Positions 1-64,000 of a stretch of 64,000 nt of DNA are shown here, one piece after another. The DNA lies in the IMG/VR virus record IMGVR_UViG_3300022752_000030, positions 1-64,000 of that record, one strand, 5' to 3'. The notes under the pieces were generated by a model. That model was not told where the DNA came from. It worked only from the letters and a program-made list of their open reading frames with translations, and ran no database searches. The position numbers and the translations under genes are program-made. The DNA comes from a virus. Every line of letters begins with the position of its first letter. The first letter of the stretch is position 1.

Positions 1-1356
1 ATAAGAATATAAAGAAATGTCACCAATCTTTGGTTCGATTTTACATTCTTTTTCTTTTTTCGTAGATTCTGTAAAAATGTAAACTTCAAACGGAATATTT
101 ACTTTCTTACAAAACAATGTCAGGTTGAACAATTGTTTGATTGTATTGGCCATGTGATTGACCATCGAACCGGACCAATCAAGAAACATGACCAGACCGT
201 GAGATTTGCCACCAGGAACTACGGTGACTTTCTTGAAAATATCTTCATTGAAACGATAAGAGAAAATCTTATTTAAGTTCAAATCACCGGTTTTTGCAAT
301 ACTGGATCTTTTCAGTTGGTCAGCATTTTTACGCAACTCAAATTCTTTGGCCAGATAAGAAACAACTTTGTTTGAATCTTTGCGAATCTTTTTGTAGGCT
401 TCGATATTAATTCCGACACCCTCTGTCTTGTAGAGTGCATACAAATCTTTATAATCGAAAATGGACTTCTCAACGTCAAATTTCGGTACATTGACATAAG
501 AATAAGTTTCAGACTTATTTGCAAACAGACGGCTTTCATTATTACGATAAGAATCATCGGTGAATGAACGAATATCCGAATCATCCTCATTTGTATCTAT
601 GTTGTGTTCGTAAGAATTTGAAGGATTTTTAGAATCACGTTGTTGCACGTCCTCATCATCATGGACAGGAGAATCGTACATACCGTCATCTGGATCACGA
701 TCCAGATCAAAGTCATCAGACAACATGTATCCGGAATCATCATCCATCAAATCGCCGCCTTCCATGCCATCAGAATCATCGAACGAATCTTTATTCTGTT
801 CCTTTTTCATTTTCATGAAGGAAACAATCTTTTCAGAAACTTCAATGACTTGATCATAAGTTTCCGTGGACTCAACTTCATTCAGCAACTCATGTTCTTC
901 TTCGTCAAAGCGAATGCCTAGTCTTGCACCACCTTTGCAATGAAGGTTGATTCGGTCAATAAAATTAAGTGAATTTAAATCTACACCATTGGTGCCGAAA
1001 AAGTCTTTTTCGACCAATTCATTATAGGCTCGAATGAATGAATTTTTCAAACCTGGATATTTGTATTTAATTTTTCGTTCAATGCGGGAATCCTCGACCA
1101 CATTGAGAATTGACATATTCACTTTCTTTTCTTTGGCTTTGTACATACCTTCAATAGGAGTGTACAGAGCATGACCTACTTCATGGCCCATAAACAGGTC
1201 ATAAAGTTGTGAAGAAATATTATTATCGAGTGTGGGAACTGTCAGAATACGATTTTTTACATCGAAACTGGCTGTAGGAACATTTCGGTTTTCGATGGTT
1301 AAATTTTCTGTAGCCATCAACTTGGCCAACAGAGATTTTGAATCAATTAATTGCAT
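1..1356 (-). CDS. CobT-like VWA protein with HExxH motif (partial, C-terminus off the left edge)
   Basis: 452 residues are visible; the reading frame is open to base 1. Residues 58-62 read HEVGH, a zinc-peptidase-type HExxH motif followed by a downstream VVED that could supply a third ligand. A very acidic Asp-rich middle follows (about residues 200-300). A von Willebrand A domain then begins with a MIDAS motif DWSGS (D393, S395, S397). This order (N-terminal domain, acidic linker, C-terminal VWA) is that of CobT-like partners of MoxR/CobS AAA+ ATPases; T4-like cyanophages carry cobS. The role in the phage is unknown. The start ATG follows AGGAGT. A sigma70-like promoter lies just upstream. 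Confidence 0.75.
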   Translation of the reverse strand, partial: MQLIDSKSLLAKLMATENLTIENRNVPTASFDVKNRILTVPTLDNNISSQLYDLFMGHEVGHALYTPIEGMYKAKEKKVNMSILNVVEDSRIERKIKYKYPGLKNSFIRAYNELVEKDFFGTNGVDLNSLNFIDRINLHCKGGARLGIRFDEEEHELLNEVESTETYDQVIEVSEKIVSFMKMKKEQNKDSFDDSDGMEGGDLMDDDSGYMLSDDFDLDRDPDDGMYDSPVHDDEDVQQRDSKNPSNSYEHNIDTNEDDSDIRSFTDDSYRNNESRLFANKSETYSYVNVPKFDVEKSIFDYKDLYALYKTEGVGINIEAYKKIRKDSNKVVSYLAKEFELRKNADQLKRSSIAKTGDLNLNKIFSYRFNEDIFKKVTVVPGGKSHGLVMFLDWSGSMVNHMANTIKQLFNLTLFCKKVNIPFEVYIFTESTKKEKECKIEPKIGDISLYSY

Positions 1357-1379
1357 GAGAACTCCTGTGTAATGTATGA

Positions 1380-1407
1380 ATTATATCACACATTCACTTT
1401 TGTTCAA
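1380..1407 (-). promoter_or_regulatory. sigma70-like promoter upstream of the CobT-like gene
   Basis: On the minus strand -35 TTGAAC (1402-1407) and -10 TATAAT (1380-1385) are 16 bp apart, with TGA before the -10 (extended -10). A T7 tract flanked by GTTG, related to the element at 2375-2395, lies just upstream. Confidence 0.7.
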
Positions 1408-1783
1408 GCGTACTGTTGTTTTTTTGCACTTCAGTCAGAAGTATTGTTCCGTCTTGCTGTACATCGATGTTCAACAACGTACCTTCTTTCCATTGCATCT
1501 GTTCCGTAATTTCATCCGGAATTTCCAAGATAAAATCCCCTGATCCATCATCGGTATCCTTGAGTGTTGTTGTAAACGTAACATCTTTTTTAGAGATTTC
1601 CTTCATATTTTCACCTATAAAACTGTGTATGATTGATTCAGATAGCAAATGAGCTGAGGATGGATCGTTTTGCACAAGAAAATTAGCAAGATCAACAATA
1701 TTTTTGTGTCCCAAATGATTTAGGTCATCTAAAATACCATTAAAAATGCGAAAAATCAAATCATGATCCAAATTTTGCGACAT
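1394..1783 (-). CDS. hypothetical protein with AbrB/MazE-like C-terminal domain
   Basis: 129 residues. The N-terminal 60 residues are helical and unrecognised. Residues about 70-118 (phenylalanine-isoleucine-leucine-glutamate-IPDEI, then WKEGT, then DGTILL) have the pattern of a SpoVT-AbrB/MazE swapped-hairpin DNA-binding domain, so a small transcriptional regulator is possible. The start follows GGAG, with four bases to the stop of the 50-aa gene upstream, so the two are probably translated together. The 3' end carries the promoter of the next gene. Function is inferred from pattern only. Confidence 0.6.
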   Translation of the reverse strand: MSQNLDHDLIFRIFNGILDDLNHLGHKNIVDLANFLVQNDPSSAHLLSESIIHSFIGENMKEISKKDVTFTTTLKDTDDGSGDFILEIPDEITEQMQWKEGTLLNIDVQQDGTILLTEVQKNNSTLEQK

Positions 1784-1784
1784 T

Positions 1785-1937
1785 TTACGCTCCTAGATTA
1801 GAAATTTGCGACAAAATTGACTTTTTTTCGTCTTTACGGTTGTATTTTACGTCATTTTTGTGTTTTTGTACAGGCTTTATGGGTGTACGACACACAGGTT
1901 TTTGTAATTTTACAACAAATTTCATTTTTTTCATCAT
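1785..1937 (-). CDS. small basic protein, 50 aa
   Basis: Begins MMKKMKFVVKL and is rich in Lys and Gln. Its ATG overlaps the stop of the upstream 126-aa gene (ATGATG/TGA), with AGGTG as ribosome binding site inside that gene. Its TAA lies one base before the ATG of the AbrB-like gene. This tight coupling on both sides is the main evidence that it is real. No domain is recognised. Confidence is moderate because of its length. Confidence 0.55.
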   Translation of the reverse strand: MMKKMKFVVKLQKPVCRTPIKPVQKHKNDVKYNRKDEKKSILSQISNLGA

Positions 1938-2314
1938 AACACCTCATTTTTTCGACCTAAGGACGATCCGCTCATGCCCTCTGACACATAAACATAACTG
2001 CTTTTGTGTATTGGAGCAACACAATTCGCCAAATGATCGACTCGCTCACGGTCGCTAGCTGATAATTTGTGATAATCCTTCATAATACCGGTTTTTGTGA
2101 GAGTTGAAACGAGACCGGTATCTAATGATGCGATATGTTTTGTCTCCCTGCCAATGGGAGAAGACAACTTGTAACCAGTTAACAAATCACTTACTTCACG
2201 ATTTGGTTTGATTTGTTTGGGATGGTGTGATTTTAACCATTGTTCGTATTGTTCACGAACAGCCTTTGGTTGTTTTTTCTGTTTGGATTTTTTAACACGA
2301 GCATAGATCATCAT
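1934..2314 (-). CDS. conserved-looking phage hypothetical protein
   Basis: 126 residues, Lys-rich N-terminus (KKSKQKKQPK), then REQYEQWLKSH, and a central LSASDRERVDHLANC segment. No catalytic motif recognised. The ATG follows AGGAGAATTGAA, and a consensus promoter (TTGACT-17-TATAAT) stands directly upstream at 2341-2369, so this looks like the first gene of a short early operon with the 50-aa, AbrB-like and CobT-like genes. Its 3' end overlaps the next gene by four bases. Confidence 0.7.
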   Translation of the reverse strand: MMIYARVKKSKQKKQPKAVREQYEQWLKSHHPKQIKPNREVSDLLTGYKLSSPIGRETKHIASLDTGLVSTLTKTGIMKDYHKLSASDRERVDHLANCVAPIHKSSYVYVSEGMSGSSLGRKNEVL

Positions 2315-2340
2315 TTCAATTCTCCTAACAAAGAAATGTT

Positions 2341-2369
2341 ATTATACATTCATTGGAGAATAAAGTCAA
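2341..2369 (-). promoter_or_regulatory. sigma70 promoter, near consensus
   Basis: Minus strand -35 TTGACT (2364-2369), 17 bp spacer, -10 TATAAT (2341-2346). The AGGAG site and ATG of the 126-aa gene follow. A T7-tract element identical to one at 47271-47291 lies 5 bp upstream of the -35. Confidence 0.85.
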
Positions 2370-2374
2370 CCTAT

Positions 2375-2395
2375 TGTGTTGTTTTTTTACAACTT
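2375..2395 (-). repeat. 21-bp promoter-upstream element, copy 1
   Basis: On the plus strand this contains GTTGTTTTTTTACAAC, an inverted GTTGT/ACAAC around a T tract. The same 21 bases occur at 47271-47291, also immediately upstream of a -35 box. Position and A/T tract suggest an UP-element-like activator site; the inverted repeat could also be a weak terminator for the upstream gene. Confidence 0.6.
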
Positions 2396-2600
2396 AGAAA
2401 TTTCTATTTCTTTTTGCTGATTTGTAATCATAATCGTCATAATGATTTATGATTTCATCGAAATTATAGTTTTTTAACTTTTTAATTTCGGAATGTTCAT
2501 TTTTTTTGCGTTTTGCAACATCGTATCTGTAATCGTCATTATAACCGTAATCATCATTATAATTTTTATTTTTACGAAACTTGCTTACTGACTTTGACAC
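2394..2600 (-). CDS. small Tyr/Asp/Lys-rich hypothetical protein
   Basis: 68 residues of low complexity: repeated NDDYGY, NDDYRY and DDYDY motifs between Lys/Arg-rich stretches. No signal peptide or membrane segment. An internal DYGYNDDY/DYRYD duplication is visible. AGGAGT precedes the start. Probably an early, small, disordered protein; function not recognised. Confidence 0.5.
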   Translation of the reverse strand: MSKSVSKFRKNKNYNDDYGYNDDYRYDVAKRKKNEHSEIKKLKNYNFDEIINHYDDYDYKSAKRNRNF

Positions 2601-2612
2601 TTAAAAAACTCC

Positions 2613-2981
2613 TTACTTTAATACTTCGAAATTGATGCCGTTGATTTTTCTTTCCGGCGCATTGTCCATGTCCGAACTGGACACATAGGTAATTTGTGCG
2701 AGGGGATAACATGTTTTGACAACTCTTAATAGATTACATGCAGTTCCATCTTTGTCATTGAATCTGAATACTTCATCAACAACTTTTAATCCTGAAATTA
2801 TTTGATTACGTTCATTATAGTCGAAATTAAATCCACCTCTATTTAAAATCAACCATTTGTCAGAATATACACCAACAATCAACCAATCTCCCATACTTTT
2901 ACATTGGCTGAGAAAATTTAATTCTTCTGTGGTGAGGGGATCGAATTCTCCACAAGTGACAATCAATCTGTCCTTATTCAT
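2613..2981 (-). CDS. cytidylyltransferase-like nucleotidyltransferase
   Basis: 122 residues. The N-terminus CGEFDPLTTEE sits where HxGH-family nucleotidyltransferases (TagD/RfaE-type) have GxFDxxHxGH; here the HxGH becomes LTTEE, so catalytic competence is doubtful. The GVYSDKW segment matches the usual second strand of the fold, and NERNQIISGLKVVDEV matches the R-x3-hh-x-h-x-V-D-E-V pattern of the family. Its start overlaps the next upstream stop by four bases. It could be an inactive or repurposed relative. Confidence 0.6.
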   Translation of the reverse strand: MNKDRLIVTCGEFDPLTTEELNFLSQCKSMGDWLIVGVYSDKWLILNRGGFNFDYNERNQIISGLKVVDEVFRFNDKDGTACNLLRVVKTCYPLAQITYVSSSDMDNAPERKINGINFEVLK

Positions 2982-3403
2982 GGTAAAAGATCGGGGAAAG
3001 CATCCTTGACAAAATTGTAAGTTAGGCCTTTTACGCCTAAATCTTTTTGAAAAATACCCAAAATGATTTCTGCTTCACGTGGTTCTATTGATTCGAGAAT
3101 TTGAACTAGAAGTTCTTCTTGTCTTTTGGTTGTTAGGGTCTCAGCCGTTTCGTCTCCAACCCGGAACATATAAAGTCTACGTAATTGTCTGGACAAATTT
3201 TCAAAAGTAATTCCAGGAAGAACATCTGTTGGTATTTTATAATTGTGCGGCAACTCTTTTATTTTCCATTGATAATCTGGATGAAAAGTAAGTTTTAATA
3301 CTTCAACTAATGTATTTGAAAGATTTCTTCCAATAACATCCATTCTTTCTTTTTTTGTTTTTACAGACTCAAACTCATCAAAAACTTCATATAAATTTTT
3401 CAT
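2978..3403 (-). CDS. conserved T4-like phage protein of unknown function
   Basis: 141 residues. KTKKERMDVI, then TFHPDYQW and a RREAEI-like helical C-terminal part ending in FPDLLP. The arrangement next to RNase H and the overall pattern resemble a family common in T4-like phages (I recall it as DUF6433, not verified). No catalytic motif. One-base overlap with rnh upstream and four-base overlap downstream indicate one operon with RNase H. Confidence 0.6.
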   Translation of the reverse strand: MKNLYEVFDEFESVKTKKERMDVIGRNLSNTLVEVLKLTFHPDYQWKIKELPHNYKIPTDVLPGITFENLSRQLRRLYMFRVGDETAETLTTKRQEELLVQILESIEPREAEIILGIFQKDLGVKGLTYNFVKDAFPDLLP

Positions 3404-4266
3404 TAAAATTCCTCAATAACATCCATCAAACTTTTCAATTTATTCACAATGAAATAGTCCAGTATTTTTTGTTTAGAAGCTGGCTTAGTTTCTTCATATG
3501 TATTTATGATTTTTTCTTTTATTTCATTAGGTATGAATTTTAAATCAATCAGAGTTTGATTGCGTGAGAAACCTGTTTTTGCAAGGCTGTCTGTCCAGCT
3601 TTCATAATCTTCATTTAGCATTTTTTCCAATTTGTTTTTAACAATTGGTGTCTGTCTTACATCACGTACAAAACAATCAGAAGGTGAAAGTATGTTTGGA
3701 ATGCCGTCTCCCTTATCACCTTTGATAATTTTTTCTTTTAGATCAACTAAAGGATTATCAGAGACAACAAATTTCTTTTGTGTTGGATTATATTGTTTGA
3801 CTTTATAATTTGTTTTGTTATTATATTGTTGCAGTTGTAAAAAGTCACCGTCACTTGAAATGATCAACAAATTTTCATGCATGATATGGCGAGGTACTAA
3901 TGTACCAATAATATCATCAGCTTCTGCACCTTCAACATCAATAACTTTATAGGGAAAGTTTTCCTTTAGTTCTTTTTTAAATTTAGTCAACATATCAAAA
4001 ATCATGTGCCAATCCAAATCAGACTTCTCACGTGATTTTTTTCGACCAGCTTTATAAAAAGGAAAGAATTCTTTTCTCCAGTATTTTCGATTATCACAAC
4101 AGAGTACAACTTCTCCGTATTCTTCACGAAAATTTTTGAGGTGTGTACGTATGATATTTAAAATCATATGTCTTATGAGGCCTTCTTCCAACTTTATTCC
4201 TTTTTGGTTGGAGATTTGAGCCATCAGACCAGCCAACAACACTTGATTCAGATCAACGAGTATCAT
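3403..4266 (-). CDS. rnh: RNase H / 5'-to-3' exonuclease (FEN family)
   Basis: 287 residues, close to T4 RNase H (305). FEN-family acidic clusters are visible: D5 near the N-terminus (ILVDLNQ), VEGAEADDIIGTL and SSDGDFLQL, followed by GDKGDGIPN, the helix-hairpin-helix/ion-binding region. The enzyme removes RNA primers and adjacent DNA from lagging-strand fragments in the phage replisome. The stop shares a base with the next gene. The SD-like stretch upstream is weak. Family assignment is strong. Confidence 0.9.
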   Translation of the reverse strand: MILVDLNQVLLAGLMAQISNQKGIKLEEGLIRHMILNIIRTHLKNFREEYGEVVLCCDNRKYWRKEFFPFYKAGRKKSREKSDLDWHMIFDMLTKFKKELKENFPYKVIDVEGAEADDIIGTLVPRHIMHENLLIISSDGDFLQLQQYNNKTNYKVKQYNPTQKKFVVSDNPLVDLKEKIIKGDKGDGIPNILSPSDCFVRDVRQTPIVKNKLEKMLNEDYESWTDSLAKTGFSRNQTLIDLKFIPNEIKEKIINTYEETKPASKQKILDYFIVNKLKSLMDVIEEF

Positions 4267-4302
4267 AATAAACTTTCAATAGTTTCAGTAAACGAAATTG
4301 TA

Positions 4303-4641
4303 TCAGGAAGGTTTAAATTTGGCAACAGCGTCTTTCCAGAATTCGTGGGATGTTGTTGTCTTTTTTGCCACAATTCCATACCATTCTTGTTCTATGAGTG
4401 GTGAAATATATTCTCTAGGCTCAGATAATATTGCTTCGAATGTATCAAAATCTACAACATCATCTTCTTCCACTTTAAATAATAATACGTGCCACGCCGG
4501 ACCTATTTGATTTCCATTTAAAGGTAAACCTGGATTTTTATAGATATTTGTTTGTATTTTGATATTATTTTTTTTATCAAAATTAGGTAAAAAAAGTAGT
4601 ACATCAAATGGATTGTCCATTTGTTCCAAAAAATTCAACAT
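4303..4641 (-). CDS. hypothetical protein
   Basis: 112 residues, not recognised. It has a hydrophobic N-terminal strand (PFDVLLFLPNF), a mid-region with GPAWHVLLFKVEEDDVVDFDTF and a C-terminal EWYGIVAKK helix. No signal peptide. Its start overlaps the end of the GIY-YIG-like gene by seven bases, so it belongs to the operon that runs from nrdA to rnh. Confidence 0.55.
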   Translation of the reverse strand: MLNFLEQMDNPFDVLLFLPNFDKKNNIKIQTNIYKNPGLPLNGNQIGPAWHVLLFKVEEDDVVDFDTFEAILSEPREYISPLIEQEWYGIVAKKTTTSHEFWKDAVAKFKPS

Positions 4642-5051
4642 TGCAAACCTTTAATATGTGACTTTCGAACCCTTACCATAATCCAAGAATTATAATAATT
4701 GTCACTCTCCAAAACACCATTCAAAAATTGTTCTTTAGCTTCAAGATAACCACATTCACCTTTGGATTTGCAGAGGTGTAATATCACTCTCTCAAATTTT
4801 TCTTGTCCGTGTATTATAACATCTTTTTTCAATTCCTCATTGGAACCGAAATAATTTTGCCAATCACTGGAAATTTTTATTCTTTTTTTCTTACCCTTCA
4901 CTTGTTTTGTTTTGGAAGAATAAAAAAACTTTTTACCAATGTATTTTTTACCCGTTATTGTATTGGTGATACAATAAACGAATCCATAATTTTCTTGAAT
5001 TAATTCTTCAGTAAAATCTAGATTTTTATATTTCCAATTCAATATGACCAT
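4635..5051 (-). CDS. GIY-YIG nuclease-domain protein
   Basis: 138 residues. Residues about 23-45 carry the motif pair YGFVYCITN...KKYIGKK, the GIY-YIG signature, and a later YLEAKEQF supplies the Glu-containing helix; the conserved Arg after YIG is replaced by Lys-rich sequence. Proteins of this small type occur in many T4-like phages. It could be a solitary structure-specific nuclease or a domesticated seg-type homing nuclease; no DNA-binding NUMOD domain is visible, which argues against active homing. Overlaps the zinc-ribbon gene upstream by 13 bases. Confidence 0.7.
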   Translation of the reverse strand: MVILNWKYKNLDFTEELIQENYGFVYCITNTITGKKYIGKKFFYSSKTKQVKGKKKRIKISSDWQNYFGSNEELKKDVIIHGQEKFERVILHLCKSKGECGYLEAKEQFLNGVLESDNYYNSWIMVRVRKSHIKGLQC

Positions 5052-5236
5052 TTCGGATCTTCATTGTACTCGTCATCATCATCTTCGCCATCATAGTGTT
5101 CAGACAATTCTTCGATTAATTCACCACAGAACGGACAATGTTCTGGATAGTTATCGGAAACTAATTGTTCTTCATATAAAACGTCATATGAAGATTCACA
5201 ATTAAGACATTCTGCTGTTATTGTTTTTGTTGTCAT
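5039..5236 (-). CDS. small zinc-ribbon protein, 65 aa
   Basis: Starts MTTKTITAECLNCESS and has two cysteine pairs, CLNC and CPFC, about 28 residues apart, a typical zinc ribbon, then an acidic tail (DGEDDDDEYNED). The ATG at 5236 follows AAGGAA and lies just after the nrdB stop; a longer in-frame reading would run back into nrdB and was rejected. A role in nucleic-acid or protein binding is possible but not shown. Confidence 0.7.
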   Translation of the reverse strand: MTTKTITAECLNCESSYDVLYEEQLVSDNYPEHCPFCGELIEELSEHYDGEDDDDEYNEDPKWSY

Positions 5237-5246
5237 TTTTATTTCC

Positions 5247-6236
5247 TTAATTGGCCCAAACATCTCCCCAGTCACCCGAGAGAGCTCCTTTAGCGTAATC
5301 TGTTGCACGGTTCTCAAAAAAGTTTGTATGAGTTGGTGCGTTAATCATTTCTTCAACCCAAAGTAAAGGGTTCTTTTTAACTTTAAAAATACCTTTTAAA
5401 CCTAATGATATCAAACGTCTGTCAGCAATATATCGAATATATTTTTTAACATCACTTGCTGTTAATCCTTCCATTTCACCCATTGAGAATGAAAGGTCAA
5501 TAAATTTATCCTCAAGTTCAACCATTCTTTCAGCTATGGTATAGATTTTGGATTTTAATTCATCATTCCAAATTTGCTTATTTTCTTCTATATATGTTCG
5601 GAACAATTTTATCATCGATTCAGCGTGCATTGTTTCATCAACAATAGACCAAGTGACAATTTGACCCATGCCTTTCATTTTACCGTGTCTTGGAAAATTC
5701 AACAACATGATAAATGATGAAAACAATTGCATACCTTCAGTAAATGCGGAGAATACTGCAATGTGTGTTGCAGTTGATTCTAACGTACTATTGCGTGAAG
5801 ATATATCATTCACATAATCGTGTTTATCTTTCATTTCTTGATATTCAAGAAACTGATTATATGTTGTTTCTGGTAAACCAAGAGTTTCAATTAGATGTGA
5901 ATAAGCAGCAATATGTAATGCTTCACGTGCTGCAAATCCCATAAGCATCATACGAATTTCTGGTTGAGGAAAATAAGGCAAATAATTTCGAACATAACCA
6001 CCAGCAACGTCAATATCGCCTTGTGTGAAGAAACGGAATATGTGTGTTAAAAATTGTTTTTCTTCCGTAGTCAGTTTCTTTTTCCAATCTTTAACATCTT
6101 CTAACATTGGAACTTCGGTATGAAGCCAATGACTTTGTTCATGTTTTAACCAAGAATCATATGCCCAAGGATAATTGAAAGGTTTGAAGTGATCTCTATC
6201 ATCTGTCATTTTTTGTTCAGAAGACTTTTTAATCAT
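5247..6236 (-). CDS. nrdB: ribonucleotide reductase class I, beta subunit
   Basis: 329 residues, normal for short NrdB proteins. Di-iron ligands are in place: D74/D76 region, E105 and H108 (EALH), E167, E201 and H204 (ETMH), and the radical Tyr is Y112 with class Ia spacing from E105 (ExxHxxxY). With NrdA it reduces ribonucleotides for phage DNA synthesis. Its ATG overlaps the stop of the thioredoxin gene (ATGA), so the two are translationally coupled. Order in transcription: nrdA, membrane protein, thioredoxin, nrdB. Confidence 0.95.
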   Translation of the reverse strand: MIKKSSEQKMTDDRDHFKPFNYPWAYDSWLKHEQSHWLHTEVPMLEDVKDWKKKLTTEEKQFLTHIFRFFTQGDIDVAGGYVRNYLPYFPQPEIRMMLMGFAAREALHIAAYSHLIETLGLPETTYNQFLEYQEMKDKHDYVNDISSRNSTLESTATHIAVFSAFTEGMQLFSSFIMLLNFPRHGKMKGMGQIVTWSIVDETMHAESMIKLFRTYIEENKQIWNDELKSKIYTIAERMVELEDKFIDLSFSMGEMEGLTASDVKKYIRYIADRRLISLGLKGIFKVKKNPLLWVEEMINAPTHTNFFENRATDYAKGALSGDWGDVWAN

Positions 6237-6478
6237 TTGATGAATTCCTCGATTTGATCTGCCATTAAAACACCAGTTTTTCTTTTGATTTCAACACCAT
6301 CTTCTAAAAGTACCATCGTAGGAACTCCACGCACGCCATACTGAATTGTTTTTTCTGATTGTTCTTCGATGTCAATATTGATCAACTCTACTTCACCTAA
6401 ATTGACATATTTAAAATTGTTAGAAAGTGATTTACAAGGTCCGCACCATGATGCGGAAAATTTTAATAATTGTTTCAT
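6233..6478 (-). CDS. thioredoxin-like redox protein
   Basis: 81 residues with the active site WCGPC at 11-15 and the cis-proline motif GVPT about 40 residues later, so an intact thioredoxin fold in minimal form. Encoded between nrdA and nrdB, it is the likely electron donor that re-reduces NrdA. Four-base overlaps at both ends (ATGA) make it part of a tightly coupled nrd operon. Confidence 0.9.
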   Translation of the reverse strand: MKQLLKFSASWCGPCKSLSNNFKYVNLGEVELINIDIEEQSEKTIQYGVRGVPTMVLLEDGVEIKRKTGVLMADQIEEFIK

Positions 6479-6711
6479 TTAATATCTCCAAACCAAATAA
6501 ATGTTGCCACCAAGTTCATTACAAAAAAATATGCGTTTTGTATAACTAAGGGTTTATTTTTGTGTGTTTTCATAAAGTCATAAAGCAAAACGGAGTGTGC
6601 AATAACAAAACCTGGAAATGCATATTGCATCCAAGGTAATTTTAAAGAAACTATTGTTCCTCCAAAAATAAACATTGCCGTTGCAATCCATTTTATATCG
6701 AATTTTTTCAT
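6475..6711 (-). CDS. small multi-pass membrane protein in the nrd operon
   Basis: 78 residues from the ATG at 6711, chosen because AAGG stands at a good distance and the upstream in-frame GTG would overlap nrdA. Three hydrophobic segments are visible: WIATAMFIFGGTIVSL, the region around YAFPGFVIAHSVLLY, and NAYFFVMNLVATFIWF. It may sit in the inner membrane; the size recalls small PnuC-like or other three-helix proteins but no family is recognised. Confidence 0.65.
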   Translation of the reverse strand: MKKFDIKWIATAMFIFGGTIVSLKLPWMQYAFPGFVIAHSVLLYDFMKTHKNKPLVIQNAYFFVMNLVATFIWFGDIK

Positions 6712-6712
6712 A

Positions 6713-8506
6713 TTAGCCTTCACAGGCTATACAGTCATTGCCCTGTGCAATTTGTGCCATATCAAGTTCTTTAATTACTTGCCTTTCAATTTTTTTGGAA
6801 ACTTTATCTGCTTTTCCAATTTTTTCCGATCTGCAATAATAAAGAGTTTTAAGTCCTTTTTTCCATGCCATAAAATGAATAGCGTGTATGTATTTAATAT
6901 TCGAATCTGGTCTAAAAAATAGATTTAGGGATTGTGATTGATCGATATATTGTTGTCTATCAGCAGCCAAATCAATTACCCATCTTTGGTCAATTTCCAT
7001 TGAAGTTTTAAATACTGCTTTTGTATTATCGTCCATCCATGTTAAATGTTGTACAGAACCATCATTTGCAATAATAGAAGACCAAACTTCATCGTACCAT
7101 CCAGATTCTTGAGATTCTGCTTTTTTCTTAATGATTAAATCTAACCAACGATTTTTGTTTAAGAAAGATCCTGATAAAGTGTCTTGACGGTAAGCGTTAG
7201 CACGATAAGGCTCAATACTAGGAGAAGTATTTCCCATAATGATAGATGAAGAAGCATTTGGAGCAATAGCCATAACGTGACTGAACCTGCGGCCAGTGCC
7301 AACAGCATCAGGAGCTTCACCTCTTTCTTTACCCAATTCAAAATTTGCATTATCTAATCCTTGTTTGATGCGTTTAAAAATTTGATTGTTGGTAACTTTT
7401 GCCATAACTCCTTCAAAAGAAATTCCATTTTTCTGAAGGTAAGCATGAAAGCCTAACGCACCGATGCCAATCGAACGTTCTCTTTGAGCACTATACTTTG
7501 CTCTAGAGATAACATCAGGAGCATTATCGATAAAATATTGCAACACATTGTCTAACATTTCTGCAACATCACGCAAAAATAATTCGTTATCTTTCCACTC
7601 ATCATATGTTTCTAAATTCAAACTGGATAAACAACATACAGCTGTTCTTTCTTCATTTGTCGGAAGAATAATTTCTGAACAGAGATTCGATTGATTAATT
7701 CTCAATCCTTTACTTTTTAACCACTCTGGCATTGATTCATTACTTGTGTCGATATAATGAATATAGGGTTCTCCTGTATGCATACGCAATTCCAAAATCA
7801 TTTGCCATAGCATTTTTGCAGAAACAGTTTCTCTTATTTCTTTAGAGTTCGGATCAATTAAATCCCAAGAATCATCTGCGTTTGGATCTAACATACACTT
7901 TTCAATAATTTGCATAAAATTATCGGTGATGTTAATGCCGTGATGTAGATTCAGGCAGCGCACATTTGGGTCTCCCGTTGGCTTACGCATTTCCAAGAAA
8001 GAGATAATATCTGGATGAGAGATATCTAGATATGCAGCGTAACTGCCTCTGCGTGTACGACCTTGTCGATATGCAAGTGATGATGCATCATAAATTTTTA
8101 GATGCGGCATTACTCCTGTAGATTTATCATCTGCGCTGCGTATACCAAAACCAATACCAACGCCACCGCCAAGCATAGAAAGCCAATTGGTTTCGGATAG
8201 ATTATCGACTAATCCTCCAGCAGTATCTTCGATATAGTTGAGAAAACATGATATAGGCATACCACGCTTACTACGACCAAAAGAGAGAATGGGAGTGCTA
8301 TAAGATAACCAATGATTACTAGAATATTCGTAAAGTCTTTGTGCGTGTTCTTTGTTTGTTCCGAACGATTTTGATACATATGCAAACCTGTGTTGTGGAG
8401 AAGTTTCGTCTTCTCTCATATAACTTTCTTTTAATCTTAAAATTCCGTGCTCGTCAAAAAGCTTGTCTCTCTCCAAATCAATTTGGATTCCCAGATATTC
8501 ATGCAT
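6713..8506 (-). CDS. nrdA: ribonucleotide reductase class I, alpha subunit (no ATP-cone)
   Basis: 597 residues from the ATG at 8506, chosen for AAGG upstream; an ATG at 8545 is an alternative. Catalytic features: the ISCFLNY cysteine, the NLCSEI Asn-Cys-Glu triad, the CCLSSLNL cysteine, the TLYYC radical-transfer tyrosines near the end and a C-terminal CIAC redox pair. The protein begins close to the barrel and lacks the N-terminal ATP-cone of T4/E. coli NrdA (about 750 residues), so allosteric dATP inhibition may be absent. Forms the operon with thioredoxin and nrdB. Confidence 0.93.
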   Translation of the reverse strand: MHEYLGIQIDLERDKLFDEHGILRLKESYMREDETSPQHRFAYVSKSFGTNKEHAQRLYEYSSNHWLSYSTPILSFGRSKRGMPISCFLNYIEDTAGGLVDNLSETNWLSMLGGGVGIGFGIRSADDKSTGVMPHLKIYDASSLAYRQGRTRRGSYAAYLDISHPDIISFLEMRKPTGDPNVRCLNLHHGINITDNFMQIIEKCMLDPNADDSWDLIDPNSKEIRETVSAKMLWQMILELRMHTGEPYIHYIDTSNESMPEWLKSKGLRINQSNLCSEIILPTNEERTAVCCLSSLNLETYDEWKDNELFLRDVAEMLDNVLQYFIDNAPDVISRAKYSAQRERSIGIGALGFHAYLQKNGISFEGVMAKVTNNQIFKRIKQGLDNANFELGKERGEAPDAVGTGRRFSHVMAIAPNASSSIIMGNTSPSIEPYRANAYRQDTLSGSFLNKNRWLDLIIKKKAESQESGWYDEVWSSIIANDGSVQHLTWMDDNTKAVFKTSMEIDQRWVIDLAADRQQYIDQSQSLNLFFRPDSNIKYIHAIHFMAWKKGLKTLYYCRSEKIGKADKVSKKIERQVIKELDMAQIAQGNDCIACEG

Positions 8507-8612
8507 ATTTTTTGCCTTATTAAATTTAACGTAATAACCATTCACTTAAAAAAACTAACCTAATCGCATCAGCGCAGGCAACAGTTAATTTTTTTGGTGA
8601 TCTTTTATTTTT

Positions 8613-9086
8613 CTAATCGGTATTCCCGTAATTCCAAATTTCATTTTTATATTCTTCTGACCAATAATCATAATATTTTGTTTTCTTTAGTTTTTCTCTC
8701 GCATCAATTAATTTATCTTTTGGTTGAGCTAGTATTACAGGAAACTTTTGGTTACCAGTATTCAAACCATTTATAAATCCAGGATCGTCCGGATGATCTT
8801 TTAAGAAAATTACATTCTCCATTTTTTTCTGGAGTTTTTTTATTATACGCAATAAATCATCATTTGTCAAATTTTTTTCATTATTGAAAAATATAACAAT
8901 CTCATAGTCTTGTAGTGTTTCAATATATCTCATTATATAGGTTTCTGGTTCATATTGACCGATGTATGACCAGAACACTTTTTTGTCCTCTAAGGCCTTC
9001 TTTGCAAACGGACAAATCGAAAATCCTCCAAGTTCATTTCTTTTTTCGGATATTCTATTGACCCATTCAATTATATTTTTTTCCAA
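8613..9086 (-). CDS. hypothetical protein with CPFA motif
   Basis: 157 residues. N-terminal WVNR...GGFSICPFAKKAL resembles the W-x-CPFAK start of DUF1415-like proteins; the C-terminal half contains DHPDDPGFINGLNTG and PVILAQPK. Similar proteins occur in aquatic T4-like phages near primase. The start overlaps the primase gene by 16 bases. No biochemical role can be assigned. Confidence 0.6.
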   Translation of the reverse strand: MEKNIIEWVNRISEKRNELGGFSICPFAKKALEDKKVFWSYIGQYEPETYIMRYIETLQDYEIVIFFNNEKNLTNDDLLRIIKKLQKKMENVIFLKDHPDDPGFINGLNTGNQKFPVILAQPKDKLIDAREKLKKTKYYDYWSEEYKNEIWNYGNTD

Positions 9087-10084
9087 TTAATAAACTCCAT
9101 TTTGGCTCTCAGATTCACAAAGGTATTTTTACTTATAATATCTTGTATTTCTTCCTGTGAAAATCCGTCCAACAACATGTCGTTAATATCTTTACTGTCA
9201 ATCATTTCTGGCCAGATTACAACATTGTAATGTTCTTCAATTGATTTTTCAATTTGTTTACAAATATCTTTATTTCGAGGTTCGTTGTCATAAACAAGAA
9301 CAACTTTGGATTTATCTAAAATTTTTGTAATTGATGATAAATTAGAATCAGCTGTTGCCACCGCATTTTCCAAGAACATGGAGTCTATAGGCCCTTCAAC
9401 AACATAAATTAATTCGTCCTGGTTGATCCTATCGAGACCAAAAACTTTATAATCATCCGAATTCAACTTAACTGTGATATATCTTAGTTTGGATTCACCA
9501 AGAGATCGACCTTGAAATGCTATTAGATTTTTTTCTTGATCATAAAATGGAATAACTAATCTCGGATCATTTTCTTTTAAGCCTTCTTTTTCCAGACCCA
9601 GTTCTTCAACAAATTTTTTAAAGTCTTCAGCATAATATAAGTCTGAATAAAATTTTTCAGGTATTCTTCTAGAAGAAACATAAACTTTTGCATAATGTTC
9701 TTCTGGCAAAGAAGAAATGGAAGGTATCGTTAAACTTTTTTTAAACTTTGGTGTTACAGTTTTGAATTCTTCAAAATCTGGTTTTTTATAGTTGTTGTTT
9801 CCAGTCTCTCCGTTTTTATATCTCTCAAGTGAATATTCTTTCACAAGAGAAGGATCAACTTTATCTAGGAAATTATAGAAGGACGTAGATGCACCACAGT
9901 TGTGGCACATATAGAAGTAATCGTTCTTTTTACGATAAACGTAACCACGTGCTTTGGTTTTGTGTTTTTGGGAATCGCCACAAAGAGGACATCTAAAATT
10001 ATAAAGATCGTCTTTTTTTTGTGTGAATTTTTGAAGTTTTGGTGAAACTCTTAATAGAAAAGATCGGTCAATGAAAACACTCAT
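9071..10084 (-). CDS. 61: DNA primase (gp61)
   Basis: 337 residues (T4 gp61 is 342). N-terminal zinc-binding domain with C32/C35 (CPLC) and C60/C63 (CHNC); TOPRIM domain with VVEGPIDSMF (catalytic Glu) and VLVYDNEPRNKD (acidic pair). It makes the RNA primers for lagging-strand synthesis with the gp41 helicase, encoded 24 kb away in this window. The last 16 bases overlap the next gene. Confidence 0.92.
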   Translation of the reverse strand: MSVFIDRSFLLRVSPKLQKFTQKKDDLYNFRCPLCGDSQKHKTKARGYVYRKKNDYFYMCHNCGASTSFYNFLDKVDPSLVKEYSLERYKNGETGNNNYKKPDFEEFKTVTPKFKKSLTIPSISSLPEEHYAKVYVSSRRIPEKFYSDLYYAEDFKKFVEELGLEKEGLKENDPRLVIPFYDQEKNLIAFQGRSLGESKLRYITVKLNSDDYKVFGLDRINQDELIYVVEGPIDSMFLENAVATADSNLSSITKILDKSKVVLVYDNEPRNKDICKQIEKSIEEHYNVVIWPEMIDSKDINDMLLDGFSQEEIQDIISKNTFVNLRAKMEFINWKKI

Positions 10085-10101
10085 TACAAAGGAAATAAAA
10101 A

Positions 10102-10521
10102 TTAGTTCATCAGCCTTGAAATTGTATCAAATTTAATATGAGAAATCAACCATGAAGCAACAATTATACCACCCGCAACCATCCATTTCCATTTCAATAT
10201 CTCATCGAAAGATTCTTTTTCTTTCTTGTTGTGTTCAGACATTTCTTTGCGGAGAGCTTTTAACTCATCCAAAAGTCTCAACTCGGAAATTTGTAGTTTA
10301 TCCAAGACCGTATCGATACGGTCATGGATTTCTTTAATGTCAGCTTCAGTTTCTATTCTTCTGCGATCCATGTCCGTATATACTTTAGCTATGTGTCGGT
10401 CGTGTTGATCCACCAATTTCTCGATTACTTTGTCCATTTTATCACAAAGTAAGCAAAGAGTGTTGACTTGTTGTTTTAACACACCAACATCCACTTGTAT
10501 ATTAACGTTATCTTCAGCCAT
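10102..10521 (-). CDS. coiled-coil protein with C-terminal membrane anchor
   Basis: 139 residues. Long amphipathic coiled coil (about residues 10-105, repeated Arg/Glu/Asp heptads) followed by one transmembrane segment (MVAGGIIVASWLISHI) near the C-terminus. This is a tail-anchored layout. It heads the block of membrane and secreted proteins that surrounds the lysis genes, so a role at the inner membrane late in infection is plausible. No named family recognised. The stop shares its last base with the next gene. Confidence 0.6.
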   Translation of the reverse strand: MAEDNVNIQVDVGVLKQQVNTLCLLCDKMDKVIEKLVDQHDRHIAKVYTDMDRRRIETEADIKEIHDRIDTVLDKLQISELRLLDELKALRKEMSEHNKKEKESFDEILKWKWMVAGGIIVASWLISHIKFDTISRLMN

Positions 10522-10718
10522 TATTTTTTCTTTTCTGGTACAGGAGTACCTTCCAATTTCTTATGAACTTTAATTGTTTTACACTTTTGTTTTTCTTTAC
10601 CCGATTTAGGATCTTTTACGGTTTCACAAACTTCTTTAGTTTGCGCTTCTGCGTGTACTAAATTATTTAGTGAAAACAAACCTACTGCAATTATAGTTGT
10701 TAATATTAATTTTTTCAT
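10521..10718 (-). CDS. small secreted protein with signal peptide
   Basis: 65 residues starting MKKLILTTIIAVGLFSL at 10718, chosen for the AGGA site upstream. Signal peptide with likely cleavage near VHA-EAQ. The mature part is about 43 residues with two cysteines (EVCETV, KQKCKT) and a Lys/Pro-rich tail. It lies just after the secreted nuclease in the same direction, so both would reach the periplasm. Confidence 0.65.
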   Translation of the reverse strand: MKKLILTTIIAVGLFSLNNLVHAEAQTKEVCETVKDPKSGKEKQKCKTIKVHKKLEGTPVPEKKK

Positions 10719-10719
10719 T

Positions 10720-11538
10720 TCAATCCTCCGATGAATTATTTCCACACTTTGTTCTTTTTGCTTGAGTTAATTTGCCATAATCAACCACCCATTCTTGTCC
10801 TGGTTGAATTTCCTTAGCATTTTTAGGAAAAGAAAATTTCACACCAGACAATTCTTGTATCTGTGATATCGGCAATCGAAATTTTGTTAGGTCGTTTCCT
10901 AGATTTGGATAAGGAGGCGTATGAGGAAATAACCAACCAGCAGACATGCCTGTTGTATTATCTATTACAATTTTATAAAATGCATGAGGTACGACAACTC
11001 CGTTACCAATTTTTTTATCTTGCGAATTATAAACTCCACCAACATATATTGTAAATGGTCTATTTAATTGCACAGACCAACCACGAATAGAAGTTTCAAG
11101 TAATTTCCATATTCCTCGATTAAGACTTCCTGCTTGTGGACTCATATTTGTCATAAGAAATGATTCATATTCAACTTGTTGGTCCCAACTCAAATCACCA
11201 TCCGGTGCCATATGACCCTTATCATATCCTGTTCCTGAATAATCTTGTGGAGTAGCACCACCAACAATTGATTGATCAGTAGCAAATGCATTGGTTCGAA
11301 CAACACATCCCAATGCATTTTGTGGCACTAACGTATATGTCACAAATTTTGGTATCTTTGATACTGCATCATAACCAACCAAATATGCTTGGCGACAAAT
11401 TGCTGACGCTCCACTTGTTTGTGGAAATCCATAAGGACTGTGTACTTGACAAGCCTGTAATTGTTCAGGCTGTCTTTGCGTCCAACCAAAGCATATTGTA
11501 GAAAATATTAAAGATACTATGAATAATGTTTTTTTCAT
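10720..11538 (-). CDS. secreted DNA/RNA non-specific endonuclease (NUC1/Serratia type)
   Basis: 272 residues starting MKKTLFIVSLIFSTICFGW (Sec signal peptide). The beta-beta-alpha-metal nuclease motif is present: GYDKGHMAPDGD (the DRGH motif as DKGH, with catalytic His), then TNMSPQAGSLNRGIW with the metal-binding Asn. Cysteines in the mature part suggest export to an oxidising compartment. It is embedded in the lysis region next to the holin. Possible roles are degrading DNA in the periplasm (exclusion of other phages) or released host DNA at lysis. No strong SD; the ATG lies next to the holin stop, so coupling is likely. Confidence 0.85.
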   Translation of the reverse strand: MKKTLFIVSLIFSTICFGWTQRQPEQLQACQVHSPYGFPQTSGASAICRQAYLVGYDAVSKIPKFVTYTLVPQNALGCVVRTNAFATDQSIVGGATPQDYSGTGYDKGHMAPDGDLSWDQQVEYESFLMTNMSPQAGSLNRGIWKLLETSIRGWSVQLNRPFTIYVGGVYNSQDKKIGNGVVVPHAFYKIVIDNTTGMSAGWLFPHTPPYPNLGNDLTKFRLPISQIQELSGVKFSFPKNAKEIQPGQEWVVDYGKLTQAKRTKCGNNSSED

Positions 11539-11539
11539 T

Positions 11540-11980
11540 TTAAATTGCTGGTTGTTGTACTTGTGGTGGTGCAGCTTTTCCACCAAAACCTGTCATGACT
11601 TGTGGTGGCGTAGAATCAAATGCATTTTGTGTATTTAGTGGTGTGCTACCAAAACTATTTGGTGTTGCTGGTAGAGGTGCAGAAACAACTTGCGGTGTAA
11701 CAGGAGTTGGAGTGTTTACTGCTGCACCTGCAATTTTTTCTTGTGTTCGACCAAAAGCAGCAATACCCAAAACAGCACCCATTGCCACGTGGAATAAACC
11801 AGCGCCTTGTAGTGTTAATGGTTGCCATTGTGATACCGGTTGATTTGTTAGAGTTTGTAATATACTCCACAAAATAGGAAATATTCCCATATCTAAAGTA
11901 CAAATTCCCATATACATCCAACCCATTGCTGGACGCCACTTCTTTTGCATCCAATCCTCTTGCGTTTTAACTTCAGACAT
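11540..11980 (-). CDS. holin, 3TM type (GTA-holin-like)
   Basis: 146 residues. The first part, KKWRPAMGWMYMG followed by a segment to ILWSIL and a second hydrophobic stretch (LFHVAMGAVLGIAAFG), follows the W-RP-GW pattern of the 3TM holin family described in gene transfer agents and phages. The C-terminal 55 residues are Pro/Gln/Thr-rich and disordered. The holin would permeabilise the inner membrane and time lysis with the GH19 endolysin 4 kb upstream in transcription. Confidence 0.72.
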   Translation of the reverse strand: MSEVKTQEDWMQKKWRPAMGWMYMGICTLDMGIFPILWSILQTLTNQPVSQWQPLTLQGAGLFHVAMGAVLGIAAFGRTQEKIAGAAVNTPTPVTPQVVSAPLPATPNSFGSTPLNTQNAFDSTPPQVMTGFGGKAAPPQVQQPAI

Positions 11981-11990
11981 TTTATTTCCT

Positions 11991-12539
11991 TTATAATGTT
12001 ATAGGTAACCACAACCAAATTGCTTGAGACATTAATAATGCACCAATCGATCCAACAAATAAACTTGCATGATATAATCTATTATTTACAGCCAAGATAC
12101 TAGCTGTTAACAACACAATTGCAATTTGAAATAAACTTCCAGCATATGTATACCAAGGACTACGTGATTTCGCAACAGACCTTTCACTTTCCAATTTTCG
12201 AGCTTTAGCCATTAATTCTTTTTTACCCTCACCGGTTTCAGGTTCAGAATCATATCTTTGAATTTTTGCTTTTAAGTCTAATGCTTTTTTTGTATCGTTT
12301 GCACGAACAGCATCATCGTAAGCCATTTCAGCTAATGTACCTTTGATACTTTTAGCTTGGTAAAAAGCCCAAGTATTATTAGCTTCAATGGTATTGTTTA
12401 ACACTTTACTCGAATTACTTCCACCCATCAACGTATTGATTGCAAGTAGAGCAGCAAGAACAGTAATTACCCATCCTGCTTTATCTTTGATAAGTGCTTC
12501 TCTCTCTGAACGAGACAATGGTTTTTTTATTTCACTCAT
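11991..12539 (-). CDS. DUF4337-like membrane protein
   Basis: 182 residues from the ATG at 12539, chosen for AAAGGA upstream. One membrane segment near residues 22-40 (WVITVLAALLAINTL), a charged helical middle including NNTWAFYQAKSIKG, and two C-terminal membrane segments. The NxxNTWxxYQAKxIK pattern is that of the DUF4337 family. It sits between holin and a small TM protein, so a late membrane role is possible. The start overlaps the end of the 52-aa gene upstream. Confidence 0.65.
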   Translation of the reverse strand: MSEIKKPLSRSEREALIKDKAGWVITVLAALLAINTLMGGSNSSKVLNNTIEANNTWAFYQAKSIKGTLAEMAYDDAVRANDTKKALDLKAKIQRYDSEPETGEGKKELMAKARKLESERSVAKSRSPWYTYAGSLFQIAIVLLTASILAVNNRLYHASLFVGSIGALLMSQAIWLWLPITL

Positions 12540-12690
12540 TTTTTTCCTTTTGAATAATTTCATCTTTATGTTTAACAATCTCAACTTTAGGCTTTTGAAA
12601 ATTCTTATCTATTTCGCCTGTAATTTTACTTGCACTCCACCATCCAATGGCTGTAAAGAATCCGATAAGAAAAGCAACTGAAACATCCAT
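12532..12690 (-). CDS. small single-TM protein, 52 aa
   Basis: Begins MDVSVAFLIGFFTAIGWWSA (membrane segment) followed by a basic/acidic cytoplasmic or periplasmic tail ending KEKNE. It fills the gap between the coiled-coil protein and the DUF4337-like gene: ATG one base after the upstream stop and TGA overlapping the downstream ATG. This packing supports a real gene. The architecture is that of a small spanin-like or holin-accessory protein, without further proof. Confidence 0.55.
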   Translation of the reverse strand: MDVSVAFLIGFFTAIGWWSASKITGEIDKNFQKPKVEIVKHKDEIIQKEKNE

Positions 12691-12691
12691 T

Positions 12692-13291
12692 TTATTTTGC
12701 TAATGGATTATCCATTGCCTTTTGAATTTTAGTATCAACTTCTTTTTTCAATTGTTCAACTTCACGACCAATTTCTCTACGTGCTTGATTCATTTCAGTA
12801 TTAATTTCTTTACGTGTTTTTTCCATTTCATTACGAATGTTCGCAGCTTCTGTTCTTGCTTTTTCCAAATCCTCACGAACATCTTTACGCATACCACGCA
12901 TTTCGGATTCAGTTTCACGTTGAGCTTGTTTAACACTACGCTCAATTTGTTCTGTAACAGATTCGTTGCGGCGAATATCACCCTTTAAATCATTTTTGAT
13001 ATCACGCGTATAGTCTGTTGTTTTTGCAGAATTTTCTTCAATCACAGCCAAGCGTTTATCAAACTCACTTAAATCTGGTGCGACATATTTTTGAATCTTA
13101 GCTTTCATGCTCATATAATCTTGATAAAACTCAAATGCACCCCACAATGTACCACCAAGTGCTGACAATAAAGGAATTGCCATAGCAATCATTGTGTTAT
13201 TTAATTTGAGCTTAAATCCACCAAGAGAAACTTCATAAGATTCTTTCTTAGGTGTATTTTCTACGATGTTTTCTAATTTATTTTCCGACAT
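12692..13291 (-). CDS. membrane-anchored coiled-coil protein
   Basis: 199 residues. A membrane segment near residues 34-52 (MIAMAIPLLSALGGTLWGAF) is followed by about 130 residues of nearly uninterrupted coiled coil rich in Arg, Glu, Lys and Asn. The C-terminal ladder of NRE/MEKTRKE-like repeats looks like a rod. Such proteins can act as spacers or tethers across the periplasm. No family recognised. Confidence 0.6.
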   Translation of the reverse strand: MSENKLENIVENTPKKESYEVSLGGFKLKLNNTMIAMAIPLLSALGGTLWGAFEFYQDYMSMKAKIQKYVAPDLSEFDKRLAVIEENSAKTTDYTRDIKNDLKGDIRRNESVTEQIERSVKQAQRETESEMRGMRKDVREDLEKARTEAANIRNEMEKTRKEINTEMNQARREIGREVEQLKKEVDTKIQKAMDNPLAK

Positions 13292-15085
13292 TTATTTCCC
13301 CTTGTTGTATTGTGAATCTACCATTTCGGCATGTAATCTATCTGTTGGTCCAAATAGTCCTCTACCTAATCTCACATTATCAACATTTTGTTGTTTATCA
13401 TAAACCGAATATTCTTTATACATAACTCCACCAGGTAAAAAACTTCTAGCATAATTATCGAATCCCGGTGTATATCCCATTGCTTGAATTACTACATTTT
13501 GTACCGCAACTTGTTGTTCCATACTCTCAGCTTTACCCATTTCATTTGCTGAGTTTTTACCTTTCTGTGCAGCTTCTGCTCTTGCAGTCTCCATTCTTCT
13601 TTCAGCTAATTCCTGTCTTGCTGTTTTTGGTTGTTCTTTTTTATCTTGTTGATTATTAGCAGTTTGACTTTGTTGGTTGTTTGTATCTTTTTTGTCTTCA
13701 ACTTTTTGTTCTTGACGTTGTGTATTTGTGTTAGCTAATTGTTGTGTTTGTGGAGGTTGAGGAGCAATATTAACAGGAGCAACAGGGTTGTTAGGTGTAA
13801 CTGATGTTGTTCTGGATGCAATTGCGTTATCGATTGTGGTATTTCCTGTCGTTGACACTCCAGTTGATACCGTACCATCATTGTTAACTGTAGTTGAAGC
13901 CGTGGCTGTTGAAACTATAGTATTTACTGGATCGTTTGCTCTTGTCGCCGCAGTAGATGAAAGTGAAGAATTTACCGCAGTTGTTACTGAAGAATTCAAA
14001 GGAACCAAATATTTTATGGCATATGCTGTGGAATATCCTGAACACTCTTTGCTGTACAAAGAATCTTTTAGACACTGATCATTTAAATAGGCTTGTGCAT
14101 AACCCGGACAATCAGTTGCATATAATGGATTTAAACTACATTGTTGTGCTTTATAAGCAGCACCATAACCGTTGCATGTTGTAGAATATAAAGGATTTAA
14201 TGAACATTGTTGATTTAAATATGCAGTTGCATAACCAGGACAAGATTCATTATATAACGTGTTTATACTACATTGTTGATTTAAATATGCTTGAGCGTAA
14301 CCAGGACATACTGGATTGTATAATGCACTTATTAAACATTGTTGTGTTGTATAGGCTGATACATAACCTGGACATGTCGGAGAAGATAATGGATTTATTA
14401 TACACATATCAACTACACCAACGCCGGTACTAAGTTGATTGAGTCCTGGCATGTTAATACCCGATCCACTATAATAATTTTGAGTAAATTCACCTTTCGA
14501 TGAATCGCCTATTGTACCAATAGTTACAGGATGTGCTGTTACTAAAGCACCTGCCCATCTCATATCAATACCACCAGTCGAATCAATTTTTAACTCAAAA
14601 CTGTTATTGTTTGATGTTCCATATTCTTGAACGCCATACCATCCATACGTCATTGTATTGTTTGTGCCTAATGTGTAATGATTTCTTCCTGCTGTTCCAC
14701 CAATCAAATCAGTCCAAAGAGGCATAATAGAATAGTTGTACTGCGGTCCTAGTGTCGTCACAGATAATGGCAATCCCTGACAACAAAAACTGCCATTAGA
14801 ACCTGAACGATTTGCACCAAACTGTACTGCACCATTACTGTACATTACGGAATCAGTAAATGATTGTCCATAAAATGGAAATAAAAAAGGCAGAGGTACA
14901 TTTGCCCAACCGTCGTCACCTAAGTTATACGCAGTTGCTGCTGGATTATTTTTTATTTCCTGTAATGGTTGAGGATTAGCCATTACACTCAGCGACAATG
15001 GACTGCCGGGTATAGGAAGTGAAATAATTTGTGCATTAACAATAGATGACACAAACAAAAAACATGCCAAAAATAATTTAGTCAT
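13292..15085 (-). CDS. secreted protein with NIDO-like domain and CxGY repeats
   Basis: 597 residues. Signal peptide (MTKLFLACFLFVSSIVNAQ). Residues about 60-230 resemble a nidogen-like extracellular domain (FLFPFYGQSF, MYSNGAVQFG). Residues 238-358 hold six tandem units of about 22 residues of the form CPGYAxAYLNQQCSxNxLY, giving regularly spaced cysteines. The C-terminal half is Thr/Ser-, then Gln/Lys/Glu-rich with coiled-coil character. Export and cysteine repeats suggest a surface or periplasmic structural protein, or a virion fibre; function unknown. Confidence 0.65.
   Translation of the reverse strand: MTKLFLACFLFVSSIVNAQIISLPIPGSPLSLSVMANPQPLQEIKNNPAATAYNLGDDGWANVPLPFLFPFYGQSFTDSVMYSNGAVQFGANRSGSNGSFCCQGLPLSVTTLGPQYNYSIMPLWTDLIGGTAGRNHYTLGTNNTMTYGWYGVQEYGTSNNNSFELKIDSTGGIDMRWAGALVTAHPVTIGTIGDSSKGEFTQNYYSGSGINMPGLNQLSTGVGVVDMCIINPLSSPTCPGYVSAYTTQQCLISALYNPVCPGYAQAYLNQQCSINTLYNESCPGYATAYLNQQCSLNPLYSTTCNGYGAAYKAQQCSLNPLYATDCPGYAQAYLNDQCLKDSLYSKECSGYSTAYAIKYLVPLNSSVTTAVNSSLSSTAATRANDPVNTIVSTATASTTVNNDGTVSTGVSTTGNTTIDNAIASRTTSVTPNNPVAPVNIAPQPPQTQQLANTNTQRQEQKVEDKKDTNNQQSQTANNQQDKKEQPKTARQELAERRMETARAEAAQKGKNSANEMGKAESMEQQVAVQNVVIQAMGYTPGFDNYARSFLPGGVMYKEYSVYDKQQNVDNVRLGRGLFGPTDRLHAEMVDSQYNKGK
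14012..14374 (-). repeat. six tandem cysteine repeats (CPGY...QQCS) in coding sequence
   Basis: Six units of about 66 bp encode CxGYxxAY...QxC blocks within the secreted protein. Two units share the peptide LNQQCS, indicating recent duplication; others have diverged (CNGYGAAYKAQQ, CSGYSTAYAIKY). Confidence 0.75.
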
Positions 15086-15088
15086 TTT

Positions 15089-15577
15089 TTATTTTTTCGT
15101 TGGCATACGATTAGGATTTTGTTCCCAAATTTCTTTTGCTTGTTCGCCGATTTTACCGTCGATAGGACATGGAGTTCCTGCCATCATCATTGCATCAAAC
15201 ACTCTACGATCTTGACACATAGTTGCAACAGCAGCAACTTTCATACCCATATCATAGAGAGTCTTGGAAAGTTTTAATCTTTCGCAATTCAAATCGACTG
15301 TTGTTGCACCAACAGAGATGCCGAAAATCTGTGTTTGAACTGCACCGGATGCTCCGACAATACACAAATCGTTGTTGATACTTGTGATTGTAGGTGCAAC
15401 TGCGGTCGGTGGAGGAGATTTTACGGTTGTCGTAGAAGTTGAATCGCTATAACTTCTAGAGGTTGAATCTGTTACGATTGGATCAGTAGCATACACATTG
15501 AAACAAGAAAAAAGTAAAATTCCTGTAACAATTTTTGACAATGCACCTACACTTTTTTTATTTGTATGATTTTTCAT
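15089..15577 (-). CDS. secreted hypothetical protein
   Basis: 162 residues. The N-terminus has a basic stretch then a hydrophobic core (IVTGILLFSCFNVYA), a likely signal peptide. A Ser/Thr-rich linker with TTTVKSPPPT leads to a domain with paired cysteines (NDLCIVG, LNCERL, TMCQDRR, GTPCPI). It sits upstream of the repeat protein with three bases between them. A CATAAATA late-type promoter is about 65 bp upstream. Probably periplasmic or virion-associated; not recognised further. Confidence 0.6.
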   Translation of the reverse strand: MKNHTNKKSVGALSKIVTGILLFSCFNVYATDPIVTDSTSRSYSDSTSTTTVKSPPPTAVAPTITSINNDLCIVGASGAVQTQIFGISVGATTVDLNCERLKLSKTLYDMGMKVAAVATMCQDRRVFDAMMMAGTPCPIDGKIGEQAKEIWEQNPNRMPTKK

Positions 15578-15640
15578 GTTGTTCCTTAATTAAGTTAAAT
15601 AACAAAATCACGAAAACAACACAAAACAATACTCAAATAT

Positions 15641-15648
15641 TATTTATG
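15641..15648 (-). promoter_or_regulatory. late promoter candidate CATAAATA
   Basis: Minus-strand CATAAATAATATT matches the T4 late promoter (TATAAATA plus downstream ATT) at 7 of 8 core bases. It lies in a non-coding gap about 65 bp upstream of the secreted protein gene and after the endolysin stop. Confidence 0.55.
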
Positions 15649-15679
15649 TTTTATCTTTATTAAATTTTTATGAACACAT

Positions 15680-16297
15680 TTAGTGTTGTAATACTTCTAA
15701 TGCATGTTGATAGTGTTTTTTCCTATCCTCTAGGCCTAATGTTCCACCGTTAATCGCTTTAGTTAATCCTAAAATATCACCCACATCAGCAAATCTATTT
15801 AGATTATTATTTTCCCAAAACCAACAAGCGGATTGTGCAGCACCTTCAAAAGTTGCAAGATAATCAGGAACATCTTCGACATCCATTTCTAAACTATCAG
15901 CAAAAGCCTTATAGTTGGATTTACCAGTCAACTGAATCAATCCTCTGCCGCAATATTTCCAACCATCACCACTATGCTCATCACCGTTACCCATACGACC
16001 ACCATAAGCTCTGTTCGCAATCATTTCCGGTTTGTGTGCATAAGCTTTTGCAATTTCTATATTTGGAAAATAACGTGGCCAAACACGCATTAATGATTCT
16101 GCTTTATAATTTAAATTTTCTTGTAGTATGGAAAATCCAGCAGACTCATGTGAACATTGTGCGATAAAGGCAGCAATCCGTTGCGGAGTGTTTATCTCAT
16201 AATCTGGAAGTAATTGAGATAAAGCTTCATGCCAATGACCAACATACGGATTCTTAGGTAACAATTGTTTAAGTTGGTTCAATGTTAATTCTGTCAT
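15680..16297 (-). CDS. endolysin, glycoside hydrolase family 19
   Basis: 205 residues, the usual size of phage GH19 lysins. AAFIAQCSHESAGF carries the catalytic Glu (E51) and LQENLNY the second acidic residue (E60); YCGRGLIQLTGKSNY and NGGTLGLEDR are family signatures. No signal peptide, so it depends on the holin to reach the peptidoglycan, where it cuts the glycan strand. The gene overlaps the outer-spanin-like gene by four bases, making a holin/endolysin/spanin lysis module. Confidence 0.9.
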   Translation of the reverse strand: MTELTLNQLKQLLPKNPYVGHWHEALSQLLPDYEINTPQRIAAFIAQCSHESAGFSILQENLNYKAESLMRVWPRYFPNIEIAKAYAHKPEMIANRAYGGRMGNGDEHSGDGWKYCGRGLIQLTGKSNYKAFADSLEMDVEDVPDYLATFEGAAQSACWFWENNNLNRFADVGDILGLTKAINGGTLGLEDRKKHYQHALEVLQH

Positions 16298-16560
16298 TTT
16301 ATTCCCTCAAAAATTCGTTTTTGTATTTCGTACCATTCAATCCATGCATCATTTTTGATTGCACACTCATAGTATGTTGTGTAGTTAATTGTTATAGTTT
16401 TTGCAACATCACTCAATTTAGATTCATCTTTGAGTAATTCTAAATTTGGGCATTTTTCAGTTATATTTTTTGGTGCTTCTGGAAATTTGGCAGTAACAGG
16501 AACAGTAGTGGAACAACCACTTATAAACAAAATTAAAATGCAAGAATATATAGTTTTCAT
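16294..16560 (-). CDS. Rz1-like outer-membrane spanin lipoprotein
   Basis: 88 residues beginning MKTIYSCILILFISGC: a lipoprotein signal with lipobox ISGC, followed by STTVPVTAKFPEAP, a Pro-containing extended region, and a helical C-terminus. Its position between the i-spanin candidate and the endolysin fits an outer spanin. The last base of the upstream gene is shared with its start. Spanin function is inferred from lipobox, size and context. Confidence 0.75.
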   Translation of the reverse strand: MKTIYSCILILFISGCSTTVPVTAKFPEAPKNITEKCPNLELLKDESKLSDVAKTITINYTTYYECAIKNDAWIEWYEIQKRIFEGIK

Positions 16561-16976
16561 TATTCACCTTTGGCTGCATCGTTGTGTGCTTTAATAAATT
16601 CTTTAGGTATTACACAAGAATTATCATATTTCACAATTTCTTTATCAACATATCGAATTACTTCTTCGCCTTTTTCTTTTACAATTTTATTTTTTGTTAC
16701 AACTTTTTCTACAATTTTTACATTTTGTTTTGAAGATTCTTCTTGGGATTTTGCAACTTTTTCTTCCATTTCTTTCACACGTTCGACCCATGCTCTATTG
16801 TTGTATAATGCACCAGAAATAAAAAGACCAAAAAAAAGTGCAAGTGATGATACACCTTGCACCAAATATTTTAGTTGTGTCGGTATAAAATTGGAAATAA
16901 TTAATCCAACTATGCTTAAACCCGTGATTATTGTTATGTAGAGTGTCCAATCAGGAAGAAAGTTTATTATCCACAT
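16560..16976 (-). CDS. Rz-like inner-membrane spanin
   Basis: 138 residues. Two N-terminal membrane segments (about residues 10-30 and 37-57) are followed by a Lys/Glu/Val-rich coiled coil (about 62-115) that would span the periplasm, and a short C-terminal globular end (NSCVIPKEFIKAHNDAAK). Directly upstream of the lipoprotein and endolysin genes, it is the best i-spanin candidate. Two TM helices are unusual for Rz, which has one. Confidence 0.7.
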   Translation of the reverse strand: MWIINFLPDWTLYITIITGLSIVGLIISNFIPTQLKYLVQGVSSLALFFGLFISGALYNNRAWVERVKEMEEKVAKSQEESSKQNVKIVEKVVTKNKIVKEKGEEVIRYVDKEIVKYDNSCVIPKEFIKAHNDAAKGE

Positions 16977-17190
16977 TTTTTATTTCTATCCAGTTATTAT
17001 AAATTTTATGACGACTATAACTTTTAGTTTTTATTTCAAGTTCTTTAAAATGATCATTGATATACTTCGCTAAGCTTTCATCATCTATTCCATGGACTTT
17101 TATGAATAAAATTTCAGGAGTTATTTTAACTCCCATAGGTACACCAAAATTCTCTTTTATCAATTTAACAATATCCAGATATCTCGTCAC
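16951..17190 (-). CDS. small hypothetical protein
   Basis: 79 residues, not recognised. Alpha/beta pattern with ITPEILFIKVHGIDDESLAKYI in the middle. It overlaps the i-spanin gene by 26 bases and the next gene upstream by four bases, so it is packed in the same transcription unit. No signal peptide or TM. Confidence 0.5.
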   Translation of the reverse strand: MTRYLDIVKLIKENFGVPMGVKITPEILFIKVHGIDDESLAKYINDHFKELEIKTKSYSRHKIYNNWIEIKNVDNKLSS

Positions 17191-17555
17191 TTTGGCAATT
17201 TCCTACTTCCCATTGGCACCATAATTGGATTATATCTTTTTTTCTTTCTAGGATGGACACCAGGTTCACCACCTTTTCCTCCAGTCCCTGCAATTGCACC
17301 CGAACCCACGACATTTGCAGGTCCTGCAACAGCAGCTGCACCATCTTCTTGAACAGCTTCTTCTGAAGTGGATCTCCAACCGCCACCCATTGATTTATAT
17401 TTTTTAGATGCCCAAGCATTAGCATAAGCGGAAGGATAAACAGCAAATTTAGATTTAGCTGCAGCTTTAGCACGAGCCCACTTTTCAGGTTGTGTAGGCT
17501 TATTCTTTTCATCTAAGATTTCGGCTTCATTTATAAATTCAATGAATGTTTTCAT
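17187..17555 (-). CDS. putative head-packaged small protein with capsid-targeting-like N-terminus (DUF5872-like)
   Basis: 122 residues. The first ten, MKTFIEFINE, match the pattern of the T4 internal-protein targeting peptide (IPIII begins MKTYQEFIAE), with INE as a gp21-type cleavage site. A conserved middle follows (KWARAKAAAKSKFAVYPSAY, then SMGGGWR), a motif I associate with DUF5872, and a Gly/Ala-rich linker and basic tail (HPRKKKRY). Probably a DNA-associated virion component. Confidence 0.65.
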   Translation of the reverse strand: MKTFIEFINEAEILDEKNKPTQPEKWARAKAAAKSKFAVYPSAYANAWASKKYKSMGGGWRSTSEEAVQEDGAAAVAGPANVVGSGAIAGTGGKGGEPGVHPRKKKRYNPIMVPMGSRKLPK

Positions 17556-18056
17556 TTATTTTGTCCTAACATTTATTGCTTTGCCACGGCGTTCTGGATT
17601 TGGATCTTCACGGCGTTTTCTTTGTGCTGCTTTTGCTCTACCTTCTTTACCTAAAGCTTGTGCTTTGGCCTGAGGTAAGCACTTTGGTTTACCTTCTCCT
17701 GGTTCTCTAGCACAATCTCCTTTGATATTGCCCTTTGTGTCCATTCGAACCCATTTTTGTTTAAACCATTGTCTTAAATCTTCATTAATCCAATCATCTG
17801 GAGTTTTTCCATGTTTAGATTTAAAATCATTGTGTAACTCTTTGCCTGTTATTCCGTGGTCTTTAGATATTTTCATCATCAACTTATCGATTGTGTCATA
17901 GTCATGACTATCTAATTGTTTTAAACCATCTTCTAATTCTTTTACATGATCTTCTTTTCTACAACTACCAGCAGTATATGCTGGTTTACCAGGAACTGGT
18001 TTAAATCCTGACCAACATCTGCCCTTTTCGTTGATAAAAGACTTAAAAGATTTCAT
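17556..18056 (-). CDS. putative head-packaged protein with capsid-targeting-like N-terminus
   Basis: 166 residues starting MKSFKSFINE, again ten residues ending in INE. The rest contains CWSGFKPVPGKPAYTAGSC, an acidic helical part, and GDCAREPGEGKPKCLPQAKA followed by a strongly basic tail. The cysteine- and basic-rich pattern recurs in aquatic T4-like phage proteins of unknown function. Stop and next start are adjacent, so it is cotranscribed with the DUF5872-like gene. Confidence 0.65.
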   Translation of the reverse strand: MKSFKSFINEKGRCWSGFKPVPGKPAYTAGSCRKEDHVKELEDGLKQLDSHDYDTIDKLMMKISKDHGITGKELHNDFKSKHGKTPDDWINEDLRQWFKQKWVRMDTKGNIKGDCAREPGEGKPKCLPQAKAQALGKEGRAKAAQRKRREDPNPERRGKAINVRTK

Positions 18057-18439
18057 ATGTTTAGTAATATCTGTGCGACTTTGGGATCTAATGCTATATC
18101 AGATGAATATATTGTTTTTCCATTAATACCCTTAACTTCATCGGGCATTATTCTTAAAAAATCTAAAAACGTTTTCAATATATCATAATCACGTTCGTCA
18201 ATTTTATAGAATAATATTCTTGATGTCGGTTCAGCTCCAAAAACATTATTCAATAAAATAATGTGATTCAATATCAGGCGTTCTTTAAGATAACCTGTTG
18301 TTTTATATCTACGAAATAAACGCTTTAAATATTTCGTGCGTTTAATGTCACCTTCAAATTCGGACATTATACAATGCGGTGATGTGTAGCATTTCATAGC
18401 GTACATCACGAAATTATCTTCATTCAATTCATCAAACAT
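18053..18439 (-). CDS. conserved T4-like phage hypothetical protein
   Basis: 128 residues. MYAMKCYTSPHCIMSEFEGDIKR is followed by YLKRLFRRYKTTG, LNHIILLNNVFG and a C-terminal domain with FLDFLRIMPDEV. The C-x-S/N-P-x-C start and RYKTTG motif recur in T4-like phages from aquatic hosts; role unknown. It has no targeting-like N-terminus. A GC-rich hairpin (18451-18468) separates it from the gene upstream. Confidence 0.6.
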   Translation of the reverse strand: MFDELNEDNFVMYAMKCYTSPHCIMSEFEGDIKRTKYLKRLFRRYKTTGYLKERLILNHIILLNNVFGAEPTSRILFYKIDERDYDILKTFLDFLRIMPDEVKGINGKTIYSSDIALDPKVAQILLNI

Positions 18440-18450
18440 AGTAACAGAAT

Positions 18451-18468
18451 GGGCACCAAAAGGTGCCC
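18451..18468 (-). terminator. GC-rich hairpin, possible terminator or mRNA processing site
   Basis: Perfect 7-bp stem GGGCACC/GGTGCCC with an AAAA/TTTT loop, directly after the stop of the structural gene at 18477. On the minus strand the following sequence is only ATTCTGTT, a poor U tract, so it may mainly protect the 3' end or attenuate. Confidence 0.5.
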
Positions 18469-18476
18469 CCTTTTAA

Positions 18477-19064
18477 TTAAACACCAGCGTAATATGTTTG
18501 TATATTGCTTGTATTACCAGACAATGTATTTGCTGCTGTGGGATTAGCTAATGTAACCAAAACTTCTGTTTGTACACGACCAGAGCGGCCGCCAGTACCT
18601 GTTGTCACATAAACCCAGCCTTGGTGTGCAGTAGCGTGATTGGTTGCATCACCAAATGTTGCATTTGCAAGTCTTGTACCAGTAACTAAAACTGTATCTT
18701 GATTATAAGTGCTTGATCTTTCGCCGGCTGGATAAGATATAGGCGTATCGAATTCCAACACAGTTCCGGAAGGAACACTTGCCAAAATATTTTGAGAAAG
18801 TACTACTGTATTAGCAGTAACACTTGCAACAGTTGTATTTGATTTAAAGAAACCTGGTTCACCACTTGTACCAACATTTAGTGCAACAACTGACATACCA
18901 GCAACAATTGCTGAATTTGAAACATCGGTGCTTGTACCAAAATACAAAGTATTTCCACTTGCAACGGTATTTCCTGTTGCGAGTGTTGTTGTAAAGCGAA
19001 CTTGTCTTTCTTTTGACCAATGTGGCTTATCGTAAATTGAATCTGTATTACCCCAAGATGGCAT
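18477..19064 (-). CDS. putative virion structural protein (beta-rich)
   Basis: 195 residues, rich in Thr, Ser, Val and Asn with alternating strands and no helices of note, as in head-decoration or fibre proteins. It begins MPSWGNTDSIYDKPHWSKERQ. A late-type promoter GATAAATA and AAGGAG precede it and a hairpin follows, so it may be strongly expressed as a separate late unit. The precise virion location is not known. Confidence 0.55.
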   Translation of the reverse strand: MPSWGNTDSIYDKPHWSKERQVRFTTTLATGNTVASGNTLYFGTSTDVSNSAIVAGMSVVALNVGTSGEPGFFKSNTTVASVTANTVVLSQNILASVPSGTVLEFDTPISYPAGERSSTYNQDTVLVTGTRLANATFGDATNHATAHQGWVYVTTGTGGRSGRVQTEVLVTLANPTAANTLSGNTSNIQTYYAGV

Positions 19065-19098
19065 GTTATTCTCCTTTTAACCGTGTGGGTTTGTTACC

Positions 19099-19106
19099 TA
19101 TTTATC
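19099..19106 (-). promoter_or_regulatory. late promoter candidate GATAAATA
   Basis: Minus-strand GATAAATAGG in the short gap upstream of the beta-rich structural gene, about 35 bp from its ATG; 7 of 8 match to the T4 late core. Confidence 0.6.
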
Positions 19107-19108
19107 TA

Positions 19109-20305
19109 TTATTTCTTTTCTTCTTTTTTCTTGTCGTCTTTTTTGTCATCCTTTTTTGTAGGATCAGGTTGACCTGGACGAACTCTCATTGACGGATCAA
19201 TTTCAATTGTATCTCTCTTTTCACCTGTTAAGGTTGTTCCACCAGACATAACCGCAGAAGCCTTTGGTTTATCTTCACCCATATCATCTTTTTCATCAGA
19301 CTTCTCAAACTTAGGTTTTTTACCATAAGTTGCAACAGACTTATCTTCTTTTTCATGGTCATAAATTTCTTCTTTCATGCCATGTTTTTTGTACAAAGAC
19401 TTAATCAGTCTAGCTGATTTCGACATTTGTTTTCTCTTACTTTCTACTTCCATACCAACAGTTTGCGTTGCAGCCATTGGATCTTGAAATTTGTCTTCTT
19501 CAAGTTTTTCTTTGCGATTATTATAATCTAAAAGTTTTTTGATGGTTTCAATGTGACCCTGCAAGTAACCGTGTTGCAATCTCATATCAGGTTCGACCAT
19601 TTGAACCATTCTGTCAATTTGATCTTTGATGTTTTGTGCAATCCAAAGGTAACCCAAATCGTCCTCTTTAGGAGAACCTTTTTTCTCCTTTAAGTGTTTT
19701 TCTATGAAGAAAATTGCGTCTTGTAGTTTAGCCATACCCTCGACTAACTCATAAGAATCTTCATCAACTTTTTCACCTATATCAGTATACAATTCGGTTG
19801 CAATTGGACAAATATCAAAATATTTTGGTTTATAGTCAAAAACTTTAAATTCAAATTCTTCTTCTTTTTCTTCCCATTGCAATTCTTCTTTGAGGTCAGC
19901 AATGAAATTATAATCATTCATTGTGAGTGTGCCTCTATTTCGTATTTCTATCAATCTCTCGACAATACGATGTAGTTCTGGATCATCTTTCACATCCTCA
20001 CGGGCCAATTCTAAAATACGAATCATCAAAGGAATATCCAATGTAATTGTATCTTTAACATCGGCTGATTCCATCATGTGATCTTGTTTCCACTTCAAAA
20101 ATTCTCCAGATTTTGAATGTGAAACTTTAGTATCTTTTGAAACAAATTTAGGATTAATTCCTCTAGACATTAAATATTTGTCCAAAGCAGCGTCCTCGTT
20201 TATATTAGATTTTGCAGACCATGGATCACGTGGATTAGTACCGAATGTCGGTTTTTGACCAATATTCTTTTTGACCAACGATTTAATTATTTGCGCTTTA
20301 CTCAT
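19109..20305 (-). CDS. large helical phage hypothetical protein with charged tail
   Basis: 398 residues. Largely alpha-helical, with segments such as ELAREDVKDDPELHRIVERL and an acidic centre, and a C-terminal tail of about 90 residues alternating Lys and Asp (ending in a DDKKDDKKKEEKK-like run). No enzyme motif. It is adjacent to other putative head-interior proteins; a scaffold or core role is possible but unproven. Confidence 0.6.
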   Translation of the reverse strand: MSKAQIIKSLVKKNIGQKPTFGTNPRDPWSAKSNINEDAALDKYLMSRGINPKFVSKDTKVSHSKSGEFLKWKQDHMMESADVKDTITLDIPLMIRILELAREDVKDDPELHRIVERLIEIRNRGTLTMNDYNFIADLKEELQWEEKEEEFEFKVFDYKPKYFDICPIATELYTDIGEKVDEDSYELVEGMAKLQDAIFFIEKHLKEKKGSPKEDDLGYLWIAQNIKDQIDRMVQMVEPDMRLQHGYLQGHIETIKKLLDYNNRKEKLEEDKFQDPMAATQTVGMEVESKRKQMSKSARLIKSLYKKHGMKEEIYDHEKEDKSVATYGKKPKFEKSDEKDDMGEDKPKASAVMSGGTTLTGEKRDTIEIDPSMRVRPGQPDPTKKDDKKDDKKKEEKK

Positions 20306-20314
20306 TTTAATACC

Positions 20315-21856
20315 TTACTCAGATGTGCCTGTTTTACCCATCATTTCATTTTTGATTCTTTCCATTGATTTGCGAGCCATTTCTTTTGCTCTACTCAAAG
20401 GTTTATTTTCGTTTGTCACAAAAGGAACAGTATCATCTTCAGGTCTTTTTGATTCTTTAACGGTTGATTTAACAATACCGCTGAATCTTTTGTTAGCTTT
20501 CTGTGTTAATTCTTTACCAGCTTTAACATTACCTGAAGCATAATGTTTTGCAGCTTGTTTGTCTAAAGCAGAAGCCTGTGTGCCGGCAGCTTTCCTATAT
20601 GCTTGATGTGTTGCTGGTGATAATTCATCAAGAGATTCGACTTCTTCTTTTACTGGAATATGACGCTCAACGCGAGAAAGTCTGCAACCTTCTTTGCATT
20701 TTTCATGAGCTTGTTTGATAGCATCATCATCACTTTTTGCTACCAATAAATTCATACCTGTCCATTCACCCTTATCGTTTTCATAATGAGCAGCATGAGT
20801 ATGAGATTCATTTTTCTCATTTAATTCATATTCTTCGTTTGCTGTTCGCATTGCTCTTATTACAGCAGGATGATCAGAAAGTCCGGGTTTCATTTTATCG
20901 ATGGCTTTAAGGGCACCAGTTAAGTTGCCTCCTTTGTATCTTTTATCGTTAATGATACCGATAGCCATTTTAACATCTCTATCAGAATGTGTTTTATTCA
21001 ACTCATCAAGAGACTCAACTTCCTCACCACGCATTTTCTTTGCATAATCAATCTGTCGTTGAGCTTGACCTTCTTTGCCTTTGGTGATTCCTTGGCCTCT
21101 AAGTCTACGATCAGCATCCATTGCTCCCGCAAATTGTCTTATGGTCTTTCTAGGTGCAGAACTATAACCACTTTCTGGTTTTTTATTCCAAGCATCCATT
21201 GCTTTCGTGCCTCTGTCTTTCACAGATTGAAGTGCTGCACGACCTGCTGGTGTATCACCAACCTCGTCAATCTGCTCAACTTCTTCTTTAGCCATTGCTT
21301 GTTTAGTTGCAGTTGCATACATTACATCTTTCCAACGCTTACCATATTTTTTCTTGAAGTAAGACATATTCTTTTTCATCGACATCACAATATTTTCACG
21401 CTTTTTCATTTCGTCATCTGTCATTTCTTTTTCGCTGACCATAAAATCAGCAAAATTATCATCAGACTTATTTAAACTTTCAATTAATTTATCTTTAAAA
21501 GAATATTCTTCTTTTTTAGTGTCGTCAGTTGACTTAACTGGTTTACGTGAATAAACAGTACCAGTAGAAATCTTTTTAGAATCAAAACCAGCTTTCTCGC
21601 CTGGTTTAGTTGGTAATTCAGACTTTCTATTTTTCCAATCAAACGGACTTGATTCTTCAATCGCTTCACCAGCAGAAACTTCTTCACCTTGAACTTTTAC
21701 AGGATATTTTTTACCTTTAAATGTGAAGTGTGTTTCACCAGATTTGTGAGCAGCATATGCCGCTTTGCGTAAACCAGTTTCGTCTAATTCCATTTCATTG
21801 GCCATAACTTTTTTAACTGCTTCAGAAATTGAATTTACTTTTATTTTGTCGTACAT
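20315..21856 (-). CDS. repeat-containing putative prohead core or internal protein
   Basis: 513 residues, highly charged. It holds repeated linkers: EEVEQIDEVG, EEVESLDELN and EEVESLDELS, each before a helical module; the last begins SPATHQAYRKAAG. A fourth domain has AAHKSGETHFTFKGKKYPVK near residue 45. Repeated L-x-E sites resemble prohead protease cut sites. This modular plan (short helical units joined by acidic EEVExLDEL linkers) is common in aquatic T4-like phages but has no assigned function. Confidence 0.6.
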   Translation of the reverse strand: MYDKIKVNSISEAVKKVMANEMELDETGLRKAAYAAHKSGETHFTFKGKKYPVKVQGEEVSAGEAIEESSPFDWKNRKSELPTKPGEKAGFDSKKISTGTVYSRKPVKSTDDTKKEEYSFKDKLIESLNKSDDNFADFMVSEKEMTDDEMKKRENIVMSMKKNMSYFKKKYGKRWKDVMYATATKQAMAKEEVEQIDEVGDTPAGRAALQSVKDRGTKAMDAWNKKPESGYSSAPRKTIRQFAGAMDADRRLRGQGITKGKEGQAQRQIDYAKKMRGEEVESLDELNKTHSDRDVKMAIGIINDKRYKGGNLTGALKAIDKMKPGLSDHPAVIRAMRTANEEYELNEKNESHTHAAHYENDKGEWTGMNLLVAKSDDDAIKQAHEKCKEGCRLSRVERHIPVKEEVESLDELSPATHQAYRKAAGTQASALDKQAAKHYASGNVKAGKELTQKANKRFSGIVKSTVKESKRPEDDTVPFVTNENKPLSRAKEMARKSMERIKNEMMGKTGTSE

Positions 21857-21870
21857 GATTGTCTCCTAAA

Positions 21871-22284
21871 TTACCATGCTTTGCATGACCAGTATCTTGC
21901 TTTTGTTCTTGGACCGGGTGTTGCACAACGGTGTCGTGCTCTAAAACTTCTACGGCGAGCAGGATTATGTTTTTTAATTGTCATATTCTTGTCACCAAAA
22001 TTAACTTTTACAACTCTACCTGACGGTGATTTTACAAAAACTTTAGATTTTTTAACATCACCTTTCATTGGCTTACCCAAAGGAACTTTACGTCCTTGAT
22101 ATTCAGCTTCATCTAAAGGTTCTGATTCCAAATCCCAATCGATAGAATCGATTAATTGTTCTTCGTCACCATCAAAATTAAATTCATCGGAAGAAACTTC
22201 TTCCCACAATTGTGAAACTTCCTCTTGAAGATATGCAGGTTCATCCGAATATTCTTCTGATACAAATTGACTAAAAAATTTCAT
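21871..22284 (-). CDS. putative head-packaged protein with acidic centre and basic Cys tail
   Basis: 137 residues starting MKFFSQFVSE, a capsid-targeting-like decapeptide ending in VSE. An Asp/Glu-rich half (residues 10-60) is followed by a basic half with RARHRCATPGP and ending YWSCKAW. The terminal RARHxC...YWSCxxW pattern recurs in other aquatic phage proteins. Acidic region removal and basic DNA-binding tail would fit an internal head protein; this is inference. Confidence 0.62.
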   Translation of the reverse strand: MKFFSQFVSEEYSDEPAYLQEEVSQLWEEVSSDEFNFDGDEEQLIDSIDWDLESEPLDEAEYQGRKVPLGKPMKGDVKKSKVFVKSPSGRVVKVNFGDKNMTIKKHNPARRRSFRARHRCATPGPRTKARYWSCKAW

Positions 22285-22285
22285 T

Positions 22286-24172
22286 TTAAATTCTCTTTTT
22301 CTTTTTAATTATGATTCCAATATTTTTATCTTGATCCTTATATGATTGCATGGGTTCTTTATTACTTGCACCACCCAATGTTCCACCTACTCCCATATCT
22401 ACTGCACCCGGATCATCAATTGCTTCTTTTACTTTTTTTCTAAAATTTTTAAAATCTTTTTGTTCTCTGTATGTGACATCGCCTAATCCTGACATTGGGT
22501 ATACTGTTCCCTGTTGGCGTGTGTCAAATTCTGGTCCTATTCCAGAAACATTCCTCATTCTTTGATTTACTGTCGGTGAATCTGATGTTTTTATTCTTTT
22601 GGCTTTGTCTTTCTCTTTGTCTTTTCTGAAGTTGGATTCTTTTGGTTCGGGGAAGACTTTAATGCTGGGACCTTTTTCTTCACTATACGTTTTGAAGGTG
22701 TAGGTTTTTGTTCTTTTTGGAGCATCCCATTTGATGTTGTCGGCGTTGGAATCTCCTGCTCTGTTGTCTGGAGTGATGTCGTCTGGACCGGCTGCTCTTT
22801 CAACTGAGTTGTTTCTTTTGTAAACTCCTGCGGAAGCTTCTCGCTTTTCGTTGAGTTTTTGAATAAATTTAGAATTTTTCTTAACATTATCTTCCTTAAA
22901 CAAATATTTAACCGATTCATTTATATTTAATTTTCCGTGATTTTCCATCCAAGAAAATGCAACATCAGTATAATTTCTTTCGTCAATAAATCTATTTATT
23001 ATTTGATAAGTGTCTGTAATATCTTCTTCAATTGATTCGAGTGTTGCACTATTATCAAAATTAATAAATTTTGCAAAATTTTGACGGTAAGATTCTTTGC
23101 TAGCCTGAGCTAGTTCCCACTTTTCAAATCTAACTGACTCCGAAACCATTTTAGCTAAACTTTTATTTCTGATTTTACTGGTTTCATTTGTCGTGTCAAC
23201 AAAAATCATGATCGTATCGTAACCAAGTTCTTCAAGTTCTTCTTTGATTGTGATCATTTTCGAATGATCGTCCGCAGGTCCATTAATAATTAAAGGACCT
23301 CTAGATCGAATCGCTTCTCTGCGATAATCTGTTGTTTTTTCGGATAACTTTTGTTTATCCATTAAATAATCAAAAGCTTGAATTGAGTTTAATTCGACAG
23401 AACGGTTTTCAGCGATTGCTTCTCGAATTATAATATCTTTTCCTGATCCTGGACCACCGGTAACGAAAATAGCTTTAAATAAACCTCTATTATAGTCCTC
23501 ATGTAATCCCATACCTTTGCGTGTATCGTGCATTAACTCTTTGGCATGTTCATCGGACACATGAGAAGGAACACCTTTTCTAAACTCCTTAAAGTCTTTA
23601 TTTTTGGCATGTTCACGCATTTTGCTTCCGGACATACCCTCTGTGCCTTCGGCATCAGGATCACGATGGCCGGCTGAATGAATTTTTATACTCTTAAAAT
23701 GATATTCTCCGTGTCCTGCTTTAACACCATTATACTTATGTAATAGATCATGCATCTCTTTAACACGATCCGATCCGACGACAACGTGAAGGTGAGTTAC
23801 ACCACTCTTATATGCCGATACCGCATGGTGTAATATGGTTGGTTTTTCTTTTGTAGCGGCAGTAATTTTTGGTTTAGTTGTGATGCGTTGCAGTGATGAT
23901 TTTATTGAAACAGCTTCTTCTATTTTATTAGGTGAAGCCATATATCTAGTTAGATGCTTGATTTTTTGTTCAGAACTTAATGGATTTTTCTTACTATCTT
24001 GTGAGTGAGAAACGATAACTTCATATGATGCATTATGTTTTTTGGCAATCTCTTTAACTTTATTGATTAGCTTTAAATGTCCAGTCGTTGGAGGATTCAT
24101 GCGACCAAATGTGATCACATGATGTTTCTCATATTCTTCTTGTTCTTTGACTAATTCTAAAAATGACTTCAT
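22286..24172 (-). CDS. nucleotidyltransferase / P-loop fusion with capsid-targeting-like N-terminus
   Basis: 628 residues. N-terminal MKSFLELVKE. Domain 1 (about 17-215) is a nucleotidyltransferase: ITFGRMNPPTTGH with the TxGH motif (29-32), VVGSDRV, and SGSKMREHA in place of the ISSTxLR motif. Domain 2 begins near residue 225 with AIFVTGGPGSGKD, a Walker A P-loop, then D in MIFVDTTN, like small kinases or zeta-toxin-type phosphotransferases. A 170-residue basic, disordered tail follows. Substrates unknown. Cotranscribed with the ligase-like and PD-(D/E)XK-like genes. Confidence 0.72.
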   Translation of the reverse strand: MKSFLELVKEQEEYEKHHVITFGRMNPPTTGHLKLINKVKEIAKKHNASYEVIVSHSQDSKKNPLSSEQKIKHLTRYMASPNKIEEAVSIKSSLQRITTKPKITAATKEKPTILHHAVSAYKSGVTHLHVVVGSDRVKEMHDLLHKYNGVKAGHGEYHFKSIKIHSAGHRDPDAEGTEGMSGSKMREHAKNKDFKEFRKGVPSHVSDEHAKELMHDTRKGMGLHEDYNRGLFKAIFVTGGPGSGKDIIIREAIAENRSVELNSIQAFDYLMDKQKLSEKTTDYRREAIRSRGPLIINGPADDHSKMITIKEELEELGYDTIMIFVDTTNETSKIRNKSLAKMVSESVRFEKWELAQASKESYRQNFAKFINFDNSATLESIEEDITDTYQIINRFIDERNYTDVAFSWMENHGKLNINESVKYLFKEDNVKKNSKFIQKLNEKREASAGVYKRNNSVERAAGPDDITPDNRAGDSNADNIKWDAPKRTKTYTFKTYSEEKGPSIKVFPEPKESNFRKDKEKDKAKRIKTSDSPTVNQRMRNVSGIGPEFDTRQQGTVYPMSGLGDVTYREQKDFKNFRKKVKEAIDDPGAVDMGVGGTLGGASNKEPMQSYKDQDKNIGIIIKKKKRI

Positions 24173-25170
24173 TCTTCCGACTTCTTAAATGTTAATGGTT
24201 TATGACCTAATGTTTTGGCCATTGCGTGCAGGTGTTCATCATGATCCAAATCGACATGACTTTTATCTGCATGTTTGACCATAAATTGTATTGTACGTTT
24301 TTTTGGATCGGATGTTTTTTGTCTGACTCTCCATTGGCCTTTACCTGTCAATTCAGGCAATCCGTGGCCAGTCTTATCTTTTTCACCAACTCTATATGTT
24401 CCGTGTTTACCGACTTGTAGGACATCAACATGATGATCCTTTAAGTAAGCATTTGCTGGTTTCAAATCATCATGTTCAAAGTTTACATTTTTAGCCAAAG
24501 GACCACCAGGTACCAATCCAGTAGGTTTATGGTGTTCGTTCATGTGGTCTATGATACCTTTTGACTCGATGTGTGCAGCATAACCTGGTCTGTTTTTTCT
24601 ATTTTCTTCAGGAATGTGCCAACCACCCTTCTTTTCATCATAAGCAATAGTTAATTGACCAAAAGCAGCAGTTTTTCCTGCTTTTGTTTCGCCCTGTAAC
24701 TCACCTTCGTTGTGTACTTCGCCTTTATGTTTCGTATTTAATTTTTTATTAACCAAATTAAAGTCGTTACCACTTGTAAATCCAGCAGCTTCACCGTGCA
24801 TCAAACCATGGTCTTTTAATCTTTTTACGAAATTTTGTTCATATTCAAAACCTTTATTAGATTTTTTTTCTCCTGGTTTTAAAATTTTCGAAACAGGTAT
24901 TACGTGTTTTCTTCTCGTAACATCATCCGTAGCATGAACGTAATATTTTCCATCAATCAATTCTGTCTTGTGTAATTTTAATTTTGATCCGGATGGAACA
25001 TCTTCGTGATCTTTACCCATAGTGTGAGTATAATCTTTTGATCCTAGATGCGGCATTACATATTTTCCCAAATGTCTTTCTTTGTCGATACCTGCACCTT
25101 TAATGAAACCCACACCTTCAGCTTCATTAATCATTTCACATTCATTTAAGTGTTGTAAAAATGTTTTCAT
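24169..25170 (-). CDS. PD-(D/E)XK-like protein with capsid-targeting-like N-terminus
   Basis: 333 residues starting MKTFLQHLNE. The middle reads KGFEYEQNFVKRLKDHG, then SGNDFNLV, then LQGETKAG: the E, D and ExK spacing of a PD-(D/E)XK nuclease core. The same GFEYE, D and GxExK series occurs in the gene at 32675-33424, so the two are probably paralogues. His-rich C-terminal half. Overlaps both neighbours by four bases. Nuclease activity is predicted, not shown. Confidence 0.6.
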   Translation of the reverse strand: MKTFLQHLNECEMINEAEGVGFIKGAGIDKERHLGKYVMPHLGSKDYTHTMGKDHEDVPSGSKLKLHKTELIDGKYYVHATDDVTRRKHVIPVSKILKPGEKKSNKGFEYEQNFVKRLKDHGLMHGEAAGFTSGNDFNLVNKKLNTKHKGEVHNEGELQGETKAGKTAAFGQLTIAYDEKKGGWHIPEENRKNRPGYAAHIESKGIIDHMNEHHKPTGLVPGGPLAKNVNFEHDDLKPANAYLKDHHVDVLQVGKHGTYRVGEKDKTGHGLPELTGKGQWRVRQKTSDPKKRTIQFMVKHADKSHVDLDHDEHLHAMAKTLGHKPLTFKKSEE

Positions 25171-26339
25171 TTTCTAACCTTTAATAAATTTGCTCTTGCA
25201 AATTCTTGGCGATCAACTAATTTAGTAGGTTCACCTGCATGGTTAATAACAAAGCCTTCTGGACCAGTTCTTTTGCCATCTATATGATGTTCTAGTCCAC
25301 CTTCATGTTGATTTAGTGTGTGTACCAAGACATTTTTAGCTTGTTGTAAATGATGGTGCATCTTCAGGAGATTTTCATAATGATCTTTGTTTTTCTCAAT
25401 ATGACTTAGATGACTATTTGCTTCCGATTGTTTTCTAGCTTGTCCTGCCGGCGTTTTTAATTTTGAAGCTGATTTATTGTATTGATTTTGTATGTGTTTT
25501 TTCAGTCCTTCAGCAGAAGGAACTTCACCAGTTCTTACTGTATGGTTAATGTAAGTCGAAAGGTGTCCAGCTTCACCTCGATGTGGCTCAGTTGATTTGT
25601 ACATTGTGCCTTTATGCTCATCATGTATTTTTCTTGCGGCTGACATGTGGTCATTGAATTTTTCTTGATCCGATTCTGAATAATGTACGTTTTTCGTATC
25701 GTGTTCGGCTGATTTGTGCCAAACATCAGGATGCTGATAAAATTTATGCATGTCGGGATGAGGATCGGCACCCATCGTACTCAGGTTTTTTCCGTGATAC
25801 TGGGTGTGTACAATTACACCAAGTTTTGCTCTCCTTATTTTATCAGCCTCATCACCTTTTGCGGTATATGTGATTGTATTTGGAGTAAATGATACACCTT
25901 TTTTTGTTTCTTTTTTGTCACCATCAGAAAACATTAGGTCACCTTGGTAAACTCCTGACTTCGGTGCAATCTTTTTGAGATGATTTAGTCCTGCGTGTAA
26001 TTTGTCCATCAAACCGGGTGCGTGTCCGTGGTTTTTAACTATATCTGCATGTGTATAGTTTATTTTTGGATTTACATTGAAAGCTGATTTTGATGCAACA
26101 AAGAATTTACCGTTTTCTGGATTATGACCAAAAACAACGGCAGGAGATCCATCATATTTCATCGTCAAATGAGAACTGTTGCCACCTGACTTAATATGTT
26201 CGTGAGCTTGATTTAACGCATTGTAAGTGTGTTCAAAACCTTTTGATCCGTGAAGTAAAGGCCGGTCTTCAGCATGATGTATATGCTTAAGTTTTTCACC
26301 TTCAGTTTCTTCAATCAAAAAATTTAAAAAAGATTTCAT
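25167..26339 (-). CDS. ligase-like nucleotidyltransferase (DUF6267-type) with capsid-targeting-like N-terminus
   Basis: 390 residues from the ATG at 26339 (AGAGGTAAG upstream); begins MKSFLNFLIE. Motifs of covalent nucleotidyltransferases are visible in order: LTMKYDGSPAVVF (motif I KxDG, K61), VYQGDLMF (motif III-like), IVHTQYH, EGFVI (motif IV, E361) and KLVDRQEF (motif V, K373). This suggests an RNA/DNA ligase-like or capping-type fold; I recall the family as DUF6267. The His-rich helical middle is an insertion. A TATAAATA late promoter lies 43 bp upstream. Confidence 0.65.
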   Translation of the reverse strand: MKSFLNFLIEETEGEKLKHIHHAEDRPLLHGSKGFEHTYNALNQAHEHIKSGGNSSHLTMKYDGSPAVVFGHNPENGKFFVASKSAFNVNPKINYTHADIVKNHGHAPGLMDKLHAGLNHLKKIAPKSGVYQGDLMFSDGDKKETKKGVSFTPNTITYTAKGDEADKIRRAKLGVIVHTQYHGKNLSTMGADPHPDMHKFYQHPDVWHKSAEHDTKNVHYSESDQEKFNDHMSAARKIHDEHKGTMYKSTEPHRGEAGHLSTYINHTVRTGEVPSAEGLKKHIQNQYNKSASKLKTPAGQARKQSEANSHLSHIEKNKDHYENLLKMHHHLQQAKNVLVHTLNQHEGGLEHHIDGKRTGPEGFVINHAGEPTKLVDRQEFARANLLKVRK

Positions 26340-26381
26340 CTTACCTCTTAGAATACAACACACTTTGGTTGTCCATGAAGT

Positions 26382-26389
26382 TATTTATA
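26382..26389 (-). promoter_or_regulatory. late promoter TATAAATA
   Basis: Perfect 8/8 match to the T4 late core on the minus strand (ATTATAAATAAC), in a non-coding gap 43 bp before the ligase-like gene. A second near-match, TATAAATC, lies about 18 bp further upstream. Confidence 0.75.
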
Positions 26390-26445
26390 ATACTTTTTGA
26401 TTTATATCACAAATTGTGAAAATATTGTGTCTGATATATAACAAT

Positions 26446-27141
26446 TTAGTAATGTTCGATTTCACCGTTTCCGGCTAACCAACCCATGCAGTGAATTTTT
26501 TCAAATTCCACCAAATAATTTTTTGGAATATTCACGAAATGTGCGTGTTCTGTATCCAGTACATTTACAATCGACATGTTTTTATTCAGTACACTCAGAT
26601 AAGTGTCAATTAGTGAAGGACAAAAAGAATACATTCTTGTAATAAACAAGTGGGTTGCATCATGTTTTATATCTCCCATCCAAGTTGGTATTCTTTTTTT
26701 AAATACAAATTTTCCAAAGAGGTCATCATAATCATTGATATTGAAATTATCATCAAGTTCCGATCTTCCTGAAAATTTAAATACTCTTTTTACAGAATTT
26801 AAAACATTACTCACATTGGGATTATTCTTTAGTGTTTGTAATGTTGCAAACAACAATGCATTTTCGGCATGACTTTTTTGACCATTTGAAGTGTAATGTT
26901 TTGTTGCTGGTTCTTCACTCAAATCAAAATATAGATTAGAATTTTGACTTAGAACTTTTTTTTCAAAATCACTTAATGGAGAAATAGATGTGTCCGATAA
27001 CAATATGATAGCATCAGGTACTTTTTTTCGAATTGATCTGAGCGTAAAAAGTGTCTGTGCAAATCTTTGTTCAGGAGAAAATACTCCTATTTTTGGTTTT
27101 ATTGAAGAAGTGACAATAAATAAATTTTTGTCAGGAATCAT
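26446..27141 (-). CDS. hypothetical protein of the glycan cassette
   Basis: 231 residues. N-terminal FIVTSSIKPKIGVFSPEQRF and FTLRSIRKKVPDAIILLSD resemble glycosyltransferase-like phage proteins; HFVNIPKNYLVEFEKIHCMG is near the C-terminus. No clear DxD. It overlaps the nucleotide-sugar gene by four bases and begins the 6-kb cassette of sugar-related genes at its 3' side. Likely a glycosyltransferase-type enzyme, low certainty. Confidence 0.5.
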   Translation of the reverse strand: MIPDKNLFIVTSSIKPKIGVFSPEQRFAQTLFTLRSIRKKVPDAIILLSDTSISPLSDFEKKVLSQNSNLYFDLSEEPATKHYTSNGQKSHAENALLFATLQTLKNNPNVSNVLNSVKRVFKFSGRSELDDNFNINDYDDLFGKFVFKKRIPTWMGDIKHDATHLFITRMYSFCPSLIDTYLSVLNKNMSIVNVLDTEHAHFVNIPKNYLVEFEKIHCMGWLAGNGEIEHY

Positions 27142-28160
27142 AAGTAATTTTCCAAGTCATCGGAATCTCTAAAAATATTAATTGCTTCTGCTCTCGGAAA
27201 AGGATTTGATTTATTAAAATCATTAATCAATATTCTTCTTGAATTTTGCAATCCTGATATTAATGTGTAATTTTTAAATCCCAATTCATTTAATAATGAA
27301 CAGCTCCTCTCGTCATATATTTTACCTCTTGAAGTTGTAAATATAAATTGAGCTCCATTTGATTGCATTTCCAAAAGTTTTTTTACATTTTTAGTGAGTG
27401 GTGTGATTTTATGGTCATAAGAGTTTTCACCCACACGACTTTGTGCTTTCACTATCGTTCCGTCTATATCACAAAAAATTACAGGTTTATCATTATATTC
27501 AAACCAGTCTTTTGCGGTACCGACATCAATATAATTCTTTACTGCTTTTTCAGTAAAAATATTTTTATTATTGATGCATCTTCCAATTACATCAGATACA
27601 AATATTTCTCGTTCCTGTGAAATGTCCTCAAAAGCGTTTTTGTACAACAATGCACTTTCGAATTTATAACCACCAACACAAAAAGTATCAGACACAACTT
27701 TCTTTTCTATGATATCGTTAATTATACCTTGTTCATTGGAAATTGTAAAGCTTTTGGATGATAGTTTCTTCAAAATTTCATGTTCGGAAATTTTAGAAAC
27801 ACAAACGTAATTTCCTGGAGAAATTTCATGTTCAAAAAAACTATCACAATCTTTTATAAGTATTTCTTCATTCGTAAGACCAGACTTTTGAATTATTTGA
27901 TATACTGTATCGGCTGGACCTTTTGTTGGTTTTTCTAAAACAACAATTTTTATTTTGTCACCAAATTCATATCGAATGAATTCAGATGCATGATATTTTT
28001 CATCATGTTCTTTTAAAATACCAACAGTAATTGAATTTTGTAAATAAGGACGTAAAGAATTTTTCAACATTAAATCGTGTTTGTAATCATACAACAAATA
28101 TTTTGGTTTCATTTCGGGAAACCTTGTTGATAATCCGGCAGCAGGTACAATTATTTCCAT
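27138..28160 (-). CDS. sugar nucleotidyltransferase fused to HAD phosphatase
   Basis: 340 residues. N-terminal domain has the nucleotidyltransferase signature AAGLSTRFPEMKPKYLL and a second-motif KDCDSFFE; C-terminal domain from about 225 begins PVIFCDIDGTIVKAQ, the DxDGT motif of HAD hydrolases, with TTSRG as motif II. The two reactions in one chain suggest activation of a sugar phosphate and removal of a phosphate in the same pathway. It overlaps its neighbours by 4 and 10 bases. Confidence 0.78.
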   Translation of the reverse strand: MEIIVPAAGLSTRFPEMKPKYLLYDYKHDLMLKNSLRPYLQNSITVGILKEHDEKYHASEFIRYEFGDKIKIVVLEKPTKGPADTVYQIIQKSGLTNEEILIKDCDSFFEHEISPGNYVCVSKISEHEILKKLSSKSFTISNEQGIINDIIEKKVVSDTFCVGGYKFESALLYKNAFEDISQEREIFVSDVIGRCINNKNIFTEKAVKNYIDVGTAKDWFEYNDKPVIFCDIDGTIVKAQSRVGENSYDHKITPLTKNVKKLLEMQSNGAQFIFTTSRGKIYDERSCSLLNELGFKNYTLISGLQNSRRILINDFNKSNPFPRAEAINIFRDSDDLENYL

Positions 28161-28897
28161 AATCTTTTTATTTCTTTCATGATAAAGTTATAATTAAAAT
28201 CATTTTTCTTTGTGTGTAAATAAACTCTCAATAACATTAAAATTAATAAATTATTATCTTTTGCAATTTCGAATTTACTTAAAATTTGTTCTTGTAAATT
28301 TTTAAGTTTAACATCTATTCTTATCGAATCATTTCTCAAAAACCATTTACACTCTAAATCTTGTCTCATTTTTGCAATATCGAATATATATGAGTCATAT
28401 TCAACCTTGACAGCATCAATCATATAAAATTTATTTTTATTTGTGCCTATAATATTTTCAAGTGTCATATCACCATGATACATCGAACTCGGTAATATTT
28501 TTGGTAATCTTTCGATGAATTCTTCTTTATTGAAAGGTAAGTCATCATTTTGATCCATCCATTTTAGTTTTTCATTATAGACACCAGTGTAATCCTTCAT
28601 TACACTTTTTTTTGAAAAATTTTCCAATGTAGAAATAATAAAGTTAGACAAGTCCTCGATATTGTGATGAATTAGATAATTCTTCATATCCAGTCCATGG
28701 ATATATTCCATGTCTAATACATTATTTCCATAATTGTATATTTTAGGAACAGGATATCCAAAAGAATAAAGAGTGCTCAGTCTTTCTAAATTTCTTTCTA
28801 CATTATTGATTTTTCTTATAAACAATCCCCAGACATCTTCCATCAAGTATATTTGACTACCTGAATGTCCAGTTAATTCCTTTAGTGTTTTTTCCAT
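28151..28897 (-). CDS. APH/choline-kinase-like phosphotransferase
   Basis: 248 residues. The catalytic loop SSMYHGDMTLENII (HGDxxxxN) and MIDAVKVEYDSYIFDIAK (metal-binding Asp) are those of the aminoglycoside phosphotransferase/choline kinase fold. N-terminal GHSGSQIY replaces the glycine-rich loop. It probably phosphorylates a sugar or choline-like precursor for the nucleotidyltransferase beside it. Overlaps both neighbours. Confidence 0.75.
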   Translation of the reverse strand: MEKTLKELTGHSGSQIYLMEDVWGLFIRKINNVERNLERLSTLYSFGYPVPKIYNYGNNVLDMEYIHGLDMKNYLIHHNIEDLSNFIISTLENFSKKSVMKDYTGVYNEKLKWMDQNDDLPFNKEEFIERLPKILPSSMYHGDMTLENIIGTNKNKFYMIDAVKVEYDSYIFDIAKMRQDLECKWFLRNDSIRIDVKLKNLQEQILSKFEIAKDNNLLILMLLRVYLHTKKNDFNYNFIMKEIKRLWK

Positions 28898-29559
28898 TGG
28901 TCATAGTCATTACGTATGAGTGAATGCCATGTTCCGTTATGTGGTCCAGGAGGAAACGGATTATTCATGTTCACATATATTAGATTATTGCCGTACAAAT
29001 TATGTTCGTATAAATTTGCCTTCATCATGTCTTCACCGATAAATTGATATCCAGAATCATAATACTTATCTATGTTCAAATAAGTTGACATGTATTTCAT
29101 CATTATTTCTTTTGATCCAAAAGCAAATTGGTCGTTTCCAAAATCTCTTTCGGGAGTCATACGACAATTTGGTATATACAATTTTTTATTTTCTAAATCA
29201 GCGAAAGGTATTTTAACATTTAAAGCATAATCCGTTCTCGATTTGATCACCCAATCATAATCCCCCTCAACTAATTGACTACATTTATACATCGAGTATA
29301 ACATGTTATATGTAAATCTAGGAGGATGTTTTAATAGATTTGGTGTATTTTTATATTGACTGTCGTAGTTACCAACTAGAGGTGTTTCAAACTCATATTT
29401 TTTTGGATTGTAAATATTAATAAGATTTTCACTTAAAACAAATTTCCAAGAATGAATGTAGACATCGACATTGTAATGGGAAAAAAGATTATTTTTATAA
29501 TACTTATAACCTTCTTCGAATGATCTTGCTTGACCACATAAGCATAAAGCGATTTTCAT
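28882..29559 (-). CDS. glycosyltransferase-like protein
   Basis: 225 residues. ALCLCGQARSFEEGYKYYKN and DVYIHSWKF at the start, WVIKSRTDYALN in the middle and an aromatic C-terminus. Same family layout as the gene upstream (SGHYRTFDQ, DVYCHLW, LVYCRYDVNF), so the pair is probably a duplication. The R-x-D motif may be the DxD-like nucleotide-sugar site. It overlaps the kinase gene by 16 bases. Substrate unknown. Confidence 0.6.
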   Translation of the reverse strand: MKIALCLCGQARSFEEGYKYYKNNLFSHYNVDVYIHSWKFVLSENLINIYNPKKYEFETPLVGNYDSQYKNTPNLLKHPPRFTYNMLYSMYKCSQLVEGDYDWVIKSRTDYALNVKIPFADLENKKLYIPNCRMTPERDFGNDQFAFGSKEIMMKYMSTYLNIDKYYDSGYQFIGEDMMKANLYEHNLYGNNLIYVNMNNPFPPGPHNGTWHSLIRNDYDQWKKH

Positions 29560-30245
29560 TTTTGTAAAAATACCGATAATTTTTCTGTTGTCAATTGAGG
29601 TACATTATTATTAAAAATATTTCTCAATAACATCATGTGAGGACAATACCTCTGGTCTTTATGTATTTTAATATTATTCTCACCGTAAAATCTTACATTT
29701 CTAAGATAGTCTTCAAATTCCGGTTCAAATTGAGTTGAGTGCAATTGTTCATATTTGTCATATATAAAATAATATTTTGCGTATTTAAAGGGCATAATCG
29801 CAAAAATATCCGATATTAAATTATAAGACTCTTGCAATGGAGTAAGAATCGTATTGATTTCTTCAAATTTAAATACTTGTGTAAAATTTACATCATAGCG
29901 ACAATAAACAAGTTCATCATATTCTTGATCAATTAAATCAAAAGCTTGTTTTCTACTAAAATTCATGGAAGCATTTCCTGAAATTTTATCAATCGATAAA
30001 GGTTTCGGATTTGCTTGTAGAATTCTTTTTTCCATTTCAAAAAATATTTGTTGATAATTTCTCCAATCTTCAACTAAGATTTTTTTAGGATTTAACTTAT
30101 CAATTATATTTTGTTGTTCATATTCATGAGTTAACCACAAATGACAATACACATCAAGTTCATTGATGTCAATAAATTTTTTAATGTTATCGCACGTTTG
30201 GTCAAAAGTCCTATAGTGACCAGATAAAATAATGCATTTTTTCAA
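29556..30245 (-). CDS. glycosyltransferase-like protein, paralogue of the neighbour
   Basis: 229 residues: CIILSGHYRTFDQTCDNI, DVYCHLWLTHE and LVYCRYDVNFTQ line up with the next gene's CLCGQARSFEEG, DVYIHSW and WVIKSRTDYALN. This points to tandem duplication and divergence. Part of the cassette that may decorate a virion or host-surface glycan. Overlaps the next gene by four bases. Confidence 0.6.
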   Translation of the reverse strand: MKKCIILSGHYRTFDQTCDNIKKFIDINELDVYCHLWLTHEYEQQNIIDKLNPKKILVEDWRNYQQIFFEMEKRILQANPKPLSIDKISGNASMNFSRKQAFDLIDQEYDELVYCRYDVNFTQVFKFEEINTILTPLQESYNLISDIFAIMPFKYAKYYFIYDKYEQLHSTQFEPEFEDYLRNVRFYGENNIKIHKDQRYCPHMMLLRNIFNNNVPQLTTEKLSVFLQK

Positions 30246-30254
30246 GATAAAATC

Positions 30255-30824
30255 TCACTTATACCAATACCAAACGTCACATTCGGTTGTTAAAATTTCT
30301 TTATTAACTTTATTTGCAAATTCATTAGCTGCACGATTTACACCTTCGATTGCAGTAAAATCATGGCCTGAGAATATTCCACCTGGTTTTAAAAACTTAT
30401 AATAGTTTTCACAATCTTTACTCAACTGTTCGTATGTATGAAGACCATCGATGAAAATAAAATCAAATTGATTTTCAGAAAAAAGATCAACCGCATCATC
30501 TGATGTTTTACGAATTAAAGAAAATCGATTCGAATATCCTTTCAATCTTTCCACCATTTGTTGATAAACGTTTTCTCTTTCGTTTAAGGAATTTCCATTC
30601 CAATCAATATAGTTTTCATATGGATCAATTGAAGTTAAATTCAATGTCGGATTTGAATCCAATAAAAAATTAGTTGTATCACCAATGTCACAACCAATTT
30701 CTAATCCTACTGGATTATTAATATCTTTAATCAGATATCCAAGACCGTAACCAGAACACTTGAATGTTCTCTGTACATTAAAGGATTGGTTTTCCGTATT
30801 AATTACAATTACATCATCACTCAT
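30255..30824 (-). CDS. class I SAM-dependent methyltransferase
   Basis: 189 residues. GLEIGCDIGDTTNFLL is the SAM-binding glycine loop, TSIDPYENY the acidic strand-2 end, FIFIDGLHTYEQ the D-h-H motif and FLKPGGIFSGHDF the post-IV motif. This is the pattern of the Methyltransf_24 type that acts on small molecules or sugars. It sits among glycosyltransferases, so O-methylation of a sugar is the likely reaction. Confidence 0.82.
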   Translation of the reverse strand: MSDDVIVINTENQSFNVQRTFKCSGYGLGYLIKDINNPVGLEIGCDIGDTTNFLLDSNPTLNLTSIDPYENYIDWNGNSLNERENVYQQMVERLKGYSNRFSLIRKTSDDAVDLFSENQFDFIFIDGLHTYEQLSKDCENYYKFLKPGGIFSGHDFTAIEGVNRAANEFANKVNKEILTTECDVWYWYK

Positions 30825-30827
30825 TTT

Positions 30828-31688
30828 TTACACCCTGTAAACAAAGAAATTATTTGGATCCTCTTGATTGAATTTTTTCATTATCAATTCTTTCCATAGA
30901 GGTACACGATCATATTGGTGAACAATACAAAATGGTTCTCCTGTATGTGTTTTAACCAATCCACTTTCAAAATCAAATGCGGGCTCAGGCTCTGTTAGAA
31001 AAGGTCTGAATGCTTCTATTTTTGAAGGATCGCCTGTTGTTCCTAATTGTACTGCCCAGCCGTCTTGTTGTTTAGTAAACAGAACTTTATCTTTATACGG
31101 TTGTGTTTGTATTGAAACGTTGTAAACAGCTTGATCAACTATGGGAATGGGTCTATTTGTAGAATTGATGAATATGTTTAGTACTAAGTCTTTAACATAC
31201 TCTGCTGTTCCTCCGATTGTACCAACATTATAAATTTCGTTACCTACAAACAAAAGATAAAAATATGGACCGTATGTTTCCATCAAATTTTGATTTCCCC
31301 AAGGCTCATATTTGTATGATATACTCTCAGAACCAGCTACTAGGGTTTTATTTTCTGGTAAATTTTTCTTAATCCATTCGATTGGATCTTTTTGAAAATA
31401 TACGTCCTTGACATCAGTTGTTACTACGTAGTCATAGTCTTTCCAGGTATCTTTAAGATAATCATAAATTGCAAGAAATCTTGCAACATGAATTGGAGCC
31501 TCTACCTTCAACATGTCAACAATTTTAAAATTTCTTTTGATCAATTCATCACGTGTTTCTTGTGATGCATTACCAACAACCATCACTTTGTCGCCTTCAA
31601 AACCACACTCATCAATAGACTCAACCCAAGGTTTGAGTTGATTGTAGGTATAGTTTGTAAAAGCACCGATAATTAAATTTTTCGCCAT
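30828..31688 (-). CDS. glycosyltransferase, GT-A-like
   Basis: 286 residues. LIIGAFTNYTYNQLKPW start, DYDYVVTTDVKDVYF with a D-x-x-D/DxD-type site, and HQYDRVPLWKELI near the C-terminus. A single domain without membrane segments. It overlaps the GT2 gene upstream by 16 bases. Likely transfers a sugar in the same pathway as the neighbouring genes; acceptor unknown. Confidence 0.7.
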   Translation of the reverse strand: MAKNLIIGAFTNYTYNQLKPWVESIDECGFEGDKVMVVGNASQETRDELIKRNFKIVDMLKVEAPIHVARFLAIYDYLKDTWKDYDYVVTTDVKDVYFQKDPIEWIKKNLPENKTLVAGSESISYKYEPWGNQNLMETYGPYFYLLFVGNEIYNVGTIGGTAEYVKDLVLNIFINSTNRPIPIVDQAVYNVSIQTQPYKDKVLFTKQQDGWAVQLGTTGDPSKIEAFRPFLTEPEPAFDFESGLVKTHTGEPFCIVHQYDRVPLWKELIMKKFNQEDPNNFFVYRV

Positions 31689-32383
31689 GGTAAAACTCCA
31701 TTATGTTTTCTTTTCATTTCTTCATTACCTCTCAAAAAGAATTCCGATGTAACGGAACCCGGATTTCCATCAACCCTATAGTTAACAGTATATTCTCCAG
31801 TGCAATCAAATTTTTTAAAGTGGTTTGATATTGTGTTGAAGAAAACTCTATCTTGTCCCCAACCGCCATGCCAGACACTAGCTAATTTTATCACAATATC
31901 AGATTTTACACAATAACAATTAGTATCTATGTGATGAAGTCCGTGATAAGTTTGCCATTTACCCAGAGATTCACAATCATCATTGCAAACATATTCTCCT
32001 TCTTTGTTGGCAACTTTTCGCAAAGAATATGACCAATCTAAATTATTTTTTTCTATTGTTTCAACACAACTCTGTACGTGATTTTTTTCAAACCAATTAT
32101 CTTGATCTAGATATAAAACATATTTTGTATTGATTAGATGTGAGAACGCAGCATAAACTCTATGTCCATAAAATCCATTAGCACCAACGTTAATAGGCAG
32201 AGAACATATTTTTAAATTTTTGTTACCCATATAATCGCTGGCAATAGTTTTAGCTTTTGCTGAAAAATTATCTCCATCGATAACCAAATAACAAATAGTT
32301 TCATATGTTTGATTCAACACACTCTCGATTGCATTACGCAATTCGCTAGCACCAGTTGTTGGTACGATCACAGTTGCAGTCAT
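31673..32383 (-). CDS. glycosyltransferase family 2
   Basis: 236 residues. TATVIVPTTGASELRNAIESVLNQT is the GT2 start, YVLYLDQDNWF holds the D-x-D metal site, and WHGGWGQDRVFF the acceptor-side ED/QD-like motif. Complete GT-A domain. First gene of the glycan cassette in transcription order, preceded by the 95-aa protein with two bases between. Confidence 0.82.
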   Translation of the reverse strand: MTATVIVPTTGASELRNAIESVLNQTYETICYLVIDGDNFSAKAKTIASDYMGNKNLKICSLPINVGANGFYGHRVYAAFSHLINTKYVLYLDQDNWFEKNHVQSCVETIEKNNLDWSYSLRKVANKEGEYVCNDDCESLGKWQTYHGLHHIDTNCYCVKSDIVIKLASVWHGGWGQDRVFFNTISNHFKKFDCTGEYTVNYRVDGNPGSVTSEFFLRGNEEMKRKHNGVLPWRKI

Positions 32384-32385
32384 AA

Positions 32386-32673
32386 TTATTCCCTTGTCAG
32401 TTTTAAAATCTTTTCAATTTGTTGTTCAATCGTAGGTTTTCGGTTTGGCCAGTAAATATACTCTTTATCTGCTGTAGTATATAGTTTTTGTAGGAAAGGA
32501 ATTATTATTTTTTCCAACTGAGCCAATCTTTGTTTGTAATCATCCGCTGTTTGTGCAGTATCGTTAATTACACGATTATATTCTTCTTCAGAAACGGCTG
32601 AGAATCCAAAATCATTGTCGGTGTTATGATCTTGGTATTCTTTTAAAATTTTATCAAAGTCAATTAATGGCAT
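32386..32673 (-). CDS. small helical phage protein
   Basis: 95 residues, predicted mostly helix: FSAVSEEEYNRVINDT, DDYKQRLAQLEKIIIPFLQKL and KPTIEQQIEKILKLT. Proteins of this size and pattern occur in aquatic T4-like phages, function unknown. Tight spacing to the PD-(D/E)XK-like gene (one base) and GT2 gene. Confidence 0.55.
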   Translation of the reverse strand: MPLIDFDKILKEYQDHNTDNDFGFSAVSEEEYNRVINDTAQTADDYKQRLAQLEKIIIPFLQKLYTTADKEYIYWPNRKPTIEQQIEKILKLTRE

Positions 32674-32674
32674 A

Positions 32675-33424
32675 TTAGGAGAAACAATTTAAATTTAAAT
32701 CTTTTTTGATGATATTAACACTTTTACCGTCTACTGGTGCAATGTTAAAAGGAGATTTTTTACTTGATGGAATTGAAAATTGCATTTCAAATGTAAATTG
32801 ATAGTTATCACTTCCTTTATATTGAACTCTTGCTCTGTATGTTGCTTTAGCTGAAGAACCAAATCTAGGCACATCTTTTAATTTTAAAGGATTTTTAGAT
32901 CCTAACAGATAGAAACCGTGTGTACCTACGTTAACATAATAAGTATCTTTTCGATTGTAATATTGTTCAATTTTTGTTGATGGTATTTCACCTCGAATAT
33001 CATGAAATGTATCTCTATCTCTTTCGTACTGTTGTTTTTTTGTTAGTTTACCGGCTGTTGCTTCCCACAAATCATCTTTCTCTCTTTTAAATGGAATTTC
33101 TTTCCATTCTTTTTTTATAATATCAAATAATCCAACTTCATCGGCTAAATCTTTAATAAACATTTTTTCAGTATCATCATCTTTGATATCACCAAATTTC
33201 CAAGGATTGGACTTATCTTTCGTGTCATATTTCAATACAAGAGAACCAGCTGAAGCTGCTGTTATTTTTAACTCACATCCAGCTTTAATTTTTTTGTGTT
33301 CCAACATTAAATCTGGCTGATCACTACCAGCACCAGCAGGAGTAAAATTTTTAGGTACCAGGCCCATAGGTTTTAAAATGTTTGCTGCATTTTTTTCATA
33401 TTCAAAACCTTGTTGTGCCGCCAT
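32675..33424 (-). CDS. PD-(D/E)XK-like nuclease-fold protein
   Basis: 249 residues. MAAQQGFEYEKNAANIL, then SDQPDLML and AGCELKITAASAGS give the E, D and E-x-K of a PD-(D/E)XK core. The same series (GFEYE, D, GETK) is found in the gene at 24169-25170. The C-terminal half is beta-rich (YYVNVGTHGFYLLG). A GATAAATA late-type promoter overlaps the stop of the upstream gene. May be a repair or recombination nuclease; not tested. Confidence 0.65.
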   Translation of the reverse strand: MAAQQGFEYEKNAANILKPMGLVPKNFTPAGAGSDQPDLMLEHKKIKAGCELKITAASAGSLVLKYDTKDKSNPWKFGDIKDDDTEKMFIKDLADEVGLFDIIKKEWKEIPFKREKDDLWEATAGKLTKKQQYERDRDTFHDIRGEIPSTKIEQYYNRKDTYYVNVGTHGFYLLGSKNPLKLKDVPRFGSSAKATYRARVQYKGSDNYQFTFEMQFSIPSSKKSPFNIAPVDGKSVNIIKKDLNLNCFS

Positions 33425-33442
33425 TTTAACTCCAAATCAAAC

Positions 33443-33450
33443 TATTTATC
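33443..33450 (-). promoter_or_regulatory. late promoter candidate GATAAATA
   Basis: Minus-strand GATAAATAGTT, 7/8 match to the T4 late core, 19 bp upstream of the PD-(D/E)XK-like gene start; it overlaps the stop codon region of the DruA-like gene. Confidence 0.55.
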
Positions 33451-34552
33451 TGATAATTTGTATGTCTTTACCTGAAGTCCAAACCTCAAGTTCGGAACGC
33501 AAGCGGTTTTCAACTTTTAATGTTTCATATCTATTTGACGCTTTATTTTTCCACCATTCTATTACATTTTCTAATTCAAATTTATCATAAGTTTCATCTT
33601 TGATTAGTTTGTCTGTCTTGCAACAAACATAGTCTATCATGTTTTTATAACCGTAATGTGAAATGTAATATCTTTTTTGTTCGGTTAGTTTTTTTGCATC
33701 ATCTATTGTTCTTTGAAACACTTCGGCTTCAACATCACCTTTTAGTGCAGATTTTGTTAAAGCAATAATTTTCATTGTTGTTTTCAATTTTTTGCTCGAT
33801 GAATCAGCATCAACAATATCACCAACTTTACTTTCAACAAAATTACGTAAATCTTCGTAGGGTTTTCCGTGCATCATGGGAATGAAATCACTTTCGGTGA
33901 GACCCTTATATCTTATAAAAGGCTTCATGCCATCATATTGTGAAACTTGTTTTGAACTACCATAAAGACTTGTAGTTTCAAATAAACAAAGATTCATATT
34001 ATATTTTTTATTGACAATTTCACGCACAGCATGTGAACAACAAATTGCAGCCAAAAGTTTACCACCAAGATAATTATAACCAAAAGGTTGTGATGGTACA
34101 ATTACAAATCCCATCATAGACGAATCGTTAAATCTTTTGGACCATTCAGGTTTTTGTGTAAACACTTGTCCAAGCATTTCATTTCGAGGTTTCATGTTGA
34201 TTACTGGTGAACCAAGTCTAATGAATCCAACGAACTTTCCTGTGTTCTTTTCTCTGACAGCAAGCCTGATTTGTCGACCAACAGGTGAGATATTAATATG
34301 TGACGATGTGATATTGAGTAATGTTTCCCAAGTTTCTTGTGGTATTTCACAAACTTCAAAATCCATATCTTTCGGATGAATTGAGAAATCCGAAAATAAA
34401 TCTTCTTCTATAGGAAACAAAGGATTTGAAGGCAAATCAGCCAAAGATGCCAATTTTTGATCCCGCATATAATCATCAACACGATTGAAACTCCCAAAAT
34501 ATTTTTTAAAAACCGATGAACAATGAAGCGCATCTTCTTTTGTCAACATCAT
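33446..34552 (-). CDS. DruA-like (DUF4338) protein, copy 1
   Basis: 368 residues. The core GKFVGFIRLGSPVINMKPR, VIVPSQPFGYNYLGGKLLAA, LCLFETTSLYGSSK and SQYDGMKPF is the pattern of the DUF4338 fold found in DruA of Druantia defence systems. A second gene of the same family is at 54957-56216 with the same blocks (GKYLGVICISS, LQPLGFNYMGGKLLAL, TTTSLYGN, SQYDGL). Function in phages is unknown; replication, host-DNA attack or counter-defence are options. Overlaps gp41 by four bases. Confidence 0.72.
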   Translation of the reverse strand: MMLTKEDALHCSSVFKKYFGSFNRVDDYMRDQKLASLADLPSNPLFPIEEDLFSDFSIHPKDMDFEVCEIPQETWETLLNITSSHINISPVGRQIRLAVREKNTGKFVGFIRLGSPVINMKPRNEMLGQVFTQKPEWSKRFNDSSMMGFVIVPSQPFGYNYLGGKLLAAICCSHAVREIVNKKYNMNLCLFETTSLYGSSKQVSQYDGMKPFIRYKGLTESDFIPMMHGKPYEDLRNFVESKVGDIVDADSSSKKLKTTMKIIALTKSALKGDVEAEVFQRTIDDAKKLTEQKRYYISHYGYKNMIDYVCCKTDKLIKDETYDKFELENVIEWWKNKASNRYETLKVENRLRSELEVWTSGKDIQIIR

Positions 34553-35910
34553 ACTTTAAATCCATCAAATGATTTTTTATTTGGTTTAGAAATACCACTA
34601 TCAACGATATCATTTTGTGCAGATTGTTCAACATCATACAATCTCATCTTTGCACGATCAATACCCAAACTAAATCTTTTGTGTGTGGTTGGATCAGAGT
34701 ATCTATTTTTTAATTGTTTGACCATAATTTGACCCAGTTCTTCGAGTTCTTCAGAAGATATCAAAGCAAACATCAAGTCAGCGGTTGCTGGCAAACCAAA
34801 AGATTCACTTGTATCTTCGAGTCCTGGATCGGAAGAGGTATAACCACTTCTTGTTGTTTGTGTTGCAGAAACAATTGGTACTCCGAACTCAACGGCAAGA
34901 CCTCGCAATTCTTCTGCGATTGATTTGACATAGGTGTAAGAATTAACGCTAGCTCCTGCCTTAATTCTAGAAGAGCAACATATGTTAAGATAATCAACAA
35001 AAATAATATCAGGAACAAAAGATTTTTTAAGATTGAGTTCATTCAAAAGTGTCCTAAAGTGTGTTGTTGATGCTGATGCGGTTGGGTATTCTTTAATGAT
35101 CAATTTACCTATAGTTTTTTCTCTGAGTCTAGCAATTTTTTTATCGTACACATCTTTAGGCAACTCAATTAAGTCGTCTACGGTTACATTCAATAAATTT
35201 GCATCAATGCGTTCTGCAATTTTTTCTTCAGCCATTTCCAAAGTGATGTACAATACATTTTTACCTTGTACCATACAACTAGCAGCAACGTGACACATGA
35301 ATAGAGACTTACCAACGCCAGTGCCCGCCAAGGCAATGTTAAGAGTTTTAGCAGGAAGACCACCTTTAGTAATCTTATTGAAGTAATCCAAGTCGAATGG
35401 TATACGTTCTTCTTTGCGGTGATAAAATTCATAACGACTCTCCGAATTTTCTAGATAATCATGCCCTACTGAATTGTCAAAAGAAACAGATAAAGCATCA
35501 GATAATATTTTAGGAATAGAACCTTTATCATTAGTTTTGTCTTTACCATCTAGAATGGAAATCGATCCGAGAACTGCATTGTATATAGCTTTTTCTTGAC
35601 AGAACTTTTCTGTTTTATCAATAAGCCATTGTATTTCAGATTTTTCTTTTGCGGATTTTTCAATTTCCGTAAGAGAGGCTTCACATTTCTCTAATTCATC
35701 TTCTGTGAGGTGTCGATTTTCTTTAACTGCTAAATTAATTGCTTCTATAGTTGCAGATACATTATACTTATTTGTAAATGAATATATTTCATTATAGATT
35801 GTTCTATCAGTTCTGTCGGAAAAATACTCTTGTTTTAAAAATGGTAATACTTTGCGTAAATATTCCTCATTGCAAATTAAGTTTTTTAAGATTGTTTGTT
35901 CAAGTCGCAT
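34549..35910 (-). CDS. 41: replicative DNA helicase (gp41, DnaB family)
   Basis: 453 residues (T4 gp41: 475). Walker A ALAGTGVGKSLF at about 193-204, Walker B FVDYLNICC, and SATQTTRSGY (motif H3) mark a RecA-type DnaB core; the N-terminal 150 residues are the helical collar. It unwinds DNA 5' to 3' at the fork and works with gp61 primase. It lies downstream of uvsX and a small gene in transcription, as in other T4-like phages. Confidence 0.93.
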   Translation of the reverse strand: MRLEQTILKNLICNEEYLRKVLPFLKQEYFSDRTDRTIYNEIYSFTNKYNVSATIEAINLAVKENRHLTEDELEKCEASLTEIEKSAKEKSEIQWLIDKTEKFCQEKAIYNAVLGSISILDGKDKTNDKGSIPKILSDALSVSFDNSVGHDYLENSESRYEFYHRKEERIPFDLDYFNKITKGGLPAKTLNIALAGTGVGKSLFMCHVAASCMVQGKNVLYITLEMAEEKIAERIDANLLNVTVDDLIELPKDVYDKKIARLREKTIGKLIIKEYPTASASTTHFRTLLNELNLKKSFVPDIIFVDYLNICCSSRIKAGASVNSYTYVKSIAEELRGLAVEFGVPIVSATQTTRSGYTSSDPGLEDTSESFGLPATADLMFALISSEELEELGQIMVKQLKNRYSDPTTHKRFSLGIDRAKMRLYDVEQSAQNDIVDSGISKPNKKSFDGFKV

Positions 35911-35974
35911 AATGTAATAAAATTGGTGGTTTTCCTCAAATGAAACAATGGCACTTCGATAAGTGTAAAGTTAA

Positions 35975-36289
35975 TCAACTGTCTGTTCCAACTTCATCAA
36001 TTATTTCCTGTTCAACATTAGAAGACATTATTTCAACCAAAAGATCGCCGATATAATTTTTAAAATCGGTATCTTTTTCTAAAATTTTTGGTTTTTGTTT
36101 TTCAGATTCTAACACATCATATGCGAAAAGTAAATATACTTGATCGCCTTCTTCCTTAAATTTAACTTTTCCATATTTGAAAACTACACTTTTATATGGA
36201 CCTTCCAAAAATTTGATGTGTACGGAAGATTTATCATTTTTTGGGTAAATATAACAATAATCGACACCTTCAATCATTTTAAGTTCCAT
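35975..36289 (-). CDS. small conserved phage protein between uvsX and 41
   Basis: 104 residues (100 if the second ATG is used). Beta-rich N-terminus (YCYIYPKNDKSSVHIKFLEGPYKSVVFKYGKVKF) and an acidic helical C-terminus. The start overlaps the uvsX stop by 11 bases; both candidate ATGs lack a strong SD, so translational coupling is likely. Not recognised; its conserved place between recombinase and helicase suggests a replication or recombination accessory. Confidence 0.6.
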   Translation of the reverse strand: MELKMIEGVDYCYIYPKNDKSSVHIKFLEGPYKSVVFKYGKVKFKEEGDQVYLLFAYDVLESEKQKPKILEKDTDFKNYIGDLLVEIMSSNVEQEIIDEVGTDS

Positions 36290-37349
36290 TCATTGTTTCA
36301 ACTTCAAAAGTTTCTTCAATTTCACCTTGAAGTATTTCGGATGATGCTACTCGATATTTATTTTCAACGAATTGGCGAAATCCAGCATCTGTGAGAATTG
36401 GCATCCAAAAATCTTTCGTATCAGTTTCTTTGATTCGATATTTCTTTTCAGAAACTTCACCCGTAGTCACATTTACACGTGAGTACCAACCATTGCTTGG
36501 CTTGATAACATGACCAGATTCAATTGCAAGATCAAGTAAGCCAGACCACCTGCTGATGCCACCATCAAAAGATACAGTAACAGGTATTTTAGATTTCTCT
36601 TTGACATATCTAGATTTTTCCACGTTAATGATAAAGTTGTAACCAACAATTTCTGTACCTTCTTTTTCTTGTTGACGACCAATAATGAAAATGTTATCTG
36701 CCGAATAATAAGAACCAGTGCCGCCACCAACAATATCTTTAGGAAACATTCCTATTTCTTTGTAAGTGTGATTCACTACAATCATAGGAATATCTTTCAA
36801 AGATAGATGTGGTGTCACCATTCTAAACAAAGATTTAACTTGTTTAGCTCTAGACATGTCAGCAACAGATTTTTGATCTAAAGCATCTTCAACTTCTTTC
36901 TTCGATGCAAGATTTCCAATAGAGTCAATAACAATAATCAACTTGTCACCACGTTCAAGATTTGTAAGTTGATTCATCACATCAAATTTTAATTGTTCAA
37001 TGTCCATGAGTGGAGTGTGCAATACACGTTCAGAATCAATACCAAAAGAATTAAAATAAGATTGTGGAGTTCCAAATTCAGAATCGTAAAAAAGAAGTGC
37101 GGCATCTGCATATTTTTCAAGATAAGATTTCGCCATCAACAACGAAAAAGCTGTCTTGAAGTGTTTAGAAGGACCTGCCCACATAGTAAGTCCTGGTGTC
37201 AATCCACCATCTAATTTACCAGACAATGCCACATTGATGATTGGCACAGACGTTTGAATCATATCTTTATTATTAAAGAATTTAGATTTCGATAGAATGG
37301 CAGAATCTTTAATACTACTATTCTTTTTAATTTTATCAAGTATGCTCAT
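36279..37349 (-). CDS. uvsX: UvsX RecA-like recombinase
   Basis: 356 residues (T4 UvsX: 391). Walker A AGPSKHFKT at 58-66, LLFYDSEFGTP, Walker B IIVIDSIGNL and a VVNHTYKE L2-adjacent strand follow the RecA/UvsX order. It coats single-stranded DNA and drives strand exchange for recombination-dependent replication, with UvsY (62135-62569) as mediator. Overlaps the membrane-protein gene upstream by four bases. Confidence 0.93.
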   Translation of the reverse strand: MSILDKIKKNSSIKDSAILSKSKFFNNKDMIQTSVPIINVALSGKLDGGLTPGLTMWAGPSKHFKTAFSLLMAKSYLEKYADAALLFYDSEFGTPQSYFNSFGIDSERVLHTPLMDIEQLKFDVMNQLTNLERGDKLIIVIDSIGNLASKKEVEDALDQKSVADMSRAKQVKSLFRMVTPHLSLKDIPMIVVNHTYKEIGMFPKDIVGGGTGSYYSADNIFIIGRQQEKEGTEIVGYNFIINVEKSRYVKEKSKIPVTVSFDGGISRWSGLLDLAIESGHVIKPSNGWYSRVNVTTGEVSEKKYRIKETDTKDFWMPILTDAGFRQFVENKYRVASSEILQGEIEETFEVETMNGT

Positions 37350-38320
37350 TTAGTATTTTCCTTTTCATGAAACGAATATGTGGCGTTATAATCATAGTTA
37401 GGTTCCAACTTTAAATCTGTTTTAGTTTTCCTTTTAGGAAATCCTCTTTTTTTTATTGTTGGTTCTTCTTCAACTTGAGGTTCTTCAACAACAACAATAT
37501 TTTCTTTTTGTATTTCAACACTTTCTTCTTTTGGTGTGATTTTACCGTCGCCATCTGTCGGCTCACTTTTTTTCTCAGATTGAACCTTTAGTGACATATT
37601 TGCAGCTATCAATAATAACACAGCTAGAGGATCAAATACAACCATTATTAATATGATTACCAGTCTAACTGCCTTATCTATGATGTCTTTTTCATTTGAT
37701 CCATATATTAGTTCTGCGACATATTTTATAGGCCCAAAATCAGACTCCGCTTTTTGTAATTCTATTGACATTGGAGTTTTTTCTTCAACCAAGTCATTGA
37801 TTTTTTTCTGTGAGATTTCAATTTCACTGCTTAATCTACTTCTCTCTTTTTGTTGAGATTTTCTTATTGCAACAGATTTATCCGCACCTTTTTCATCTGT
37901 ACTTCTTGCCATGATCTGATCAACGGCTTCGTTTAATTGATTAAGTGTTTTTCTATTATTCTCAATATTCTCTTTTTCTACTTTTATCTTTTCATCGATC
38001 AATAATATTTTATTTGCTAATGGAGCAAAATCTGAAGAATGTTCTAAGTGTGTTTTTGAAAGATAACCAAAAATACCCATAGATGTAATAATCATCAAAA
38101 CAATACAGGCTGAGGTAAGATAGGTTCTCATCAATAATGGACATTGTTTCCAATTTCTGTATAACCAAGATACGGTAACAAGTTTTGATGCCTCAAGCAC
38201 AGAACCCATAATTACTATGGGTAAAAATGATCCAGGAAATATTTGAGCAAGTCCAATAACAGAATAATAAGCAGCAACAGCCGATAAAGCAATTGCTGTA
38301 AAAAAAGTTATGAGATTCAT
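37346..38320 (-). CDS. multi-pass membrane protein with coiled coil
   Basis: 324 residues. Three hydrophobic segments in the first 90 residues (ALSAVAAYYSVIGLAQIF, LPIVIMGSVLEASKLV, YLTSACIVLMIITSM), a coiled coil of about 100 residues, one more long hydrophobic segment (LVIILIMVVFDPLAVLLLIAA) and a charged, Pro/Glu/Lys-rich cytoplasmic tail. Placed between DNA polymerase and uvsX with four-base overlaps, it could tether replication to the membrane; that is speculation. Confidence 0.65.
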   Translation of the reverse strand: MNLITFFTAIALSAVAAYYSVIGLAQIFPGSFLPIVIMGSVLEASKLVTVSWLYRNWKQCPLLMRTYLTSACIVLMIITSMGIFGYLSKTHLEHSSDFAPLANKILLIDEKIKVEKENIENNRKTLNQLNEAVDQIMARSTDEKGADKSVAIRKSQQKERSRLSSEIEISQKKINDLVEEKTPMSIELQKAESDFGPIKYVAELIYGSNEKDIIDKAVRLVIILIMVVFDPLAVLLLIAANMSLKVQSEKKSEPTDGDGKITPKEESVEIQKENIVVVEEPQVEEEPTIKKRGFPKRKTKTDLKLEPNYDYNATYSFHEKENTK

Positions 38321-39672
38321 CCGAAAAAGTCCTCTAGTGAATTAATTTTTTCTGTTTTCCAATTCATACAATCTAATATGATACGAATTGGTTCTAAAAA
38401 TGATTTTTCAAATTGTAAATCATAATCGATAAAACTGTCAAGATTAAATTCTTTTGGTAATCTTGAAGGATAAGATATTACGGTATCTTTAAATGGATTA
38501 GGCATTTTCAGATAAGTAAATTTGATCTTTTCACCCTCTTGTATCAAAGGATATTTTTTAGTCAAATTCAGTTGTTTAATATTGTGATTATATAAAATAG
38601 CACCCTTAACATGAATAGGTGTTCCTTTTTTATATAGTAAAACCGAATCTGAATAAGTCTTCAATCCGTTCAATCCTCTCGGAAAAGATATATCTTCGGG
38701 TGGTAATTTTTTGAACGACTCTTTAAAATTTGCAATAAAATCTTGTACGTCAGATTCAGTACCAGTCATCATCAATTTAATGACATCTTTCATTTTTTCA
38801 CGAATCGATGATGGTGTTGAAGATTTGATCATTTCTAGACCCATAACCTTCATCTGAGGCTCGTTATACCGAACACCCTCATTATCATAAACATTTAAAA
38901 TATATCTCTTTTTAGCTGTCCAAACACCTTTGTTAGCTAACGCTTCACGTTTCATTTGCATTTTCTGATCATATGCATTTACGTATGTGGCCAGTTCTTG
39001 ATAAGACTTGTCGATATATGGTTGAATCTTATCTTCACAAACACGATCCATAAAGTCAATTATTTTTTTCGTATTTGTGGTATCATTATTGAACTTTTTG
39101 ACCAGAGAACCTAATTTTAGATAAATCGAATCCGTATCTGATGCAATCACATAATCATCATTTGTCTGTAAAAGTTTGTTCATGTAATCATTCAGTTTGC
39201 CTTCAATCCAACGAATTGATAACTGACCAGCAAGCGTAACAGCAAGCGCTTGTCTTAAATCATAAAAACGGAAATATTGTGATCCAAGAGCACCATAAGC
39301 TGAGTTAAGTGATACTTTTTTTGCTAGTTGAAGATTATTATATCGAGCAATCTTTTTTTCTAATTCAAATTTCTTACTTTCATCTTTTTCAACCTCATAT
39401 TCTTTTTTGGCCTGAATCATCATTTTTTTGAACTTACTTCTATCAACATACATTTCTTCCATCATCTTTGGTAAGAAACCTTGAATGTCTGTTCTGAACA
39501 ACTGGCCATTGGGTGTGATGGTACAATGCATTGGACCAAGAAAAGAAGTATCGACAGTTTTTTTCAACATACTTTCGACACTAACTTTATCAATTTCTCG
39601 TTCAAATAATTCTATAGCCCGAAGTTCTTCTTGTAGTTCTTCAGTTGTTAATTTTTTTACATTACGAAACAT
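38317..39672 (-). CDS. 43: DNA polymerase gp43, C-terminal half (palm, fingers, thumb)
   Basis: 451 residues. Contains motif B KVSLNSAYGALGSQY and motif C ASDTDSIY of family B polymerases, plus the thumb. It lacks the exonuclease and motif A, which are encoded by 40273-41568. The first 30 residues (MFRNVKKLTTEEL...) and its own AAGG-preceded ATG show it is translated separately. The two halves must assemble into one enzyme. An HNH endonuclease gene lies between them. Overlaps the membrane-protein gene downstream. Confidence 0.92.
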   Translation of the reverse strand: MFRNVKKLTTEELQEELRAIELFEREIDKVSVESMLKKTVDTSFLGPMHCTITPNGQLFRTDIQGFLPKMMEEMYVDRSKFKKMMIQAKKEYEVEKDESKKFELEKKIARYNNLQLAKKVSLNSAYGALGSQYFRFYDLRQALAVTLAGQLSIRWIEGKLNDYMNKLLQTNDDYVIASDTDSIYLKLGSLVKKFNNDTTNTKKIIDFMDRVCEDKIQPYIDKSYQELATYVNAYDQKMQMKREALANKGVWTAKKRYILNVYDNEGVRYNEPQMKVMGLEMIKSSTPSSIREKMKDVIKLMMTGTESDVQDFIANFKESFKKLPPEDISFPRGLNGLKTYSDSVLLYKKGTPIHVKGAILYNHNIKQLNLTKKYPLIQEGEKIKFTYLKMPNPFKDTVISYPSRLPKEFNLDSFIDYDLQFEKSFLEPIRIILDCMNWKTEKINSLEDFFG

Positions 39673-39709
39673 TCTATACCTTCATTTTAACCTTTTTTTG
39701 ATGCATCAT

Positions 39710-40243
39710 TTATTTCATCCACTTTTTTCTATTTTCAGTTTTACTCAATATTTGTAAATTGTCTGGATGATGTAAGCCGCCTTTTGCAATAGGTTGTATG
39801 TGGTCCACTTCATGTCCTTTAGGACAAATCAAATAATATTCCTGTAATTTTTTCTTTTCTTCTTTACTTAATTTTGGAGTTTGATTACGTATTCTTGCTC
39901 TCCGTCTTGCAGCAATTTCATTCCTAATTCTACGTTTATGATCTTCACCCAAATATTTACTCTTATTTGAGCAATAATAACTGCAATATTTTGAATTGTA
40001 CTTTTCACTTTCAGTTCTAAATTTTTGAGTTTGATATTCTTTACCGCAACATAGACATTTCAACAAAGATTTTCTCTCTTTATTTTTACATTCCAAATGA
40101 AAAGGTTTTTTAATATCAAATTTTTGTAAACACTTTTTAATATTAGCATCCGAACAACCAAAGTATTCAGCAACCTCACTTCTTCTCATATTTTTGTTAA
40201 TAAATAAATCGTAAAGTTTTTCTTTAGTGATATTATACTTCAT
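39710..40243 (-). CDS. HNH homing endonuclease inserted in the polymerase gene
   Basis: 177 residues. N-terminal helix-turn-helix (MRRSEVAEYFGCSDANIKKCLQKF), two zinc-type cysteine pairs (CLCCGKE, YCSYYCSNKS), and the HNH nuclease motif HEVDHIQPIAKGGLHHPDNL. Only about 30-37 bp separate it from each polymerase half, so no group I intron can surround it. A free-standing homing endonuclease that has split gene 43, as described in some Aeromonas T4-like phages. Confidence 0.88.
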   Translation of the reverse strand: MKYNITKEKLYDLFINKNMRRSEVAEYFGCSDANIKKCLQKFDIKKPFHLECKNKERKSLLKCLCCGKEYQTQKFRTESEKYNSKYCSYYCSNKSKYLGEDHKRRIRNEIAARRRARIRNQTPKLSKEEKKKLQEYYLICPKGHEVDHIQPIAKGGLHHPDNLQILSKTENRKKWMK

Positions 40244-40272
40244 TTATTTTCCTAATAAGTAACCGCACCCAC

Positions 40273-41568
40273 TTATTTAGTATTTCTTAATTTTAACTCC
40301 TCAATTACTTTTCTCTTTCTTTCTGAAATATAACTTCTTTCAACAAGATTTTCTGGACTTATGGAGTATTGCATCATCAAATGTGGATAAAGTGAATTCA
40401 AGTCAAAACTTGCAACATATTCATGTAGACCAACTTGAACTTCTTTAACATAAGCACCCTCGAATGCTGAATCTTTTTCTTTGATGATTCTTGGAGGTAC
40501 AATAATATTTTGTTGTAACAAATATGAATATGTTAGAGAATCCCACATGCGTGTTTGAGCAAACACGTCTTCATAATTTGATTTTGTATCATACGCAAGA
40601 GTTAAAGCCAATTCAATCAGTTTTAACTTGTCTTCTAAACGTAAAATTAATTGCACGTCTTTGATGTTATACTCAATAAATTTTTGATAATTTAATTTAT
40701 ACAACTGATGCAGGTTTTCATATTCATCATATGAAATTTTACCTTCACCCAATTCAACGTTTGCAATATTATCAAGTCGATATGATTCTTGTGATTTTCC
40801 ACCCGGCGCATACCACTTATAAAGTTCAATATAATCGAGTGATGCGACACCAACAAGATCATAAGCAATCAATGGTCTTCCATTGATAACAGTTTTTCTT
40901 TCAAAAATAAAATTCCATGGTGACAGTTTTTTTGAACTGTCTTCACCTAAGATTTTTTTAAATCGATTGACAAGATATGGTATATCAAAAAACTTTGTAT
41001 TCCAACCAGTAATTACATCAGGACATTTAATTGACCAGACATCTATAAATTTTTTACACAATGTCCACTCATCACGACATTTGACATATGTAACATTTTC
41101 ATCGTTATTGTCAAATTCACCACAACCAAAAACATATGTGTGCCCGTTAATGTAAGTGATAGTGATAGCGGTAATGGGTTCGTTAGCTTCATAAGGATCA
41201 GGAAATCCATTTTCAGATCCAACTTCAATATCAACTACTGCAACCAAGACTTTATCTTGGTCCCAGTCAACCATACCAGAATGTTGTTCAGAAATAAATG
41301 CATATTCGAAACGAGAATTGCCGTGTATTACTGGAGCTCCAGATACATCCTCAAATTTTTTGATGTATTCTCTGGCTTCGTAAATCGTTTCGAATGTTTT
41401 CTTGTCGAGATAATTACCATCCAAATTTGTGTACTGTGTTACATTTTTGGATGGCAAATAAAGAGAAGGAGAGTAGTCAATTTTTTGTTTGACTCTTTTG
41501 CCGTCTAGAATTCCTCGATACAATATCTTACCACTAAGAGATTGTACGTTAGTATAAAAACTTGTCAT
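40273..41568 (-). CDS. 43: DNA polymerase gp43, N-terminal half (exonuclease and motif A)
   Basis: 431 residues. Proofreading motifs: VAVVDIEVGSE (Exo I), TGWNTKFFDIPYL (Exo II) and YNIKDVQLI (Exo III). It ends shortly after polymerase motif A, SFDLNSLYPHL, with ERKRKVIEELKLRNTK. Together with 38317-39672 it totals 882 residues, close to T4 gp43 (898). The break is between motifs A and B. One-base overlap with the Sm-like gene upstream. Confidence 0.92.
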   Translation of the reverse strand: MTSFYTNVQSLSGKILYRGILDGKRVKQKIDYSPSLYLPSKNVTQYTNLDGNYLDKKTFETIYEAREYIKKFEDVSGAPVIHGNSRFEYAFISEQHSGMVDWDQDKVLVAVVDIEVGSENGFPDPYEANEPITAITITYINGHTYVFGCGEFDNNDENVTYVKCRDEWTLCKKFIDVWSIKCPDVITGWNTKFFDIPYLVNRFKKILGEDSSKKLSPWNFIFERKTVINGRPLIAYDLVGVASLDYIELYKWYAPGGKSQESYRLDNIANVELGEGKISYDEYENLHQLYKLNYQKFIEYNIKDVQLILRLEDKLKLIELALTLAYDTKSNYEDVFAQTRMWDSLTYSYLLQQNIIVPPRIIKEKDSAFEGAYVKEVQVGLHEYVASFDLNSLYPHLMMQYSISPENLVERSYISERKRKVIEELKLRNTK

Positions 41569-41879
41569 TAACCTGTGATGATTTCTTTTGCTTGTGGAAG
41601 AATAATACCCGAACCAAAAATTGAATTGTAATTGTTAATAAAATCTTGTGCGGGTGTATAGTAATACACTACATGTTTTTTGGCAATAGAAATTGTTTGA
41701 TCTTTTTGTTGTTCCGCGTGAATCGGAAAAGGAGAGAATCCTACATTTGGTTGTCCATTTTGACCTCGAACAATTGCAATTCCTACAGGATTAATTAATA
41801 CAAATTCTGATTCTGATTCGGACTCAATTTCACTAACGAGTTCTTCACCTGTAATTAATTTAAATGCTTGAATTTTCAT
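41568..41879 (-). CDS. Sm/Lsm-like small protein, copy 1
   Basis: 103 residues. KIQAFKLITGEELVSEIE, FVLINPVGIAIV and KHVVYYYTPAQDFINNYNSIFG follow the strand order of an Sm-like protein described from a putative cyanophage, with an added C-terminal helix. A similar order is found in 60143-60505. Possibly RNA-binding. It heads the polymerase operon, with its own promoter (TTTACA-16-TATAAT) and TAGGAG site. Confidence 0.6.
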   Translation of the reverse strand: MKIQAFKLITGEELVSEIESESESEFVLINPVGIAIVRGQNGQPNVGFSPFPIHAEQQKDQTISIAKKHVVYYYTPAQDFINNYNSIFGSGIILPQAKEIITG

Positions 41880-41901
41880 TTTTCGCTCCTATAAAACAAA
41901 C

Positions 41902-41929
41902 ATTATAACATAAAATAATTTTTTGTAAA
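41902..41929 (-). promoter_or_regulatory. sigma70-like promoter of the polymerase operon
   Basis: Minus-strand -35 TTTACA (41924-41929), 16 bp, -10 TATAAT (41902-41907), then AGGAG and the ATG of the Sm-like gene. It is divergent from the rightward gene at 41968; a GTGT...ACAC/GTAAA...TTTAC dyad (about 41925-41942) lies between and could be an operator. Confidence 0.75.
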
Positions 41930-41967
41930 GTGTGTTTTACACTATATACCATTATAAGGAGAAAAAA

Positions 41968-42252
41968 ATGAAAAAACTATTTTCATTTATTATGTTGATT
42001 CCTTTATTATCTTTCGGACAAACTCAGAGTATTGAAGTTCAAATAACAACGACATGTTATAAACTAGATCAAATAAAAGATACATTAATAAAATTTGATG
42101 AAAAATTGATATTGAATTATCCTAATGATTTAACAAATAAAAAAACAAATATACAGCTTTTTACGAATAAAGAAACTGGTACTTGGACTTTATTTGAATT
42201 AATTGATGGATTGTATTGTTTATTAGGTACAGGCACAGTTTCAACACTATAA
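41968..42252 (+). CDS. small secreted protein, the only rightward gene
   Basis: 94 residues starting MKKLFSFIMLIPLLSFGQTQ, a signal peptide, after a clear AAGGAG site. The mature part of about 77 residues has two cysteines (TTCYKL, GLYCLL) and no known domain. It is the only plus-strand gene in 64 kb and stands between the polymerase operon promoter and the tRNA cluster, the typical place for a moron-type accessory gene. A TATATA at 41943 may be its -10. No terminator is visible after it. Confidence 0.75.
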   Translation: MKKLFSFIMLIPLLSFGQTQSIEVQITTTCYKLDQIKDTLIKFDEKLILNYPNDLTNKKTNIQLFTNKETGTWTLFELIDGLYCLLGTGTVSTL

Positions 42253-42351
42253 AAAATATGTACACTCTAGAAAATATCTTCGATCTATATGTATACTACT
42301 TTGTAATGATGTACTATATGCCGTATCGCATGATAGGATCTATGCCGTAAT

Positions 42352-42425
42352 TGGATGCGGGTCCAAGAGTCGAACAAGGAACTGAGGATTATGAGTCCTC
42401 TGTGATACCGTTTCACCAACCCGCG
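42352..42425 (-). tRNA. tRNA-Met(CAT), initiator-like C1xA72 pair and weak T stem
   Basis: Folding with the encoded CCA gives acceptor CGCGGGT/ACCCGCA, whose first pair is a C1xA72 mismatch as in bacterial initiator tRNA. D stem GTGA/TCAC, anticodon stem GAGGA/TCCTC with loop CTCATAA. The T stem CCTTG/CTTGG has two central U-U mismatches. It may be a divergent initiator-like tRNA or one that is decaying. Confidence 0.7.
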
Positions 42426-42433
42426 ATAAAAAG

Positions 42434-42511
42434 TGGTCTCCGATGAGAGATTCGAACTCCCGTTATTCTTCATCCCAAATGAAGTGCCATACCAGGCTAG
42501 GCGAATCGGAG
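42434..42511 (-). tRNA. tRNA-Pro(TGG)
   Basis: Acceptor CTCCGAT/ATCGGAG, anticodon loop TTTGGGA, T arm GGGAG-TTCGAAT-CTCTC, CCA encoded. Five bases separate its 5' end from the stop of the 53-aa gene. Confidence 0.9.
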
Positions 42512-42515
42512 ATTA

Positions 42516-42677
42516 TTATCTACCTCTACTTGATCTTCTAGTTGGTTTATTTACATTAACCTGAGAAGTAAATTTAGTTTGTTGTTTAGTTGCAATTTTT
42601 GAATTATTATTCGGTAATATTTTACCGGATTCACGAGCTAAATTTATAAAAGGATTTTTTGATTTTTTTTCATCCAT
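42516..42677 (-). CDS. small basic protein inside the tRNA cluster, 53 aa
   Basis: Starts MDEKKSKNPFINLARESG at 42677 after a strong AGGAGAT site, and ends in a basic Arg/Ser tail (TRRSSRGR). Located between tRNA-Gly and tRNA-Pro. No domain recognised; a small nucleic-acid-binding protein is possible. The strong SD and clean spacing support it as a gene. Confidence 0.6.
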   Translation of the reverse strand: MDEKKSKNPFINLARESGKILPNNNSKIATKQQTKFTSQVNVNKPTRRSSRGR

Positions 42678-42695
42678 TATATTATCTCCTAAATT

Positions 42696-42769
42696 TGGAG
42701 CGGGATGACAGAATCGAACTGTCAACGGAAGATTGGAAATCTACAGTTTTACCATTAAACTAATCCCGC
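42696..42769 (-). tRNA. tRNA-Gly(TCC)
   Basis: Acceptor GCGGGAT/ATCCCGC, anticodon loop TTTCCAA, T arm GACAG-TTCGATT-CTGTC, CCA encoded. One U-U mismatch in the anticodon stem. Confidence 0.88.
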
Positions 42770-42775
42770 ATTAAC

Positions 42776-42850
42776 TGGTGCCGGATGTCTGATTTGAACA
42801 GACGACCTACCGCTTACAAGGCGGTTGCTCTACCCCTGAGCTAAACCGGC
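42776..42850 (-). tRNA. tRNA-Thr(TGT)
   Basis: Acceptor GCCGGTT/ATCCGGC, anticodon stem ACCGC/GCGGT with loop CTTGTAA, T loop TTCAAAT, CCA encoded. Good cloverleaf. Confidence 0.92.
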
Positions 42851-42853
42851 ATT

Positions 42854-42927
42854 TGGAGCGGGTACCGAGAATCGAACTCGGAAATAATCCTTGGCAAGGA
42901 TTTAGGTTACCTTTACATCATACCCGC
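42854..42927 (-). tRNA. tRNA-Gly(GCC)
   Basis: Acceptor GCGGGTA/TACCCGC, anticodon stem AATCC/GGATT with loop TTGCCAA, T arm CCGAG-TTCGATT-CTCGG, CCA encoded. A consensus promoter lies just upstream. Confidence 0.92.
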
Positions 42928-42934
42928 ACTTGTT

Positions 42935-42963
42935 ATTATATAGTATTTTTTTTACTATGTCAA
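42935..42963 (-). promoter_or_regulatory. perfect-consensus sigma70 promoter inside the tRNA cluster
   Basis: Minus strand TTGACA (42958-42963), 17 bp spacer with an A8 tract, TATAAT (42935-42940). The start point would fall just before tRNA-Gly(GCC), so this promoter drives Gly, Thr, Gly, Pro and Met tRNAs and the 53-aa gene. Confidence 0.9.
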
Positions 42964-42971
42964 CATTTTTT

Positions 42972-43057
42972 TGGTGCGAGAGGGGGGACTTGAACCCCCA
43001 ATCCCTTACGGGCGATTGATTTTAAGTCAATTGCGTATGCCTTTCCGCCACTCTCGC
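42972..43057 (-). tRNA. tRNA-Leu(TAA)
   Basis: Acceptor GCGAGAG/CTCTCGC, anticodon stem ATTGA/TCAAT with loop CTTAAAA, long variable arm (CGCCCGTAAGGGAT region), T arm GGGGG-TTCAAGT-CCCCC, CCA encoded. Confidence 0.92.
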
Positions 43058-43062
43058 TATAT

Positions 43063-43137
43063 TGGTCCGGTGACCAGGAATCGAACCTGGATTAATAGCT
43101 TAGAAGGCTACTGTTCTATCCATTGAACTATCACCAG
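43063..43137 (-). tRNA. tRNA-Arg(TCT)
   Basis: Acceptor CTGGTGA/TCACCGG, anticodon loop CTTCTAA, T arm CCAGG-TTCGATT-CCTGG, CCA encoded. It reads the AGA codon, favoured in AT-rich genomes. Its first base directly follows the CCA of tRNA-Leu(TAG). Confidence 0.92.
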
Positions 43138-43214
43138 TGGTGCCTCAGGAGAGACTCGAACTCTCAAAATTTTGCTTCTAAGGCAAACACGTATACCAAT
43201 TCCGTCACCGAGGC
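43138..43214 (-). tRNA. tRNA-Leu(TAG) with a shortened variable arm
   Basis: Acceptor GCCTCGG/CTGAGGC, Leu-type D arm (ACGGAATTGGTATACGT), anticodon stem TTTGC/GCAAA with loop CTTAGAA, T arm GAGAG-TTCGAGT-CTCTC, CCA encoded. The variable region is only five bases (ATTTT) instead of the long arm normal for tRNA-Leu. The CCA abuts tRNA-Arg without a spacer. Confidence 0.85.
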
Positions 43215-43220
43215 TTTATT

Positions 43221-43296
43221 TGGTGCTTTGTGACGGGTTCGAACCGCCGACCTACGCCTTGTAAGGGCGCCGCTCTACCAACTGAGCTAACAAAGC
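43221..43296 (-). tRNA. tRNA-Val(TAC)
   Basis: Acceptor GCTTTGT/ACAAAGC, anticodon stem GCGCC/GGCGT with loop CTTACAA, T arm GGCGG-TTCGAAC-CCGTC, CCA encoded. Five bases after the stop of the autotransporter gene. Confidence 0.92.
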
Positions 43297-43301
43297 AATA
43301 A

Positions 43302-45326
43302 TCAAAACATTTTCTTAAATACAGCAAACAATGATGATTTAACATCAGAACCAGCATTGTCTGATTGTAACACCAATCCTGTTTGCAATCTAGTCAATTT
43401 ATTAAAATTTTGAGTATATGCCAAACTTGTTGCGTACTGTCTATAACTATTTGAAAGTTCAATTTTTTCTTTTGAATTAATCGAGGTTACAGTTGCACCA
43501 TCTTCTGTTACATTTGAACTTGTATATCCGGTCACACCAGAAATTGTTGCACTACCACTAACAATTGCAGGAAGTTCAGTAACTTGGAAATTTAGATAAT
43601 CTTTTTCGTTAAAGATTTCTTTTTTCTGTAATCCCAGAGTCCAAGTTTGTGTAACAATATCACTCACATCACTAATCAACGAATCGGAAACAGTATTTGA
43701 TTTAGTAAATCCATAAGCCAAACTTCCATATACATTTACATTTTGATTCATATTTTTTGACAATTCCAAACCAGTCCAGTTTGTTGACGAATCACCTAAT
43801 GCAAATGCGCCGTTGCCTTTTGTTCCTAAGATTGATCCAAATTCTTTGGCTGTTCCAACTTCAACAGATAAACGATATTGATCATTTAGTTGATATCCAA
43901 ATTTCATTCCAGTAACATTATCACTCGAATAAACAGTATTAATTAGATTTTGTGTACCCAAATCGACATAGTTAATTGTCGAATTGCTAAGTGTAGAAAA
44001 TGCAGAAATTGGATTGTAATTCTGCATTGATGTTGTCATTCCGTTTGTCATATTGACAGTAAAATTTCTACCAATAGAATCAATAACTTGTGTGTTCTGT
44101 AATACAGAACTATTCACAAAACTTTGTTTGGTAATAATACCACCAGAAAGTCCACTTGATGAGAGTGACACCGGTCCAGCAGCAATTTGTGTCGTACTTG
44201 TGTTTGTAATTTTTGCAAGCGTGAGAGCACCAATTGGTTTTGTTGCAGCATCAAGATTCATTAAACCGTTACCGTAAACTTCATCAACTCCAGGTTTACC
44301 TAAATCCGTTGCTGTTTTAAGTAGAACTTGTACAATTTGTTCTGGTTTTAATGTTGGCCATGCTTGTTTGATTACAGCAATGCCACCTGATACAAAAGCA
44401 GCAGAAAGGCTTGTACCCTGATCAATCTTTAAATTAGTACCTGCATTTGCATTTGCGGCCCAAATTAAACCACCGCCAGGAGCAACTAAAAAATAATCTT
44501 TAATTTGAACAGTATCTTTACAAACATTGTTTACAAAATTCTGACAAATATTTCCCGCACGATTACTGAAACTAGCAATATTGTTATTGTTATCGACTGC
44601 ACCAACTATAACAGCGCGTCCACCAAGTAACAAATTTCCTTTCGTGTCTGTTTTCACTGCCAGGTTTGCAGGATTTGTTGGAACTGGATTTCCATCGTTT
44701 CCAGCTGCCATTACTACAATAGAACCTTTTGATGTTGCGTATTGCAATGAGGACAAAAATTGTGTTGATGAATAAGAATCTGCCGCACTTGTAATTTTTA
44801 CAAATGATCCATTATTTAAATTTTTATAATTTTTAGCAAATTCATTTTGACTCATCGATGAGCCCAAACTTAGATTGATAACATCTGCTTTATTGTCAGC
44901 GTTCCACCTAATGCCGTTGTTCACGTCAGTAACAAAAAGGAAACCAGCAAAGCCTCCTGCATAAATCATTGCATTTGCATTATAAGCAACACCCATAATT
45001 CCTGTGCCATCTTTTGCACCAGCAGCAAGAGAAATCATTTCAGTTCCATGACCACCGTTCACATCAATCATGTTTGTGTAATACGGACTTTTGGAAAGAA
45101 TCACATTTTTTAAATCTTTATTTTTAAGATCGGCACCAGTATCAACAAAACCAATGCGAGAATTTAGACCTGTATATCCACGCGACCAAGCAACCTTGGC
45201 ACCAATAGATGTAAGTGCAATATCGTTTGCTGCGGTTTCTGTGGGAGAAACGACTGCTGATAGACACACAGAGTTAATTGCCATCAATGATGCAATTGTA
45301 ATTAAATTTCTTTTAAAGAATTTCAT
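43302..45326 (-). CDS. autotransporter subtilisin-like serine protease (S8)
   Basis: 674 residues from the ATG at 45326. Signal peptide (MKFFKRNLITIASLMAINS). Subtilase triad in order: D62 (GFVDTGAD), H93 (GGHGTEM), oxyanion N210 (AAGNDG) and S306 (GTSLSAA). The last 200 residues alternate polar and aromatic strands and end in F (AVFKKMF), as in autotransporter beta-barrels. So the product is a protease displayed on the host outer membrane. Such a gene is rare in phages; it stands between two tRNA clusters and has no close SD, signs of a cargo gene. Confidence 0.85.
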   Translation of the reverse strand: MKFFKRNLITIASLMAINSVCLSAVVSPTETAANDIALTSIGAKVAWSRGYTGLNSRIGFVDTGADLKNKDLKNVILSKSPYYTNMIDVNGGHGTEMISLAAGAKDGTGIMGVAYNANAMIYAGGFAGFLFVTDVNNGIRWNADNKADVINLSLGSSMSQNEFAKNYKNLNNGSFVKITSAADSYSSTQFLSSLQYATSKGSIVVMAAGNDGNPVPTNPANLAVKTDTKGNLLLGGRAVIVGAVDNNNNIASFSNRAGNICQNFVNNVCKDTVQIKDYFLVAPGGGLIWAANANAGTNLKIDQGTSLSAAFVSGGIAVIKQAWPTLKPEQIVQVLLKTATDLGKPGVDEVYGNGLMNLDAATKPIGALTLAKITNTSTTQIAAGPVSLSSSGLSGGIITKQSFVNSSVLQNTQVIDSIGRNFTVNMTNGMTTSMQNYNPISAFSTLSNSTINYVDLGTQNLINTVYSSDNVTGMKFGYQLNDQYRLSVEVGTAKEFGSILGTKGNGAFALGDSSTNWTGLELSKNMNQNVNVYGSLAYGFTKSNTVSDSLISDVSDIVTQTWTLGLQKKEIFNEKDYLNFQVTELPAIVSGSATISGVTGYTSSNVTEDGATVTSINSKEKIELSNSYRQYATSLAYTQNFNKLTRLQTGLVLQSDNAGSDVKSSLFAVFKKMF

Positions 45327-45349
45327 AATCAACTTTCATAATAAAAAAA

Positions 45350-45826
45350 TCAGGCAGCCATTGTCAATACATGCTTCAATCTGTCTGCTGCATATGTAGC
45401 AGCAAAAGCTTTTGGTTTTACCATTGGTGTAACATTACATGTTCCTTTGATATAACCAATTGCCTGTTGCACAACACACGATGATCCGTATTTTTCATTG
45501 GGATTTATATCCAAATGAACTTCAACGTGTCTGTCTTCCAAAACATCAGATAATGTTTGAAATAATTCTGCGACTTTAAAAACTTCATTCATTAAACGCA
45601 TAGATGGTTTATTTTTCTTTTGATCAAAGTCTCTCTCTCGAATAACTTCACCAAAAATTTTACAACCGTGTCGGCCATCAATATGAACAACAACCGCTAT
45701 TGTATAATCAGCATACCAGACATCATCAATAATAAATCTTTCCGAATCCGCACCAAGATATATCTTAGTTTGTGGACTTTGCGATGAAATAAATTTTTTC
45801 ACTTCATCGATGTCTATTTTTTTCAT
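45350..45826 (-). CDS. DUF458-type RNase H-like protein
   Basis: 158 residues. TKIYLGADSERFIIDDVWYADYTIAVVV and CKIFGEVIRERDF, then VHLDINPNEKYGSS with an Asp, follow the RNase H-like fold of DUF458 (YkuK family). The D in GADSE and D in HLDIN are likely metal ligands. May be a nuclease; unproven. Overlaps the upstream gene by four bases. Confidence 0.65.
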   Translation of the reverse strand: MKKIDIDEVKKFISSQSPQTKIYLGADSERFIIDDVWYADYTIAVVVHIDGRHGCKIFGEVIRERDFDQKKNKPSMRLMNEVFKVAELFQTLSDVLEDRHVEVHLDINPNEKYGSSCVVQQAIGYIKGTCNVTPMVKPKAFAATYAADRLKHVLTMAA

Positions 45827-46338
45827 ACATTATTTTTATTGCTGATTGCTTCCCTTAGCGCTTTTTCGATTAATTGATTGAATGTGATATCCAGTTTGTG
45901 TGCTAGTTTCATATATTCAAAAAGGTCGTCATCTGAAAATTCAATTTCCATTTGAATACGAGTATCGTATTTTTCATTAGAAATAATCGCTCGAGCTTTC
46001 TCCAACCAATCATGTTCGACAGTCAGATCGATATATTTAACTTCATCCCATGCAGTATCGTCCAGACCTTTAGCATCCTTTTCACGAGCATAAGCATCAA
46101 CATATTCAGGATGAATCAGGCGATATGAGCGATCATGGGTATAATCACAAACATCTACCTCATAGACGATTTGTGTGTTGGTATCAAATACAATATTAGC
46201 ACTCCAACCACCTTCACCGTGGAGTCCATTCCATGAGGTTAAGTTATATGCATTTTCACCATAACAGTTCCATTGAAATTTATCGCCTTCTGTAATACGA
46301 TAATTAATTAATTCCATGAATGTTTTCAACTGTATCAT
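45823..46338 (-). CDS. conserved phage hypothetical protein
   Basis: 171 residues. Starts MIQLKTFMELINYRITEGDKF; the middle SWNGLHGEGGWSANIVFD and YEVDVCDYTHDRSYRLIHP are beta-rich, and the C-terminus EIEFSDDDLFEYMKLAHKLD is a helical domain resembling a ribbon-helix or degron-type tail. Not recognised. The SD is AGGAGT upstream of the ATG. Confidence 0.6.
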   Translation of the reverse strand: MIQLKTFMELINYRITEGDKFQWNCYGENAYNLTSWNGLHGEGGWSANIVFDTNTQIVYEVDVCDYTHDRSYRLIHPEYVDAYAREKDAKGLDDTAWDEVKYIDLTVEHDWLEKARAIISNEKYDTRIQMEIEFSDDDLFEYMKLAHKLDITFNQLIEKALREAISNKNNV

Positions 46339-46362
46339 AATATACTCCTAATAAAATTTTAT

Positions 46363-46437
46363 TGGTACCGAGTAGTGGGATTGAACCACTGACCAACGCC
46401 TTATCAAGACGCTGCTCTACCGCTGAGCTAACTCGGT
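46363..46437 (-). tRNA. tRNA-Ile(GAT)
   Basis: Acceptor ACCGAGT/ACTCGGT, anticodon stem GCGTC/GGCGT with loop TTGATAA, T arm AGTGG-TTCAATC-CCACT, CCA encoded. Confidence 0.92.
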
Positions 46438-46442
46438 AAAAG

Positions 46443-46518
46443 TGGTGGAGGATGACGGGATCGAACCGACGACCCCCTGCTTGCAAAGCAGGTGCTCTCC
46501 CAGCTGAGCTAATCCCCC
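46443..46518 (-). tRNA. tRNA-Ala(TGC)
   Basis: Acceptor GGGGGAT/ATCCTCC, anticodon stem CCTGC/GCAGG with loop TTTGCAA, T arm GTCGG-TTCGATC-CCGTC, CCA encoded. Confidence 0.92.
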
Positions 46519-46524
46519 ATTATT

Positions 46525-46650
46525 TTACCTACCTTGACCTCTGTATTTTTTAACTTTTTTTCTTGTTTTATTTAAAGTACTTGTTTTACTTCCGTTCTGA
46601 CAAGTCTTTTTGTGTACTGCTGTGTGTCCGGTATTTGTTTTTACGCTCAC
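46525..46650 (-). CDS. small basic protein in the tRNA cluster, 41 aa (GTG start)
   Basis: Reads MSVKTNTGHTAVHKKTCQNG and ends KKVKKYRGQGR. A strong AAGGAG stands six bases before the GTG. Lys/Arg-rich with a terminal YRGQGR, a pattern I associate with very small proteins of aquatic T4-like phages. Located between tRNA-Asn and tRNA-Ala. Its small size limits confidence, but SD, clean reading frame and basic ending support it. Confidence 0.65.
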   Translation of the reverse strand: MSVKTNTGHTAVHKKTCQNGSKTSTLNKTRKKVKKYRGQGR

Positions 46651-46668
46651 TTCAACTCCTTATAAAAT

Positions 46669-46744
46669 TGGCTCCTCGACCTGGGCTCGAACCAGGGACC
46701 TACGGATTAACAGTCCGGTGCTCTACCAACTGAGCTATCGAGGA
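46669..46744 (-). tRNA. tRNA-Asn(GTT)
   Basis: Acceptor TCCTCGA/TCGAGGA, anticodon stem CCGGA/TCCGT with loop CTGTTAA, T arm CCTGG-TTCGAGC-CCAGG, discriminator G, CCA encoded. Confidence 0.92.
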
Positions 46745-46778
46745 ATAATCATTATTCTATCTATATATGTTTATATTT

Positions 46779-46853
46779 TGGCGGTCCCAAGGAGAATCGA
46801 ACTCCTAACATCGGCGTGACAAGCCGAAATTATAACCATTTAACTATGGGACC
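46779..46853 (-). tRNA. tRNA-Asp(GTC)
   Basis: Acceptor GGTCCCA/TGGGACC, anticodon stem TCGGC/GCCGA with loop TTGTCAC, T arm AGGAG-TTCGATT-CTCCT, discriminator G, CCA encoded. Confidence 0.92.
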
Positions 46854-46858
46854 AAAAA

Positions 46859-46943
46859 TGGTGGAGAAGATTGGGATCGAACCAATTGTGACAAAAGTCG
46901 GAAGATTTACAGTCTCCTGCCATACCATTACGGCGGCTTCTCC
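46859..46943 (-). tRNA. tRNA-Tyr(GTA)
   Basis: Acceptor GGAGAAG/CTTCTCC, anticodon stem GGAGA/TCTTC with loop CTGTAAA, long variable arm, T arm ATTGG-TTCGATC-CCAAT, CCA encoded. Confidence 0.92.
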
Positions 46944-46948
46944 AAATA

Positions 46949-47025
<77 letters not shown>

Positions 47026-47031
47026 ATACGT

Positions 47032-47110
47032 TACCATATAAAAACACATTGGATTGCCTACTGCTAAAATGTACCGGACTCGGTTTTTTGCAATGTGTTT
47101 TTATATGGTA
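47032..47110 (-). repeat. 20-bp perfect inverted repeat forming a 79-nt hairpin between tRNAs
   Basis: Arms at 47032-47051 and 47091-47110 are exact reverse complements over 20 bp. The 39-nt loop holds a smaller hairpin ACCG-AGTC-CGGT. One arm overlaps the 3' terminal CCA region of tRNA-Glu. The segment is tRNA-sized but cannot fold as a cloverleaf. Confidence 0.85.
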
Positions 47111-47181
47111 CACCGTAGCGGATTCGAACCGCTGTGAATGCCGTGAAAGGGCACTATCCTAGGCCTCTAGATGAACGGTGC
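47106..47181 (-). tRNA. tRNA-Glu(TTC)
   Basis: Acceptor GCACCGT/ACGGTGT with a first G-T pair, anticodon stem GTGCC/GGCAT with loop CTTTCAC, T arm AGCGG-TTCGAAT-CCGCT, CCA encoded; the CCA is the start of the long inverted repeat. Confidence 0.9.
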
Positions 47182-47238
47182 ATAAAATACAATCCATTTT
47201 TTAATGAACAATGATTGATTTCTCAATCGATAGTACGT

Positions 47239-47266
47239 ATTGTACACGAATTAAAATGATTGTCAA
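47239..47266 (-). promoter_or_regulatory. sigma70 promoter driving the second tRNA cluster
   Basis: Minus strand -35 TTGACA (47261-47266), 16 bp, -10 TACAAT (47239-47244), upstream of tRNA-Glu. A 21-bp element identical to the one at 2375-2395 lies 4 bp upstream of the -35. Confidence 0.82.
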
Positions 47267-47270
47267 CACC

Positions 47271-47291
47271 TGTGTTGTTTTTTTACAACTT
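47271..47291 (-). repeat. 21-bp promoter-upstream element, copy 2
   Basis: Exact copy of the element at 2375-2395 (T7 tract within GTTGT/ACAAC), at the same place relative to a -35 box, about 45 kb away. Confidence 0.65.
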
Positions 47292-47297
47292 GTTTTT

Positions 47298-47387
47298 TGG
47301 CGGTGCGACTGAGATTCGAACTCAGAAGCCGGTGTTAACCGACCGAAGGATTAGCAATCCTCTCCAATACCGTTATGGGACCGCACC
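47298..47387 (-). tRNA. tRNA-Ser(GCT)
   Basis: Acceptor GGTGCGG/TCGCACC, anticodon stem GAGGA/TCCTT with loop TTGCTAA, long variable arm (GTCGGTTAACACCGGC), T arm CTGAG-TTCGAAT-CTCAG, discriminator G, CCA encoded. It lies at the 3' end of a truncated acyltransferase gene. Confidence 0.92.
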
Positions 47388-47514
47388 ATTGAAATGCTTT
47401 AACATTATCGGCTATTGAACAATATTTTCCTATTTGAATTTTTGTTCCTTCACCCCATTGAAAAATAGCTATGTGATTTGATCCATAAGTGTGATCACCA
47501 CATATTAATGACAT
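47335..47514 (-). pseudogene. truncated hexapeptide-repeat acyltransferase running into tRNA-Ser
   Basis: The ATG follows the SprT-like stop directly. The first 40 residues, MSLICGDHTYGSNHIAIFQW and then KIQIGKYCSIADNVKAF, match the N-terminus of CatB-type left-handed beta-helix acetyltransferases (GKYCSIADxV). Those enzymes continue with a GGNH motif and some 150 residues; here the frame enters the tRNA-Ser gene and stops. The 3' part has been lost, apparently replaced by the tRNA block. Product probably non-functional. Confidence 0.7.
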
Positions 47515-48024
47515 TTAAATATTTTTCCATTTGATTGGTGTTGATACTATCGGCAAAGCAGGATTTCTAAATTCTTCAAGTATTTCCCACAGATGTTCGG
47601 AAATTGCAAACTTAGTTAATAATCCAGATTCACGTCCATAAGCATCAATTTCCCACGGATGGGACCAATATTCAACTTTATCGGAATCTATTTTTTCTCC
47701 GCGCCACATAGAGAGTTGATCATTCGTTTCATTGAACGCAAATTGCTTTAAATGCACCATTTCGTGAGCCAAAGTTTCGAGTATTCTCCTCGCACCTATT
47801 CCTGGATGCAACTCTATTAAAAAATCTCTAGCTTGTTTTGCGGTATTATAATCTTCAACCAGACAATAACCATATTCTTGTAATTTTCCATCAAAACGAA
47901 TTTTGACAGAACAGTTATTTCGTATTCTGGTATTTTTGATTAATTCTTTTGAATAAAAAGAAGCGGCTCTTTCAACAAATGGTTTAAAGTCTTTGTCTGG
48001 ACAATTAAATACTTTAATTTGCAT
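47515..48024 (-). CDS. SprT-like zinc metallopeptidase-fold protein
   Basis: 169 residues. LETLAHEMVHLKQF carries HExxH (H87, E88, H91), and WSHPWEIDAYGRE supplies a downstream Glu/His as third ligand, the SprT-like plan. May process DNA-protein crosslinks or act as a structural zinc fold in phage. A CTAAATA sequence lies 47 bp upstream of its ATG. Confidence 0.75.
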   Translation of the reverse strand: MQIKVFNCPDKDFKPFVERAASFYSKELIKNTRIRNNCSVKIRFDGKLQEYGYCLVEDYNTAKQARDFLIELHPGIGARRILETLAHEMVHLKQFAFNETNDQLSMWRGEKIDSDKVEYWSHPWEIDAYGRESGLLTKFAISEHLWEILEEFRNPALPIVSTPIKWKNI

Positions 48025-48070
48025 CTGACAACCTTTAAAATAACTGTTAAAATACTTAACACTCCTAATC

Positions 48071-48078
48071 TATTTAGA
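48071..48078 (-). promoter_or_regulatory. late-like sequence TCTAAATA
   Basis: Minus-strand TCTAAATA upstream of the SprT-like gene, in a 55-bp gap. It differs from the T4 late core at two bases, but the same CTAAATA occurs before the gp3/gp19-like gene. Low confidence. Confidence 0.35.
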
Positions 48079-48079
48079 A

Positions 48080-48457
48080 TTATTGAATTTTTGTTCCTAA
48101 TTTCGCATCCCGATAAATGGTGGTGGTATGAATTAGTTCGGGTCTAAAGTATTCTTTTAATATATCAGTAACAACACTTTCGTCATATTCTTTACACGAA
48201 AAAACATCCAGATATAAGTCACCAGTATTATCCAAAAAATGACCCATAATATTTGAAGTTTCAATTAGTTGAATGACGGTCCATCCTGCTTTGTCTGTAC
48301 CATCAGCAAAATGAACAAGCTGAGGTTCACCGTAGGGTACCATATCAATTCTTTTAACTAAATCTTTTGTAAAATTTTTAATGTACAAAGAATCTTGTGC
48401 CTTATATCGATCACAATTTTTAGCATCTAACATCAGATGTTTTCCCCAATGCATCAT
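48080..48457 (-). CDS. speD: S-adenosylmethionine decarboxylase-like (SpeD family), active site altered
   Basis: 125 residues, the size of short bacterial SpeD. Start MHWGKHLMLDAKNCD and core DLYLDVFSCKEYDESVV match the family, including the later Cys. Bacterial SpeD self-cleaves at Glu-Ser in ESHxSIHTW; here the site reads ETSNIMGHFL, with Thr after Glu and the following His displaced. Pyruvoyl formation may therefore use another residue or be lost. Overlaps the dCMP deaminase gene by four bases. Confidence 0.7.
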   Translation of the reverse strand: MMHWGKHLMLDAKNCDRYKAQDSLYIKNFTKDLVKRIDMVPYGEPQLVHFADGTDKAGWTVIQLIETSNIMGHFLDNTGDLYLDVFSCKEYDESVVTDILKEYFRPELIHTTTIYRDAKLGTKIQ

Positions 48458-48945
48458 ATCTTTTTAACCTCAATTCCTGCTTTTTCTAGAAAATTTAGAC
48501 CACTTTCGTCCCTATAAGAATTTCTATAATAGAGAGAGTTAATACCTGATTGATAAACTAATTTTGCACATTCAATGCAAGGTGCATGTGTAACAAACAT
48601 TATCGAGTCTTGACCAGATTCATTACTTTTTGCTAACTTTGCAATTGCATTACTTTCAGCATGAATCACTTCTGGTTTTGTTTTGGTACCGTACCAAGCA
48701 TTTTTATTTGGACACCACTTCCAACCTCTCATGACAAAATTATTAGAACCTAATTCTGGATTATCTTTCGTCCATTCAATAGTTTCACAATCATTGTCCC
48801 AACCAGCTGGCGTTCCATTATAACCAATAGAAATGATACGATTATCTTTTACGATAACAGCACCAACTTTTAATCTTTTAGCTGAAGATAACTTACCGAA
48901 CCTTTCGGCAGTATCCATGAACGCTTCAATCCATTTTTGTTTCAT
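48454..48945 (-). CDS. cd: deoxycytidylate (dCMP) deaminase
   Basis: 163 residues from the second Met (48945), preceded by GGAAG; an ATG at 48951 is an alternative. Zinc and catalytic residues: VIHAESNAI (HAE) and APCIECA (PCxxC). It converts dCMP to dUMP for thymidylate synthesis, complementing NrdAB. The start overlaps the stop of the 59-aa gene upstream (TAATG). Confidence 0.92.
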   Translation of the reverse strand: MKQKWIEAFMDTAERFGKLSSAKRLKVGAVIVKDNRIISIGYNGTPAGWDNDCETIEWTKDNPELGSNNFVMRGWKWCPNKNAWYGTKTKPEVIHAESNAIAKLAKSNESGQDSIMFVTHAPCIECAKLVYQSGINSLYYRNSYRDESGLNFLEKAGIEVKKI

Positions 48946-49124
48946 TACCATCTTCCATCATCAATGATGAGTCGAATCCAAAAAGGACCAAAATAAATTG
49001 CATTTTCAAAAACATAGCAATCAGAAGGAAATTCTTTCGTCCTATCTCTAATCCATTCGAATCTCCAGTGAAAAGGATTTAACACAAATCCAATCCAAAG
49101 TCCGGAATATTTTAACCATTTCAT
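48945..49124 (-). CDS. small Trp-rich protein, 59 aa
   Basis: Reads MKWLKYSGLWIGFVLNPFHW and ends RLIIDDGRW, with seven Trp. GGAGTT precedes the ATG by a normal distance. TAA overlaps the next ATG and the upstream gene overlaps its start by four bases. Hydrophobic and aromatic, possibly membrane-associated. Small proteins of this look recur in T4-like phages; function unknown. Confidence 0.65.
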   Translation of the reverse strand: MKWLKYSGLWIGFVLNPFHWRFEWIRDRTKEFPSDCYVFENAIYFGPFWIRLIIDDGRW

Positions 49125-49309
49125 TTGATGAACTCCAAACTATCTTTTCGGATATAACGAACTGGAGTTTTATTTTGTGGTGTTTTTATGACAGGAAGAA
49201 AAGCAACACCATCAATCTCTTTGATTTCCCAATTCGAATAGGTAAAATATTCTTCCTGATTCGTGCGGACACGAACTTTTTTTAATACAGGTACTTTAAT
49301 GTTTTTCAT
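49121..49309 (-). CDS. small basic beta-rich protein from a near-leaderless mRNA
   Basis: 62 residues starting MKNIKVPVLKKVRVRTNQEE at 49309. No SD is present: the -10 TATAAT (49319-49324) ends only ten bases before the ATG, so the transcript would begin within a few bases of AUG. A longer reading from an upstream TTG would lie inside the promoter and was rejected. Sequence suggests a small SH3/KOW-like strand bundle; no family recognised. Confidence 0.65.
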   Translation of the reverse strand: MKNIKVPVLKKVRVRTNQEEYFTYSNWEIKEIDGVAFLPVIKTPQNKTPVRYIRKDSLEFIK

Positions 49310-49318
49310 AATGAATAA

Positions 49319-49347
49319 ATTATACAAAAAAGAAAGGGCTCTGTCAA
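49319..49347 (-). promoter_or_regulatory. consensus promoter with its -35 in a terminator loop
   Basis: Minus strand TTGACA (49342-49347), 17 bp, TATAAT (49319-49324). The six -35 bases are exactly the loop of the AGGGCTC/GAGCCCT hairpin at 49335-49354. Confidence 0.88.
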
Positions 49348-49354
49348 GAGCCCT
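49335..49354 (-). terminator. intrinsic terminator of the hsp20 transcript, overlapping a promoter
   Basis: Perfect 7-bp stem AGGGCTC/GAGCCCT, 6-nt loop TTGACA, followed on the minus strand by TTTCTTTTTT. It ends transcripts from hsp20 and at the same time supplies the -35 of the next promoter. Confidence 0.85.
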
Positions 49355-49358
49355 ATTT

Positions 49359-49436
49359 TTATTTACCTTTGTTTTGGAATTTTTCAGGATTATTTAACTG
49401 ATCCCATTCCTCATCGGATACAGGCCACCAGTTCAT
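49359..49436 (-). CDS. micro-protein downstream of hsp20, 25 aa
   Basis: Reads MNWWPVSDEEWDQLNNPEKF. Its ATG overlaps the hsp20 TGA (ATGA), so translation would be coupled, and it ends just before the terminator. Three Trp in 11 residues. Very short, so possibly chance; coupling is the only support. Confidence 0.4.
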   Translation of the reverse strand: MNWWPVSDEEWDQLNNPEKFQNKGK

Positions 49437-49879
49437 TTTTCTTCCTTAATGGTAATTTTTTTGATAGCGTCTTGAGCTTTGATCATGTTCTCCAGCCAAA
49501 CCTTGAGCATACCATTTGCCAATTCTGCATCTTTAATTTCAACTTTATCAGCCAAAGTAAAAGTGCGTTCAAAAGAACGATTTGCAATGCCTTTGTATAG
49601 GTAATCACTTTCAGTATCATCTTTTGTTGCACCTTTGATGATAAGTTTATTACCCTCTAAAGTCATTTCAATATCAGATTTTGCAAATCCAGCAACAGCC
49701 ATTTCGATAACATATTTGTTATCTTTGACTTGTTTGATATTGTATGGAGGATACCCAGCGACTTTTGCAGATTGTTCTGCAATTTTTTTAAGTGTGTCTA
49801 GGGTTTGATCGAAGCCAACCGTGAATGGTTGAAATTGACCGAAAAGGTCTTTACCGAATACATCTTTCATGTATGTCAT
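49433..49879 (-). CDS. Hsp20/alpha-crystallin small heat shock protein
   Basis: 148 residues. N-terminal QFQPFTVGFDQTL and the alpha-crystallin domain from NIKQVKDNKYVIEMAVAGF through LANGMLKVWLEN are IbpA-like. Small heat shock proteins are frequent in aquatic T4-like phages and may help virion assembly. AAGGAG precedes the ATG. A structured leader with a TATAAATA promoter and its own terminator is upstream, and a terminator/promoter element is downstream. Confidence 0.9.
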   Translation of the reverse strand: MTYMKDVFGKDLFGQFQPFTVGFDQTLDTLKKIAEQSAKVAGYPPYNIKQVKDNKYVIEMAVAGFAKSDIEMTLEGNKLIIKGATKDDTESDYLYKGIANRSFERTFTLADKVEIKDAELANGMLKVWLENMIKAQDAIKKITIKEEK

Positions 49880-49911
49880 TTGTTTCTCCTTAAAAAAGCG
49901 AAAAAGTTTTT

Positions 49912-49938
49912 AAAAAATCCAACCTAAAAAGCGTTGGA
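49912..49938 (-). terminator. intrinsic terminator ahead of hsp20
   Basis: Minus-strand stem TCCAAC/GTTGGA (49918-49923 with 49933-49938) with a 9-nt loop, followed by T6. It lies between a late promoter and the hsp20 start, so it either ends a small RNA or works as an attenuator. Confidence 0.75.
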
Positions 49939-49995
49939 CCGAGTAATTTATTACTAGCCTTAACCTCGGCACTGCTAGTTCCCATCCCTGAGAAT
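49912..49995 (-). ncRNA. candidate structured small RNA or cis-regulatory leader
   Basis: From a start about 6 nt after TATAAATA (50001-50008) to the T6 tract is about 84 nt. It can form an H-type pseudoknot: stem ACTAGC/GCTAGT (49974-49979 with 49953-49958), whose loop CCGAG (49965-49969) pairs with CTCGG (49939-49943), and then the terminator. It matches no riboswitch class I know. It contains no plausible coding sequence. Confidence 0.55.
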
Positions 49996-50000
49996 ATAAT

Positions 50001-50008
50001 TATTTATA
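50001..50008 (-). promoter_or_regulatory. late promoter TATAAATA upstream of hsp20 leader
   Basis: Perfect 8/8 T4 late core followed by ATTATATTC on the minus strand, just after the regA stop codon. It would transcribe the structured leader and hsp20. Confidence 0.7.
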
Positions 50009-50009
50009 A

Positions 50010-50423
50010 TTATTCAGTATCTTTTTGTGGTTTTTTACCGATATTATATTTCGGAATTAATTGCCACTCAGACTTTTCTTTATGTGAAATAATTTTAATT
50101 TGAGACAAGAAAATAGGAACTGGATTTTCCGTTTGTTCTTTTCTCACAATTTCAATTAAACCCCAATCTTGTAATAAGTTTACAATAGCATTTCTTCTTG
50201 ATAAATCATTTTCAGAAATATCTGTTGGTTTTCCGTCTAATGCAAACAATTCTTTAAAGTGTACAATATAATATTGTCCTCTTTTGTGTAAAATATGGCA
50301 TGACTGATACAACATCTTTTCTTTTTTAGAAGCGACACCAATTCGTGTTAACGTTTCACGAACTTTTAAAAAATCATCTTTTTCTTTAAGTTTTACCTCA
50401 ACTAAGTCTTTAATTTCTAGCAT
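50010..50423 (-). CDS. regA: RegA translational repressor
   Basis: 137 residues (T4 RegA 122). RETLTRIGVASKKEKMLYQSCHILHKRGQYYIVHFKE and LLQDWGLIEIV, KSEWQLIPKYNIG align with T4 RegA by eye over most of its length. It binds early mRNAs at their start sites and blocks translation, setting the early-to-late switch. Overlaps gene 62 by 14 bases, the classic 44-62-regA order. Confidence 0.95.
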   Translation of the reverse strand: MLEIKDLVEVKLKEKDDFLKVRETLTRIGVASKKEKMLYQSCHILHKRGQYYIVHFKELFALDGKPTDISENDLSRRNAIVNLLQDWGLIEIVRKEQTENPVPIFLSQIKIISHKEKSEWQLIPKYNIGKKPQKDTE

Positions 50424-50811
50424 TATTCTTGACTCCGCCTTTGTCTGTTTTTATTTTTATTTCAGCGATCTGTTCATCTGTGAGAATACTTAAAGCTTCC
50501 TTGGCTTTAGTATTAGAATAACCAAAATAGGTTTTCACAACGTCAATATTCTCGTCAACTTTAGATTTTTGCCACGGTTGAAATTTCCGTTTCATAGGTC
50601 TAATACTATTTAGAAGATATTGGTATTGCATGTCTTTATCTAGACTCGGCCATCTGTTCATTTCGTTGGCATACAAAACACAATCCAAATGATAAGACAA
50701 GGCACGGTTAACCAAGAAAGGATGATAGTCCTTTAAATCTAACTCATCATAGATTACAGATTTTTTAGTTGTGAGTATGGATGGAATAATTTCTTTGAAC
50801 AGGTCAGGCAT
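50410..50811 (-). CDS. 62: clamp loader small subunit (gp62)
   Basis: 133 residues, shorter than T4 gp62 (187) but like those of aquatic T4-like phages. FLVNRALSYHLDCVLYANEMN and QYQYLLNSIRPMKRKFQPW are the conserved core. With gp44 it loads the gp45 clamp on DNA. It stands directly before regA as in T4. One base separates it from the inserted gene upstream. Confidence 0.88.
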   Translation of the reverse strand: MPDLFKEIIPSILTTKKSVIYDELDLKDYHPFLVNRALSYHLDCVLYANEMNRWPSLDKDMQYQYLLNSIRPMKRKFQPWQKSKVDENIDVVKTYFGYSNTKAKEALSILTDEQIAEIKIKTDKGGVKNNARN

Positions 50812-50812
50812 A

Positions 50813-51415
50813 TTAATTCATCCATTGCGTTATATCTTGTTTGTTAATTCTCTTTATATACTTCTGAGAAATAGAATCTTCTTTTTTTCTAGAATCACTA
50901 AAGTCATCGGCTTCTGCAAGATTTAAATAAGGTAAACGACCAAACATTTTTTGATATTGATAAATTTGTTCACTCTCAACCAATGATAGTAAATTTCTCA
51001 TACCAACTGCTGGAACATGACTTTTTGGTATTAGAAGTGCAATATAAAAAGTCTTTTCTGAGGTAGTGTCCTCACTATACAAACTGTGATATAGTTCATA
51101 CTTTCTCTTTTCAGAACCAAAATTACCATTGGGATTACTGAACCTAGGTAGATGTTGTTTCATTCTTGCATGTGGTGCAGTAGTCAAAGAAGGCTCTCTG
51201 TGTGCTTCTTTCCTATCTGCTGTATAGTTATCTTTTAGACCCCCAGCCATACCAAAATAAAAAGTTTCCTCTAACATGAAAGGCCATTGGTTCTGTGGTG
51301 GCATAGAATCCAACCAAGAAAAAGCATATACAACACTTGTCAAGTTTTTTGTGTAATCATAAACTTTTTCTTTTGTTGTCCAAAAGAGATTCATATTTTC
51401 GTTTGTATAAATCAT
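50813..51415 (-). CDS. unrecognised protein inserted between 44 and 62, weak GIY-YIG resemblance
   Basis: 200 residues. VVYAFSW followed 23 residues later by FYFGMAGG resembles the GIY-YIG pair, and R/E residues follow (NYTADRKEAHRE), but spacing is longer than usual and the match is weak. In T4 genes 44 and 62 are adjacent, so this is an insertion into the clamp-loader operon, as expected for a homing nuclease. Overlaps gp44 by four bases. Confidence 0.55.
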   Translation of the reverse strand: MIYTNENMNLFWTTKEKVYDYTKNLTSVVYAFSWLDSMPPQNQWPFMLEETFYFGMAGGLKDNYTADRKEAHREPSLTTAPHARMKQHLPRFSNPNGNFGSEKRKYELYHSLYSEDTTSEKTFYIALLIPKSHVPAVGMRNLLSLVESEQIYQYQKMFGRLPYLNLAEADDFSDSRKKEDSISQKYIKRINKQDITQWMN

Positions 51416-52344
51416 TTAAATTCACTTTCAACCATAATTTCGGTCAAACAAGCCATTAAATTGATCTCATGATCCGCAACAAACGCTGCTTGGTATTGAT
51501 ACTTAGCAAGAATTAAAACCAATTGTGGTACAGAATTAGGTTTCAAGTTATCATATAATGCATCATAGATATTGCGGAAAATACGTGTTTGATCATTATC
51601 TAAATTATTGGTAACCCATTTACGACAAGACCCAAAATCTTTATCTTTCAAAGCACCAATTAATGATTCCATCTTAACGTCAGAAATGGCAGCTAAGATT
51701 CCTTTATCAATTTTTCCACTCACACCATATCTTTGCAATTCATTCAACACTCGCCTATTATCAGGAAAGTGTTTGGTGATTACAGAAGCGACTACTTCTT
51801 TTTCATATTCAATTTTTTCACTTTGTAATATGAACTCAACTCGACGGAAGAATTGAGAAGCCATTTTAGCTTTACTGCCATTGGCTTTAAAGTCAACTAC
51901 GGTGCAACGGGAATGAATTGGATCGATGATCCTATTCTTAAAATTACAGGTGAATATAAACGAACAATTGGATGCAAATTCTTCGATGCCTGCTCGTAGG
52001 ATCGCTTGAGCATTTGGTGTCAAATAGTCAGCTTCATCTAGAATAATGACTTTACGACCGCCCACCAAGGACATAGATGATGCATAGTTCTTGATTTTTA
52101 CACGAATCGTATCAACGCCGTTTTCATCAGAACCGTTGATGATGATATAATCACAACCTACTTCTTCACACATGGCACGTGCAACTGTTGTTTTACCGAC
52201 ACCAGCTGAACCTGCCAGAAGTAGATTGGGAATTTCTTTGCGATTTACATATTCCTGAAACGTAGACTTTAGTGTATCAGGAAGAATACAATCTTCGATT
52301 TTATTTGGGCGATATTTTTCCACCCACAACATGTGATCTATCAT
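51412..52344 (-). CDS. 44: clamp loader large subunit, AAA+ ATPase (gp44)
   Basis: 310 residues (T4 gp44: 319). Walker A AGSAGVGKTT at 44-53, Walker B VIILDEADYLT, sensor 1 FTCNF and an arginine-finger SRC motif (PIHSRC). RFC-type clamp loader with ATP-driven opening of gp45. Order and lengths match T4-like replication cores. Confidence 0.94.
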   Translation of the reverse strand: MIDHMLWVEKYRPNKIEDCILPDTLKSTFQEYVNRKEIPNLLLAGSAGVGKTTVARAMCEEVGCDYIIINGSDENGVDTIRVKIKNYASSMSLVGGRKVIILDEADYLTPNAQAILRAGIEEFASNCSFIFTCNFKNRIIDPIHSRCTVVDFKANGSKAKMASQFFRRVEFILQSEKIEYEKEVVASVITKHFPDNRRVLNELQRYGVSGKIDKGILAAISDVKMESLIGALKDKDFGSCRKWVTNNLDNDQTRIFRNIYDALYDNLKPNSVPQLVLILAKYQYQAAFVADHEINLMACLTEIMVESEFK

Positions 52345-52374
52345 TCAAAAACTCCATAATATAAAAAAATAAAT

Positions 52375-52650
52375 TCACTTCACTTCATTCATCGATTCAA
52401 ACAAAGCTTCAAATTCTTTTGATTCAGCAATTTCAGTTTGAAATGAATTTTTATGTTGTGTTTTTGCCATACGTTTAAGAATCTTTTTAGGAATCTTCAA
52501 TTCGTCATATGCAATATCAACAATATCTTTGATTGCCATGTTGTTGCCATCATTTTTGTGCATATGTACAACAACTTCGTCAATATATCCTTTTAACTTT
52601 TTTAAAGCTTCTTCATCAAAAGAACCAAATAATGTATTCACTTTAGTCAA
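52375..52650 (-). CDS. dsbA: DsbA-like dsDNA-binding protein
   Basis: 91 residues. FDEEALKKLKGYIDEVV...KDIVDIAYDELKI...LKRMAKTQHKNSF lines up by eye with T4 DsbA (89 aa; DELGV, MFNRLLALYHKDN), a late-promoter-region DNA-binding protein. In T4 it is beside gene 33; here it is between 45 and 44. One base lies between it and the gp45 stop. Assignment by pattern and length only. Confidence 0.65.
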   Translation of the reverse strand: MTKVNTLFGSFDEEALKKLKGYIDEVVVHMHKNDGNNMAIKDIVDIAYDELKIPKKILKRMAKTQHKNSFQTEIAESKEFEALFESMNEVK

Positions 52651-52652
52651 AA

Positions 52653-53324
52653 TTATTCTCCAAATTTTGAATGTTTAGCTTCAATTGCGATCCAATATTG
52701 CATAGAACCGTCTTCACTCTTGAATGATGCCAAACCTTTAGATGAAATCTCAACTTCATAGGTATTTGACATCAACTTTAAATTATCTGTCATAAAAACA
52801 GCTTTGAATGATTTACCATTGCCCTCTGCAATTTCTGTAGCATTGATGTGTGCAGAATCATCATCAGCGTTAAAAGTTGTAACGTTAATTGCATCACCGT
52901 CTGATTCAAATGCAATGTGGGGTGATTGCAACAAACTAGCGTTCTTTAATACAGACGCCAAATCATCAGATTTGAATGTAAAAGAAACATCAACAGAAGG
53001 AATGTTCAATTCTTTTTCTGGTGCGGTAACGATAGCAGTTTTCGCTGCGGTACGATACCATGTTTTACTTTTATTTGATTTGAAAATAACATGTTTCTCA
53101 TCAAAATCAATTTCACAATCTTTATTCACAGAATAAATTGATAAAAACTGATTCAAGTCGTAGATGCAAAAATCTTTAGGAAATTCATCTTTAATAGTGG
53201 CTTTAGCCAAAATTGTTTTAGTTGGTGCCATCGTAGCCAACTTATTTCCTTTTTTGAATTCAATGTTGTTATTAATTCCAACAAAGTTTTTCAACACAGT
53301 TAATGTTTCACTCGAAATTTTCAT
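52653..53324 (-). CDS. 45: sliding clamp (gp45)
   Basis: 223 residues (T4 gp45 228) starting MKISSETLTVLKNF at 53324, chosen for GGAG upstream; a longer reading covers the promoter and was rejected. The two-domain clamp pattern is visible, ending GSMQYWIAIEAK. It is the polymerase processivity factor and the enhancer partner of late transcription with gp55. A TTGACA-17-TACAAT promoter lies directly upstream. Confidence 0.92.
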   Translation of the reverse strand: MKISSETLTVLKNFVGINNNIEFKKGNKLATMAPTKTILAKATIKDEFPKDFCIYDLNQFLSIYSVNKDCEIDFDEKHVIFKSNKSKTWYRTAAKTAIVTAPEKELNIPSVDVSFTFKSDDLASVLKNASLLQSPHIAFESDGDAINVTTFNADDDSAHINATEIAEGNGKSFKAVFMTDNLKLMSNTYEVEISSKGLASFKSEDGSMQYWIAIEAKHSKFGE

Positions 53325-53343
53325 AATATACTCCAAAAAATTT

Positions 53344-53372
53344 ATTGTACAATTTTTAATCAGTTTTGTCAA
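53344..53372 (-). promoter_or_regulatory. sigma70 promoter of the clamp operon
   Basis: Minus strand TTGACA (53367-53372), 17 bp, TACAAT (53344-53349). The -35 lies in the end of the upstream coding sequence. Drives 45, dsbA-like, 44, inserted gene, 62 and regA. Confidence 0.82.
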
Positions 53373-53700
53373 CTGAATATTTCACGTCATGTTCATACAA
53401 AAACATGAGACAACATAAAGCGTGTGCTAAGTGGTGAATACCGGATTCAGAATCAACTTGTTCACCTTTTTTCCAAGCCCACACGTGTCTTTGTAAAGCG
53501 TCAAAGTACCTACGTTTTGAATCTGGTACTTTTTGCCAATTATCACGTTCATACTTTTGAGCACCAAAAGTTAAAACTTTAACTGTTTCCTCTAAAGCAA
53601 GAGGAGGAAGTAAACCATATTCTAGTTTACCTCCATCAAATTTACGTCCTAAAGTAGTTGAAAGTGATTTTTCATAATCAACCATCTCCTCAAGAAACAT
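53356..53700 (-). CDS. MazG-like dATP/dGTP diphosphohydrolase-type protein (DUF5664-like)
   Basis: 114 residues from the ATG at 53700 (GGAGA upstream); longer in-frame starts would lie in the upstream gene. KFDGGKLEYGLLPPLAL, VLTFGAQKYERDNWQ and HHLAHALCCLMFLYEHD make an all-alpha NTP-pyrophosphatase pattern. Likely hydrolyses selected (d)NTPs in the nucleotide pool. No PurZ-type gene is seen, so a modified-base pathway is not implied. Confidence 0.75.
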   Translation of the reverse strand: MFLEEMVDYEKSLSTTLGRKFDGGKLEYGLLPPLALEETVKVLTFGAQKYERDNWQKVPDSKRRYFDALQRHVWAWKKGEQVDSESGIHHLAHALCCLMFLYEHDVKYSVDKTD

Positions 53701-54518
53701 TACATTTCTCCGACAAAATTTGCAACAGCTGGCATGTCTCCCGTAAAGTGATATGTTCCGATGTGTTGTGTTTTCATCCAAGGGCATAACCAAATCGTAC
53801 CGCCTAATTTTCTCCACAATTGACAGAACATATAGTCTTCTGAAAGATAACGATCTGATCCTCCGCCCGTTGCACTATCGATTGTATCAATCATTGTATC
53901 AAAGTATGCGTGAATATAACGTGAACCGTCAAAACTTGATTGTCCTACGTGATCTGGCCTATATCTAAGATGTGGATATGCAGCTTCAAATTTAGGAAAT
54001 ACCTCACGTTTAATCATCATAAATCCTGTTCCGATCTCCAGTACTTCTAGAGGCTCAGTAACACTAAATTTATCTGTACCTTTAACAGCATTGAATACGT
54101 AATCACCAGTTACTTTAGATAAATTGCTAGCGTCAATTTGTGGATTTCTTTCCATTGCTTTTTTGACTGCTTTCCATTTGATGGCTTTCTTTGGATAGGG
54201 ACCGCCAATAATATCTCTATCTAAAGCCAAAAGTGCAATTACATCATTTGGATTAAAGTGAATATCAGCGTCCAAGAAAAGCATGTGTGTGCAATCTGAT
54301 CGGTGAATAAATTCATCAACAAGATAATTTCTTGCTCGAGTAATTAAAGATTCATTGAAAAGAAATGAAAATTTAATTGTAATTCCATACTGAATAGCAA
54401 GAGCTTGCAAATCAAGGCAAGCTTTTGCATATAAACCATGATTCATTCCACCATACATTGGTGTTGCAACGAATATGCTTTTTTTGCGTAGTTCTTCTTT
54501 TTTAATTGAAATTTCCAT
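53700..54518 (-). CDS. glycosyltransferase, GT-A type
   Basis: 272 residues. IFVATPMYGGMNHGLYAKA at the start, THMLFLDADIHFNPND with the DxD site, IIGGPYPKK and YLSEDYMFCQLWRKLGG with the acceptor-side ED motif. This kind of GT recurs in cyanophages. Target unknown (virion, host surface or DNA). First base of its stop codon overlaps the next ATG. Confidence 0.78.
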   Translation of the reverse strand: MEISIKKEELRKKSIFVATPMYGGMNHGLYAKACLDLQALAIQYGITIKFSFLFNESLITRARNYLVDEFIHRSDCTHMLFLDADIHFNPNDVIALLALDRDIIGGPYPKKAIKWKAVKKAMERNPQIDASNLSKVTGDYVFNAVKGTDKFSVTEPLEVLEIGTGFMMIKREVFPKFEAAYPHLRYRPDHVGQSSFDGSRYIHAYFDTMIDTIDSATGGGSDRYLSEDYMFCQLWRKLGGTIWLCPWMKTQHIGTYHFTGDMPAVANFVGEM

Positions 54519-54534
54519 TTTCTCTCCAAGAGTT

Positions 54535-54570
54535 AAAAAAAAGGAGATCCACTTTTGGTGGGTCTCCTTT
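54535..54570 (-). terminator. intrinsic terminator of the winged-helix gene
   Basis: Minus-strand arms of 13 nt (one C-A mismatch) around loop CAAAA, built on GGAGACCCAC and GTGGATCTCC, followed by T8. Clear Rho-independent terminator just after the stop at 54583. Confidence 0.88.
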
Positions 54571-54582
54571 GCGTTTGCTTAA

Positions 54583-54852
54583 TTAAGCGTTAAAAGTGTA
54601 ACCAGCAGAAATAGCGGTGCGTACCATTGATTTGGTCGGTTTACCCAAACGATAAACAGCTACTTTGCTGCCGTCACGGCGTGTTTTAGTGTTTGTATAA
54701 ATTACGTGACCTTCTTTACGTAATTCTTCGATTCGAGCAGAAACATTTTGAATACCAAAACGTGCTCTTGCTTGTGCAACTGAAAGTGTGTTGTAACCTT
54801 CTGTTTTGCTCAAGAAGTTGAGGATTTTAGATTTAGCGGATAATTTAGTCAT
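54583..54852 (-). CDS. winged-helix DNA-binding protein
   Basis: 89 residues. ILNFLSKTEGYNTLSVAQARARFGIQN and SARIEELRKEGHVIYTNT then KVAVYRLGKP are the helix-turn-helix and wing of a small wHTH. It has its own consensus promoter and terminator, so it is an autonomous, probably early and strongly expressed regulator. Confidence 0.8.
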   Translation of the reverse strand: MTKLSAKSKILNFLSKTEGYNTLSVAQARARFGIQNVSARIEELRKEGHVIYTNTKTRRDGSKVAVYRLGKPTKSMVRTAISAGYTFNA

Positions 54853-54906
54853 AATAATCTCCTAATGACAAAGTTTAACAAAATCTTGCGTATTGCAAGT
54901 TCACAA

Positions 54907-54935
54907 ATCATAACATTATATAGTGATCAAGTCAA
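54907..54935 (-). promoter_or_regulatory. sigma70 promoter of the winged-helix gene
   Basis: Minus strand TTGACT (54930-54935), 17 bp, TATGAT (54907-54912). A second TATAAT-like string falls within the spacer. About 55 bp of leader follow before the ATG at 54852. Confidence 0.78.
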
Positions 54936-54956
54936 GTACTTTTGTGGTACACTTGA

Positions 54957-56216
54957 TCATCTGCCAACTTGTGGCAGATATTTTTCCTTAGTTTGATCCC
55001 AATTCAAATAGATAAGGTCATCATAGAAAAGTGTTTCATATGAAACATTATTCTTTTTTTGTAATTGTCTGATTCGACCCTTAGCATACTTGGTTTTCCA
55101 AATATTGGCAAGAGTTTCTTCACTCGTATCGAAAGATTTTACCAATTTACCTTCACCAATTTCTTTTCGTAAGAAATCATTTGTATTATTATACAATGGT
55201 GAAAAATAAATTCCTCGCTGATGTTCGGTACGAATTAAATTTTTAGGAATACCAAGCTTTGAATAAGCAAAGTTTAAAGACCTATTTTTGTGATCACGTT
55301 TGAGTGGAAGACCTTGTTGATTTTTGGCTTCCCACCATTCAAAATATTTACGGGTATGATTTTCTTTGATCCAATCAAAAACCATTCTCATAGTTTTTTT
55401 ACTCGGTTCAAAAGCAACCGAACCACTAGAAAAACCCATTTTATTCCAGTGTTCTAGACCATCATATTGAGATAAACCTCCAGACTTGGTGTTACCATAT
55501 AATGAAGTAGTTGTAACTCCAACAAGGACATCACCATATTGTTTTTTCCAATCTTTTTGTACTGTATCAGATAAACACATCAATGCCAACAACTTACCAC
55601 CCATGTAATTAAAACCTAATGGTTGCAACGGCACAATTGTGGAACCAATTGCAGTATGGTTGATCATGTGTTGTTGAGTTTTTACATCACGAGCCCATCC
55701 TATTGCATTATCTCTTGGTGTCAAATCTAGAAAATCTGAAGAAATACAAATAACACCAAGATATTTTCCTGTCACTTCATCAGTAAGAGTGTAAAATAAA
55801 TTACGACCAATATTCGAATTATTCTTCATTGTTGAAGAAAATGTACGTATAGCATTCCATGTTTCCGCAAGTGGTCCGTTTGATAAGACCATAACCGGTT
55901 TTAATTTTTCAAAATCATCAGGTTCTTGTGGCATCCAAAAGTTTGATTTAACTTTCTGTATTAGTTTTTCTTGTTCTGTACTTTCCATCTGAAGTTCACT
56001 ACCAAAAAGAGTAGATACTTCTTTGACTGGGTACCGTTCTTTAACCTCACACCATTTTTGATATAACGTGTATTCACGAACATCCATTTTTGATGCGTAT
56101 GTTAAATCTTCAATGAGGATTTTTTTCATTGATTCCTCATCGATATGTTCAAACGAGCTGTTCTTTTCAGACCACTCTTTCCATTGTTTATCAACAAACT
56201 CTATCGGTGTTGCCAT
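54957..56216 (-). CDS. DruA-like (DUF4338) protein, copy 2
   Basis: 419 residues. Core blocks GKYLGVICISSDFLDLTPR, TIVPLQPLGFNYMGGKLLAL, VTTTSLYGNTK and SQYDGLEHW match the gene at 33446-34552 and the DUF4338 pattern of DruA. It has a different helical N-terminus and a longer C-terminal domain. Separated from gp46 by 14 bases, in an operon with recombination nuclease genes, which argues for a DNA-linked role. Confidence 0.72.
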   Translation of the reverse strand: MATPIEFVDKQWKEWSEKNSSFEHIDEESMKKILIEDLTYASKMDVREYTLYQKWCEVKERYPVKEVSTLFGSELQMESTEQEKLIQKVKSNFWMPQEPDDFEKLKPVMVLSNGPLAETWNAIRTFSSTMKNNSNIGRNLFYTLTDEVTGKYLGVICISSDFLDLTPRDNAIGWARDVKTQQHMINHTAIGSTIVPLQPLGFNYMGGKLLALMCLSDTVQKDWKKQYGDVLVGVTTTSLYGNTKSGGLSQYDGLEHWNKMGFSSGSVAFEPSKKTMRMVFDWIKENHTRKYFEWWEAKNQQGLPLKRDHKNRSLNFAYSKLGIPKNLIRTEHQRGIYFSPLYNNTNDFLRKEIGEGKLVKSFDTSEETLANIWKTKYAKGRIRQLQKKNNVSYETLFYDDLIYLNWDQTKEKYLPQVGR

Positions 56217-56230
56217 TATATAAATTCCAT

Positions 56231-57949
56231 TTATTTTGCAATTTGCGAGAAATTATTCTTTTTCTCAAATTTAATTATGCTTCTAAATTTATCAAACAAT
56301 TGATCACCTTTGTGTGATATAACAAATACATTTGTATCTTGTCCCATTTCATGAATTAATTTTAAAAATTCTTCTGTACCAACTGTGTCTAAGCTTGAAT
56401 CAAAAACCTCATCCAAAATTAACAAGTTTGTATTTGTAGAGTTTTTGAGTTTTGCAATTTGACGCCATGTAAACAATAACGCCAAATCAATACGCATCTT
56501 TTCACCTTCTGAAAAATTAGCATAGGAAAATTCATCACGGTGACGACTCTTGATAGTTTCTTCAAAGTTTTCATTGATATTGAAATTAACAAAAAAGTCC
56601 ATTGCAGACAAATATTTGTTAATTAACTTGTTCATTATAGGCAAGTACTGTTTGATAATTTTAGTTTTGATGCCGGTATCTTTTAATAAAGATGAAGCAA
56701 ATTCATAATAGTGTTTTTGTATAGAAAGTTCTTCTTGAGATTTTTGTAATGATACTAAATCAATTTTTAATTGTTTAAGTTTTTCATTTTCTTCTTCAAG
56801 GTTATCTTTGCGATTTGACAATTCTCTAATTTCTTCATTCAACTTTGAAACATATTTCGTTATAGCTGTCATTGTTGACTGATGTTTAATGATTTCATTA
56901 TTGTGTTCATTTATATGTGTAATGATATCATTAATTGTTTTTATTTGTTTTGAAATTTTATCAAGCTCTTGCGTAATTTCCTCAAGACCCTTTTTCTGAT
57001 TATCGACTTTTTCTTTTCGTTCTCTAATTTGTTCTTCTCTGAAGTGTTCTTCGATGTGTTGTTTACAGGTTGGGCAATTATCATTTTGTTCATAAAATTC
57101 AATATCTTTTTCGTTCTTTTTAATGTTACTTTCAACTTTGGCTTCAATCTGAAAAAGTTTTTTGGATTTTTTATTTAAAGAATCTTTATTATTTCCAATT
57201 TTATTCTGCAATACAGATATATGTTTAGAAATCAATTCAACATCATAAATTAAATTGTTTAACTGTTCATTCGATTTTTCAATCTCATCTTTCTTTCTCT
57301 GAATTTCAGCATCATTATGTTTCTTATGTTCTTCAATATTTTGTTTCTGTAAATTAATTTTTTCTTCAGTTAAATTAACTTCATATTTAATTTTTGTTGT
57401 AGTATCTTTAAGTGTAGATACTCGATCCTTCAACAAAGAATTCATTGAAGAAAAAATTTGAATGTCTAGTAAATCTTCAATAATAGTTCTTCTATCTGAA
57501 GCCGATAATTGCATGAAAGGAACAAAAGATGCTGATCCTAATATAACAACTTGTGTGAAAGATTTATAGTTTAATTTAAGAATATTTTTTTCTAATACTT
57601 CTTGATAATCTTTAGATGCAGCGTCTTGATTAATTAAGATATCGTTTTGATATATTTCAAAGATATTTGGTTTGATGCCACGTATGACTTTATATCTTTT
57701 TTGACCGATATTGAATTCAATTTCAACCACACAATCACGCTGATTGATAGAATTTAATAAATTGGGTTTATTGATTTTTCGAAAAGGTTTACCAAACAAA
57801 CCGAAACATAGTGCATCCAAAATAGTACTTTTTCCTGCACCATTTTGTCCGATAATTAGTGTGTTAGTTGATTTGGTTAAGTTTATTTCCGTAAAAGAAT
57901 TACCAGTCGATAATAAATTACGCCATCTTACTTTTTGAAAAAGAATCAT
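56231..57949 (-). CDS. 46: gp46 recombination nuclease ATPase subunit (SbcC/Rad50-like)
   Basis: 572 residues (T4 gp46 560). Walker A IIGQNGAGKST at 32-42, long coiled coils on both sides of a zinc-hook CPTC (C292, C295), and a C-terminal FSEGEKMRIDLALLF signature with LLILDEVFDSSLD Walker B/D-loop. With gp47 it resects DNA ends for recombination and degrades host DNA. Four-base overlap with gp47. Confidence 0.94.
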   Translation of the reverse strand: MILFQKVRWRNLLSTGNSFTEINLTKSTNTLIIGQNGAGKSTILDALCFGLFGKPFRKINKPNLLNSINQRDCVVEIEFNIGQKRYKVIRGIKPNIFEIYQNDILINQDAASKDYQEVLEKNILKLNYKSFTQVVILGSASFVPFMQLSASDRRTIIEDLLDIQIFSSMNSLLKDRVSTLKDTTTKIKYEVNLTEEKINLQKQNIEEHKKHNDAEIQRKKDEIEKSNEQLNNLIYDVELISKHISVLQNKIGNNKDSLNKKSKKLFQIEAKVESNIKKNEKDIEFYEQNDNCPTCKQHIEEHFREEQIRERKEKVDNQKKGLEEITQELDKISKQIKTINDIITHINEHNNEIIKHQSTMTAITKYVSKLNEEIRELSNRKDNLEEENEKLKQLKIDLVSLQKSQEELSIQKHYYEFASSLLKDTGIKTKIIKQYLPIMNKLINKYLSAMDFFVNFNINENFEETIKSRHRDEFSYANFSEGEKMRIDLALLFTWRQIAKLKNSTNTNLLILDEVFDSSLDTVGTEEFLKLIHEMGQDTNVFVISHKGDQLFDKFRSIIKFEKKNNFSQIAK

Positions 57950-59029
57950 GTTTGTTCAGAATTTAAGGACTCAATATAGAGTTCTTTTAATAAAGTTTTC
58001 AACTTGTTGTTATCAATGTTATCTTCTTTAATGGAATCAACATAACCATTTAAAATCGTCAATGTGTCTTCTGCTTGATCTACCATATCATCATCAACAC
58101 CTTCTGTCAATTCGGTAAAATCTTCAGCAATAGTAATATCGATAGGATTGACATTATACAAGTTATTCATGAACTTGTCAAACAGATACGGATTTGTTTT
58201 GTTTACAACTACCACTTTAACATATGTGTTGGTATATGTTGTTAGGTCTTTTTTTGTTATTTCCGAAATTGATTCGATTTTGTCATCGTAAACAATTCGA
58301 TGAAACATCCTGTTAGGATTTTCTATAAATTCTAATTCTTTTGTTTCGATATCAAAAAGATGAAATCCTCTTTTATCATTATAATCTTGCCAAGTAAGTT
58401 CATAAGGATTACCCAAATAATAAATGCCATCAGCACTAGATTTGTGATGGTAATGACCACTAAAGGTATGTTCGAATTTACGAAATATTGATCTATCAAG
58501 GCCTTCTTCACATGGCATACCACGATACATTGCGAATCCAGCAATTTCGAAATGTCCCATGCAAATATTTGCTGATGTGTTTTTAATTTCTTGCATAGAA
58601 TTTTCATAGTTCTCTGCACAAATCCAAGGAATCATACAAACATCGTGATTTGTATCCGAATATTTCAGATGAATAGTTTGTGGTGAATCAATCACGACTA
58701 TGTTTTGGTATTCACGCAATAACAAATCAACAGAATTTACATCATTAGTATTTTTGAAATACGTATCATGGTTTCCTGCCAACATGTAAACATCTATCAA
58801 TTCTTTTTCAAGAATATCAAAGAACATTTCTTTTGTTCTTTTAAGAGAGTAAAAATTTACATATTTTCGGCGATCAAAAGTATCACCAAGAATTAAAACA
58901 GTTTTAATGTTTTGTTCTTTTAATTTTGGAAAGAAGGTGTCTCGATAAAATTTTTCGTAAAAATCTAAAAAATGAACTGAATCATTCCTCGCACCGAAAA
59001 TGCTGGTCGGTTATTACTGCTACTTTCAT
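57946..59029 (-). CDS. 47: gp47 recombination nuclease (SbcD/Mre11-like), interrupted by a +1 frameshift
   Basis: Frame 0 starts at 59029 (MKVAVITDQHF, strong AGGAGGT site) but meets TGA at 58982-58984 after 15 codons. The +1 frame from 58998 continues FGARNDSVHFLDF through ILGDTFDRR and GNHDTYF to the stop at 57946: about 360 residues in total (T4 gp47 339). The DxH metal motif lies before, and GDTFD and GNHD after, the shift. The shift falls at CAT TTT CGG, where slippage of Phe-tRNA from TTT to TTC followed by rare CGG would restore the frame. An assembly error in the T run is the alternative. Confidence 0.82.
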
Positions 59030-59085
59030 TCCGACACCTCCTTTTTCAAAAAATAAATGTTAAAATTAAAATCAAAGAAACAATA

Positions 59086-59514
59086 TTATTGTTTTTTATT
59101 CATGATGTCACCAATTCTATTTCTAAGTTCAGTTGTGCTGAAACTGTGTTTTCTAGAATTGAAATAGACTTCCATCATTAAATTTGAACCAGTATATTGT
59201 TTACCTCTGTATTCTTCTCCTATGATTCTAACATCAATAGGATAGGATGTCAAGATATCCATCAATTCTTTTTCTGTGGCATATGGTATAATTTCATCAA
59301 CATATTTACAAGCATCAACTTGCACGTATCTTTCGAAAACGGATTGTATAGGTTTATTTTTCCATTCTCTGTCGATTGTAGGATCAGTTTGCAAACCTAC
59401 AATCAAATATTCACATTGCGTCTTTGCTTCTTTAAGCATCATTACGTGGCCCGCATGAAACAAATCAAACGCACTTGCAACAAAACCTATTTTTTTACCT
59501 TTTATGTTTGTCAT
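59086..59514 (-). CDS. cytidylyltransferase-like nucleotidyltransferase (TagD type)
   Basis: 142 residues, the size of glycerol-3-phosphate cytidylyltransferase. FVASAFDLFHAGHVMML has the HxGH motif, IVGLQTDPT, and FSTTELRNRI the family's second motif. All catalytic motifs are in place, unlike the gene at 2613-2981. May activate an alcohol phosphate for a surface polymer; substrate unknown. Three bases before gp55's stop. Confidence 0.85.
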   Translation of the reverse strand: MTNIKGKKIGFVASAFDLFHAGHVMMLKEAKTQCEYLIVGLQTDPTIDREWKNKPIQSVFERYVQVDACKYVDEIIPYATEKELMDILTSYPIDVRIIGEEYRGKQYTGSNLMMEVYFNSRKHSFSTTELRNRIGDIMNKKQ

Positions 59515-59517
59515 CTT

Positions 59518-60057
59518 TTACTCCATGAATTTTTCAACACCCTTTGGTATCTTTAATAATTTCTTTTCTTCTTTTTTTGCATTTCTGCTCACTTCATAAG
59601 TCTCAATAAATTCTGCAATATTATCATACATTTCAAATTGTTTTGACGTACCATCTTCAAAGTCCATCATTTCAAATTCGTCTAAAACACCAACCTGTTC
59701 AGTAGCTTTGTATTTAATGTACAGTTGTTTCTTCTCTTTTTGAATTCTTCTAAGAAAAGCAAAGTAAATAATTTGAGTAAAATAAGCAAAAGGATTCTTT
59801 GATATTGTAGGATTAAAGTTATCAAAATACATCAAACAATTTTCAATACCATCAGAAATCATTTCATCTCTGTACGTATAATTAATAAAGTTTGGTTTAT
59901 GTGATAAACCTTCAGCTATTTTCATCCAACACTCACCAATATAATCCGGAATCTTCGGTGGAGGTAAATTTGATTTTTCAGCTTCAGAACAAGCGGCCTT
60001 GTACTCAACCAAAGCTTTTAAAAAATCTTCATTATTAATGTAATTTCGTTTATTCAT
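59518..60057 (-). CDS. 55: late-transcription sigma factor (gp55)
   Basis: 179 residues (T4 gp55 185). YRDEMISDGIENCLMYFDNF and PFAYFTQIIYFAFLRRIQKEKKQ are the sigma region 2 core-binding and -10-recognition helices. gp55 directs host RNA polymerase to TATAAATA late promoters with the gp45 clamp; several such sites are present in this window. Confidence 0.93.
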   Translation of the reverse strand: MNKRNYINNEDFLKALVEYKAACSEAEKSNLPPPKIPDYIGECWMKIAEGLSHKPNFINYTYRDEMISDGIENCLMYFDNFNPTISKNPFAYFTQIIYFAFLRRIQKEKKQLYIKYKATEQVGVLDEFEMMDFEDGTSKQFEMYDNIAEFIETYEVSRNAKKEEKKLLKIPKGVEKFME

Positions 60058-60079
60058 TCAAATATACCATAAAAAGTTG

Positions 60080-60108
60080 TTGACAAACGGCTTGACATAT
60101 CGTATAGT
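60080..60108 (+). promoter_or_regulatory. plus-strand sigma70-like promoter, antisense to the Sm-like/uvsW genes
   Basis: Plus strand TTGACA (60080-60085), 17 bp, TATAGT (60103-60108) in the 85-bp gap between gene 55 and the Sm-like gene. No rightward coding sequence follows, so any transcript would be antisense to 60143 onwards. Could be chance in AT-rich DNA. Confidence 0.45.
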
Positions 60109-60142
60109 TCGGTATGTAGCCCTGATGATATAAATCCATATA

Positions 60143-60505
60143 TTAATGAACTGTTATTCCTTTATAAGTTTCCAGTTCTTCTACTGCTTTTAATATTTCC
60201 ATCATTTCTTCATTTTCTTTAGAAGCTTTTTGTTCTAAGAACTCATTCATTTTTTCTACTGTATTCAAATAATATTCTTCAAACGATTCATTAGGATCGT
60301 ACATACAAAGTACATCTTCCATTTTAACAACAACATGATTTGTTTTCATTAACGATAATGGAAGCCATTGATTCATAATCAGATTGCCGTTTCTCACTTC
60401 AAATACCATTGGATTTTTTATTTCCAACATGTTTTCGTATAAAAAATAAAAACAAATAACATCAAGCCCATCTTTAAATCTTACTATCTTAATGTTGTTT
60501 TCCAT
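60143..60505 (-). CDS. Sm/Lsm-like small protein, copy 2
   Basis: 120 residues. KIVRFKDGLDVICFY, LEIKNPMVFEV, and HVVVKMEDVLCMYDPNESFEEYYLN keep the strand order of the Sm-like gene at 41568-41879, with a longer acidic helix at the C-terminus. Possibly an RNA- or nucleoprotein-binding ring. Overlaps uvsW by 17 bases. Confidence 0.62.
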   Translation of the reverse strand: MENNIKIVRFKDGLDVICFYFLYENMLEIKNPMVFEVRNGNLIMNQWLPLSLMKTNHVVVKMEDVLCMYDPNESFEEYYLNTVEKMNEFLEQKASKENEEMMEILKAVEELETYKGITVH

Positions 60506-61982
60506 CTTTTAGTCCTATGTTATAAACTTTAAACGGGAACCTCTCCTCATTATATATCTTTACTCTTTCCACGAAATGTTGAAGTGTAAAATTCATATGT
60601 TTTTTATATCTCATATCATCAGCTATATCGTAAAGAGTTGCTTTATCTTTATTATTAGATTGTCGCAAACCTCTACCAATCGATTGCAAATTTCGCACCC
60701 TTGATTTTGACGGTGACGCAAATATAATGTTATGCAAATTCCTAATGTTGATTCCAGTAGAAAAAGTACCAAAACTAGCCACAACAATAGCTCCATTTTC
60801 ATTTTCCATTATTTTTCGTATTGATTCTCTATCTTCTGTATCTACACCGCCATGCACAAAAAAAACTTTACGACCATTTGCTTTTTCTGTAATCATATTA
60901 TATAATATTTTGCCATGTTTTTCAACCATTTGATATAATACAAGTGTATTTTTTTCTAAACTTATTGTTAAATTTCTTATAAATCTATTTCTATTTTCAT
61001 TAGATATTAAGTATTCGATTTCTTCTTGATAAGTCTTATCTTTCATATTTTCACAAGAATCGTCTGGATGTTTTAAAACTAGACATTTGATATCAAAAGA
61101 AACAAGTTGTTTTTTATCAATTAATTCTTTGGTCGTAATTACTTTTTCAACCGAACCGAACAATCCTTCTAAAACCAATTTGTGAGTTTTTGTTCCGTCA
61201 AGTGTTCCGGTTAATCCAATTCTATATTTTGTTTTATTCGCCGATGTCATTATTGTGGTCAATGACTGAGCCTTGAATAAGTGAGCTTCATCACCAATGA
61301 CGTATTCGAACTGTTCGAAATATTCTTTTGGTAGTTGGTACAGAGATTGCCAAGTTGAAATGATTAATTTTTTATCTGAATTTTTATCTCGCCCTTGATA
61401 AACTCTATGTACATTAGATTCAACGTCAAAATTATTTTCAGAAGAATAATCAACAAAGTCCGAATAAAGTTGTTCAACTAAAGACGTTGTTGGTACAATA
61501 ATTAAACCTTTTAGATTTTGAAATTCTAATAATTGTCTAAAAAGTAAGTATATTATGAGAGATTTACCTGACGCAGTTGGAGAAAGCATTAATGCTCGGC
61601 GTCTTTGTATTGCGTGTATGAACGCATTTTTTTGATGTTCTCTGACTTGTATCGGTTTACCTTGAGAATGTAGTTTTAAAGTATCTACAAATTTATTAAA
61701 ATGGTATACCGAATATTCATCTTGCAATTCTTCGTATTCGTATGTATAATTGCGTTCTGTGCAAAATTCACGGATATAATCGATGAGTCCTACGTAAATT
61801 TGATTGTTTTGTAAATTAAAAAGTCTTATGCGACCGTCCCATATTTTATTTCTATAGGCTGGGACAAATTGATATCCAGGGACAAAAAAAGTAAAATATT
61901 CTGATAATTCTTTTGCTATATGTTTTTCACAATTTATTTTAGCATAAACCTCATCAATTTTACTTATAATTAAATTATTCAT
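60489..61982 (-). CDS. uvsW: UvsW DNA/RNA helicase (SF2)
   Basis: 497 residues (T4 UvsW 503). Motif I MLSPTASGKSLIIY, motif II GDEAHLF, motif III GLTGTLD and motif VI QSIGRGLRQ. It unwinds R-loops and branched DNA and drives the change from origin- to recombination-dependent replication. The TAA of a homing-endonuclease remnant overlaps its start. Confidence 0.93.
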   Translation of the reverse strand: MNNLIISKIDEVYAKINCEKHIAKELSEYFTFFVPGYQFVPAYRNKIWDGRIRLFNLQNNQIYVGLIDYIREFCTERNYTYEYEELQDEYSVYHFNKFVDTLKLHSQGKPIQVREHQKNAFIHAIQRRRALMLSPTASGKSLIIYLLFRQLLEFQNLKGLIIVPTTSLVEQLYSDFVDYSSENNFDVESNVHRVYQGRDKNSDKKLIISTWQSLYQLPKEYFEQFEYVIGDEAHLFKAQSLTTIMTSANKTKYRIGLTGTLDGTKTHKLVLEGLFGSVEKVITTKELIDKKQLVSFDIKCLVLKHPDDSCENMKDKTYQEEIEYLISNENRNRFIRNLTISLEKNTLVLYQMVEKHGKILYNMITEKANGRKVFFVHGGVDTEDRESIRKIMENENGAIVVASFGTFSTGINIRNLHNIIFASPSKSRVRNLQSIGRGLRQSNNKDKATLYDIADDMRYKKHMNFTLQHFVERVKIYNEERFPFKVYNIGLKDGKQH

Positions 61983-62120
61983 TTAAACTTTTCTTTATCA
62001 ATTCACTTATTTTCTTTTTATAATCAGGATTTTGCCAGTTTTTTTTTATTTTTTCTGATCTTTTTTTTGATCCTTGTTTTTGTTTTTCGGTCCTTTCAAC
62101 ACCTTTAAGTAAAGATTTAG
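61975..62120 (-). pseudogene. homing-endonuclease remnant (NUMOD3-like) between uvsY and uvsW
   Basis: No start codon, but the minus-strand frame after the uvsY stop reads ISPKSLLKGVERTEKQ and then KKRSEKIKKNWQNPDYKKKI, ending SLNE with its TAA in the uvsW start. The K-x-W-x-N/D-P-x-Y-K/R-K-K-I pattern is that of NUMOD3 DNA-binding repeats of seg/HNH homing endonucleases. The nuclease domain is missing; probably a deleted insertion. Confidence 0.55.
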
Positions 62121-62134
62121 GACTAATTGCTAAG

Positions 62135-62569
62135 TTACATACCTCCTATAAATTTTTCATAATCAATAAATGACCTGAGTTGCCATGTTCTTTGTTTCAA
62201 TTCAGACATAATAGATTCAATTACAGAAATTACTTCTTCGTGATATATTTTTTTCTCAAGTAATTTGATTAAATCTTTATCTGCTTCTAAGTATGTATTG
62301 ATATCGGATTTCAAAGCAAATTGAAATTGTTCCCATCCGTATTCATCAAGTTCTTCTTGGGACATTTTACCTGTGTAATATTCCCATTTAATTTTTCTGA
62401 TGCGTAGATAATCAAAATGTGCTTTCTTTGAAGCAATTTTGTGTTTCGTGAGTATACCCAAATATTTACTGTGATAAGTGGGTATTTTTAAAAGTTCTTT
62501 GCTTGGTTCGGTTTGATCGATAACCGAATCAGATTCCCACATTTTTAAAATTTGTTCAAGTGTTTCCAT
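62135..62569 (-). CDS. uvsY: UvsY recombination mediator
   Basis: 144 residues (T4 UvsY 137). Helical protein with HFDYLRIRKIKWEYYTGKMS, LEADKDLIKLL, and WQLRSFIDYEKF, matching the order of T4 UvsY (RLDYYSG, LSADKDVLK, IQDMRAFEAG). It loads UvsX on gp32-coated ssDNA. A promoter with TTGACA stands upstream. Confidence 0.9.
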   Translation of the reverse strand: METLEQILKMWESDSVIDQTEPSKELLKIPTYHSKYLGILTKHKIASKKAHFDYLRIRKIKWEYYTGKMSQEELDEYGWEQFQFALKSDINTYLEADKDLIKLLEKKIYHEEVISVIESIMSELKQRTWQLRSFIDYEKFIGGM

Positions 62570-62596
62570 AATAATTAAAAATTAAATCAAAATAAC

Positions 62597-62625
62597 ATAA
62601 TAACACAAATCAGTTATAATGTCAA
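62597..62625 (-). promoter_or_regulatory. sigma70-like promoter of uvsY
   Basis: Minus strand TTGACA (62620-62625), 17 bp, TATTAT (62597-62602), in the gap between the tail gene and uvsY. Confidence 0.78.
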
Positions 62626-62640
62626 TATAAAATATTAAAT

Positions 62641-63153
62641 TTATACCGTAATTACTTTATAATAGTCATATCGAAATGTTGCTCTTGCGGTGATAATAGT
62701 GTCTGCTGATAAAGTGGTATCAAAATTAATATCTGTAATGGTTGTGGGAAATGCATTTATAAATTGTATTCTAGCTACAGGGTTGTTTAATGCAGATAGA
62801 ATTGTCAGGTTTGCGTCCGACAGATTTTTATTAGTTTTATCTAATGACGTGTCGTAACGTTTCTCAAAACCCTCTGGTGATGCTATGGACGTGAACCAAT
62901 CGTGTAGATTTTTCCATCCAACTAATGCTTCATCGATAATGAAAGAAACTTCTAATGCATTGTATGTTAATTTTGTGCCGGGTGAATATGTGTCAATAAA
63001 AGGAGTTGATCTTGTAATTTCTTGCAATGAAAAGCCTGGTAAATTCACAGATTGACAAAAATATTGTACTGCACCTATTCTATTAAATGTTAATAGAAAT
63101 TTTGTTGGTTGTAAAATATTTGTATTTTGAGGATTTCTATTTAGAACAGACAT
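62641..63153 (-). CDS. tail protein, gp3/gp19-like
   Basis: 170 residues. ILQPTKFLLTFNRIGAVQYF, QSVNLPGFSLQEI, TPFIDTYSPGTKLTYNALEVSFIIDEAL and NLHDWFTSI follow the pattern of T4-like tail tube/terminator proteins. In S-PM2-type phages gene 3 lies between 23 and uvsY, matching this place and the length of T4 gp3 (176). gp19 (tube) is the alternative. A CCTAAATA late-like site lies upstream. Confidence 0.72.
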   Translation of the reverse strand: MSVLNRNPQNTNILQPTKFLLTFNRIGAVQYFCQSVNLPGFSLQEITRSTPFIDTYSPGTKLTYNALEVSFIIDEALVGWKNLHDWFTSIASPEGFEKRYDTSLDKTNKNLSDANLTILSALNNPVARIQFINAFPTTITDINFDTTLSADTIITARATFRYDYYKVITV

Positions 63154-63172
63154 TTAATTCTCCTTTGTTTAC

Positions 63173-63180
63173 TATTTAGG
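63173..63180 (-). promoter_or_regulatory. late-like sequence CCTAAATA
   Basis: Minus-strand CCTAAATAGT about 20 bp upstream of the tail gene ATG, just after the gp23 terminator, where a new late promoter is needed. Two mismatches to the T4 core. Confidence 0.45.
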
Positions 63181-63184
63181 AGAC

Positions 63185-63212
63185 AAAAAAAGAGGACACC
63201 TAAGTGTCCTCT
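63185..63212 (-). terminator. intrinsic terminator after gene 23
   Basis: Perfect 9-bp stem AGAGGACAC/GTGTCCTCT with a TTAG loop followed by T6-7 on the minus strand. A smaller GTCAC/GTGAC hairpin stands just before it. It separates gp23 from the tail gene. Confidence 0.92.
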
Positions 63213-63254
63213 CTTAAATGTCACTCTTAACGGTGACTTAATCAATCAAATTGA

Positions 63255-64000
63255 TTACATCAAGTTACGTACACCGAAAATACGGTAGTAAACGTTGCTA
63301 CGTGCGTTCAATGCACCGTTGCCAGTTGTAAGACCTGTAGCGAATGGGTTTGCAACCATGCCGTAACGAGTCTTGAATCCAATTTTTGGTTGGAATGTGA
63401 ACTGGTCAACTGCACGAACCATTTGCAATGGAACGTATGGGCAGTAGAACAAACCAGCATCATATGGTGATGTACCCTTGTAGCCTACAGTTACCAATTC
63501 TTGGTTGGATGTGTAACCACCAAAATATGGATCGATGTAAACTTTGATACGACCGTGCAACATACCAGCAAATGTATTGCCTGTATCGTCAATTTGCAAA
63601 TCAGATTGCAAAGCAGGTGTATAAGAAAGAACACCAGCCATAGCCATAGCGGAAGCAACGTCTGAAGAAACGATCAAAACGTTACCTTTACCTCTACGTG
63701 TTTGTTTTGCAATAACGTTAGCATCACGTTCGATTTGGAAAATCAAACCTTTGAAACGTTCTACAGACCAACGACCGTTAGAGTCGGTGTCTAAATCGAA
63801 AGTACCTTGTGTAGTTGTACCATACATAGCACCTTTAACAGCACATGTGTAAATTGTACGAATAACTTCACGGTTAATTTCAGCCAAAATTTCTGTAGAA
63901 AGAATGTTTGACAACTCTGTTTCAGCGTCAAGACCGTGAACTGCTTTCAAGTCTTGTGCAAGTTCAAGAGAGTACTCTGCTTTCAAAGCACGTGATTGTG
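63255..64000 (-). CDS. 23: major capsid protein gp23 (partial, N-terminus off the right edge)
   Basis: 248 C-terminal residues. SRALKAEYSLELAQDLKAV and AETELSNILSTEILAEINRE match T4 gp23 closely by eye; RGKGNVLIVSSDVASAMAM, YVPLQMVRAVD and the last residues VYYRIFGVRNLM continue the HK97-fold capsid domain. It is the shell subunit, matured by the gp21 protease. It is GC-richer and uses more C-ending codons than neighbouring genes, as expected for strong expression. A strong terminator follows. Confidence 0.96.
   Translation of the reverse strand, partial: QSRALKAEYSLELAQDLKAVHGLDAETELSNILSTEILAEINREVIRTIYTCAVKGAMYGTTTQGTFDLDTDSNGRWSVERFKGLIFQIERDANVIAKQTRRGKGNVLIVSSDVASAMAMAGVLSYTPALQSDLQIDDTGNTFAGMLHGRIKVYIDPYFGGYTSNQELVTVGYKGTSPYDAGLFYCPYVPLQMVRAVDQFTFQPKIGFKTRYGMVANPFATGLTTGNGALNARSNVYYRIFGVRNLM

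Follow-up and report, generated by a model that had tools for sequence, protein, structure and literature searches.

A T4-type capsid-targeting decapeptide as the probable address of a late cargo operon in an uncultured T4-like phage

Six neighbouring minus-strand genes of an uncultured virus begin with ten residues of one pattern, which raises the question of what such a shared start does for proteins whose bodies are unrelated. The window, as the sequence studied here is called, covers the first 64 kb of a 111,237-bp virus record (IMGVR_UViG_3300022752_000030); the remaining part of the record was read as well. An initial annotation had read the decapeptide as a T4-type capsid-targeting peptide. 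That reading is supported by the recovery of the T4 internal proteins, by the virion proteins of cyanophage S-CREM2, and by the confinement of the motif to one block. We consider it highly probable that the decapeptide is a T4-type capsid-targeting sequence (CTS) and that the six genes make up most of a late cargo operon. The CTS of the T4 internal proteins was reportedly described by Mullaney and Black in 1996.

The decapeptide and its genomic setting

All six ORFs are present in the window with the N-termini that the initial annotation quoted (Table 1), and the start of T4 IPIII that it gave, MKTYQEFIAE, proved correct on checking. Across the whole 111,237-bp record, MKxFxxx[ILV]xE opens 6 of 128 genes, where column frequencies predict 0.06; 20,000 column shuffles never yielded as many as six such starts. 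As had been claimed, the decapeptide is restricted to genes of the block; the full motif stands at no other gene start in the record. The nearest non-block starts are MKTFMELINY (45823-46338), without E10, and MKTLKDYISD, with D at residue 10, in the gene at the gp68 position (67111-67644; L005:3212-3745). The former gene is located between two clusters of minus-strand tRNA genes (17 genes; 42352-47387). The C-terminal part of the latter matches phrog_696 ("major head protein"), which is also found in a cyanophage gene adjoining primase. For gene 25167, an in-frame GTG lies 24 nt upstream, but a good Shine-Dalgarno sequence (AGAGG) precedes the ATG at 26339.

E10 is present in all six tags, and residue 7 is F or L in five (H in 24169). 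A strict (I/L)xE cleavage site ending at E10 holds for four of the six, which have I or L at residue 8, but not for 21871 (VSE) and 22286 (VKE), which have V there. In T4 IPIII, targeting has been mapped mainly to residues 4 and 7 and processing to residues 8 and 10 (PMC9026906); the conserved tag positions are these same four. A second potential site, LDE, occurs at residue 16 of the 17187 protein.

From residue 11 onward, no pair among the six proteins is significantly similar (best E = 0.1), and codons differ among the six tags; paralogous N-termini were rejected for these reasons. One could still suppose that the tags are functionless products of common descent or gene conversion of adjacent N-termini, as might be expected of neighbours in the same orientation. 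We give this almost no credence, because codon usage varies from tag to tag, with F4 and E10 retained in families of as little as 28% identity, and because the tagged genes of S-CREM2 are dispersed, at 3.8-12.8, 107, and 124 kb.

As judged from its sequence, the record is that of a T4-like phage. The octamer TATAAATA that precedes the block occurs less often in the window than expected by chance (2 copies versus 7.8), and most of its minus-strand copies in the record lie 25-36 nt before an ORF, including the gp67-position gene and gp22. Since the block stands behind a perfect T4 late-promoter octamer, it would probably be switched on late, together with the genes of the prohead and head. [IL]xE sites number 16 in gp22 and 8 in gp21, against 8.0 and 3.4 expected, an excess that is compatible with the T4 rule for cleavage applying here too. 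Immediately upstream of the block lies a run of apparent sugar-nucleotide and glycosyltransferase genes (26446-32383), which recurs in relatives.

Among the untagged genes of the block, 18053 encodes a protein homologous to S-SZBM1_135 and S-CREM2_159. The resemblance of 18477 to S-SZBM1_136 is one of start and place, judged by eye; BLAST gave nothing at E 0.05. The 20315 product has repeated linkers, EEVESLDEL among them, and may be a precursor that would be cut at several [IL]xE sites; its density of such sites is not among the highest.

Table 1. Features of the tagged block and of the head-gene region. Genes of the block are named in the text by their lowest coordinate; sets 1 and 2 are defined in the text.
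Feature	Position	Strand	Tag	Evidence or remark
T4-type late promoter octamer TATAAATA	26382..26389	-		lies 43 nt upstream of the block's first ATG
DUF6267 protein, 390 aa	25167..26339	-	MKSFLNFLIE, 26310-26339	PF19782 E=4.5e-100
333-aa protein, family unknown	24169..25170	-	MKTFLQHLNE, 25141-25170	possible D...ExK nuclease signature
628-aa cytidylyltransferase-like (HxGH) + P-loop protein	22286..24172	-	MKSFLELVKE, 24143-24172	PF01467 E=2e-7; phrog_3041 E=7e-60
137-aa small protein	21871..22284	-	MKFFSQFVSE, 22255-22284	phrog_7595 E=8e-12
513-aa protein, repeated [IL]DE linkers	20315..21856	-	untagged	tag in 4/35 relatives
398-aa protein	19109..20305	-	untagged	relatives tagged: 5/39 in set 1, 0/57 in set 2
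195-aa protein	18477..19064	-	untagged	0/54 relatives tagged; resembles cyanophage virion protein S-SZBM1_136
DUF7207 protein, kept in cyanophage blocks	18053..18439	-	untagged	PF23837 E=2e-35; 0/50 relatives tagged
166-aa basic protein (pI 9.7)	17556..18056	-	MKSFKSFINE, 18027-18056	tag in 23/25 held-out homologues
122-aa basic protein (pI 9.9)	17187..17555	-	MKTFIEFINE, 17526-17555	tag in 8/13 held-out homologues
gp23	63255-64601 of record
gp22-type scaffold (T4_CASP)	64642-65883 of record			PF25623 E=4e-68
gp21-type protease (Peptidase_S77)	65921-66565 of record			PF03420 E=3e-37
Genes at gp68, gp67, and portal positions, then tail genes	after 66565			portal and tail identified from sequence and gene order

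The tag in uncultured relatives and in T4

Set 1 comprised 80 IMG/VR loci retrieved with the DUF6267 protein (25167), in which 129 of the 1,102 called ORFs start with the strict motif. These starts belong to the tagged families of the window, to relatives of 19109 (Table 1), and to genes without a window homologue (23); none was found among about 360 genes of the other window families in this set. The DUF6267 relatives have K, R, Q, Y, L, or I at residue 2, and F4, F7, L8, and E10 hold: across 22 relatives, F4 and E10 are invariant and F7 and L8 nearly so. With V at residue 8 in two of the six window tags and Y there in many relatives of 22286, the cleavage rule is not strictly kept.

A profile trained on set 1 was applied to set 2, which consists of 80 loci retrieved with the cytidylyltransferase, is largely separate from set 1, and was held out from training. 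This retrieval is slightly biased, in that one peptide pattern overlaps query residues 9-16. The profile scored 77 of the 80 cytidylyltransferases, 65 of the 80 DUF6267 proteins, and the small proteins of 17556 and 17187 at the rates given in Table 1; it scored 0 of about 354 genes from 14 further families, several of which lie within the block. A DNA pattern for the tag matched 26 times in 16 whole related records (1.83 Mb), versus 2 times for a reversed-pattern control. A comparison of place put all 26 within the fetched block stretches, about 13% of the sequence. The search of related genomes that the initial annotation had proposed as a check therefore came out in its favor, with motif starts clustered and confined to this block; the refuting condition it had named, that other proteins of related phages carry the motif just as often, is false. 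Chance or a common MK start is excluded as the origin of the motif by the gene-start counts, the shuffles, and the relatives.

The slot between the DUF6267 and cytidylyltransferase genes was compared in 70 loci: it holds no gene in 46, a 24169 homologue in 12, and other proteins (about 340-480 aa, with no BLAST match to 24169) in 12. The slot genes are mostly tagged (MKSFLEMLSE, MISFKSFLLE, MKRFLTVILE, MKSFIQFIKE, and MKSFKYWLSE), and four are untagged. As far as sequence alone can tell, unrelated cargo bodies are swapped between relatives while the tag is retained. In phage C48C1, a homologue of 21871 starts MKKFKQYIDE; in Methylophilales phage Melnitz, the starts are (L)INFSKYITE for the DUF6267 protein and MQGFKTFLSE for the neighbour upstream of it. 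Another relative encodes, in the same block, a tagged protein (L129:4378-5004) that contains AFDMDEVLF and is HAD phosphatase-like by eye, without a Pfam match.

In T4, the internal proteins IPI, IPII, and IPIII carry a CTS (reviewed in PMC9026906). A profile trained only on uncultured relatives of the present phage, with T4 excluded, ranked gp61.1, IPI, IPIII, and IPII as the top four of 267 T4 ORFs; for three given proteins to fall within the top four of 267 by chance, p is about 1e-6. The highest score in T4, exceeding those of the known internal proteins, went to gp61.1 (gene 61.1; L098:18966-19130), a 54-aa protein that starts MKTFKEFIKE and has matches in 1,344 phage records. On the strength of its start, gp61.1 may be an unrecognised internal protein; its alignment with 17187 is too weak to claim a relation. 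T4 Alt was not selected by the profile.

Like the T4 internal proteins, the block proteins carry a ten-residue tag from Met-1, with an aromatic residue 4, hydrophobic residues 7 and 8, and E10; one tag precedes unrelated bodies, and some members are small and basic. The genome also resembles T4 in combining a late promoter of T4 type, a gp21-type protease, and a gp22-type scaffold. Unlike the T4 set, the block adds large enzyme-like cargo (390 and 628 aa), all in one late operon, its tags have F rather than Y at residue 4 and tolerate V or Y at residue 8, and its bodies are not homologous to the T4 internal proteins. The ADP-ribosyltransferase Alt of T4 is likewise an enzyme in the head with processed ends (PMC9026906), whereas the block contains no ADP-ribosyltransferase.

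Resemblance to a CTS could also have arisen by convergence, in an amphipathic helix that serves another use, such as binding of a membrane or partner in the infected cell; the structural model of 24169, with low confidence, does place residues 4-16 in a helix. We think this very improbable given the fixed length, the start at Met-1, E10, and the late promoter, and given that the same profile retrieves both the T4 internal proteins and S-CREM2 virion proteins.

Tagged proteins in cyanophage particles

The S-CREM2 virion proteome of 52 proteins includes a SAM hydrolase, an APH/ChoK-like kinase, and a cytidylyltransferase; according to the authors, these may be packaged proteins or contaminants (PMC10665884). 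These three (MKDFDSFLEE, VKRFDAFLTE, and MKNFSSFLTE) are among the five best S-CREM2 ORFs in our profile, together with ORF136 (MQTFSMFFSE) and ORF13 (MKDLHSFLTE), and every one of the five was detected in the virion (p = 7e-4; restricted to non-structural ORFs, p = 5e-5). ORF160, homologous to 17556 over 72 aa, is present in the virion as well. The tagged ORF6 matches the SAM lyase family PF23780, and a role for this SAM lyase as anti-restriction cargo is plausible. ORF12 (L090:7704-10313), which was detected in the virion under the name "Cas9," carries, away from its start, a stretch resembling the tag (KPLRFASFMAEAAVDQ); Pfam gives the protein no match, which makes that name doubtful.

Virion-associated cytidylyltransferase/NMNAT-like proteins and kinases are known from cyanophages S-SM1, S-CREM2, S-SZBM1, and S-SCSM1, with homologues of 22286 among them; their route into the head is left unexplained in the cited virion papers. 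The S-SM1 cytidylyltransferase T4-GC190, reported from purified virions (PMC3037559), starts MKKFSAFLNE, and that of S-SZBM1, the virion-detected gp140, starts MRFRQFIIE, a tag one residue shorter. With the tagged S-CREM2 homologue, tagged cytidylyltransferase has been detected in virions of three cyanophages. The DUF6267 protein gp141 of S-SZBM1, which adjoins gp140 and is untagged (MAKNTHLEH), was not detected in the virion. Two further S-SZBM1 proteins, gp139 and gp136, were detected in particles although untagged, so a protein can enter the particle by means other than the tag; untagged proteins of the block type thus do occur in virions. The tagged gp191 and gp192 went undetected in the shallow S-SZBM1 proteome of 30 proteins, and some cyanophage homologues have no tag. 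CsCl-purified virions may contain contaminants, as the S-CREM2 authors state (PMC10665884). S-CBWM1, a non-T4 phage, was left out of the tests.

Finished virions also bear on whether the tag might act on the core only, marking assembly factors that sit on the prohead core and are later degraded or lost, rather than delivered cargo. T4 gp22, gp67, and gp68 behave in this way, and the gp68-position gene here has the start noted above. We regard this as unlikely, because tagged proteins do occur in finished virions and because SAM lyase, kinase, and cytidylyltransferase domains would be unexpected for a scaffold. Outside the T4 group, the ejection proteins of phiKZ and SPN3US likewise have N-terminal propeptides that are removed by a prohead protease after an xxE motif; these differ in being mostly >100 residues long, with the motif A-x-E or S/A-x-E (PMC5694885, PMC9026906). 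In the open literature, neither CTSs in cyanophages nor DUF6267 was found to have been reported before, subscription papers being outside the search.

Packaging, cargo functions, and the reach of the address

Because six unrelated genes carry a T4 head-loading tag and tagged relatives occur in particles, the six products are very probably packaged with the DNA. Packaging is strongly inferred, there being no proteome of this phage and only virions of homologues to draw on. In the mechanism that we propose, a scaffold core of gp22/gp67/gp68 type would bind the products via F4 and residue 7 of the tag, and they would become enclosed on closure of the gp23 shell. The gp21-type protease would cut after E10 at least those tags with I or L at residue 8, freeing the bodies inside the head ahead of DNA packaging, and the cargo would probably enter the next host with the DNA and act before phage gene expression. 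Cleavage after E10 is likely, without having been shown, for 17187, 17556, 24169, and 25167 (INE, INE, LNE, and LIE) and uncertain for 21871 and 22286. Injection with the DNA is inferred by analogy with T4, and core binding, cleavage, and injection in this phage, as well as the role of each cargo, remain inferences.

Among the possible functions, those of the DUF6267 and 22286 products may be joint, since phrog_455, a single 764-position profile, unites the DUF6267 part with the nucleotidyltransferase/P-loop part seen in 22286. In DUF6267, K-x-D-G and E-G-x-V are invariant and, with a later lysine, are kept down to 28% identity, and ligases (DNA, tRNA, and RNA-editing) rank first against its structural model, with weak resemblance (E = 0.12 and worse). 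On these motifs and this model, DUF6267 is a possible ligase-type nucleotidyltransferase; nucleic-acid or cofactor repair at entry would fit, as an inference. Gene 24169 has no Pfam or PHROG match, and a fold search with its model, which is too poor, gave no match; D136, E161, and K163 are invariant in 7 sequences, and the product is a putative, possible D...ExK nuclease. Sequence searches of the PDB with DUF6267, 24169, and the cytidylyltransferase gave nothing significant. The 17187 and 17556 products are basic (pI 9.7-10.0); the T4 internal proteins are basic.

The block proteins are supported as further CTS-tagged cargo, and the tag as a usable predictor of head cargo across T4-like phages. 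A short peptide so far understood in detail from T4 alone becomes a test for phage proteins that travel in the head, and it accounts for the puzzling repeated finds of enzymes in cyanophage particles, which had been left open as possible contamination. We lean, if only slightly, toward the broader proposal that the CTS serves T4-like phages in general (coli-, cyano-, pelagi-, and methylophages) as a readable address, such that the delivered set can be read from genomes. If true, that set would comprise nucleotidyltransferase/P-loop enzymes, the ligase-like DUF6267, kinases, SAM lyase, nuclease-like proteins, and possibly HAD-like proteins, and T4 itself would have unrecognised cargo in gp61.1. 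DUF6267 and several nameless families gain a place of action, and proteins present at entry are natural candidates for counter-defence and early host takeover.

Follow-up and report, generated by a model that had tools for sequence, protein, structure and literature searches.

In a T4-like phage fragment (a 111-kb contig with gp45, gp44, gp62, regA and hsp20 close by), we found a 36-bp stretch on the minus strand, 49354-49319, composed of a hairpin, a T-rich tract and a -10 hexamer. With a probability of roughly 0.78, we consider it a terminator and a promoter nested in each other at the border of two transcription units, with a near-leaderless message expected downstream. The minus-strand order is ggtaaaTAAaaatAGGGCTC, TTGACA, GAGCCCT, TTCTTTTTTG, TATAAT, ttattcatt and ATG, and TTTCTTTTTT is located directly 3' of the hairpin AGGGCTC-TTGACA-GAGCCCT. 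Positions refer to the window, the whole stretch of DNA analysed (64,000 nt), and the features are collected in Table 1.

Table 1. Positions of the nested element, of its flanking genes and of the predicted late-transcription features in the window.
Feature	Position	Strand	Remarks
Late sigma factor gp55 homologue (matched region)	59707..60045	-	tblastn with RB49 gp55, 38% identity, E 9e-19
Predicted T4-type late promoter TATAAATA of hsp20	50001..50008	-	exact octamer, conserved upstream of hsp20
hsp20, 148 aa, PF00011	49433..49879	-	Shine-Dalgarno AAGGAG
25-aa ORF MNWWPVSDEEWDQLNNPEKFQNKGK	49359..49436	-	ATG 49436; stop TAA 49361-49359
Terminator hairpin (predicted) AGGGCTC-TTGACA-GAGCCCT	49335..49354	-	8 bp with T-A closing pair; from folding and covarying stem in relatives
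-35 hexamer TTGACA	49342..49347	-	in hairpin loop; loop position kept in relatives
T-rich tract TTCTTTTTTG	49325..49334	-	putative terminator U-tract and part of promoter spacer
-10 hexamer TATAAT	49319..49324	-	17-bp spacer to -35
Discriminator and predicted start point (~49312)	49310..49318	-	predicted leader ~3 nt (AUU), no Shine-Dalgarno
62-aa ORF downstream of promoter	49121..49309	-	no Pfam match; family conserved in phage contigs
59-aa ORF, dCMP deaminase (PF00383), AdoMet decarboxylase (PF02675)	48080..49124	-	overlapping ORFs

The hairpin showed a folding energy of -12.8 kcal/mol with a z score of -3.6, and none of 200 shuffles was equally good. In the minimum-energy fold, the outermost T and A of TTGACA form a pair, which gives 8 bp and a UGAC tetraloop; the version with 7 bp and a 6-nt loop is the identical hairpin in a more conservative reading. 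On the plus strand, 49335-49354 likewise scores as a terminator. The sequence-only reading had described this hairpin with a T-rich tract behind it (49354-49325), a loop hexamer equal to a perfect -35 and TATAAT 17 bp further on, and all of this was borne out, the promoter matching at 12 of 12 positions.

TTGACA-17-TATAAT was the sole 12/12 promoter-like site between 46000 and 53000 (7 kb). The AT-rich genome yields many promoter-like sites (29 found in the same region against 27.6 expected from shuffles), as would suit a real terminator with a promoter match by chance, or the reverse. Since the weaker sites are no commoner than in shuffles, the weight rests on the perfect match and its overlap with the hairpin. 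Through a joint search for a -35 enclosed in a hairpin with 7 or more base pairs, we found one site in the 111-kb fragment and a mean of 0.0 over four shuffles.

The motif TTGACA-N15-19-TATAAT occurred four times in the 64,000-nt window, compared with 0.28 expected, and at least two of the three other sites resemble coding sequence; the perfect TTGACA/TATAAT matches at 8842 and 58153 were set aside, as they appear to be coding sequence. Two strong sigma70-like promoters were also observed on the minus strand within the tRNA clusters, one of 12/12 at 42935-42963 between tRNA-Leu and tRNA-Gly and one of 11/12 at 47239-47266 between tRNA-Ser and tRNA-Glu.

Related phages were sampled by the downstream protein (alignment A1) and not by the DNA of the element. 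The protein search gave 301 loci, and the best 80 of the 301, together with the window, were reduced to 45 distinct -35 regions; some A1 rows seeding the search came from a DNA scan, and the 80 loci were selected on their protein scores. A -35 of the TTGAC(A) type was enclosed by a stem of 7 bp or more in 34 of the 45 distinct upstream regions. The nested hexamer was mostly TTGACA, and TTGACT, TTGACG, TTGCCA and TTGATT were also found, while the stems varied between relatives (GGGGCTC/GAGCCC, GAGGTTG/CAACCTC, GGGGGCC/GGCCCCC and AGGGACTT/AAGTCCCT). Native arms paired over a mean of 8.1 bp, compared with 5.3 bp for chimeric stems with arms taken from different phages; the native mean was reached in 0 of 1000 permutations, in which relatedness was not fully controlled. 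The spacing between -35 and -10 was 16-18 bp in the relatives, almost always 17. From these alignments we conclude that the nested arrangement is not due to chance.

Ten of the 45 regions showed no nesting (e.g. L207, L212, L215, L227 and L241); in them, a GC-rich hairpin closely precedes the -35 of a -35/-10-like pair. One further region had no clear promoter at the locus. Because of these ten separate hairpins, we regard nesting as favoured and not required. In L207, L214, L215 and L241, the hairpin GGTGGGGTGCAATGCCCCACC ends just 5' of TTGACA instead of surrounding it, and the ATG is 9 nt past the -10.

The IMG/VR scans were carried out with fixed arms, complementary or, as control, non-complementary. 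Among the matches listed, a T-tract lay in the spacer at 106 of the 166 distinct complementary-arm sites, compared with 17 of the 83 whose arms were non-complementary (Fisher p 6e-11, with no correction for relatedness). Also among the matches listed, pairing extended past the fixed arms, individual positions showing several types of base pair in excess of permutation; no such extension in excess of permutation was found in the control sites listed. Nesting is conserved, with compensating changes of the stem, in dozens of related environmental phages. The conservation at the locus and the scan results disfavour a chance match, as do the 12/12 promoter, its fixed spacing in relatives whose stems differ and the co-occurrence of T-tracts with complementary arms around TTGACA among the matches listed; we regard a chance match as extremely improbable.

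Promoter-like blocks of another kind, GGCCCTTGACAGGGCCCAAAATTATNTGNTATAATTTTGGCGC, were observed in other phage contigs (L416, L422, L405, L432 and L396), repeated and several per contig. They have a palindromic -35 without T-tract and a AAAATTAT/ATAATTTT symmetry around the -10, and further hairpins often follow.

Scanning phage genomes for TTGACA-loop hairpins with a spaced -10 had been proposed from the letters of the window, and nesting was indeed found in cultured cyanophages as well as in IMG/VR contigs. Nested elements with a T-tract were revealed in S-PM2, Syn1, Bellamy, P-SSM4 and S-CAM3, and P-SSM2 contained one nested element with a very long GU-containing stem; shuffled genomes of the cultured phages gave 0-0.5 nested sites each, whatever their kind. 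Nesting was located before hli03 in Bellamy, S-SM2, S-BM3, S-CAM3, Syn1 and S-PM2, at the regA 3' ends of S-CAM3 and P-SSM2, before nrdC in P-SSM4, and, in a cultured cyanophage, between psbD and the next gene. In the hli03 elements, TTGAC is constant and the stems differ between phages. Melnitz contained one nested site without a clear T-tract, and none was seen genome-wide in HTVC008M and S-CRM01, nor downstream of hsp20 in HTVC008M, P-SSM4 and S-SM1. After hsp20 of Methylophilales phage Melnitz-2 (L161) we observed TTGACATTACCCTAGAAATAGGGTATTATATAC, in which a hairpin separates the -35 from a -10-like sequence; this is a third arrangement for hsp20.

The 62-aa protein was not found in the cultured phages searched by tblastn, so there is no isolate of exactly this locus among them. 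It was also not found in genome contigs searched for a host, and the DNA of the element gave only partial matches with cultured phages, none over more than 80% of the query.

The PeSL (promoter-early stem-loop) cassettes of T4-type phages reportedly consist of an early promoter with a stem-loop. Like them, the element combines a sigma70-type early promoter with a putative stem-loop terminator, and it too lies between co-directional genes in a T4-like phage. However, at all 11 RB49 promoters with a terminator hairpin, about 16-34 nt separate the end of the hairpin from the -35 downstream, so that hairpin and U-tract are wholly upstream, whereas here the -35 is in the hairpin loop; a nested site with T-tract was looked for in RB49 and none was seen. 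PMC4503421 cites Arbiol 2010 and Comeau 2014 on these cassettes. A second difference is copy number, as the cassettes reportedly occur as several copies per genome that act as recombination points, and one nested copy was found in the 111-kb contig, itself a fragment. A third is that the gene here begins no more than about 3 nt from the predicted start point.

If the element served mainly as a short block of repeated homology through which phages exchange genes, its promoter and terminator being passengers, this would agree with both ingredients being present between genes and with similar nested elements at several different cyanophage genes; but the single nested copy in the 111-kb fragment, the usually unchanged flanking genes and the stems that diverge and covary instead of remaining identical make such a recombination cassette quite unlikely. 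By its sequence, the element has the components of a PeSL cassette, arranged differently and present once, and we regard it as a nested form of a kind already known. A -35 inside a terminator loop was not found described in the limited library of literature searched, which is weak evidence of absence.

Upstream of the hairpin, hsp20 had been named as the gene whose transcription stops there. It does belong to the upstream unit, but not alone, since a conserved 25-aa ORF is located between hsp20 and the hairpin; the sequence-only reading overlooked this ORF and the late promoter of hsp20. The ORF begins on the stop codon of hsp20 (ATGA overlap) and runs to 4 nt from the hairpin, and it is conserved in relatives (MNNWWPVSDEEWERLNYPEKF...), where M(N)NWWPVSDEEWERLNYPEKF-like sequences are found.

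The exact octamer TATAAATA upstream of hsp20, together with the encoded gp55 homologue, resembles the T4 late promoter system, although the site at hsp20 is predicted and is invoked solely to account for the transcript that would end at the hairpin. In 47 of 63 distinct upstream regions of the fetched relatives, the octamer was found no more than 160 nt before hsp20, and it is rare in the 111-kb contig (seven copies, six on the minus strand). Its presence and its conservation in most relatives suggest that hsp20 belongs to the late genes of this clade. Considering this late promoter and the gp55 homologue, the element probably marks the border between a late unit and a sigma70 unit; the split between late and early timing is what we infer from the promoter motifs.

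Downstream, the ATG at 49309 is 9 nt past the -10. That it lacks a Shine-Dalgarno sequence, as proposed from the letters alone, agrees with the absence of any GGAG-like motif between the -10 and the ATG; the start point expected within a few bases of this ATG also held as a prediction, with a leader of about 3 nt. The Shine-Dalgarno sequence is strong for hsp20. An ATG 6-10 nt past the -10 was found in 41 of the 45 distinct relatives, which, with a start assumed about 7 nt past the -10, gives predicted leaders of about 0-4 nt, and the short distance was kept in eight of the ten non-nested relatives. The ATG of hli03 is about 20-30 nt from the -10; therefore the leaderless feature would be a trait of the hsp20 locus and not of nesting itself. 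These comparisons support, as a selected arrangement, a -35 placed in a terminator loop, a -10 spaced by 17 bp and a near-leaderless start.

The cI message of lambda from PRM is an example of a leaderless mRNA. The present locus is similar in its start codon, at or a few nt from the predicted start point, and in having no Shine-Dalgarno sequence; it differs in that the start point is predicted and the upstream boundary is a putative terminator. Because the 62-aa ORF, the 59-aa ORF and the genes for dCMP deaminase and AdoMet decarboxylase overlap, they presumably share one transcription unit.

In the mechanism that we propose, late transcription of hsp20 and the 25-aa ORF would start from a gp55-type promoter some 120 bp before hsp20, and the late transcript would form the RNA hairpin with its U-tract and stop there. 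The identical DNA would be a consensus sigma70 promoter, with the loop hexamer as -35, the U-tract in the spacer and TATAAT following. Initiation at about 49312 would give an mRNA beginning about 3 nt before the AUG at 49309, and the 62-aa protein would be translated from this nearly leaderless message, with the overlapping dCMP deaminase and AdoMet decarboxylase genes next. The hairpin and the -35 are compatible and can share bases, because the former acts in RNA and the latter in double-stranded DNA.

A terminator between co-directional genes might also be a regulated attenuator; the downstream message would then come chiefly from readthrough out of hsp20, with a weak or accessory promoter. 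This we judge very unlikely, as the promoter is a perfect consensus and its 17-bp spacing is kept in relatives. For the nested terminator and promoter, the terminating polymerase would cover the promoter until its departure, so some interference, or alternatively local re-initiation, would be expected. In vitro, RNA polymerase diffuses on DNA after termination and re-initiates at nearby promoters (PMC6978380). At this element, a polymerase releasing its transcript at the U-tract might stay over the promoter, hold or acquire sigma70 and restart, so that termination feeds initiation, but we find such a relay unlikely.

In the element, one short DNA sequence would have to satisfy two demands at once, forming a hairpin in RNA and serving as a -35 box in DNA; the stem can covary, and the loop stays nearly fixed. 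It offers a simple sequence rule for locating unit borders in marine and freshwater T4-like phages, mostly without transcript data, and a testable set of predicted near-leaderless phage genes. Such elements may also provide compact natural terminator-promoter parts, usable for studying re-initiation after termination.

Follow-up and report, generated by a model that had tools for sequence, protein, structure and literature searches.

The leader of a lake phage hsp20 gene is predicted to mask its own ribosome-binding site by folding, in the manner of bacterial RNA thermometers

The stretch of lake phage DNA analyzed here (IMG/VR record IMGVR_UViG_3300022752_000030, positions 1 to 64,000; "the window") encodes the small heat-shock protein Hsp20 on its minus strand, where a T4-type late promoter and a leader about 116 nt long separate the stop codon of regA from hsp20. 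The features of the locus, all on the minus strand, are as follows, listed from upstream to downstream:

50010-50423, minus strand: regA (stop codon 50010-50012), translational repressor, upstream of the leader (PF01818, E 1.4e-46; phrog_242)
50001-50008, minus strand: T4-type late promoter TATAAATA, between the regA stop codon and the leader
49979-49994, minus strand: hairpin P1, UUCUC-AGGGAU-GGGAA, 5' of the pseudoknot; its GGGATGGGAA is conserved in freshwater phages
49939-49979, minus strand: H-type pseudoknot, with compensatory changes in both stems
49974-49979 / 49953-49958, minus strand: stem 1 of the pseudoknot, ACTAGC / GCTAGT
49965-49969 / 49939-49943, minus strand: stem 2 of the pseudoknot, CCGAG / CTCGG
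49918-49938, or 49916-49940 if extended, minus strand: hairpin I, TCCAAC-N9-GTTGGA, in the predicted MFE fold of the window leader
49912-49917, minus strand: U6 run (T6) after hairpin I, a possible weak terminator, not conserved
49883-49906, minus strand: hairpin II, ROSE-like, from the MFE fold, the consensus fold of relatives and covariance model R1
49896-49906, minus strand: anti-Shine-Dalgarno strand CUUUUUCGCUU, with motif UUCGCU (49897-49902) and bulged G (49899)
49883-49891, minus strand: Shine-Dalgarno (SD) strand AAGGAGAAA, with SD AAGGAG (49886-49891)
49433-49879, minus strand: hsp20 (ATG 49877-49879), small heat-shock (alpha-crystallin) protein (PF00011, E 2e-17; phrog_432, E 8.8e-39)

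The initial annotation of this locus, made from the sequence alone, had proposed a perfect late promoter followed by 84 nt of structured, non-coding RNA. Indeed, TATAAATA lies directly 3' of the regA stop codon. By likeness to T4 late promoters, transcription of the leader would start (+1) at A49995, from which it is 84 nt to T49912, as proposed. The promoter sequence occurs only 2 times in the 64-kb window, against 7.8 times in shuffles, and this scarcity fits a sequence that is reserved for true late promoters; its only other copy (26382-26389, minus strand) is located just upstream of the open reading frame (ORF) 25167-26363. In four related loci (L013, L019, L027, L031), a σ70-type promoter, TTGACA-N17-TATAAT, overlaps the late promoter upstream of hsp20, an arrangement that suggests dual early and late expression of the gene. 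Elsewhere in the window (42352-47387, minus strand), 17 tRNA genes form two clusters on either side of a subtilisin-like autotransporter ORF (43302-45332).

The most informative part of the leader lies 3' of the annotated stretch, where the order CUUUUUCGCUU-UUUU-AAGGAGAAA forms a hairpin (hairpin II) that had been overlooked. MFE folding of the full leader at both 15 and 37°C yields P1, stem 1, hairpin I and hairpin II; in the latter, UUCGCUU is base-paired to the SD with one G bulged out, and the AUG is left free. At 25°C, the SD is predicted to be unpaired with a probability of 0.05, the fourth lowest value among the 29 SD-bearing ORFs of the window (median 0.48), and masking of the ribosome site in the window leader is a well-supported prediction. 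ROSE-like elements are defined by imperfect pairing between a U(U/C)GCU motif and the SD of a small-heat-shock gene, together with a free AUG, a bulged G and a stable upstream hairpin (PMC3669281, PMC11342760). The window leader combines the motif UUCGCU, a predicted bulged-G pairing with the SD and an upstream stable hairpin, and it belongs, by position, to a small heat-shock gene. That the gap before hsp20 encodes an mRNA leader which would cover its own ribosome-binding site by folding, much as bacterial RNA thermometers do, is well supported by the sequence.

This arrangement is widespread in front of phage hsp20 genes. Leaders were collected from 18 phage isolates, ranging over marine cyanophages, the pelagiphage HTVC008M, the methylophage Melnitz-2, the freshwater phage S-CRM01 and the Agrobacterium jumbo phage Atu_ph07, and in 16 of them hairpin I is followed by U(U/C)GCU and then a GGAG Shine-Dalgarno. 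The Pseudomonas jumbo phage PAC2 carries the near form UUGCG; S-TIM54, which is devoid of the motif, has CCAC-G-CUU opposite AAGGUGG, so that both sides of an otherwise invariant pair are changed and the bulged G is kept. A consensus fold of 31 phage leaders (RNAalifold) consists of hairpins I and II, and the G that it bulges is the one bulged in the window leader; 90.9% of its cells are paired, and its covariation score exceeds that of all 500 shuffles. In hairpin I, which in isolates typically has the form N5-GCC-loop-GGG-N5, 5/5 consensus pairs are changed on both sides among these 31 leaders. The pairs of hairpin II are nearly invariant because the SD is constrained, and the covariation seen there comes from U.G changes and a single isolate.

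A covariance model built from the same 31 leaders, with the window excluded (model R1), finds the window leader with 42.9 bits (E 3.3e-9; next best match, E 0.33). Its top match is an hsp20 leader or operon leader in 16/18 phage records of up to 490 kb, many of which had themselves supplied sequences to the model. Outside these positions, R1 gives one weak match (E 0.05) in a record in which no hsp20 was found (G002) and a weak second match in HTVC008M; it has no match in S-TIM54. In a strict motif test, 67 of 81 hsp20 genes are preceded by the arrangement, as are only 3 of 819 other SD-bearing ORFs; because hsp20 leaders have common ancestors, these counts are not independent trials. Among the 14 hsp20 genes that fail the test, several have the leader before a small ORF that precedes hsp20. 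Such an ORF of roughly 75-100 aa (MLQNINSAIDTFQ...), for which no Pfam match was found, stands between leader and hsp20 in L090, L098, L101, L149, L223 and L250. The comparisons as a whole document a two-hairpin layout that would mask the SD, and its conservation across phage hsp20 genes, along with the covariation of hairpin I and, as described below, of the pseudoknot.

Hairpin I and the T6 run behind it had been annotated as a terminator. Both are present, and some termination after hairpin I is possible in the window. However, a terminator scan gave no site at hairpin I, whose loop of 9 exceeds the rule's limit of 8, and a run of at least five T after the hairpin is found in 0/17 isolate leaders and in 44/105 distinct leaders. 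An intrinsic terminator would combine a GC-rich hairpin with a conserved U-run, whereas here the hairpin is kept and the U-run is not. Since none of the 17 isolate leaders has the U-run, the "terminator" is more plausibly the first of the leader's two hairpins, hairpin I.

The 5'-terminal hairpin P1 was likewise missed initially. Its 5' arm is variable among freshwater phages (UCUC, UCCC), yet complementarity is kept, and in 29/56 relatives with a promoter near P1 the hairpin starts 5-6 nt past the promoter (about +1/+2). Across 12 long virus records, GGGATGGGAA has 0-2 copies per record, and sites that also have the hairpin's 5' arm occur at most once. In one group of phages P1 is placed in the hsp20 leader; in another, it follows the stop codon of a structural gene, be it the major capsid gene or a different one, directly before an ordinary terminator. 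Record G001, for instance, has P1 behind the capsid gene, and its hsp20 leader is free of it. Because it is found once at most per record, at locations that vary between phages, P1 can be regarded as a separate, movable, essentially single-copy element. The GGGATGGGAA hairpin (window 49979-49988, minus strand) is also present in L082, L085, L108, L127, L148 and L200, among others. A bacterial origin of P1 was considered and rejected: P1 plus a T-run gives one match in 84,980 bacterial genomes, and this match resembles coding sequence. The AGGGAU loop of P1, which resembles the CsrA SELEX core, was considered as a possible CsrA-binding site.

The distribution of P1 bears on the small RNA that the initial annotation had offered as one option, in which the segment from the late promoter to U6 would be a stable, trans-acting RNA of 84 nt (P1, pseudoknot, terminator) and hsp20 would be transcribed by read-through only. 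An element that occurs no more than once per long record, either in the hsp20 leader or in the 3' UTR of structural genes before a plain terminator, would suit such an RNA, as would the U6 after hairpin I in the window. Nevertheless, the small RNA has little chance of being correct: the U-run that it needs is missing in most leaders, isolates included, the terminator scan is negative, and hairpin I is itself conserved, at a constant place before the anti-SD strand, also in phages without any P1 or pseudoknot.

Both stems of the H-type pseudoknot lie where they had been annotated. Composition alone proves little, and by this measure the structure is unremarkable: 15% of the window's 121-nt stretches can form some H-type pseudoknot of 6+5 pairs, and the MFE z-score of the site is only -2.0; stems this GC-rich are found in only 1/1065 minus-strand stretches. 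Relatives were taken from the hsp20 gaps of IMG/VR freshwater phages and from loci found through the motif. A search of IMG/VR with the exact pseudoknot pattern gave no match, and a looser pattern led to two relatives; BLASTN of the 61-nt pseudoknot and of short P1-terminator queries against phage isolates returned chance or terminator matches only. Where the window has ACUAGC/GCUAGU in stem 1, L009 has CCAGC/GCUGG; stem 2, CCGAG/CUCGG in the window, is GAGAGG/CCUCUC in L215 and GAGGGG/CCCCUC in L216. Among seven pseudoknot sequences, 91.6% of pair cells are standard and the covariation score is reached by 0/500 shuffles, and if the partner strand is shifted by 1-3 columns, both pairing and covariation are lost. 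The same covariation result was obtained for a second, shorter pseudoknot subgroup (ACUAGG-CGGCAUC-CUAGU type). Compensatory change in both stems had been named as the test of this structure, and it is because of this covariation in relatives, not because of composition, that the pseudoknot can be considered a selected RNA structure.

The pseudoknot is an optional 5' module: in L002-L004, the closest relatives by Hsp20 (93% protein identity), the promoter leads directly to hairpin I, without P1 and pseudoknot. Between P1/pseudoknot and hairpin I, many relatives carry another structured module, about 100 nt long, that has an invariant ACCUUAGG and a conserved GUAA-C-AG. It occurs upstream of hsp20 in L009, L010, L013, L018, L090, L223, L227 and L233, is absent from the window, and matched neither manA nor any other Rfam family.

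A riboswitch, the other option raised at first, would use P1 and pseudoknot as a ligand-binding aptamer and hairpins I and II as expression platform. The compact pseudoknot, its compensatory changes and the varied linker lengths are in line with this idea, and a proposed riboswitch is known from a similar place: in cyanophage P-SSM2 (L217:901-1098), a manA RNA (RF01745, 181.6 bits) lies directly behind regA, which indicates that structured RNAs recur at this position in these phages. The manA RNA is reported to precede ibpA chaperone genes as well as other genes (PMC2864571). Against an aptamer speak the strong variation of the loops and stems of the pseudoknot, the lack of a conserved binding core other than GGGAUGGGAA, which is also present without the pseudoknot, and the loss of the entire P1 and pseudoknot module in the closest hsp20 relatives. 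Moreover, Rfam has no match at the site at the gathering threshold, and with the limit relaxed to E 5 the matches are at chance level (freshwater-2, KRAS_3UTR and U6atac, all rejected); manA RNA was found neither in the window nor in the freshwater relatives scanned. Overall, a riboswitch seems very improbable. A peptide starting at the AUG within GGGAUGGGAA was also considered and dropped, as its reading frames are not conserved on inspection.

The third option, a thermosensor-type element, has turned out to be the best supported, for a different reason than the structures first noticed, namely the anti-SD/SD hairpin downstream of them. Probably, the 5' leader controls the translation of late-expressed Hsp20, with the SD being freed most likely by warming or heat stress. 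Transcription would begin at the late promoter behind regA and produce an RNA with P1, H-type pseudoknot, hairpin I and hairpin II in order from its 5' end. As long as hairpin II is closed, with UUCGCUU on AAGGAG around the bulged G, ribosomes could not load; once it opens, most likely via warming or heat stress, Hsp20 would be made. P1 and the pseudoknot might protect the RNA at its 5' end or keep the weak hairpin II from being misfolded, and guarding the 5' end while keeping the leader folded is their most likely role. A more elaborate arrangement, in which a ROSE-like SD switch common to phages at large has been joined, in freshwater T4-like phages, to the movable P1 and pseudoknot, and the pseudoknot senses or recruits a second signal that gates or stabilizes the heat switch, appears rather doubtful.

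Temperature as the opening signal is inferred. In RNAfold predictions, the SD of the window reaches an unpaired probability of 0.14 at 50°C; as hairpin II is mostly closed even then, a temperature response is without support from simple thermodynamics. Stronger opening of the SD with heat is predicted in some relatives only, and for Melnitz-2, S-CRM01, ACG-2014f and L069 masking is not predicted in the leader fragments folded. Weak predicted melting would agree with the main rival explanation, according to which the SD is masked but opened by a protein, e.g., RegA, encoded next door, or another RNA-binding protein of phage or host, or by a helicase, with Hsp20 production timed to the late phase in either case. 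The regA gene lies directly upstream of the leader in the window and in many relatives. Furthermore, hsp20 belongs to the core genes of cyanophages, and its product has been proposed to assist in capsid maturation (PMC3037559), a need for Hsp20 that exists without heat. However, the masking strand carries the exact ROSE motif U(U/C)GCU together with a destabilizing bulged G, the mark of bacterial thermometers for the same gene family, and cyanophages such as P-RSM1, P-SSM4 and S-SM1 keep the leader though the gene upstream of their hsp20 is not regA. Overall, a protein or helicase as the opener is unlikely.

In the open-access literature, no report of an RNA thermometer or ROSE element of a phage hsp20 gene was found; the papers covered on the small heat-shock proteins and the genomes of cyanophages are silent about thermometers, and no description of hsp20 regulation in marine T4-like cyanophages was found. 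Should these leaders act as thermometers, the phages, whose hosts are very abundant aquatic bacteria, would sense host temperature or heat stress through their own RNA, obtaining the chaperone on demand, and phage production would be tied to water temperature.

Among known RNA families, manA RNA differs from the window leader in sequence and in its much larger fold (about 190 nt). Freshwater-2 RNA (RF02980) weakly aligns with hairpin I, the SD and the ATG of the window, at a score (18.6 bits, E 0.73; cut-off 49.9) that is treated as chance. The best-fitting Rfam family is ROSE_3 (RF02523), which matches nothing in the window up to E 5 but falls exactly on the hsp20 leaders of Melnitz-2, Atu_ph07 and S-SM2, with 34.1, 28.0 and 24.9 bits, all below the curated cut-off of 43. 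None of these phage hsp20 leaders is annotated by Rfam; judged by motif and predicted fold, they extend ROSE-like elements beyond what current Rfam models recognize. A close counterpart is the ROSE-like thermometer of Pseudomonas ibpA, a two-hairpin form of 61-62 nt (PMC3669281). The window leader differs from it in being phage-borne, in its T4-type late promoter instead of a heat-shock promoter, and in a longer, A/U-rich hairpin II with an added 5' hairpin and pseudoknot. Common to both are a small-heat-shock gene, a short leader, a stable hairpin I, and an SD located in a 3' hairpin with U(U/C)GCU, a bulged G and a start codon that is predicted to be unpaired.
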